From a virus: 24,379 nt of DNA. Below, one piece after another: positions 1 to 24,379 of this stretch. The position numbers were made by a program, and so were the translations under genes. The number at the start of each line of letters is the position of its first letter. The first letter of the stretch is position 1. The notes under the pieces are model-generated. The model searched no databases, was not told where the DNA came from, and worked only from the letters and a program-made list of their open reading frames with translations. The stretch is from positions 1 to 24,379 of the IMG/VR virus record IMGVR_UViG_3300030116_000462; one strand, 5' to 3'.

Positions 1-204
1 ATGATGGGTCAAGTACAAAAGAAGATAGCAATGGGCAGTACTAAGGCTCTAAACAACATTATATCATTGTCTGATGGTGCGAACTCTGAGTATGTAAGGT
101 TGGAAGCTAGCAAGGATATCTTAGATCGTGCTGGATTTAAGGCTCCAGATAAGCACCAACATCTCATAGATGGGAACTTTAGTATCAACATTGACCTAAG
201 TTAG
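1..204 (+). CDS. Terminase small subunit-like protein, C-terminal part
   Basis: The frame is open from the first base to a TAG at 202-204 and gives 67 residues. The window starts on ATG ATG, but no ribosome binding site can be seen, and small terminase subunits are usually longer than 100 residues, so this is probably the C-terminal part of a gene starting outside the window. The segment SEYVRLEASKDILDRAGFK (about residues 29-47) has the 'VRL.A...ILDRAG' pattern I associate with phage terminase small subunit or helix-turn-helix packaging proteins, followed by a short tail ending in DLS. Such proteins recognise the packaging site and hand DNA to the large subunit. The large subunit gene lies about 3 kb downstream, with unknown genes between. 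The family call rests on this one motif and on position, so it is moderate. Confidence 0.5.
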   Translation: MMGQVQKKIAMGSTKALNNIISLSDGANSEYVRLEASKDILDRAGFKAPDKHQHLIDGNFSINIDLS

Positions 205-275
205 TAGGGGGTTTAAAAACCAGTCCGTAATAGTCACAGATAGTCCCCTCCTCACGATATTTCCTCAAAAAGTAC

Positions 276-305
276 TTCACAACCCTAAATACCTCGTGGT
301 ATAAA
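276..305 (+). promoter_or_regulatory. Candidate late-operon promoter
   Basis: TTCACA (276-281) and TATAAA (300-305) each match the sigma-70 -35 and -10 consensus at five of six positions, with an 18-base spacer. This is in the longest gap of the window, directly ahead of the long plus-strand gene run. A start site near 312 would leave about 65 bases of leader before the gene at 377. The same stretch (287-309) also resembles a T7-type phage RNA polymerase promoter: 14 of 23 positions agree with the T7 class III consensus, including AATAC, TATA and GAGA. It also holds an inverted repeat, ATACC (289-293) and GGTAT (298-302). Which polymerase uses it cannot be told from sequence. A weaker pair, TTGACC (191-196) and TAAAAA (214-219) with 17-base spacing, lies upstream. 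Confidence 0.4.
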
Positions 306-321
306 GAGAGAGGAGTAATTG

Positions 322-366
322 ATGCGCTTAAAAAAAATTTTAAGTAGCAAAAGTAAACTAGAGTAG
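322..366 (+). CDS. Possible 14-residue leader peptide
   Basis: A short ORF reads MRLKKILSSKSKLE and stops with TAG at 364-366. It has a good ribosome binding site, AGGAG at 311-315, six bases before the ATG. Its stop codon overlaps the next ribosome binding site (AGGAGA 365-370), so a terminating ribosome would sit on the start region of the 30-residue gene at 377. If transcription starts near 312, its own binding site would lie at the very 5' end of the message and might be weak. It may be a translated leader that couples to the next gene, or a chance ORF. The peptide is basic and has no family I recognise. Confidence 0.3.
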   Translation: MRLKKILSSKSKLE

Positions 367-376
367 GAGAGTAGAT

Positions 377-469
377 ATGCCAATGGGAAAAGGAACATAT
401 GGATCTAAGAGAGGCAGACCGCCTATGAAAAAGACTTCTAAGAAGATGCCAATGAAGAAAAAGAAATGA
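377..469 (+). CDS. 30-residue basic protein with AT-hook motif
   Basis: The ORF encodes 30 residues: an N-terminal MPMGKGTYGS, then KRGRPP (residues 11-16), then a Lys/Met-rich tail ending in four lysines. KRGRPP contains the RGRP core of the AT-hook, a motif that lies in the minor groove of A+T-rich DNA. The start is supported by AGGAGA at 365-370, six bases upstream, and the stop overlaps the next ATG in an ATGA. It is the first full gene after the candidate promoter and lies between the small and large terminase genes. DNA binding is a reasonable inference from the motif and the charge; a role in packaging, condensing the genome or acting on host DNA is open. I recall similar very short basic ORFs in marine podoviruses but cannot name a family. 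Confidence 0.65.
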   Translation: MPMGKGTYGSKRGRPPMKKTSKKMPMKKKK

Positions 470-1167
470 GTTTATTACCTAAAAGAAGAATTAAAAACCC
501 AGCTACTCCAGAAGAAAAGGTTATTACCAGACGTAGCGCACAAGCTATTGGAGGAATAGTTAGCCTTTTAGCTGCTGGTGGAATGCAATTGCCTGGACGG
601 ATGTTCTTTTCTGGTATAGGAGGAAAAGCTATTAAACAAGCGTTTAAGAAAGCTGGTCAATCTGGCTTAAACCTCAAATCTGCTGACACAATAGGTAATA
701 GACTTAGAACAACACAGGGGATTTTGGGTACTAGCCGTACAGGTCAAAATCTAATGAGAGATGTCATTGGAGTAAACGTTCCTCTAAAGAGTGTATGGAA
801 AAACTCGACGAAACAATTACCAACGAAACTTAAAACAAGGCAAATGACAGCACAGAATTATCTTCTTTCAACAGCTGGTATGCCTATATCTCGCTCAAAA
901 AGAATAGCTCCAACATTTGATCAAAGAAAAACAGACAGAATCATTCAAAAAGCCGTTGCACAAGGACCAGCTAAATTCTTTAGTAAAGGTAGGCATCCTA
1001 AAACAGGCGTTACTGCTGGTAAAAGAAAAGCACAAAGGTTTCATCCAATGGATCAAGAAGATATGTTTGGTATGAGTAACAGTACTTCTTTATTTCATAA
1101 CAAAGACTTAATTAGAGAAACTTTGAAAGCTAATAGATTAGCCAGAAAAAAACTTAAAAAGAAATGA
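466..1167 (+). CDS. Basic protein of unknown function (233 aa)
   Basis: I do not recognise this protein. It starts in an ATGA overlap with the preceding AT-hook gene and has no separate strong ribosome binding site, so translation is probably coupled. The N-terminus is basic (residues 1-25) and is followed by a glycine-rich hydrophobic stretch (about 28-52, with GGIVSLLAAGG), too broken by glycine and charge to be a confident membrane helix. The rest is rich in Lys, Arg, Gln and Thr, has no cysteine cluster or known catalytic motif, and ends in a run of lysines. Size, charge and position between the terminase subunits would fit a DNA-associated virion protein or packaging factor, but this is inference only. 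The next gene starts in its stop codon. Confidence 0.75.
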   Translation: MSLLPKRRIKNPATPEEKVITRRSAQAIGGIVSLLAAGGMQLPGRMFFSGIGGKAIKQAFKKAGQSGLNLKSADTIGNRLRTTQGILGTSRTGQNLMRDVIGVNVPLKSVWKNSTKQLPTKLKTRQMTAQNYLLSTAGMPISRSKRIAPTFDQRKTDRIIQKAVAQGPAKFFSKGRHPKTGVTAGKRKAQRFHPMDQEDMFGMSNSTSLFHNKDLIRETLKANRLARKKLKKK

Positions 1168-1340
1168 GTATTGAAAAGAACATTCGTAAAGCCAAAAAAA
1201 TTGTTGCTCTAGAAGCTAAAGAAAAGAGATCCAATCGTAATCGCAGAGTCAAAGACTATATTGAAATGAAGATGCTTAGAGGTCATTCTAGAGAAGCTGC
1301 AACAGAAATGGCTAAAGGACTTATTGACCAACAGGGCTAA
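1164..1340 (+). CDS. Small helical protein of unknown function (58 aa)
   Basis: This 58-residue ORF begins in an ATGA overlap with the 233-residue gene and ends three bases before the 583-residue gene. It reads MSIEKNIRKAKKIVALEAKE at its start, continues with a highly basic segment (KRSNRNRRVK, residues 21-30) and ends with HSREAATEMAKGLIDQQG. The composition suggests two or three helices with no membrane segment. It fills what would otherwise be a 176-base hole in a tightly packed operon, and both ends fit the coupled stop/start pattern of its neighbours. These are my reasons for calling it real. I see no family resemblance that would give a function. Confidence 0.7.
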   Translation: MSIEKNIRKAKKIVALEAKEKRSNRNRRVKDYIEMKMLRGHSREAATEMAKGLIDQQG

Positions 1341-1343
1341 ATC

Positions 1344-3095
1344 ATGGCATTACCACTACTACCTCTATTATTATCTCAAGGAGCTAGATATGGCGCTACA
1401 CAGATTGGTAGAAAGGTATTAGGTCGTACTGGTCGCAAGATAGTCAAACAGACAGGCAATATAGCCTCAAAATACGGCAATAGAGCCGTAACAGGTGCAT
1501 TCTACGTTGATGCAGTAAACGAGGCTTCTAAGGGCAATTATGAGCCTCTCACAGATTTAGCACAATTTGGATTGATGGGTAGGTTAAATCGTGCTGGACC
1601 AATCTTAAAAGTAGATGATTATATATCTGCTGATCGTGGATTATTAAAAGATGTTTTTAGAACTGGCGGAAAAATACGTAATCAAACTTACGTTACTAAA
1701 AAGATTATTAAAGATGAGAAAGGTAGCTCCCCTGTATTTGATGCTGGTAAAAATCCTAATACCAAAAATTTTGCTAGAGAAAATACAGAAGAATTTTATT
1801 ATTCTACTAAAGGAAAAAAAATACCTCTCAGAATAGCTGCTAAAAAGGAGAAACAGTTAGTTAAAACAGGCAAATCAAAGATTGGTGCTAGAGTTAGATT
1901 TGTAGACAAAGAGGGCAATATTGCTACTTATTTACCAGCAGACTTAGTAAGAAAAGGATCGCACAAAAAAGATTCTGGTCCTGGAGCTTCTAAAATTAAA
2001 GGTTATGAATTGATTGATGGTCAAATAAAAACACCAACAGAACGAGCAAGACCTGTATATACTGACTTTAAAATGAATCGTGCTGAATCTACAAGAAGAA
2101 AAAAAGAAGAATTAACAGAGGGTTACAAAAAGTTAGAAGCAAAAAATTTTGAAACTCGATTAGATAAAGTAGATAGAACACAAGCTCACTTAGATTATGA
2201 AACTAAACAAATAAGAAATTTATTTGCTGAGAGAGTAAAACAAGTAGCGGCTAAAGGCGATAAAGTAAATAGATTATTTTATTCTAGCAAAGACCCAGGA
2301 TCAATTAAGGCGGCTAAAATATACTTAGAAGAAGCTGAAAAAATTGGTTTATATGTTAGACCTATGGTAAAACCATCAAAAGGCGCTGTAGATAAAGTAA
2401 AAATACAAGATGTTGTCAAAGATCAACAATATGGTTCAGCAGCAATGCAAAATACTAAGATTGATACCAAAACTGGAAAAATTACAATGGCTGAATCAAT
2501 AAAACAAACTGATATAGCAGACAGGACAGGTAAAAAACAAATGTTATATACCTTTATGTACGCTAAAAGAGGAGATACTAGTACAGGTAAAGCTTTTGTT
2601 TTGAAAACAGCTACAGGGGATAGACCTCGTGGAATCTTTAAAGAAACTGCATCTGTACAAAGAAATATTGATCAAATGCAAGAATTGAAAGAAAGAGCAG
2701 CTCGTAACATGGCTAGAGCCAATAGAGGTTATAAAGTAGCTCGTAAACCAGAAGTAGTAGAGAAAAAAATATATGCAGCACCACGTAGAGATGACACCAA
2801 TCTAAGAAAGATAGGTCAACCAAAAGTTAGAAAGTTTGGCAAAATGGATCACTATAGTGTTATTTTTGTAGATGGTAAACCTCAACTTGTTAATCCAGCA
2901 ACTATAAAAGGTCGCAGCCAAGGAGCAAGGAGTAAATATGGTAAAATGCCTTTAGCAGAACAAATAGAACAAAAAAATTTATTAAGAGATACTAAAATAC
3001 AAATTAAACCAGGAACTTTATTTGGTGGAGGCACAAAAGATCCATCAAGACAATTAGATTTATTTAAAGACAAACCTAAAAAACCTAAGAAATAA
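1344..3095 (+). CDS. Large basic protein of unknown function (583 aa)
   Basis: The second-largest gene upstream of the portal encodes a protein I do not recognise. It opens with a short hydrophobic segment, MALPLLPLLLSQGARYG, then a basic helical region (about residues 18-50) that includes GRKVLGRTGRKIVKQTG. The bulk is rich in lysine and arginine, with a likely coiled-coil helix near residues 245-300 (rich in Lys, Glu and Arg). The C-terminus has RQLDLFKD followed by KPKKPKK. No ATPase, nuclease, protease or glycosidase motif could be found by eye. Expression is probably coupled: the ATG lies three bases after the preceding stop and the next gene starts in TAATG at its end. Its charge and its place between the terminase genes would fit a virion or DNA-bound protein, perhaps an extra ejected protein, but this is unproven. 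Confidence 0.75.
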   Translation: MALPLLPLLLSQGARYGATQIGRKVLGRTGRKIVKQTGNIASKYGNRAVTGAFYVDAVNEASKGNYEPLTDLAQFGLMGRLNRAGPILKVDDYISADRGLLKDVFRTGGKIRNQTYVTKKIIKDEKGSSPVFDAGKNPNTKNFARENTEEFYYSTKGKKIPLRIAAKKEKQLVKTGKSKIGARVRFVDKEGNIATYLPADLVRKGSHKKDSGPGASKIKGYELIDGQIKTPTERARPVYTDFKMNRAESTRRKKEELTEGYKKLEAKNFETRLDKVDRTQAHLDYETKQIRNLFAERVKQVAAKGDKVNRLFYSSKDPGSIKAAKIYLEEAEKIGLYVRPMVKPSKGAVDKVKIQDVVKDQQYGSAAMQNTKIDTKTGKITMAESIKQTDIADRTGKKQMLYTFMYAKRGDTSTGKAFVLKTATGDRPRGIFKETASVQRNIDQMQELKERAARNMARANRGYKVARKPEVVEKKIYAAPRRDDTNLRKIGQPKVRKFGKMDHYSVIFVDGKPQLVNPATIKGRSQGARSKYGKMPLAEQIEQKNLLRDTKIQIKPGTLFGGGTKDPSRQLDLFKDKPKKPKK

Positions 3096-3301
3096 TGGCT
3101 CATTCTATAGAAAAACTTAGAAAGTATAACAAACCAGCTATGAAAAAACTTATAATGGCTGTCAAAATGAGTCATATGAAAGACTTACCAAAAGAAGCAA
3201 TTACTGATAGAGAGGCTGAAAGAGTATTAGAATCTTTAAATCCTTTGACTTTAGAGAAGCTTTACAAACTAGCAGTAGAACATGACATCGTTAACTTATA
3301 A
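3095..3301 (+). CDS. Small protein of unknown function upstream of terminase (68 aa)
   Basis: The ATG overlaps the preceding TAA by one base (TAATG) and the end overlaps the large terminase start by 20 bases, so the gene is tightly coupled on both sides. The 68 residues look all-helical: a basic first half (MAHSIEKLRKYNKPAMKKL, then a Met-rich stretch) and an acidic second half with DREAERVLESLNPLTLEKLY. There is no membrane helix, cysteine motif or recognised domain. A small helical protein directly ahead of TerL could be an accessory to packaging, but position is the only evidence for that. Confidence 0.7.
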   Translation: MAHSIEKLRKYNKPAMKKLIMAVKMSHMKDLPKEAITDREAERVLESLNPLTLEKLYKLAVEHDIVNL

Positions 3302-4787
3302 GCCAGACGGCGAAATATTAAAACAATTCATGAAAGATGAATCTTTCTTTAGAGGATTAAGAGGACCAGTAGGTAGTGGCAAATCAGTAAGCTGTTGTAT
3401 TGAAGTAATGCGCAGAGCATTAGAACAAAAAAAAGGTCCAGATGGTAAACGAAAATCTAGATGGGCTGTTATTCGTAATACTAACCCACAGCTTAAAACT
3501 ACTACTATTAAGACTTGGCTAGACTGGTTTGAAGAAGAACATTGGGGAAACTTTGCTTGGTCTGTGCCTTATACTCACATGATTAAAAAAGGAGATATTG
3601 AGCTTGAAGTTATCTTTTTAGCCTTAGATAGACCAGATGATGTAAAAAAACTATTGTCATTAGAATTGACAGGAGTGTGGATCAATGAAGCGAGAGAGAT
3701 ACCGAAGTCAATTGTGGATGCTTGTACTATGCGGGTTGGACGTTATCCTAGTATGCGCGATGGTGGTCCTAGCTGGTATGGTGTTATAGCTGATACAAAC
3801 CCTCCAGATACAGATCATTGGTGGTCAATACTGTCTGGAGAAGCATTAATACCTGATTATATTACTAAACAAGAAGCTAAAATGTTAGTTAAGCCAGATA
3901 CATGGAGATTTTTTAACCAACCTCCAGCAATGTTAGAAATTATGGATAAAGAGGGAAAGCTTGATTCATATGGAGATAACAAAGATAAAGAAAATGGTAA
4001 AAACTTAACCAAAAATTATTATGAAAGTATTATACGAGGCAAGACTAAATCATGGATAGATGTTTATGTATTAAATAAACTAGGACAAATTGAAGATGGT
4101 AAACCGGTTTATGAAATGTTTAGGAGAGATATTCATGTTGCTAAATCAGATGTAGCTATTATGAAAGAAACTCCTATCTATGTAGGAATTGACTTTGGAT
4201 TAACACCAGCTTGTGTATTTGGACAGAGAGTTAGAGGCAGATGGCTTATTATTGATGAATTAGTAGCTGAAGATATGGGTATATTACGCTTTAGTGACCT
4301 TATTAAACAAAAAATGGCAGAATATTTACCTAGAAATTTTGTTATATTTGGCGATCCAGCTGGCGATCATAGAGCGCAAACAGATGAATCTACACCATTT
4401 CAAATACTTAGAGGTCGTGGAATTAATGCCAGACCAACACATTCTAACGATGTTACATTGCGATTAGAGAGTGTTAATGCTACATTGCAGAGAATGATAG
4501 ATGGAGAATCTGGAATATTGATAGATCCTAAATGTATAAATCTAATTAAAGGATTTGATGGTGGATATCATTATCGTAGACTTCAAGTATCAGGGGAAAG
4601 ATATGATGAAAAACCTAACAAAAATAGGTTTTCCCATATACATGATGCTTTGCAGTATATGTTATTGGGTGCTGGGGAGGGTAGATCATTGACCATTGGT
4701 CAAAAAACTGCTACACCTAGAGTAGCAAAAAGAGATTTTAACGTTTTTGATATGAAATCTAAAAGCGTTTATGAAAGGAGAAGATAA
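3282..4787 (+). CDS. terL: Terminase large subunit (TerL)
   Basis: This is the DNA-packaging motor: an ATPase that pumps DNA into the prohead through the portal and a nuclease that cuts the concatemer. The N-terminal ATPase has Walker A GPVGSGKS (residues 28-35), the adenine-side segment RNTNPQLKTTT (65-75), Walker B hydrophobics ending in NEA (LTGVWINEA, 129-137; catalytic Glu136) and a coupling motif ADTNPP (170-175). The C-terminal RNase H-like nuclease has acidic residues in GIDFG (Asp304), FGDPAGD (Asp358) and HIHDALQY (Asp455). At 501 residues it is full length. The start at 3282 is the first in-frame Met and leaves a normal lead before Walker A; the next Met (residue 17) would be tight. 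It is preceded by unknown genes and followed by the portal block, unlike T7, where the terminase genes follow the tail fibre. Confidence 0.95.
   Translation: MTSLTYKPDGEILKQFMKDESFFRGLRGPVGSGKSVSCCIEVMRRALEQKKGPDGKRKSRWAVIRNTNPQLKTTTIKTWLDWFEEEHWGNFAWSVPYTHMIKKGDIELEVIFLALDRPDDVKKLLSLELTGVWINEAREIPKSIVDACTMRVGRYPSMRDGGPSWYGVIADTNPPDTDHWWSILSGEALIPDYITKQEAKMLVKPDTWRFFNQPPAMLEIMDKEGKLDSYGDNKDKENGKNLTKNYYESIIRGKTKSWIDVYVLNKLGQIEDGKPVYEMFRRDIHVAKSDVAIMKETPIYVGIDFGLTPACVFGQRVRGRWLIIDELVAEDMGILRFSDLIKQKMAEYLPRNFVIFGDPAGDHRAQTDESTPFQILRGRGINARPTHSNDVTLRLESVNATLQRMIDGESGILIDPKCINLIKGFDGGYHYRRLQVSGERYDEKPNKNRFSHIHDALQYMLLGAGEGRSLTIGQKTATPRVAKRDFNVFDMKSKSVYERRR
4775..4780 (+). promoter_or_regulatory. 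Ribosome binding site that fixes the start at 4789
   Basis: AAGGAG lies eight bases before ATG 4789. An in-frame ATG at 4771 lies inside the terminase gene just ahead of this site and has no comparable site upstream, so 4789 is the more likely start of the proline-rich gene. Confidence 0.65.
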
Positions 4788-4788
4788 C

Positions 4789-5055
4789 ATGTGTAGTTTC
4801 GGAGGAGGACCAAAGGCACCACCGCCACCACCACCACCAGATCCTCGTATTGAAGAGCAAGCAAAAGAGAAGCGAAGAAGAGAAAGATTACAGCTTCAAA
4901 GAGAAACTGCTGCTCTAAAACAAGAACAATACGAACAAAGAGTTGCTGCTACATACGGTACTCGTGGCAGACGTTCTTTATTGTCTGGTAGTAGAGGAGG
5001 TAGAGGCTTTGCACTTGAACCATCATTAATGAGTAAGAAAACACTAGGTGCATAA
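4789..5055 (+). CDS. Proline-rich small protein between terminase and portal (88 aa)
   Basis: Starting at 4789, the protein begins MCSFGGGPKA, continues with seven consecutive prolines and then DPRIEEQ. It goes on as a charged helix (about residues 22-58, rich in Arg, Glu and Gln) and ends in a Gly/Arg/Ser-rich segment with RGRRSLLSGSRGGRGF. Small proteins with this layout (Cys/Gly start, polyproline, helix, Gly/Arg-rich end) occur beside portal genes in podoviruses as far as I recall, but no function is known to me. The start is one base after the terminase stop, and the portal ATG overlaps its stop (TAATG). The polyproline run predicts ribosome pausing and dependence on elongation factor P. 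A minor virion or head-tail joining role is a guess from location. Confidence 0.7.
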   Translation: MCSFGGGPKAPPPPPPPDPRIEEQAKEKRRRERLQLQRETAALKQEQYEQRVAATYGTRGRRSLLSGSRGGRGFALEPSLMSKKTLGA

Positions 5056-6635
5056 TGCCAGTAGAAAGTATTTACGAACCACAAATTAACTACATGGACT
5101 CTCCTGTTAAGCAATTGCTTAAGAGATATGAACACGCTAAGTCTGTAAAAGATCAATGGAATGGTACATTTGAAGAATGTTATGAATATGCTTTACCACA
5201 AAGAGAGAGTTTTTACACAGAAACTCCAGGAAGAAAACGTACAGATCGTATATTTGATGAAACAGCAGTAGTAGGCGTGCAAGAGTTTGCCTCAAGATTA
5301 CAGTCTGGAATTGTACCAAACTATGCTAGATGGGCTGATTTTGTAGCTGGTAGTGAAATACCAAAAGAAACTGAAAAAGAAGTTAATCTAATGTTAGATG
5401 AAGTAACAGATTATGTATTTGAAATACTTCAAAACTCAAACTTTTCACAAGAAGTACACGAATCTTTCTTAGATTGTGCATTAGGTACAGGTGTTTTGCT
5501 TGTTGAAGAGGGAGATGCAATGAATCCAGTTAATTTTAAAGCTGTACCACTTCCTCATATTTGCATGACATCTGGGCATGATGACAAAATAGATCACATT
5601 TTTAGAAGAAGAATGATTAAAATGTCTGAAATGCCAGTAGCTTATCCAAAAGGTACTTTTGATGAAAAAATTATGACTGAAATGGGTAAAAATCCTGATA
5701 AAGAATGCGAAGTTATTGAAGTAGTTTATAGAAATTATTACAACACAAAAGAAGAAGAATATAGATTTTGTGCTATTACAAAAGAATTTGAAAGGAAAAT
5801 ATACGAAGAAACATTTAAAGGAATTGGCTCAAATCCTTATATTATTTATAGATGGAGTAAATGTGCTGGGGAAACTTATGGTCGTGGACCATTACAATTA
5901 GCTTTACCAGCAATTAAAACTGCAAACTTAGTAGTAGAATTAATATTAGAAAATGCTCAAATGTCTATATCAGGTATGTATCAGGTAGAAGATGATGGAG
6001 TTATCAATGTAGATAATATACAACTAATACCTGGAACTATTATACCAAAAGCTGCTGGATCACAAGGACTTACTCCAGTAGCTCCATCTGGCAATTTTAA
6101 TATATCTGATTTAGTACTCAATGATATGAGAACTAATATCAAAAAAGCCTTATATAATGATATGTTAGGCAATCCAAATGAAAAAACTCCTATGTCTGCT
6201 ACTGAAGTAGCTGAAAGACAAGCAGATTTATCAAGGCAAATTGGTGCTGCTTTTGGCAGATTACAGTCAGAAATGGTAGCGCCTGTATTACAAAGAGTAG
6301 TATATATACTTAAAAAACAAGGAAGAATTAAAATACCCACAATAAATGGTAGAGAAATTAAAATACAATCTTCTAGCCCATTAGCACAAGCACAACATCA
6401 ACAAGATGTGGCTACAATTGACAGATTTTTAGCTATGATACAAGGCAGAGTAGGTCCAGAACTTACTAATATTCTAATAAAACAGGATGAGGTTGCTAAA
6501 TATGTAGCTAAAAAATTAGGTATTCCAGAAGAACTCATTCGTTCTCAGGAAGAAATGCAAGCTGCTGCACAACAAATGCAACAGATGATGCAACAACAAC
6601 AAATGCAACAAGAGGAGGAAGCGCCTCCTCAATAG
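5055..6635 (+). CDS. Portal protein (head-tail connector, T7 gp8-like)
   Basis: This is the dodecameric ring at the special head vertex. It nucleates prohead assembly, docks the terminase motor and then carries the tail. The 526 residues match the T7-type head-to-tail connector family in length (T7 gp8 is about 536) and in signature: an N-terminal helical segment with WNGTFEECYEYALPQR (residues 35-50), RTDRIFDETAVVGVQEFASR (62-81), GTGVLLVEEG near 144-153 and a core helix region with GNPNEKTPMSATEVAERQ near residues 375-392. The last 28 residues are a Gln/Met-rich tail (QQMQQMMQQQQMQQEEE), typical of these portals. The ATG overlaps the preceding stop by one base. The end of the gene contains a perfect hairpin (6612-6630) just before the next ribosome binding site. 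Confidence 0.95.
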   Translation: MPVESIYEPQINYMDSPVKQLLKRYEHAKSVKDQWNGTFEECYEYALPQRESFYTETPGRKRTDRIFDETAVVGVQEFASRLQSGIVPNYARWADFVAGSEIPKETEKEVNLMLDEVTDYVFEILQNSNFSQEVHESFLDCALGTGVLLVEEGDAMNPVNFKAVPLPHICMTSGHDDKIDHIFRRRMIKMSEMPVAYPKGTFDEKIMTEMGKNPDKECEVIEVVYRNYYNTKEEEYRFCAITKEFERKIYEETFKGIGSNPYIIYRWSKCAGETYGRGPLQLALPAIKTANLVVELILENAQMSISGMYQVEDDGVINVDNIQLIPGTIIPKAAGSQGLTPVAPSGNFNISDLVLNDMRTNIKKALYNDMLGNPNEKTPMSATEVAERQADLSRQIGAAFGRLQSEMVAPVLQRVVYILKKQGRIKIPTINGREIKIQSSSPLAQAQHQQDVATIDRFLAMIQGRVGPELTNILIKQDEVAKYVAKKLGIPEELIRSQEEMQAAAQQMQQMMQQQQMQQEEEAPPQ

Positions 6636-6638
6636 GAG
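6612..6638 (+). promoter_or_regulatory. Hairpin next to the ribosome binding site of the gene at 6644
   Basis: GAGGAGG (6612-6618) and CCTCCTC (6624-6630) form a perfect 7-bp stem with a 5-base loop, inside the last codons of the portal gene. The next ribosome binding site, AGGAG at 6634-6638, starts three bases later and could pair with the same CCTCCT arm, so two exclusive structures are possible: the portal-end hairpin (site free) or CCTCC paired with the site (site hidden). There is no following U tract, so it is not an intrinsic terminator. Confidence 0.4.
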
Positions 6639-6643
6639 TTAAT

Positions 6644-6931
6644 ATGGCAGAGAAAAAGCCCGATATGCTGATTGGTTTAGATGGTATGAAGCGACAACCA
6701 AAAGATGAGGAGAACTTAAATACTTTGTTTTACAAAATGTTTAATACACCAGGCGGTTCCGAAATCTTAAAACACCTCAAATCATTAACACTTGAAGCAG
6801 TAGCTGGACCAGAAATATCTGATTCACAATTAAGGCATTTAGAGGGTCAACGCTATTTAGTTGGATTGATCCAAAGAAGAGTTAACAAAGGCGTAAGTCA
6901 AAATATGATACAGGAGAAAAAAGATGGCTGA
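6644..6931 (+). CDS. Bbp19-like small structural protein (95 aa)
   Basis: The start is backed by AGGAG at 6634-6638, five bases upstream. The 95 residues include FYKMFNTPGGSEILKHLKSL (about 29-48) and RHLEGQRYLVGLIQRRV (about 64-80). The pattern of a 'F..P.G..iL..L' helix followed by 'EGQR.lv..I' resembles the phage family named for Bordetella phage Bbp19, which sits beside portal genes in many podoviruses. Its exact role is unknown; a minor head or assembly protein is the usual assumption. It ends 8 bases inside the scaffold gene, so translation is probably coupled. I am fairly sure it is a real gene and less sure of the family. Confidence 0.65.
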   Translation: MAEKKPDMLIGLDGMKRQPKDEENLNTLFYKMFNTPGGSEILKHLKSLTLEAVAGPEISDSQLRHLEGQRYLVGLIQRRVNKGVSQNMIQEKKDG

Positions 6932-7712
6932 AGAACAAGCACCAGCTACTGAAGAAGTAGCACAAGAACAACCAACAGAAGAAGAGGTTTCACGTGAAAC
7001 ATCCGAGGTAATGGAAAGACCAGAAATTATACCAGAAAAATTTTGGAATAATGAGACTGGAGAAATTAATCTAGAAGATATGGCTAAATCCTATGCTCAT
7101 TTAGAAAGATTTGCTAGTGGCAAAAAAGATGAAATGAGAGAAGCAGTTATGTCTGAAATAGAAGCAGAAGCTAGAGAGAGTCTACCAGAATCAGCAGAAG
7201 CATATACTTTACCTAAATTAGTAGAGGGTGTAACCGAAGAAATGGTAGAAAATAATCCTCTTACTGGCTGGTGGCGTAACAAATGTCATGAAATGGGATT
7301 AGACCAAGAGTTATTTGAAGATGGTATTAATCAATATGTAGATTTTATGCAATCTTCTGTACCTGATATTGATGCAGAAATGGAAAAATTAGGAGAAAAT
7401 GCAAATGATAGATTAAATGCTGTTAATTCATGGGCGCAATCTTTTTTTCCACCAGAAGAGTTTGAAACCATAGTTAGCACTTTAGGTACATCAGCTCAAG
7501 GCATTGCTGTATTAGAAAGAATACAAGATTCTATGAAATCTAGCATGGGAAGATCAGAGTCTGTTGCACAACCAGAAAGAGAGTTGAGTATTGCTGATGT
7601 TAAGCAAATGATGAATGATAAACGTTATTATGACTCAAGACATAGAGATGCAGACTATGTAAGAAAAGTAGATGAGGCATGGGCTAGGCTCAATACGGCT
7701 GGCAAAGTTTAA
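6924..7712 (+). CDS. Scaffolding (capsid assembly) protein, T7 gp9-like
   Basis: This protein fills the prohead, guides capsid subunits around the portal and leaves before DNA packaging. The 262 residues have the usual layout: an acidic, disordered N-terminus (1-35, rich in Glu, Ala and Gln), the marker segment KFWNNETGEINLEDMAKSYA (39-58), a helical acidic middle, and a basic C-terminal helix-loop-helix with RYYDSRHRDADYVRKVDEAW (234-253), the region that binds capsid protein in this family. AGGAG at 6912-6916 is seven bases before the ATG. It starts inside the end of the Bbp19-like gene, and its TAA overlaps the ATG of the next gene. It lies close to the portal and capsid genes, as in T7 and relatives. 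Confidence 0.88.
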   Translation: MAEEQAPATEEVAQEQPTEEEVSRETSEVMERPEIIPEKFWNNETGEINLEDMAKSYAHLERFASGKKDEMREAVMSEIEAEARESLPESAEAYTLPKLVEGVTEEMVENNPLTGWWRNKCHEMGLDQELFEDGINQYVDFMQSSVPDIDAEMEKLGENANDRLNAVNSWAQSFFPPEEFETIVSTLGTSAQGIAVLERIQDSMKSSMGRSESVAQPERELSIADVKQMMNDKRYYDSRHRDADYVRKVDEAWARLNTAGKV

Positions 7713-8239
7713 TGCTTTATGTAGAAAAAGGGACACCAGCTCATGCATTTGAGTTGGCGTTCAAACTACGAGATTTAGACAAATACGAAATAGCAATATC
7801 TGGTCACGATCCATTAACTGCATTAATAAATCCTTTTAGATTCGAAAGACCTAATGTAAATACTTATACTGTGTTAGATAATGGCAGTGTTGTTGCTATG
7901 TTTGGCGTTGTATCTAATAAAAATAATACAAAATATGGATCAGTTTGGATGTTATCTTCAGAAGAATTAGATAAAAATTGGTATTATTTTTCTAAAAGAA
8001 CTAAAAAATGGTGTGATTATTTCTTATCAGATTACGAATATGTATACAATTGCATAACAAAAGAGCATAAAAACAACATAAAATGGCTAAAATGGCTAGG
8101 TTTTAGCTTTAAAAATGAGAATATTATTGTCAAAGATGTAGAATTATTGTATTTTTATAAGAAGATACCTAGTGTATCTAAAAATATACAGCCCATTTTA
8201 GGGGATATCGGTCCGGTTTGGACAACCGAGATAAGCTAA
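7712..8239 (+). CDS. T7 gp13-like protein with acetyltransferase-type fold
   Basis: The 175 residues resemble the phage T7 gp13 family (formerly DUF2833), whose members look like GNAT acetyltransferases. Visible marks are a beta-hairpin-like VLDNGSVVAMFGVV (54-67), a central strand GSVWMLSSEEL (76-86) and a helix plus C-terminal NNIKWLKWLGFSF (121-133), equivalent to the 'N..aI.wLk.lGF' end of GNAT folds. In T7, gp13 is needed for assembly of the internal core; no enzymatic role is established. I see no clear acetyl-CoA binding loop (Q/RxxGxG/A), so catalysis is doubtful. The ATG overlaps the scaffold stop (TAATG). Its place between scaffold and capsid is unlike T7, where gene 13 follows the nozzle gene. 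Confidence 0.7.
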   Translation: MLYVEKGTPAHAFELAFKLRDLDKYEIAISGHDPLTALINPFRFERPNVNTYTVLDNGSVVAMFGVVSNKNNTKYGSVWMLSSEELDKNWYYFSKRTKKWCDYFLSDYEYVYNCITKEHKNNIKWLKWLGFSFKNENIIVKDVELLYFYKKIPSVSKNIQPILGDIGPVWTTEIS

Positions 8240-8285
8240 AAAAGGACAACTGTTAGTTTAACAATTAACAATTTGGAGGCTTAAT

Positions 8286-9110
8286 ATGGCTACGCAAATT
8301 AGTAATGCGTTTATTAAGCAGTTTGAAGCTGAAGTCCACATGGCTTATCAAAGGATGGGTTCCAAACTGCGCAATACTGTACGCCAATCTAATAACGTAA
8401 CAGGCAACCAAGCAAGATTCCAGAAAGTTGGTAAAGGTGCGGCGTCTACTAAATCTAGACACGGACAAGTCAACACTATGGAAGTTACACATTCTAACGT
8501 AGATGTCACATTAGCTGATTACTATGCTGCCGACTATGTCGATACATTAGATCAGATAAAAACAAACATTGACGAAAGACAAGTGTTAGCTACATCTGCT
8601 GCGGCTGCTTTGGGACGTAAAATGGACCAATTAATTATTGATGTTCTTGACGCTGGATCTAACTCAGCAAACATCGTACACGGCTCTGCTGCTTTAACAT
8701 TAGCTAAAGCATTGACTGTATACGAAACGTTTGGAGAGTCTGATGTACCAGATGATGGACAAAGATATTTCGTTGTTTCGCCTGCTGGCTGGGCTGATCT
8801 ATTACAAATAGATCAATTCAGTAGAGCAGAATATGTGGGAGAACAAGACTTACCTTACGCTGGTGGCATGACTGCTAAGCGTTGGTTAGGATTCTTGTGG
8901 TTTACACATTCAGGACTTTCTTTATCTAGTACCACTAGAGATTGCCATGCTTATCACAGCTCAGCTGTTGGTTTGGCAACTGGTTCAGATGTAAGAACAG
9001 AAATTAACTATGTACCTGAAAAGGTCAGTAACTTGATTACATCATACTTTAGTGCTGGAGCTGTCATGATTGACAACGATGGTGCTATTGAATGTCAAAT
9101 CACTGAATAA
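8286..9110 (+). CDS. Major capsid protein (HK97-type fold)
   Basis: This forms the icosahedral shell. The 274 residues are shorter than T7 gp10A (about 345) but match the capsid family common in podoviruses: an N-terminal arm (1-45), an extended loop with VGKGAASTKSRHGQ (47-60), a spine helix from IDERQVLATSAAAALGRKMD (95-114), and a C-terminal P/A-domain part with RYFVVSPAGWADLL (159-172) and late strands ending VMIDNDGAIECQ. The position after scaffold and before the tail tube supports this. GGAGG at 8275-8279 lies six bases before the ATG. A 46-base gap precedes the gene and holds a small inverted repeat (TGTTA 8251-8255, TAACA 8259-8263). No frameshift signal for a longer minor form was seen at the 3' end. 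Confidence 0.9.
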   Translation: MATQISNAFIKQFEAEVHMAYQRMGSKLRNTVRQSNNVTGNQARFQKVGKGAASTKSRHGQVNTMEVTHSNVDVTLADYYAADYVDTLDQIKTNIDERQVLATSAAAALGRKMDQLIIDVLDAGSNSANIVHGSAALTLAKALTVYETFGESDVPDDGQRYFVVSPAGWADLLQIDQFSRAEYVGEQDLPYAGGMTAKRWLGFLWFTHSGLSLSSTTRDCHAYHSSAVGLATGSDVRTEINYVPEKVSNLITSYFSAGAVMIDNDGAIECQITE

Positions 9111-9121
9111 GGAGGGATATC

Positions 9122-9370
9122 ATGGCTTTAGATGCAACTAACTTAAAAAAAATTGCCGGTGCTGGAGATCAAAACTTATTCGTTTATCACAGTACTGACG
9201 CTGTAGGTACAATTGCTGGTTCTGGTTATTTTAATAACTCGACAGATGATCTTAAGCAATTTGATATAATTATAGCTGTAGGTGCCACTGGTGGTACTGC
9301 AACTGTAGATGTATTAATTGTTTCATCTGCAACAGGAGCTGCAACTGTAACTTGCACTAACGGAACATAA
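9122..9370 (+). CDS. Probable head decoration or minor head protein (82 aa)
   Basis: This small gene lies 11 bases after the capsid stop and has one of the strongest ribosome binding sites in the window (AAGGAGGG around 9109-9116). The 82 residues are beta-rich: NLFVYHSTDAVGTIAGSGYF (19-38), LKQFDIIIAVGATGGTATVD (44-63), then a strand-rich, Ala/Thr-rich end. Small proteins with this 'STDA....SGYF....L..FDvI.V' pattern are frequent right after capsid genes in phages, often annotated as decoration or head-fibre proteins. The pattern and position support the call; direct function is not established. It shares a high-expression module with the capsid gene and is followed by a hairpin at 9378-9408. 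Confidence 0.65.
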   Translation: MALDATNLKKIAGAGDQNLFVYHSTDAVGTIAGSGYFNNSTDDLKQFDIIIAVGATGGTATVDVLIVSSATGAATVTCTNGT

Positions 9371-9377
9371 TGTTTCA

Positions 9378-9408
9378 GGGGGAGGGTTTCCTTGTTTATC
9401 TCTCCCCC
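9378..9408 (+). terminator. Hairpin after the capsid module, possible terminator
   Basis: GGGGGAG (9378-9384) and CTCCCCC (9402-9408) form a perfect, all but one G:C, 7-bp stem (plus a G-U pair inside) with a 15 to 17-base loop. It fills the 47-base gap between the decoration gene and the tail tube gene, the same place where T7 has its late terminator after gene 10. No long U run follows (ACTTAAATTATG), so it may be a partial terminator, a processing site or a 3' end stabiliser. The stem stands out in this A+T-rich genome. Confidence 0.5.
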
Positions 9409-9417
9409 ACTTAAATT

Positions 9418-10029
9418 ATGAGTGATAGTAAATTTGATATATGTAGTAAGGCTTTAGTATTAGTAGGTGCTAATACAATAACCTCTTTTTCTGAAAGTAC
9501 TACAGAATCAAAAGTAGCTAATCAACTCTATGAATCTACACTAGAGAATCTATTAACTAGGACTAGATGGAGATTTGCAGCAAAACAAGCACAATTATCA
9601 AGAAATGCTTCGGCTCCTACAGCAAGATGGTCTGCTAAATACGCTGTTCCATCTGGAACATTATTGATACATACGGTAACAGTTAATGATAATGTTATTG
9701 AATTTGACAGATATGAATCTGATATTTTATGTGATGCTTCATCATCTGATACTGTAGTAGCTGATTATACATTTCAACCATCAGAAGCAAATTTTCCACC
9801 TTATTTTAAACAGGCATTAGTTTTTGAGCTAGCTTCTTTGTTTGCTGGTGCTATTGCAAGAAATGATACATTATCTACACTGTATCAAAATAGAGCAATT
9901 GCTCAAATGGCAATAGCAAGAGCGCAAGATTCACAAGCACAAACTACAAGAAAAGTAGATACTACTAGGTTTAGAAATAGGAGGAATTCAGGGTCTTTAG
10001 GCACTATAAAGGCTACTGTTAGCTCATAG
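9418..10029 (+). CDS. Tail tube protein A (T7 gp11-like)
   Basis: This forms the gatekeeper or adaptor ring that joins portal and nozzle. The 203 residues begin with a helical segment in the family's usual form: DICSKALVLVGANTITSFSE (7-26), followed by ESKVANQLYESTLENLLTR and then W.FA (WRFAA, 51-55). A short beta-rich middle carries 'Y.vP.g.l....v' (YAVPSGTLLIHTV, 75-87), and PPYFKQALVFELASLFAGAI (127-146) is the typical second helical block. Length is near the T7 gp11 value (about 196). The ATG follows the hairpin and has no strong ribosome binding site. The nozzle gene starts immediately after its stop codon. Confidence 0.9.
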   Translation: MSDSKFDICSKALVLVGANTITSFSESTTESKVANQLYESTLENLLTRTRWRFAAKQAQLSRNASAPTARWSAKYAVPSGTLLIHTVTVNDNVIEFDRYESDILCDASSSDTVVADYTFQPSEANFPPYFKQALVFELASLFAGAIARNDTLSTLYQNRAIAQMAIARAQDSQAQTTRKVDTTRFRNRRNSGSLGTIKATVSS

Positions 10030-12510
10030 ATGGGAATAGCAAGAATATCACAAACCAATTTCAATAGAGGAGAAATTGACCCAAATTTAATAGGAAGAGT
10101 AAGTTTAGAAACTTATGGATCAGCTTTAAAAAAAGCAAGAAACGTAATAGTTAATAACCAAGGACCAGTAGAAAGGAGACCAGGAACCTATTTTAGAGCA
10201 GATTTAGGAGCAGAGAGTAGGTTAGAATCCTTTATATTTTCAGGAGATCAAGAGTATATTTTTGCTTTCCAAAACACTGTTCTAAAAATATACTCTACTG
10301 CTGGATCATTATTACAAACTATAACTTCATGTCCTTGGACAACTAGCAATATATTTGAATTAAATTATACCCAACAAGGCGATACTATGATTGTTGCACA
10401 TGAAGATTTTATGCCATCAATTATAAAAAGAACTGGAGCTACTACGTTTGCTAATTCAACTTTTGCATTCGATACTAGTATAAACGGAGAAAAAGTCTAT
10501 CAGCCATATTTTAAATTTGCTGACGATACAATTACATTAGATATTGATTCTGTTACTAAAGATGCAACAGGTGTTACTTGTACTGCCTCATCTGGTTATT
10601 TTACAAGTAGTTATGTAGGAACAAGAATTAGATATATGGGAGCTGAACTTCTAATAACAGGATATACTAGCGCAACTGTAGTTACAGCAACCTTAAAAGC
10701 TGTTCCAGAAATAATATTGGATGAAGATCCATTTGCTACTGCTGCTGGCACAGGCACAGTAACAGTAACTCACGTAGCTCATGGATTCTCTACTGGTGCT
10801 TCTGTTACTTTTGCTGGTTCAGAAGATATTAATGACACAGATGGTGCTGGTTTGGCTTCTGGAAATATAAATGGAGCAAGAACAATTACAGTAGTAGATG
10901 ATGATCACTATCAATTTACAGCTGGATCTGGAGATACAGCTACAGAATCTGTAGATGGTGGTGGAGTTAGAGTTACTGTTGTAGGGCATCCACCAACAAG
11001 GAATTGGGATGAACAAGTATTTTCAGATATAAATGGTTATCCAAAAGCAGTAGCATTTCATGAACAACGTTTATTTTTTGGTGGTGTAGCTAATTTACCA
11101 GATGGTATACAAAGTAGTAAAACAGGTACATTTTTTAATTTTGATGTTGGTAAAGCTGAAGATGCAGATTCAGTACAAATACAAATAGCTTCAGATGAAA
11201 TAAACGATATTAGACATTTGAGGTCTGGCAAAGTATTAGAAATATTAACAAATACATCAGAGTTTTATTTAAAACCACAAGTATCTAAACCTATTACACC
11301 AGCAGATATACAGATTATTAGACAATCCTCTAATGGATCACAACAAAAAGCAATGCCTAGATTTTTTGATGGTGCTACTACATATGTTCAAAATAATGGG
11401 AAAACAGTAAGAGAGTATGTATTTAATTCTGCTTTAGAAGAATTTAGTGATGCACCTATAAGTATTGAGGCTAATCACTTAATAGACTCTCCGAAAGATA
11501 GCGCATCTATAACAGCATTGCCAAAAAGAACAGAACAGCTTTATTTTTTAATAAATGATGATGGTACTATCGCAGTATATTCATCACAGAGGGCGCAAAA
11601 AGTATTAGGATGGGTACAATGGAATACATCTGGAACTTTCGAATCTGTTTGTACTACATCCAATAATGTGTATTTTTCAGTAAAAAGGACTATAAATAGC
11701 GCAACAGTTTATTATTTAGAACAGTTATCTTCTACGGTATATGATGTACCAACAGATATGACTTGTACTAAAACATTGTCAGCGAGCTACCAACCCCACG
11801 GTTCGCCCCTCACAAACGGAACTACTAGTAGCTCGACTGGCTTTATAGCAGATGGATTTACCAATGCTCCTCAAGTAGGAGAAAAATTTAAGTTTGCTGG
11901 AACAGGCACAGAATACACTATAAATGCTGCAACTGCTACAGGAGTTTCTGGCGAATATAATATTACGATTAATGCTGCTGTTAGCACTACTAATAATGTT
12001 GAGCTTAGATTTACCTTTTCTAAGACTTGGTCTGGCTTGAATTCTACTCCTGATATGCGAGGATTAACAGTATATGGAACTTCTGGTACTACAGAGGGAG
12101 GTAACATTAACTATTATGGAGATGGTGTTGTTACTAGCGGCGGTGTTGTCGTATTGGATAGTGTCGCATCTGCAATAGATATTGGCACAAATTATACGCT
12201 AGAAATTGATACTCTAGCTGTAGACGCTGTCGTTCCAGCATCTGGAGGTAAAGCACCATTAACTGGATATCCAAGAAAAATTGCTAAAGCAATAGTAGAA
12301 ATATCTAATAGCTATAACCTTAAAGTTAATACTAATGATGTAATTATAACAACAGTATCTGATCTTAATAACGCAGATACTATTGCTAGTTTTACTGGCA
12401 AAAAAGAAGTACATTTCTTAGGATATGATTTAGAACCATCTATGCAAATAACACAGTCAGTACCTCTACCTCTTAGAGTATTGGCTATAACATCGGAGAT
12501 TTATTACTAA
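10030..12510 (+). CDS. Tail nozzle protein (tail tube protein B, T7 gp12-like)
   Basis: This forms the hexameric nozzle of the short tail. It is 826 residues long (T7 gp12 is 794). The N-terminus has the family marker: ISQTNFNRGEIDPNLIGRV (6-24), ALKKARNVIVNNQGPVERRP (32-51). Further marks are NGYPKAVAFHEQRLFFGG (about 335-352) and the C-terminal LPLRVLAITSEI. Two segments look inserted: residues about 240-318 (TVTVTHVAHGFSTGASVTF and following Gly/Asp-rich repeat-like text) and about 590-660, which starts at a G+C-rich patch. The ATG follows the gp11-like stop directly. The gp14-like gene starts in its stop codon (TAATG). Confidence 0.9.
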   Translation: MGIARISQTNFNRGEIDPNLIGRVSLETYGSALKKARNVIVNNQGPVERRPGTYFRADLGAESRLESFIFSGDQEYIFAFQNTVLKIYSTAGSLLQTITSCPWTTSNIFELNYTQQGDTMIVAHEDFMPSIIKRTGATTFANSTFAFDTSINGEKVYQPYFKFADDTITLDIDSVTKDATGVTCTASSGYFTSSYVGTRIRYMGAELLITGYTSATVVTATLKAVPEIILDEDPFATAAGTGTVTVTHVAHGFSTGASVTFAGSEDINDTDGAGLASGNINGARTITVVDDDHYQFTAGSGDTATESVDGGGVRVTVVGHPPTRNWDEQVFSDINGYPKAVAFHEQRLFFGGVANLPDGIQSSKTGTFFNFDVGKAEDADSVQIQIASDEINDIRHLRSGKVLEILTNTSEFYLKPQVSKPITPADIQIIRQSSNGSQQKAMPRFFDGATTYVQNNGKTVREYVFNSALEEFSDAPISIEANHLIDSPKDSASITALPKRTEQLYFLINDDGTIAVYSSQRAQKVLGWVQWNTSGTFESVCTTSNNVYFSVKRTINSATVYYLEQLSSTVYDVPTDMTCTKTLSASYQPHGSPLTNGTTSSSTGFIADGFTNAPQVGEKFKFAGTGTEYTINAATATGVSGEYNITINAAVSTTNNVELRFTFSKTWSGLNSTPDMRGLTVYGTSGTTEGGNINYYGDGVVTSGGVVVLDSVASAIDIGTNYTLEIDTLAVDAVVPASGGKAPLTGYPRKIAKAIVEISNSYNLKVNTNDVIITTVSDLNNADTIASFTGKKEVHFLGYDLEPSMQITQSVPLPLRVLAITSEIYY
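11783..11835 (+). repeat. 8-bp inverted repeat around a G+C-rich patch in the nozzle gene
   Basis: CGAGCTAC (11783-11790) and GTAGCTCG (11828-11835) are perfect reverse complements with 37 bases between. The 60 bases 11781-11840 contain 35 G or C (58%), against 17 of 60 in a sample line at 13381-13440. A smaller pair, AACC (11792-11795) and GGTT (11800-11803), lies in the loop. The DNA is coding throughout, and the translated stretch (SASYQPHGSPLTNGTTSS) begins what looks like an inserted module. Confidence 0.6.
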
Positions 12511-13199
12511 TGTGTGATCCAATAACAATGGGAGTAGTAGCTGGAGCTGGAGCTGGAACAGCTGCATATGCTGGCGTTCTTGGAACAGCAGCAACTGGAA
12601 GTTTAATGACTGCTGCATCAATTGGTTTGACTGTTGGTAGCGGTGTTATGCAAGTAGGCGCAGCTTATCAAGCAAACAAAGCAGATCGTATATCAGCTGG
12701 TCTACAAGAAAGACAATATGATGAACAAGTTAAAAGATATAAGGCGCAAGCAGAAGCACAAGAATTAGAAACTATGCAACAAATTACTGCTAGGAAAAGA
12801 GATTATTTGAGAACACTATCATCAAATCGAGCCTGGATGGGTGCAAGCGGAGCTACAATGGACTCTGCAAGTTTTAATGCTTTATTACAAGATAACATGA
12901 GTACTTATAGAGATGATGTTTCAGCAATAGGATTAATGGGTACTGAAAAAAGATTTGAGACTATGAGTCTTGCACAAGATGCATTAGTCGCTAAATCTGG
13001 TGTTAGACCATTACTTAAAGCAAAACAATCAGCTAGAAATTTAGAAACATTATCTTCTGTTGGTAGTCAATTAGCAGAAGTAGGTACAGATTTTGGTGGT
13101 AAAAAATCAAAAGGTAGGAACATATTAAAAGAAACTGCTAGTCCTAAAGCATACGACAAATTAAGAAAAAGTTTATTAGGTAAAGAATATGGCTATTAA
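12510..13199 (+). CDS. Internal virion protein B (T7 gp14-like)
   Basis: In T7-type phages gp14 is part of the internal core and is ejected first, forming a channel in the outer membrane. The 229 residues begin MCDPITMG, the usual start for this family, followed by a long Gly/Ala hydrophobic stretch (residues 7-53). Then comes a charged helix (55-102, with QERQYDEQVKRYKAQAEAQE), then SNRAWMGASGATMDSASF (105-122), the conserved 'A..GASG....S.S' segment. T7 gp14 is about 196 residues, so this one is slightly long, with a basic C-terminal extension. The ATG overlaps the nozzle stop by one base, and the gp15-like gene starts 11 bases before its end. Confidence 0.82.
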   Translation: MCDPITMGVVAGAGAGTAAYAGVLGTAATGSLMTAASIGLTVGSGVMQVGAAYQANKADRISAGLQERQYDEQVKRYKAQAEAQELETMQQITARKRDYLRTLSSNRAWMGASGATMDSASFNALLQDNMSTYRDDVSAIGLMGTEKRFETMSLAQDALVAKSGVRPLLKAKQSARNLETLSSVGSQLAEVGTDFGGKKSKGRNILKETASPKAYDKLRKSLLGKEYGY

Positions 13200-15453
13200 G
13201 AGAGAAAAGAGACAAGTAGAATATAGTACTAAAATTGGAGTAAATAGAGGTTCTGGTATTGCTTCAGCAGCACAAGCAAAAGCACAAGAATCACAAATAT
13301 TTGATCGTATACTTACACAACAAGCAGATGAAAATTTAAAAAGATTACAAGAGAGAGGAGAGCGTTTAGGTTTAGACAGAGCAACTAAAACTAAGTTTTC
13401 TACTATTTCTAAAGATGTAGATATTGATGGAACTATTCAGACAGTTAATGTTCCTATTATGCCAGAAACACCTACAGGCATGGGTCTAACAGAAGCAAAA
13501 ACATATCAAAAAAATATAGTAGATTTGTTTAATGCCAGAATGAAAACAGATATTGATAGTCAAATATTACAGGCTAGTAGAGAAGCTGTAATGAATAATG
13601 CAACACCAGATATATTCGATAGAGATTTAGATGTAAGATTAAAACCTTTTTTTGATGCTATGCCAGATGGTTCTTATAGACAATTAATGAGAACTTATGC
13701 ACAAGAAAGAAAAGATGTTCATAGTTATAAAGTTTTTGATAATGATAGAAGAAATCAAACTGCACAAGCTAAATTTAATTATGATAACCAACTAGCAAAT
13801 GCAAACGTTGCGATTGGATTTGTTTACAAAGACAGAAAAATTACAGCAGCAGATTATGAAAATGTAGATTACGAATCTTTAGAAAATGCTGGTATAGATA
13901 CAACTACTTTAAAACTAGCACAAAAAAATGAAATTGAATCTTTTAACATAGCTGGAGATTTTTTTAGAAAACACAATATTATATCTGATCCTAATTCAGT
14001 AAATGATTTTAATAGATTAATACAAGGCAAAGTAGATGAAATTACAGTAAATGGAGAAACAATAACACGTGATAAATTATCTCCATATTTAAGTAATGCA
14101 CGTTCATTTCAAATAATAAGTGAAGAATTAAAAAATTTAGATATTTACAATAACGAACAATATGTTGATCGAGCTATAAGACAAAAATACGAAAATGATT
14201 TTAGTAAAGGTATAGATGGAATATATAATGGAAATCGCATTTCTTCTTCTATTGCTGCTAATCCAACAGATTTTGATAAATTTTATAACAAACATAAACT
14301 TATGTATGATAGACAACTAGAAGAATCATTGGCTAGAAATGGTATAAAAATAAATGAACTTACTAAATTTAGGGCTATGTTAAATGCACATTCTTATATT
14401 CCAGAAAATGTAAGAACAGAAATTGAATCAATCATTAGAAATCCTAGTACAACTGGCATTACCACTATGATGCCTTTTTTAGAAACTTTAAATACTTATG
14501 GCATTGAAAACAAAGAATATGCAATGCCAGGCATGAATCGTAAACAAAAAAGACAATTAGGTTTGTTGATCAGTTTATACAATAAAAATGGAAGAGATGC
14601 AGAAAAAACAAGTATTGAATATCAAAGTTTAAAAGATAAATTTGATACACAAGGAGATATAACTCAAATAATACAGAGTAATATACAAACTGGTTCTACA
14701 TATATAACTGAGAGGAGACATTTAATAGAACAAATTAATGGGCATATGCAAAAAGAAGATGGGGTTTTGAAAGATTTACGTGTATTTTCTATAGATAGAG
14801 GATTTCAAGAAGAAGTAGTAAGAGAAGTAGAATTATTATTAATGACAGGAAGAGTAATAACTGATGATGATGATTATGTAAATATGATTAGTGAGGCAGT
14901 AAATAATGTATTATCTTACGATACTATTTATTCTATTGATGATACAACAAGTCCACTTATAACATCTGATGAAATATTAATGCTTAAAACAACTCCTGGT
15001 ATGCAAAGAACAAGAATAACTAAATATGGTGCAAAAAAATACTATGGAATTGTAGATACAAATTTTAATACCAAAAGCGAAGATGGCTCTAATAAAATAA
15101 ATTATATACACGATAGTATTTTAATGGAGTTAGAAGATGCAGATCCATCTCAATTTGTTGGAGAAGAAAGCGGAAAAAGACAATTTATAAATAAAATGAA
15201 AAAGTTAAAAGGCACTAATGAATTTTTTTATGAAGATGAAAGAGAAACTATGCACATACAATTAACACCAATAGGTGCAGTTTATTCAGAACAAAACCCA
15301 CCAGATTATTTTATTAGCATATACAATCCACAGAATGATTCATATGAACCAATAGTTTCAGAGAGCGGCACAAGATTAATAATAACATCAGAAGAGTTTA
15401 ACGAAGAAAGAGATGAATATATAGAATTTTTAAAAAAAGGTAGATATGAGTAA
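13189..15453 (+). CDS. Internal virion protein C (T7 gp15-like)
   Basis: gp15 forms the middle of the internal core and, after ejection, the periplasmic part of the DNA-conducting tube. The 754 residues match T7 gp15 in length (747) and in kind: almost wholly helical, charged, with few cysteines and no signal peptide or enzymatic motif. The N-terminus (KREKRQVEYSTKIGVNRGSG) resembles the 'r..v.....p......g' start of the family, and a Gln/Ala segment with SAAQAKAQESQIFDRI follows. The call relies mainly on size, order (gp14-gp15-gp16) and the N-terminus. It overlaps both neighbours by a few bases (11 upstream, 8 downstream). Confidence 0.8.
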   Translation: MAIKREKRQVEYSTKIGVNRGSGIASAAQAKAQESQIFDRILTQQADENLKRLQERGERLGLDRATKTKFSTISKDVDIDGTIQTVNVPIMPETPTGMGLTEAKTYQKNIVDLFNARMKTDIDSQILQASREAVMNNATPDIFDRDLDVRLKPFFDAMPDGSYRQLMRTYAQERKDVHSYKVFDNDRRNQTAQAKFNYDNQLANANVAIGFVYKDRKITAADYENVDYESLENAGIDTTTLKLAQKNEIESFNIAGDFFRKHNIISDPNSVNDFNRLIQGKVDEITVNGETITRDKLSPYLSNARSFQIISEELKNLDIYNNEQYVDRAIRQKYENDFSKGIDGIYNGNRISSSIAANPTDFDKFYNKHKLMYDRQLEESLARNGIKINELTKFRAMLNAHSYIPENVRTEIESIIRNPSTTGITTMMPFLETLNTYGIENKEYAMPGMNRKQKRQLGLLISLYNKNGRDAEKTSIEYQSLKDKFDTQGDITQIIQSNIQTGSTYITERRHLIEQINGHMQKEDGVLKDLRVFSIDRGFQEEVVREVELLLMTGRVITDDDDYVNMISEAVNNVLSYDTIYSIDDTTSPLITSDEILMLKTTPGMQRTRITKYGAKKYYGIVDTNFNTKSEDGSNKINYIHDSILMELEDADPSQFVGEESGKRQFINKMKKLKGTNEFFYEDERETMHIQLTPIGAVYSEQNPPDYFISIYNPQNDSYEPIVSESGTRLIITSEEFNEERDEYIEFLKKGRYE

Positions 15454-18400
15454 AAAAATTGGAGATAAAACTAGTTTTCTAGAAGATACTTTTAGAGCAT
15501 ATTTAACTCAAACACCAGAGTTTTTTCAAAGAGAATCAGAGTTTGAAGAGGGCGCTTTAACTCTTAATCCATATTCTGATTTAGATGAATTAAGAAGCGG
15601 CAGAATGCATTTAGATATTAATTATCTAGAACCAGATCCAGAATTTAATTGGGTACAACAATTAGAAGAAGATGGATATGATATGTTCAGAAATCATTTA
15701 GCTGATCATAACATAACAAACAAAAGACAATATGATGTTGCGATAAATACAATAAAAAAAATACAATCTAATGCAAGACAATTCAATCAATCAGATAGAT
15801 TTTGGGGTCCAATGATTGCCTCACAGTTTATGCAATTAGAAACTTATGCTCTCTTGCCATTTACATTCGGTGCTGGTGTAGGTATTGGTGCAGCAGTTAA
15901 AGGTGGATTTAAGGCGGCTGCTGTTAATATGGCTACTGAAATACCTAGAGAAACCACTAGGATATATTACGATCCTTATTACAATGAAACACATAGCTTA
16001 TTTAATTTTGGTTTAGCTGGTGCATTTGGTGGTGTTTTAGGTGCATTGCCTCCTTTAGCTAGAGGTGGTATGAAGTCATGGCGTAATAGAGGCATTGGTC
16101 AAAAAACTAAATATGACAATATGAGTCATGAAAATGTTGTAAAAGAAAGTTTTGAACAATGGTATACAAAATATGGTAATGATTTAGATATAGATTTTAG
16201 TTTGAAACTTCCAGGTTTAAGTAGAAGTGCTGTAAGAAAAAATGCAGAAAATGGTACTAATAAATATATTGATCTTAAAACAGGTAAAGCATTTGTTAGA
16301 GACAAAAAACAAAGAAGAGCAATAAGTAAAAAAGATTTGTATATACCTGTCAAATTAAAACAAGACGATGTTGGATTGCAAACTTTAGAAATAGATAAAT
16401 CATACATGGAGTATAATTATCAACTTTTTAAACGTGGCAAAACCATTCCCAATATACCAGGTACATTTAATAAATTTATTAAAACGAGAAGTGATTTTGA
16501 AAACTTTATAATACGTAAAGAAGTGTATAGAGATTTAGATTATGTCCAAGATTTACCTGTTAATATAAAAAATAAAGAGTTAGCTTTAAATACTAAAGTT
16601 ATGCAAGATTTGATAGATGAAAACAAAATGAGTTTTCAAACTAGAGAAATGGTACCACCTATTAATATAGGAACAGATCATTTTAAAATAGATATTACCG
16701 CAGTAAACACAATAAACAGAATGATGGAAAAATTATCTCCATTAACAAAATACAATAATAAATTTAAAAACGATTCTAAATTATATTTTAAAGCTAATCA
16801 TTTAATAAGTAGTCTAATTAATGATAATGGTATAAAACTACAAGCGAGCAATAAAGGTTTTTCTATTAATGATAGTGTTTATACTACTAAAGATACAATA
16901 TTTGGAAAACATCAATTAAAATTTGAAACTGAATTAAATGATTTGTATTTAAACTATCTTGGAAGATATAAAGAATACAATGATTTAAACAAAGGATTAC
17001 AATCTTCTTATAACTCATTAAAAGTTTCTGCCGAAAGAATGACAGAAAAAACTAAACAATTTACAGAAGATAAAATAAATAAACTACTCAATAAAAAAAC
17101 AGAAAAGTTATCTACAGACGAGCCATTTACTACACATATGACTAGACCAGAATTTAACAAAGAAATTACAAGATTATTAGCAAACCCAGATTTGTTAGAA
17201 AATACAAAAATACCAGAGTTAAGAGAAGCTGTTATAGCAACTAGAAGATTTTATGATATGCCAGCAAAAATTATAGAAAGAGAAGAAATGATGGGTTATG
17301 CCCCAAAAGCAAAACAATTTAGAGAAATACAAACAAGAATAAAAAGAATTACTGCTAAATTAGAAAAAGCAAAAGAGGGAACAGGACAGCATGAAACGTA
17401 TAAAAAGTTATTAGAACAATACGAAAAAAGACAAGAATATTTATCTGATGTAATTGAAGAATTAAATGATGGTACTTTAAAACTAAAAAAAATACCTAAA
17501 AATGATGTCAAATATTCAGGCATAATGCCAGCAAATGAAAGCAAAGAAACATTCTTTCATAGAATACATATTAGAGAAGCATATGTAAATTATCCTAAAC
17601 AAGCTAAAGCTAGAATACTTGATGATTTATTAAATTATCATCCTGATAAAGAAACGTATAGAAAGTTAATGGCTGGAGATAAAAAATCAAAAGCAGAAGT
17701 ATTCAATAAAGTTAATGAAAAATATTTAAGAATAGTTAGCAGAGATCATATGGATGAATTAAATCTAATGGAACATTACAAAGATAAAAAAGTAAATCCA
17801 ACAATACATAGAGGTTTATATGGTCCAAACAAAAACTTTTTAGAAGATGCTAATGAGGGTATTAAGTTTATAGAAGATGATGTTGTAGAAATATCTAGAC
17901 AATACACACAACAAATAGGTACAGCAATACAAATGAATCGTATATTTGGAGACAAAATGGGATTCTTTAAAAAACTAGAATTAGTAGAAGATATTGCAGA
18001 TCGTGTACCTTTAGAAAATGTTAAGCCTAATATAGAAAATGCATTTCCATTTGTAAGAGATATTAAAAAATCTGTTACAGGCAAAATGTCGTTAGATGAA
18101 ATAAATGCAATAGTAAGAAACTTTGAAGATCAAGTTTATAATTTATACGGTTTACATAATAGAATTGCTCCTAATAATTTTAGCAAAAGATTAATAGAAA
18201 ATTTAATGAATTATACAATAACTACTACTATGGGAAATGCTGGTTTGTCTGGTATGGCTGAAATGGCAAGAAGAGTTACAGTACATGGCATAAAAAAAGC
18301 TGGTTTGTTTCCAGGTAAAAAGTTTTTATCTGGCACTTACGGTAAATCATATAAAGCCTTAAATGATGCTATGAGAGAACAATTAGATAAACAAGCATCA

Positions 18401-19666
18401 GAACTTTATACGCACATGGAAATAATTGCGTCAAATGGTTATTTATCAAGATTGGTAAATACCGATATGGGTGCAATAAATAAAGATGTTGGTAAAAATA
18501 TATTAAGTAAAACAATAAACTTTGCAGAAAGAGCAAACAGAGGCGCAGCAAGAGCAACATATTTAGCTAATGGACAAACTCATTTAACACATTTTTTAAA
18601 AACAGATACTTCTGGTATGTCATCTCATTATTTTGTAAAAGACTTACTAGCGTTACATAAAAATAAATTAGACGGTTTTGGTATAGATAGGCTTAAGCAA
18701 TATGGTCTAAATAAAAAAGACGCTAAAATTATTAATGATTTATTAGAAAAAGATATTATAGAAAAAGTATCAAAGCCTGGAAGAGATCCATTATATTTAT
18801 TAAACATGGATAGATGGGTTGAAGTCAAAGGCGCAGTAGACATATCAGAAAGATTTATTAATGCTATAAAACAAGATGTAGAAAGAGCAATTGTAACTCC
18901 AGGTTATTCATCAAAACCAAACATGATGTATGGTCGTATACAAATAGATAACCGAATAATAGCAGATTTTCTTGGAGAGTCTAAATTATTAAAAGCTTTA
19001 AACAAATATAGTGGTGGTTTAACTGGAGAGTTTCATTCTCTACAATACGGTGGTTTATATGAAAATCCATTGTTGATTCCAATTATGCAATTTTATGCAT
19101 TTAGCATGGGTGCAACAAGATATATATTTAGAAATCTACCAGCTGAACAAGGAGTATATGCTGGTATAACTGCTGCAATGGCATATAGCTGGTTTGCAAA
19201 TAATTTAAAATATGGGTGGTATTCAGATTTAGATATAGATCAACAATTATATATGGCATATGAAACATCTGGAGTAGGTGGTTATTTTAGTGATGTACCA
19301 AGAATTATAGAAACAGAAACACAAGGAAAATATGGGTTAAGAAAAATACTAGGTATTGATGAGTTAGACTTTGGTCAAGATCAAGACAGAAGAGGAGCTA
19401 CGTTAATAGGTATCGGTCCACAAAAATTAAGAGAATTACATGGAGCAATGACTAGCGGAGATGCATTAGAACAATCCTCACAGACAGTAAGAAACTTACC
19501 TTTTCAGAATAATATGATTTTAAAAAGAGGCTGGCAAATATTAGGAACAGGCGGAAATACTTTTTATAGCCCAGTTGTTGATTGGCTTTATGATATAGAT
19601 AGAGATAGAATAAAAAGAAAGAGAAAATTAAAAAAGAAAGATAGGTTTGGTAAAATTATACAATGA
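15446..19666 (+). CDS. Internal virion protein D (T7 gp16-like)
   Basis: This is the largest gene, 1406 residues (T7 gp16 is 1318). gp16 is ejected with gp14 and gp15 to build the transfer channel and motor that draws DNA into the cell. Two Gly/Ala-rich hydrophobic stretches (about 134-161, and 187-206 with GLAGAFGGVLGALPP) could insert in the inner membrane. The middle is helical and charged. The C-terminal 150 residues (GGYFSDVPRIIE, then YGLRKILGIDELDF and RNLPFQNNMI) are like gp16 ends. The T7 protein carries a lytic transglycosylase domain at its N-terminus; I cannot see one here. RESEFEEGALTL (29-40) only loosely resembles the active-site helix, and no GLMQ-type motif follows. The fibre gene starts in its stop (ATGA). 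Confidence 0.82.
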   Translation: MSKKIGDKTSFLEDTFRAYLTQTPEFFQRESEFEEGALTLNPYSDLDELRSGRMHLDINYLEPDPEFNWVQQLEEDGYDMFRNHLADHNITNKRQYDVAINTIKKIQSNARQFNQSDRFWGPMIASQFMQLETYALLPFTFGAGVGIGAAVKGGFKAAAVNMATEIPRETTRIYYDPYYNETHSLFNFGLAGAFGGVLGALPPLARGGMKSWRNRGIGQKTKYDNMSHENVVKESFEQWYTKYGNDLDIDFSLKLPGLSRSAVRKNAENGTNKYIDLKTGKAFVRDKKQRRAISKKDLYIPVKLKQDDVGLQTLEIDKSYMEYNYQLFKRGKTIPNIPGTFNKFIKTRSDFENFIIRKEVYRDLDYVQDLPVNIKNKELALNTKVMQDLIDENKMSFQTREMVPPINIGTDHFKIDITAVNTINRMMEKLSPLTKYNNKFKNDSKLYFKANHLISSLINDNGIKLQASNKGFSINDSVYTTKDTIFGKHQLKFETELNDLYLNYLGRYKEYNDLNKGLQSSYNSLKVSAERMTEKTKQFTEDKINKLLNKKTEKLSTDEPFTTHMTRPEFNKEITRLLANPDLLENTKIPELREAVIATRRFYDMPAKIIEREEMMGYAPKAKQFREIQTRIKRITAKLEKAKEGTGQHETYKKLLEQYEKRQEYLSDVIEELNDGTLKLKKIPKNDVKYSGIMPANESKETFFHRIHIREAYVNYPKQAKARILDDLLNYHPDKETYRKLMAGDKKSKAEVFNKVNEKYLRIVSRDHMDELNLMEHYKDKKVNPTIHRGLYGPNKNFLEDANEGIKFIEDDVVEISRQYTQQIGTAIQMNRIFGDKMGFFKKLELVEDIADRVPLENVKPNIENAFPFVRDIKKSVTGKMSLDEINAIVRNFEDQVYNLYGLHNRIAPNNFSKRLIENLMNYTITTTMGNAGLSGMAEMARRVTVHGIKKAGLFPGKKFLSGTYGKSYKALNDAMREQLDKQASELYTHMEIIASNGYLSRLVNTDMGAINKDVGKNILSKTINFAERANRGAARATYLANGQTHLTHFLKTDTSGMSSHYFVKDLLALHKNKLDGFGIDRLKQYGLNKKDAKIINDLLEKDIIEKVSKPGRDPLYLLNMDRWVEVKGAVDISERFINAIKQDVERAIVTPGYSSKPNMMYGRIQIDNRIIADFLGESKLLKALNKYSGGLTGEFHSLQYGGLYENPLLIPIMQFYAFSMGATRYIFRNLPAEQGVYAGITAAMAYSWFANNLKYGWYSDLDIDQQLYMAYETSGVGGYFSDVPRIIETETQGKYGLRKILGIDELDFGQDQDRRGATLIGIGPQKLRELHGAMTSGDALEQSSQTVRNLPFQNNMILKRGWQILGTGGNTFYSPVVDWLYDIDRDRIKRKRKLKKKDRFGKIIQ

Positions 19667-21501
19667 CAATAGCAAGTAACAAAAATACGCCTAGAGTGGC
19701 ATATACAGCGACAGCAGATCAGCAAGCGTTTACCATTCCCTTTGAGTTTTTTTCTGTAGCTGATATTAAGGTTTACAATGGCACAACATTGCTTACCTAT
19801 GACGCTAATGCAGATGCAGTTACTGAATATTCTATTACAGGCGCAGCTTCTGATAGTGATGATGCCTATGAGTTTGGTGCTGGAGGTACTGTTAATATAG
19901 GAGCTACTGGTATATCTGCTGGAGCTATTATTACTATTATCAGGGACATTACTATAGAGAGAGCCTCTGATTTTAGTCCATCTGGAACATTTGATATTAC
20001 TGCTCTCAATACAGATTTAGATAAAGTTTATGCAAAACTTGCAGATATAGATCAACAATCGGATCGTTCAGTAAAATTATTAGATACTGACTCGATCTCT
20101 GCCACTGTAACTTTGCCAGCTAAGGCGACCAGAGCATCTAAAGTATTAACCTTTGATAGCGATGGAAATGTAACGACGACATACACAGCAGTAGACACCA
20201 GCACTGTAGCTGGAATAGCTAGTAATGTTACGACTGTAGCTGGTATTTCCTCAAACGTTACCACCGTTGCCGGCATCTCGTCAAACGTTACATCTGTTGC
20301 CGGAGTTTCTTCTAATGTTACAACTGTTGCTGGTATCAGCTCCAATGTAACTACAGTAGCTGGAATATCATCTAATGTAACCAGCGTGGCTAGTATTGCA
20401 TCTAATGTAACCACAGTAGCTAATAACATATCTGATGTTAATAACTTTGCAGCTGTCTATAGAATTGGCTCATCCGATCCTACATCCTCATTAGATGAGG
20501 GAGATTTGTTTTATAACTCTACTGATAACAATTTAAAATATTACAATGGTTCATCATGGACCAGTATTGATACAGGGCTTACAGATATTGTAGGAGACAG
20601 TACGCCACAACTAGGCGGTAATCTAGACGTACAAGCTAGAGAGATCAATACCTCTACAACCAATGCCAATATTATACTTGCTCCAGATGGTACAGGTATG
20701 CTTGAGGTTAAAGGTAATACTAACGCTGGTACTATACAGCTTAATTGTGAAAACAATTCACATGGTGTAAAACTTAAAGGACCGCCACATTCGGCAGCTC
20801 AATCTTATACCTTGACTTTGCCATCTAGTATTACAAATAATTATTATCTAAAAACAGATAGTTCTGGAAACTTATCGTTTGCAGAAGTACCAACAGAAAC
20901 TAAACCAACAGTAGCAGATGTAAGTCAAACTATTGCGCCAGCTACCGCAACTACGATTAATATTACAGGTACAAATTTTGTAACTGTACCTATTGTTGAA
21001 TTTATAAAAACTGATGGATCTATTACTAGACCAAACTCTGTATCATTTACAAGTGCTACTTCATTATCTGTAAATGTAACGCTTGCATCTGGTAACTATC
21101 ATGTACGAGTAGAGAATCCAGATGGCAATGCTGGACGTAGTACTAACAACATAATTACTTCTAGTACCGCACCAAGTTTTAGCACGTCAGCTGGAAGTTT
21201 AGGAGAAGTAGCGGCTGGATCAACAGTATCTTTAGACGTAGATGCCTCATCAGACTCAACAGTAGCGTTTAGTGAAACCACAAGCGTACTTACAAGCAAC
21301 TCTGATACGCCAGCAAGTACAATGAATTTAACTCTTAACTCATCAACAGGAGCGATTACTGGTACAGCTCCTAGTCCAACAAGCGATACCACATACAACT
21401 TTACTTTGAGGGCTACAGATGCAGAGAGTCAAACAGCCGACAGGGCATTTAGTATAACAGTATCAGTAGGAATGAATAATTCAGGACAATTCAATGACTA
21501 G
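19663..21501 (+). CDS. Tail fibre protein with T7-type anchor, decapeptide repeats and Ig-like domains
   Basis: The fibre binds the tail by its N-terminus and the host by its far end. Residues 1-140 match the T7 gp17 N-terminal anchor (RVAYTATADQQAFTIPFEFF, 11-30; IIRDITIERASDF, 92-104; FDITALNTDLDKVY, 110-123). Residues 182-251 are seven copies of VAGISSNVTT, and an eighth is decayed. Residues 305-410 form a linker module seen in marine phage fibres (DSTPQLGGNLD, SHGVKLKGPPHSAAQSYTLT). Residues 413-500 look like an IPT/TIG domain (TTINITGTNF, YHVRVENPDG) and 503-602 like a putative-Ig domain (SSTGAITGTAPSPTSDTTYN). The C-terminus NSGQFND looks like the first strand of the LamG domain encoded downstream in another frame. 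The gene ends in tandem TAG stops. Confidence 0.88.
   Translation: MTIASNKNTPRVAYTATADQQAFTIPFEFFSVADIKVYNGTTLLTYDANADAVTEYSITGAASDSDDAYEFGAGGTVNIGATGISAGAIITIIRDITIERASDFSPSGTFDITALNTDLDKVYAKLADIDQQSDRSVKLLDTDSISATVTLPAKATRASKVLTFDSDGNVTTTYTAVDTSTVAGIASNVTTVAGISSNVTTVAGISSNVTSVAGVSSNVTTVAGISSNVTTVAGISSNVTSVASIASNVTTVANNISDVNNFAAVYRIGSSDPTSSLDEGDLFYNSTDNNLKYYNGSSWTSIDTGLTDIVGDSTPQLGGNLDVQAREINTSTTNANIILAPDGTGMLEVKGNTNAGTIQLNCENNSHGVKLKGPPHSAAQSYTLTLPSSITNNYYLKTDSSGNLSFAEVPTETKPTVADVSQTIAPATATTINITGTNFVTVPIVEFIKTDGSITRPNSVSFTSATSLSVNVTLASGNYHVRVENPDGNAGRSTNNIITSSTAPSFSTSAGSLGEVAAGSTVSLDVDASSDSTVAFSETTSVLTSNSDTPASTMNLTLNSSTGAITGTAPSPTSDTTYNFTLRATDAESQTADRAFSITVSVGMNNSGQFND
20206..20415 (+). repeat. 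Seven 30-base coding repeats (VAGISSNVTT) in the fibre gene
   Basis: Units start at 20206, 20236, 20266, 20296, 20326, 20356 and 20386; a decayed eighth (VANNISDVNN) ends at 20445. The protein repeat is nearly exact (VAGIASNVTT, VAGISSNVTT, VAGISSNVTS, VAGVSSNVTT, VAGISSNVTT, VAGISSNVTS, VASIASNVTT). At DNA level the units differ widely: all six serine codons and all four threonine codons occur. There are no spacers, and the frame is open throughout, so it is a protein repeat and not an array. Confidence 0.95.
21483..21486 (+). promoter_or_regulatory. Ribosome binding site for the LamG/SPRY gene
   Basis: AGGA lies seven bases before ATG 21494, inside the end of the fibre gene. It makes separate or coupled initiation of the downstream protein possible and so bears on whether the frame break at 21499 matters. 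Confidence 0.45.
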
Positions 21502-22945
21502 TAGTTTAACAAGAGATTTTACAGCAACACCAACAAACGCTAAAAAGTTTACAGTTTCTTTTTGGTTAAGGAAATGTAAATTTAGTTCTAACCAAATAAT
21601 GATGTGTAACTATGGTAATAGTGGTAATGATGATTTTCAAATACAATTAAGAAATGATGAAACTTTAGGTATCTTGGATTACAAAGGTGGTAGTGTAGTT
21701 GCTAACCATGAAACAACAAGGAAGTTTCAAGATCCAGTATCGTGGTATCACATTGTAATAGCTGGAGATTCAACACAAAGCACAGCAGCAGATAGATTAA
21801 AATTATATATCAATGGAGTACAAGAAACTGAATGGGCAAGTTTAAGTAGCATAAGTCAAAATACAGATTTTAATTGGAACAAAGAAACTTCTGGAACATC
21901 AATAGGTCATGTTATAGGAAAAAGTGGTGGTGGCAGTAACATATTTAATGGTTATCTAGCACACATACACAATGTAGATGGCACAGCTTATGCTCCAACA
22001 ACATTTGGAGAAACTGATTCTACTACTGGAGAATGGAAACCAATCTTAAACCCATCAGTAACTTATGGTAATAATGGGTGGTTTTTAAAATTTGAAAATG
22101 CTGGTGCATTAGGCACAGACAGTAGTGGCAATAGTGCTACCTTTACTGTATCTGGAGATTTAAAACAATCAATATCAACACCTAGTAATCTTTTTTGCAC
22201 ACTAGACTATTATCAAAGTTATCAAACAAATATTAATGATGTATTTAAAAATGCTGCTACAACTTGGGCAGATGGTAACTCTAGCTCAGCAGATGGATAT
22301 AAGGGTTCTGTAGGAACTCTAGCTACAACTAAAGGTAAGTGGTACTTTGAAGTTAAACATGTTGAAGGTATGTATTCTACTGCTGGAATAAGTAAAGCTA
22401 GTACTAAAGCATCAGCACAAACGATTAACACACATTATAAAAGTCCGTTTTATGCTGGAGATGAGGGCGATGGATTTGGTTTTCAAATGGGAACACAACC
22501 AACACTAATACAAAGAGGAGATAGTACCGAAGCACAATGGTATCAATCTGATGGTAGTACTAATATTACTAGCTTTTCAAATGGAGATATCTGTATGATC
22601 GCTTATGATTTAGATGCTGGAAAGATATGGTGGGGTAAAAATGGTACATGGCTAGATGCTCCCGGTACAAGCAATACAGGAAACCCAGCAACAGGAGCAA
22701 ATGCACACAAAACATGGACAGCTAATGGAGAATTTTTTAGACCAGCAGTATCAGTTTATCAAAGAACTTATGGTAGTAGTGGAGCTAATCCAAATACTGT
22801 TCATTGTAATTTTGGAGAGGGTAGATTTGGAACAACAGCAGTATCAAGTGGTAATGCAGATGGAGCTGGTATGGGTTCATTTGAGTATGCACCACCTAGC
22901 GGATTTTATGCAGTATGCACAAAGAACATTAAGACTTATGGATAG
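21494..22945 (+). CDS. Tail protein with LamG-like and SPRY-like domains
   Basis: The 483 residues hold two sugar- or protein-binding beta-sandwich modules. Residues 1-165 resemble LamG/concanavalin-type domains: FTVSFWLRK (19-27), WYHIVIAGDS (84-93), RLKLYINGVQ (101-110), FNGYLAHIHNVDG (151-163). Residues 275-445 resemble SPRY domains: KGKWYFEVKH (280-289), GFQMG (329-333), ICMIAYDLDAGKIWWGKNGT (366-385), then the usual late strands FFRPAVSVYQ. It is likely a receptor- or polysaccharide-binding part of the tail. It overlaps the fibre gene by 8 bases in a +1 frame. The LamG domain lacks its usual first strand ('sLrFnd'), but the fibre ORF ends in GQFND just upstream, so the two may be one broken or frameshifted gene. 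A weak AGGA precedes the ATG. Confidence 0.82.
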   Translation: MTSSLTRDFTATPTNAKKFTVSFWLRKCKFSSNQIMMCNYGNSGNDDFQIQLRNDETLGILDYKGGSVVANHETTRKFQDPVSWYHIVIAGDSTQSTAADRLKLYINGVQETEWASLSSISQNTDFNWNKETSGTSIGHVIGKSGGGSNIFNGYLAHIHNVDGTAYAPTTFGETDSTTGEWKPILNPSVTYGNNGWFLKFENAGALGTDSSGNSATFTVSGDLKQSISTPSNLFCTLDYYQSYQTNINDVFKNAATTWADGNSSSADGYKGSVGTLATTKGKWYFEVKHVEGMYSTAGISKASTKASAQTINTHYKSPFYAGDEGDGFGFQMGTQPTLIQRGDSTEAQWYQSDGSTNITSFSNGDICMIAYDLDAGKIWWGKNGTWLDAPGTSNTGNPATGANAHKTWTANGEFFRPAVSVYQRTYGSSGANPNTVHCNFGEGRFGTTAVSSGNADGAGMGSFEYAPPSGFYAVCTKNIKTYG

Positions 22946-22954
22946 GAGGATAAC

Positions 22955-24043
22955 ATGGCATATACAGCAGTAGCAAAACCATCAGCACATTTCGATGTAC
23001 CTTATTGGGCTGGTAGCAGTAGCACAACGACAGTTACTGGAATGGGTTTTAAACCAGACATACTTTGGATTAGAAGATATGATGGTAATGGACACCCAGT
23101 ATTTAATGATTCTACTAAAGGCATAGGATTTAATTGGATTCCATCTGGAAACAATGCAAATGACACTACGAATTATGTAGCAAGTTATACATCAGATGGA
23201 TTTACACTAACAGGTGGACAAAACAATTCTAACGCTGCTAGTCAATATTATTCAGCAGCTTGTTTTAAAGCTAATGGTGGAACAACGTCATCAAACTCTG
23301 ATGGTTCCGTAACATCAACAGTACAAGCTAATACAACTGCTGGTATATCAGTAGTAGCATGGACAGGAACAGGTGCTAATGCAACAATAGGTCATGGACT
23401 AGGTGTTGCACCAAAATTAATTTTAGTCAAAAGCACAGGATTAGCAGACAGAGGAATATATGGAAATGGCGGAACTATAGTATATTCAGATCCATGGACA
23501 GATGGTGGTCAATTTGCATGGGAGGGAGCGCAAGCATTTGATGATGCTACTTTCTGGAATGATACAGCACCTACTACTTCAGTCTTTAGTGTAGGTAGTC
23601 ATGCTAAAACAAATCCTAGTAGTGGTGTCATGATTGCCTATGTCTTTGCAGAGATACAAGGTTTTAGTAAGTTTGGACATTACATAGGAAATGGAAATGT
23701 TAAAGGTCCAACAATTTATTGTGGGTTTAGACCAAAATATGTTCTTGTTAAAAGATGGGATGGAACATCAGAGGATTGGGCATTTAAAGTATCAGGCATA
23801 AATGCAGCAGCTAAACACGGTTCTTACTCATCTACTTATGGATTAGGTGGAGAACTAAAGAGAACTTTAAAATATAATACTAATGCTCCATCAACAAACT
23901 GTACTATCAATATAACTGCTACAGGCTTTAGGCTAACAACGACTGATGGTAAAGCAAATTTAAATACTGGTAAATATACTTACATGGCTTTTGCAGAAAT
24001 GCCTATCGTAGGTACTAACGGCACAGTAGGATTAGCAATATGA
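22955..24043 (+). CDS. Tail-tip protein with three related segments (DUF7483-like)
   Basis: A strong AGGAGG (22944-22949) lies five bases before the ATG. The 362 residues contain three similar segments, each opening with 'GF/G.P..i/vLvK' and ending with a '.a.vFaE'-type strand: TGMGFKPDILWIRR (28-41) to YYSAACFKANGG (98-109); GHGLGVAPKLILVKS (146-160) to MIAYVFAEIQGF (226-237); YCGFRPKYVLVKRWD (255-269) to YMAFAEMPI (343-351). I recall this pattern from marine phage tail proteins listed as DUF7483. It is rich in Ser, Thr, Asn and Gly, like adsorption proteins. The place after the fibre and LamG genes suggests an accessory receptor-binding part. Its stop overlaps the next gene's ATG (ATGA). 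Confidence 0.75.
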   Translation: MAYTAVAKPSAHFDVPYWAGSSSTTTVTGMGFKPDILWIRRYDGNGHPVFNDSTKGIGFNWIPSGNNANDTTNYVASYTSDGFTLTGGQNNSNAASQYYSAACFKANGGTTSSNSDGSVTSTVQANTTAGISVVAWTGTGANATIGHGLGVAPKLILVKSTGLADRGIYGNGGTIVYSDPWTDGGQFAWEGAQAFDDATFWNDTAPTTSVFSVGSHAKTNPSSGVMIAYVFAEIQGFSKFGHYIGNGNVKGPTIYCGFRPKYVLVKRWDGTSEDWAFKVSGINAAAKHGSYSSTYGLGGELKRTLKYNTNAPSTNCTINITATGFRLTTTDGKANLNTGKYTYMAFAEMPIVGTNGTVGLAI

Positions 24044-24379
24044 TACCAATGGAATTACTATCAATGTTAGCATCCACTGTACTAGGTGGGATCATGTCTA
24101 TCATGGCACAGAAAGGACAGGCAGAGGCTGAGAGAGAGAAAATGTTAATGCAACGTGCAAACTTTGCAGCTAAACAAACTGATAAAGCAAGAGCAGTCTC
24201 TGATCCACACACTAAACATACTAGAAGATGGATCGCTTTAATGTGTGTATTCTCTATTATCGTAGTACCTATCATGGCTCCTATCTTTACGGATGTTAAT
24301 GTGGCATACCAGATAACAACAGAAGCTGATAGTGGCTGGTGGATATTTGGATCTACCTATGAAACCTCATACTTTGAAG
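24040..24379 (+). CDS. Membrane protein, possible holin (3' end outside window)
   Basis: The ORF begins in an ATGA overlap with the preceding gene and stays open to the window end, giving 113 codons. Residues 5-23 (ELLSMLASTVLGGIMSIMA) are hydrophobic or amphipathic. Residues 24-63 are polar and charged with a likely helix (QAEAEREKMLMQRANFAA), and residues 64-84 (WIALMCVFSIIVVPIMAPIF) are a clear membrane segment preceded by HTRR, which suggests the loop is cytoplasmic. A Trp pair (residues 100-101, GWWIFGSTYE) follows. A small two-helix membrane protein after the tail genes fits a lysis role, as holins sit there in T7-type phages, but no holin family signature is certain. No lysis enzyme is visible in the window. 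Confidence 0.6.
   Translation, partial: MIPMELLSMLASTVLGGIMSIMAQKGQAEAEREKMLMQRANFAAKQTDKARAVSDPHTKHTRRWIALMCVFSIIVVPIMAPIFTDVNVAYQITTEADSGWWIFGSTYETSYFE

What the first reader, a model, noticed from the sequence alone, without database searches (positions are those of the whole stretch)
377..3301. Uncharacterised block of five basic or small proteins between the two terminase genes
Seen: five coupled ORFs (30, 233, 58, 583 and 68 residues) without a recognisable domain, most of them strongly Lys/Arg-rich, lie between the TerS-like end and TerL. Known: in T7-type phages this interval is not occupied by such genes. Inference: they may be a DNA-binding set made together with the packaging motor, for example condensing or extra ejected proteins, or takeover proteins carried in the virion. 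The 583-residue protein alone is bigger than the portal or terminase. This is the best candidate in the window for an undescribed system.
Basis: partly seen in the sequence, partly recalled or inferred. Interest (0 to 1): 0.7.

Follow-up and report, generated by a model that had tools for sequence, protein, structure and literature searches.

The report
Swappable basic cargo genes between terminases
Between its two DNA-packaging genes, this marine phage carries two slots that relatives fill with different, strongly positively charged and quickly evolving proteins, some with enzyme domains that act on ADP-ribose; they are probably carried in the virus particle and injected to disarm or take over the host cell.

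Summary
The five ORFs exist exactly as described, and p233 and p583 match no family or described phage. Comparison with 73 TerL-related and further p58-related virus contigs shows a two-slot cassette locus: TerS–(p30)–[slot A]–p58–[slot B]–p68–TerL. p58 and p68 are conserved. Slot contents are replaced exactly at the start/stop junctions, even between phages with 98–99% identical TerL. All but one of 80 distinct cargo proteins are strongly basic (net charge >+0.08 per residue), against 0 of 153 downstream proteins. Cargo combines exchangeable hydrophobic N-terminal modules with unrelated C-terminal domains. In relatives these include NADAR (solid), an ADP-ribosyltransferase-like fold (moderate), SLOG (weak) and, once, glucosaminidase. 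The canonical T7-type internal virion proteins lie elsewhere in the window. Best reading: cargo made with the head, bound to DNA, packaged and injected; functionally like T4 internal proteins/Alt and the "polyvalent" effectors. Virion presence is inferred, not shown, and p583 and p233 have no assigned activity. New variant of a known, mostly predicted, kind.

The parts
1..204 (+). C-terminal part of TerS (67 of about 118 aa), left border of the locus
   Evidence: phrog_2538 terminase small subunit 4.7e-11; full-length 118-aa versions in L075, L005
377..469 (+). p30: 30-aa lysine-rich peptide with AT-hook-like core (KRGRPP); semi-conserved, moves between loci
   Evidence: homologues beside TerS, or after portal in L012-L018, or as N-terminus of slot-A cargo in L060
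458..471 (+). left copy of 14-nt direct repeat AAAAAGAAATGAGT at the slot-A border
   Evidence: W471 joins W1156 in L005, which lacks slot-A cargo
466..1167 (+). p233: slot-A cargo, basic, N-terminal module MSLLPKRRIKNPATPEE.. followed by a hydrophobic stretch
   Evidence: replaced or absent in relatives
1156..1169 (+). right copy of the 14-nt direct repeat
1164..1340 (+). p58: conserved small basic frame gene between slots A and B
   Evidence: 46-100% identity across TerL-related loci; more distant loci; not found in BcepC6B, MEP301 or VA-RY-3
1344..3095 (+). p583: slot-B cargo, basic, N-terminal module MALPLLPLLL.., fold unknown
   Evidence: AlphaFold pLDDT 41; replaced at W1357-3072 in L004
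3095..3301 (+). p68: conserved frame gene, overlaps TerL start, not basic
   Evidence: 43-100% identity; extra cargo genes are inserted just before it in L003 and L005
3282..4787 (+). TerL, right border
   Evidence: phrog_2 2.7e-23; 81% to Pelagibacter phage EXVC031P Hodr

Best explanation
The interval is a two-slot cassette locus for exchangeable effector ('cargo') proteins in a pelagiphage-like podovirus. p58 and p68 are conserved frame genes; p233 and p583 are the current occupants of slots A and B. The cargo is translated with the terminase and head genes (gene order and overlapping starts: shown). Its high positive charge would let it bind packaged DNA or the head interior, and its exchangeable hydrophobic N-terminal modules would act as packaging/ejection signals (inferred). 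It would leave with the DNA at infection and act at once in the host, countering defence or modifying host factors through variable C-terminal domains, which in relatives include NADAR (removes ADP-ribose from guanine in characterised members) and ART-like domains (domains shown, action inferred). Cassettes are gained, lost and swapped at the coupled stop/start junctions, which carry short direct repeats (shown).
For: Conserved frame with variable contents: in 52 of 61 loci holding TerS and p68 the order is TerS-p58-p68, and all 61 hold at least one basic cargo gene. Clean exchange: against L004 (TerL 99% identical) DNA identity stops at W466, resumes at 1156, stops at 1357 and resumes at 3072; L005 lacks slot-A cargo and joins W471 to W1156, both inside copies of AAAAAGAAATGAGT. 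Charge: 79 of 80 distinct cargo proteins above +0.08 per residue, 0 of 153 downstream proteins. Module swaps: C-termini of L050 and L060_4239 are 71% identical with different N-termini, likewise L034/L044 (68%) and L013_957/L039 (53%); the N-terminal module of L060_4239 is 82% identical to that of L013_957. The most hydrophobic 19-mer lies in the first 80 residues of 61 of 70 cargo proteins. Domains: NADAR in L004/L065 (Pfam 2.4e-4, phrog_1017 3.5e-11, tblastn 9e-14 to a DUF1768 protein), absent from the otherwise 85-93% identical L008; ART-like cargo in L003, whose TerL is 100% identical to the window's by tblastn (Pfam ART-PolyVal in 4 members, best 0.0022; all 50 listed structural matches are ART-superfamily chains, though Z is at most 4.0). 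T7-type internal virion proteins gp13-, gp14- and gp16-like lie at 7712-8239, 12510-13199 and 15446-19666, so the block is additional. Literature: ART/NADAR proteins encoded beside terminase and portal genes are argued to be head-packaged (PMC9503650); T4 Alt is packaged and injected (PMC5512222); injected T4 Ip2/Ip3 block type IV restriction enzymes (PMC12373910).
Against: No virion proteomics was found for any member, so packaging is inferred. p583 and p233 have no recognisable domain; p583 gave no usable fold (pLDDT 41) and p233 was not folded. The ART assignment rests on sub-threshold profile scores (16-19 bits against a cut-off of 31.2) and a fold match with Z 4 or less; the glutamate of the REF(F/Y)G segment in L003 is alanine in L024. 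The N-terminal modules are not one family. Some cargo, such as the very small proteins of Hodr-like phages, may only condense DNA.
Confidence: 0.55

Rival explanations
1. The cargo proteins are internal structural proteins that condense or neutralise the DNA in the head, or help packaging; sequence does not matter as long as they are basic, which would explain drift and replacement.
For: Uniform strong positive charge with otherwise unrelated sequences; position between TerS and TerL; Hodr-like phages carry only very basic small proteins there (+27 of 102 and +38 of 132 residues); low predicted order for p583.
Against: NADAR, ART-like and glucosaminidase domains in the same slots need no role in condensation; 450-735-residue proteins with dN/dS 0.2-0.44 are more than charge filler.
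Confidence: 0.2
2. The cargo are accessory anti-defence or superinfection genes made in the infected cell and never packaged; the interval is simply a tolerant insertion site between late genes.
For: Hypervariable accessory genes often sit in such sites; phage NADARs occur both as early genes and in late clusters (PMC9503650).
Against: Late expression (inferred from position) is too late for counter-defence in the same cell; uniform basic charge and shared hydrophobic N-terminal modules are not expected of random accessory genes.
Confidence: 0.17
3. The block belongs to lysis: in T7 the gene 18 to gene 19 interval holds the Rz/Rz1 spanin genes (recalled, not tested here), and the slots would hold lysis functions.
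For: Same relative position as T7 18.5/18.7; slot B of L121 encodes a glucosaminidase domain (Pfam 2.3e-9, above cut-off); N-terminal hydrophobic stretches.
Against: No lysis family matched p233 or p583; NADAR and ART-like domains have no lysis role; the glucosaminidase case is one contig and is the one non-basic cargo protein.
Confidence: 0.06

Closest known systems
Phage polyvalent / head-packaged NAD-ADPr effectors (Iyer et al. 2017 PMC5512222; 2022 PMC9503650), including T4 Alt
   Same: Encoded with late packaging genes; relatives carry NADAR, ART-like and SLOG-like domains; domain insertion and swapping; predicted packaging and injection.
   Different: Here a fixed two-slot cassette between TerS and TerL in a small podovirus; proteins are short to medium and uniformly basic with exchangeable N-terminal modules; no MuF or portal fusion and no MPTase domain detected.
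T4 internal proteins IPI-IPIII
   Same: Basic, variable, often small proteins; injected with DNA against host defence in T4 (PMC12373910).
   Different: No sequence similarity reported by the profile libraries; no capsid targeting sequence or maturation protease identified; neighbours are terminase genes.
Hypervariable region of HTVC010P-type pelagiphages (Skadi, PMC10504331)
   Same: Arms-race island in a pelagiphage podovirus.
   Different: That island covers virion-core and tail-fibre genes; this one is between TerS and TerL in another lineage.
T7-type internal virion (ejection) proteins gp13-gp16
   Same: Late genes for proteins delivered with DNA.
   Different: The window has its own gp13-, gp14- and gp16-like genes elsewhere; the block is extra.

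Membership tests
Polyvalent phage effectors | encoded next to virion morphogenesis/packaging genes | tested here: met
   Between TerS and TerL, overlapping reading frames
Polyvalent phage effectors | two or more disparate known domains in one polypeptide | tested here: inconclusive
   No known domain in p583/p233; relatives show one recognisable domain on a common chassis (NADAR in L004/L065, SLOG-like in L076)
Polyvalent phage effectors | present in the virion and injected | not testable with these tools
   needs virion proteomics
ART-PolyVal (PF18760), for cargo of L003/L024/L034/L063 | score above the curated cut-off 31.2 bits | tested here: not met
   15.7-19.2 bits
ART superfamily, for cargo of L003 and relatives | ART fold with NAD-binding YRG motif | tested here: inconclusive
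   YRG invariant in A5; all 50 listed VIA rows are ART-superfamily chains but Z is at most 4.0, and Foldseek E is at least 0.41
NADAR (PF08719), for slot-B cargo of L004/L065 | significant similarity to annotated NADAR/DUF1768 proteins | tested here: met
   tblastn 9e-14, 37% to a DUF1768 protein; Pfam E 2.4e-4 but below its cut-off (21.9 against 35.1 bits)
T4 internal proteins | basic, hypervariable proteins of the head | tested here: inconclusive
   basic and hypervariable: met; head location not testable
T4 internal proteins | N-terminal capsid targeting sequence cleaved by the prohead protease | not tested
   no T4 capsid targeting sequence was compared; modules here are longer and differ among cargo
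T7-type ejection proteins | homology to gp13-gp16 | tested here: not met
   p233/p583 have no hit; such genes are present elsewhere in the window

The most novel reading that the evidence does not exclude
A general virion-delivery platform: two fixed slots between the terminase genes accept any basic effector carrying one of a few exchangeable N-terminal delivery modules, so this marine phage lineage changes its injected counter-defence proteins by cassette exchange at short repeats, with p58 and p68 as conserved landing or loading partners.
Probability: 0.3. Interest if true: 0.85.

Novelty: new variant of a known kind. Interest (0 to 1): 0.6.

Why it matters
If the cargo is injected, the locus is a readable record of what marine (SAR11-like) hosts use against phages: each swap names a candidate anti-defence protein. 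It would give head-packaged effectors a simple genetic address (between TerS and TerL, flanked by p58 and p68) and a charge and N-terminal signature that can be searched for in uncultured phages, and would show that small podophages, not only myophages, deliver ADP-ribose-handling enzymes.

Tried and rejected
Pfam and PHROGs on the five proteins: nothing. tblastn of p583, p233 and the ART-like cargo against phage records: no match. AlphaFold of p583 with 13 heterogeneous sequences: pLDDT 41, not used for fold searches. The idea that the p583 central region (about residues 280-345, beta-alpha-beta) is a SLOG domain: not supported by Pfam. A profile search of the ART-like group against PDB sequences: nothing. 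A regular-expression motif for the hydrophobic N-terminus fitted only 9 of 70 and was dropped. PADLOC on the cargo: nothing. p58 in sequenced prokaryote genomes: none. Ordinary chance-ORF artefact: rejected by dN/dS and conserved junctions. Promoter and terminator scans were at chance level.

Full report
Observation. The window is a 24,379-base virus record of a podovirus whose TerL is 81% identical to that of Pelagibacter phage EXVC031P Hodr. p30, p233, p58 and p583 are basic; p68 is not. None has a significant family match. p583 is under purifying selection but evolves about ten times faster relative to dS than TerL (dN/dS 0.34-0.44 against 0.03-0.06).

What it is. Searching IMG/VR with TerL gave 73 loci and with a p58 profile 80 (partly the same contigs). 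Gene maps show one frame: TerS–[slot A]–p58–[slot B]–p68–TerL. Of 61 loci with TerS and p68, 52 have this order, two have TerS moved behind p58, and in seven no p58 was called; all 61 hold at least one strongly basic cargo gene; the TerS–p68 distance is up to 3.6 kb. p58 and p68 are recognisable down to Hodr but were not found in the examined parts of BcepC6B, MEP301 or Vibrio phage VA-RY-3.

The slots exchange their contents. Against L004 (TerL 99%) homology ends at the p30/p233 junction, returns at p58, ends 13 nt into p583 and returns at its stop codon; in L005 slot A has no cargo and an extra 235-aa gene stands before p68; L003 (TerL 100%) has an extra 166-aa gene there. The slot-A borders carry the same 14-mer AAAAAGAAATGAGT, the coupled AAA-rich stop/start, and the joined sequence in L005 is this repeat.

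Nature of the cargo. 79 of 80 distinct cargo proteins of 100 aa or more exceed +0.08 net charge per residue; none of 153 downstream proteins does. The non-redundancy filter was crude, so the p-value printed there should not be taken literally. Cargo proteins share a few N-terminal modules that are recombined with unrelated C-termini in both directions; the most hydrophobic stretch lies in the first 80 residues in 61 of 70. In L060 the p30 sequence is the N-terminus of a p233-like protein. Domains in relatives: NADAR in the p583-type proteins of L004 and L065, absent from L008 while both flanks stay 85-93% identical; ART-like in a group including the extra gene of L003; SLOG-like in L076 (6.9e-4); glucosaminidase in L121; DUF6321, DUF5872 and DUF5754 small basic proteins.

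Mechanism. The T7-type internal virion proteins are present elsewhere in the window, so the block is not the standard ejection set. Position with the late packaging genes, basic charge, hydrophobic modular N-termini, rapid exchange and ADP-ribose-related domains together favour virion-carried effectors. This follows the published argument that ART and NADAR proteins encoded near terminase and portal genes are head-packaged (PMC9503650) and the experimental cases of T4 Alt (PMC5512222) and injected Ip2/Ip3 (PMC12373910). Phage and bacterial NADARs remove ADP-ribose from guanosine in DNA (PMC11125620), so NADAR cargo could protect incoming DNA from DarT-like toxins. Shown: the frame, the exchange, the charge, the modules and the NADAR domain. 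Inferred: packaging, DNA binding, injection and function. Unknown: what p583 and p233 do.

Limits. Gene calls were made by a simple script; cargo counts include related contigs. p583 could not be folded, and the ART fold match is weak in score although uniform in kind. No virion proteomics was found for this lineage.

Noticed in passing
window 377-469; L012-L018 about 9351-9401; L060 1487-1543: The p30 AT-hook-like peptide (GTYGSK[RKV]GRPP) is mobile: beside TerS here, after portal in a sister group, and fused to the N-terminus of slot-A cargo in L060.
   Followed up: partly
L023 3559-4303, L031 5255-6017: TerS has moved behind p58 and sits directly before p68; variable basic genes then lie upstream of p58.
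   Followed up: no
L121 1623-2681: Slot B holds a non-basic 352-aa protein with a glucosaminidase domain (Pfam 2.3e-9).
   Followed up: partly
L028, L036, L001 slot A/B small genes: Small basic proteins matching DUF6321, DUF5872 and DUF5754, the latter two also named in papers on algal or protist viruses, recur in the slots of one sub-lineage.
   Followed up: no
window 20224-20421: 30-bp tandem repeats (about 10 residues each, NVTTVAGISS) inside the tail-fibre-like gene 19663-21501.
   Followed up: no
window 4771-5055: 94-aa protein with a run of seven prolines and a basic C-terminus between TerL and portal, conserved in relatives.
   Followed up: no
L075 2807-4526: The p583 gene is split by a frameshift in a contig otherwise 99-100% identical to the window.
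   Followed up: no
L120, L129, L137, L144 between portal and p95: A 232-aa gene whose sequence in L144 looks like a metallophosphoesterase (by eye) is present in distant relatives and absent from the window.
   Followed up: no
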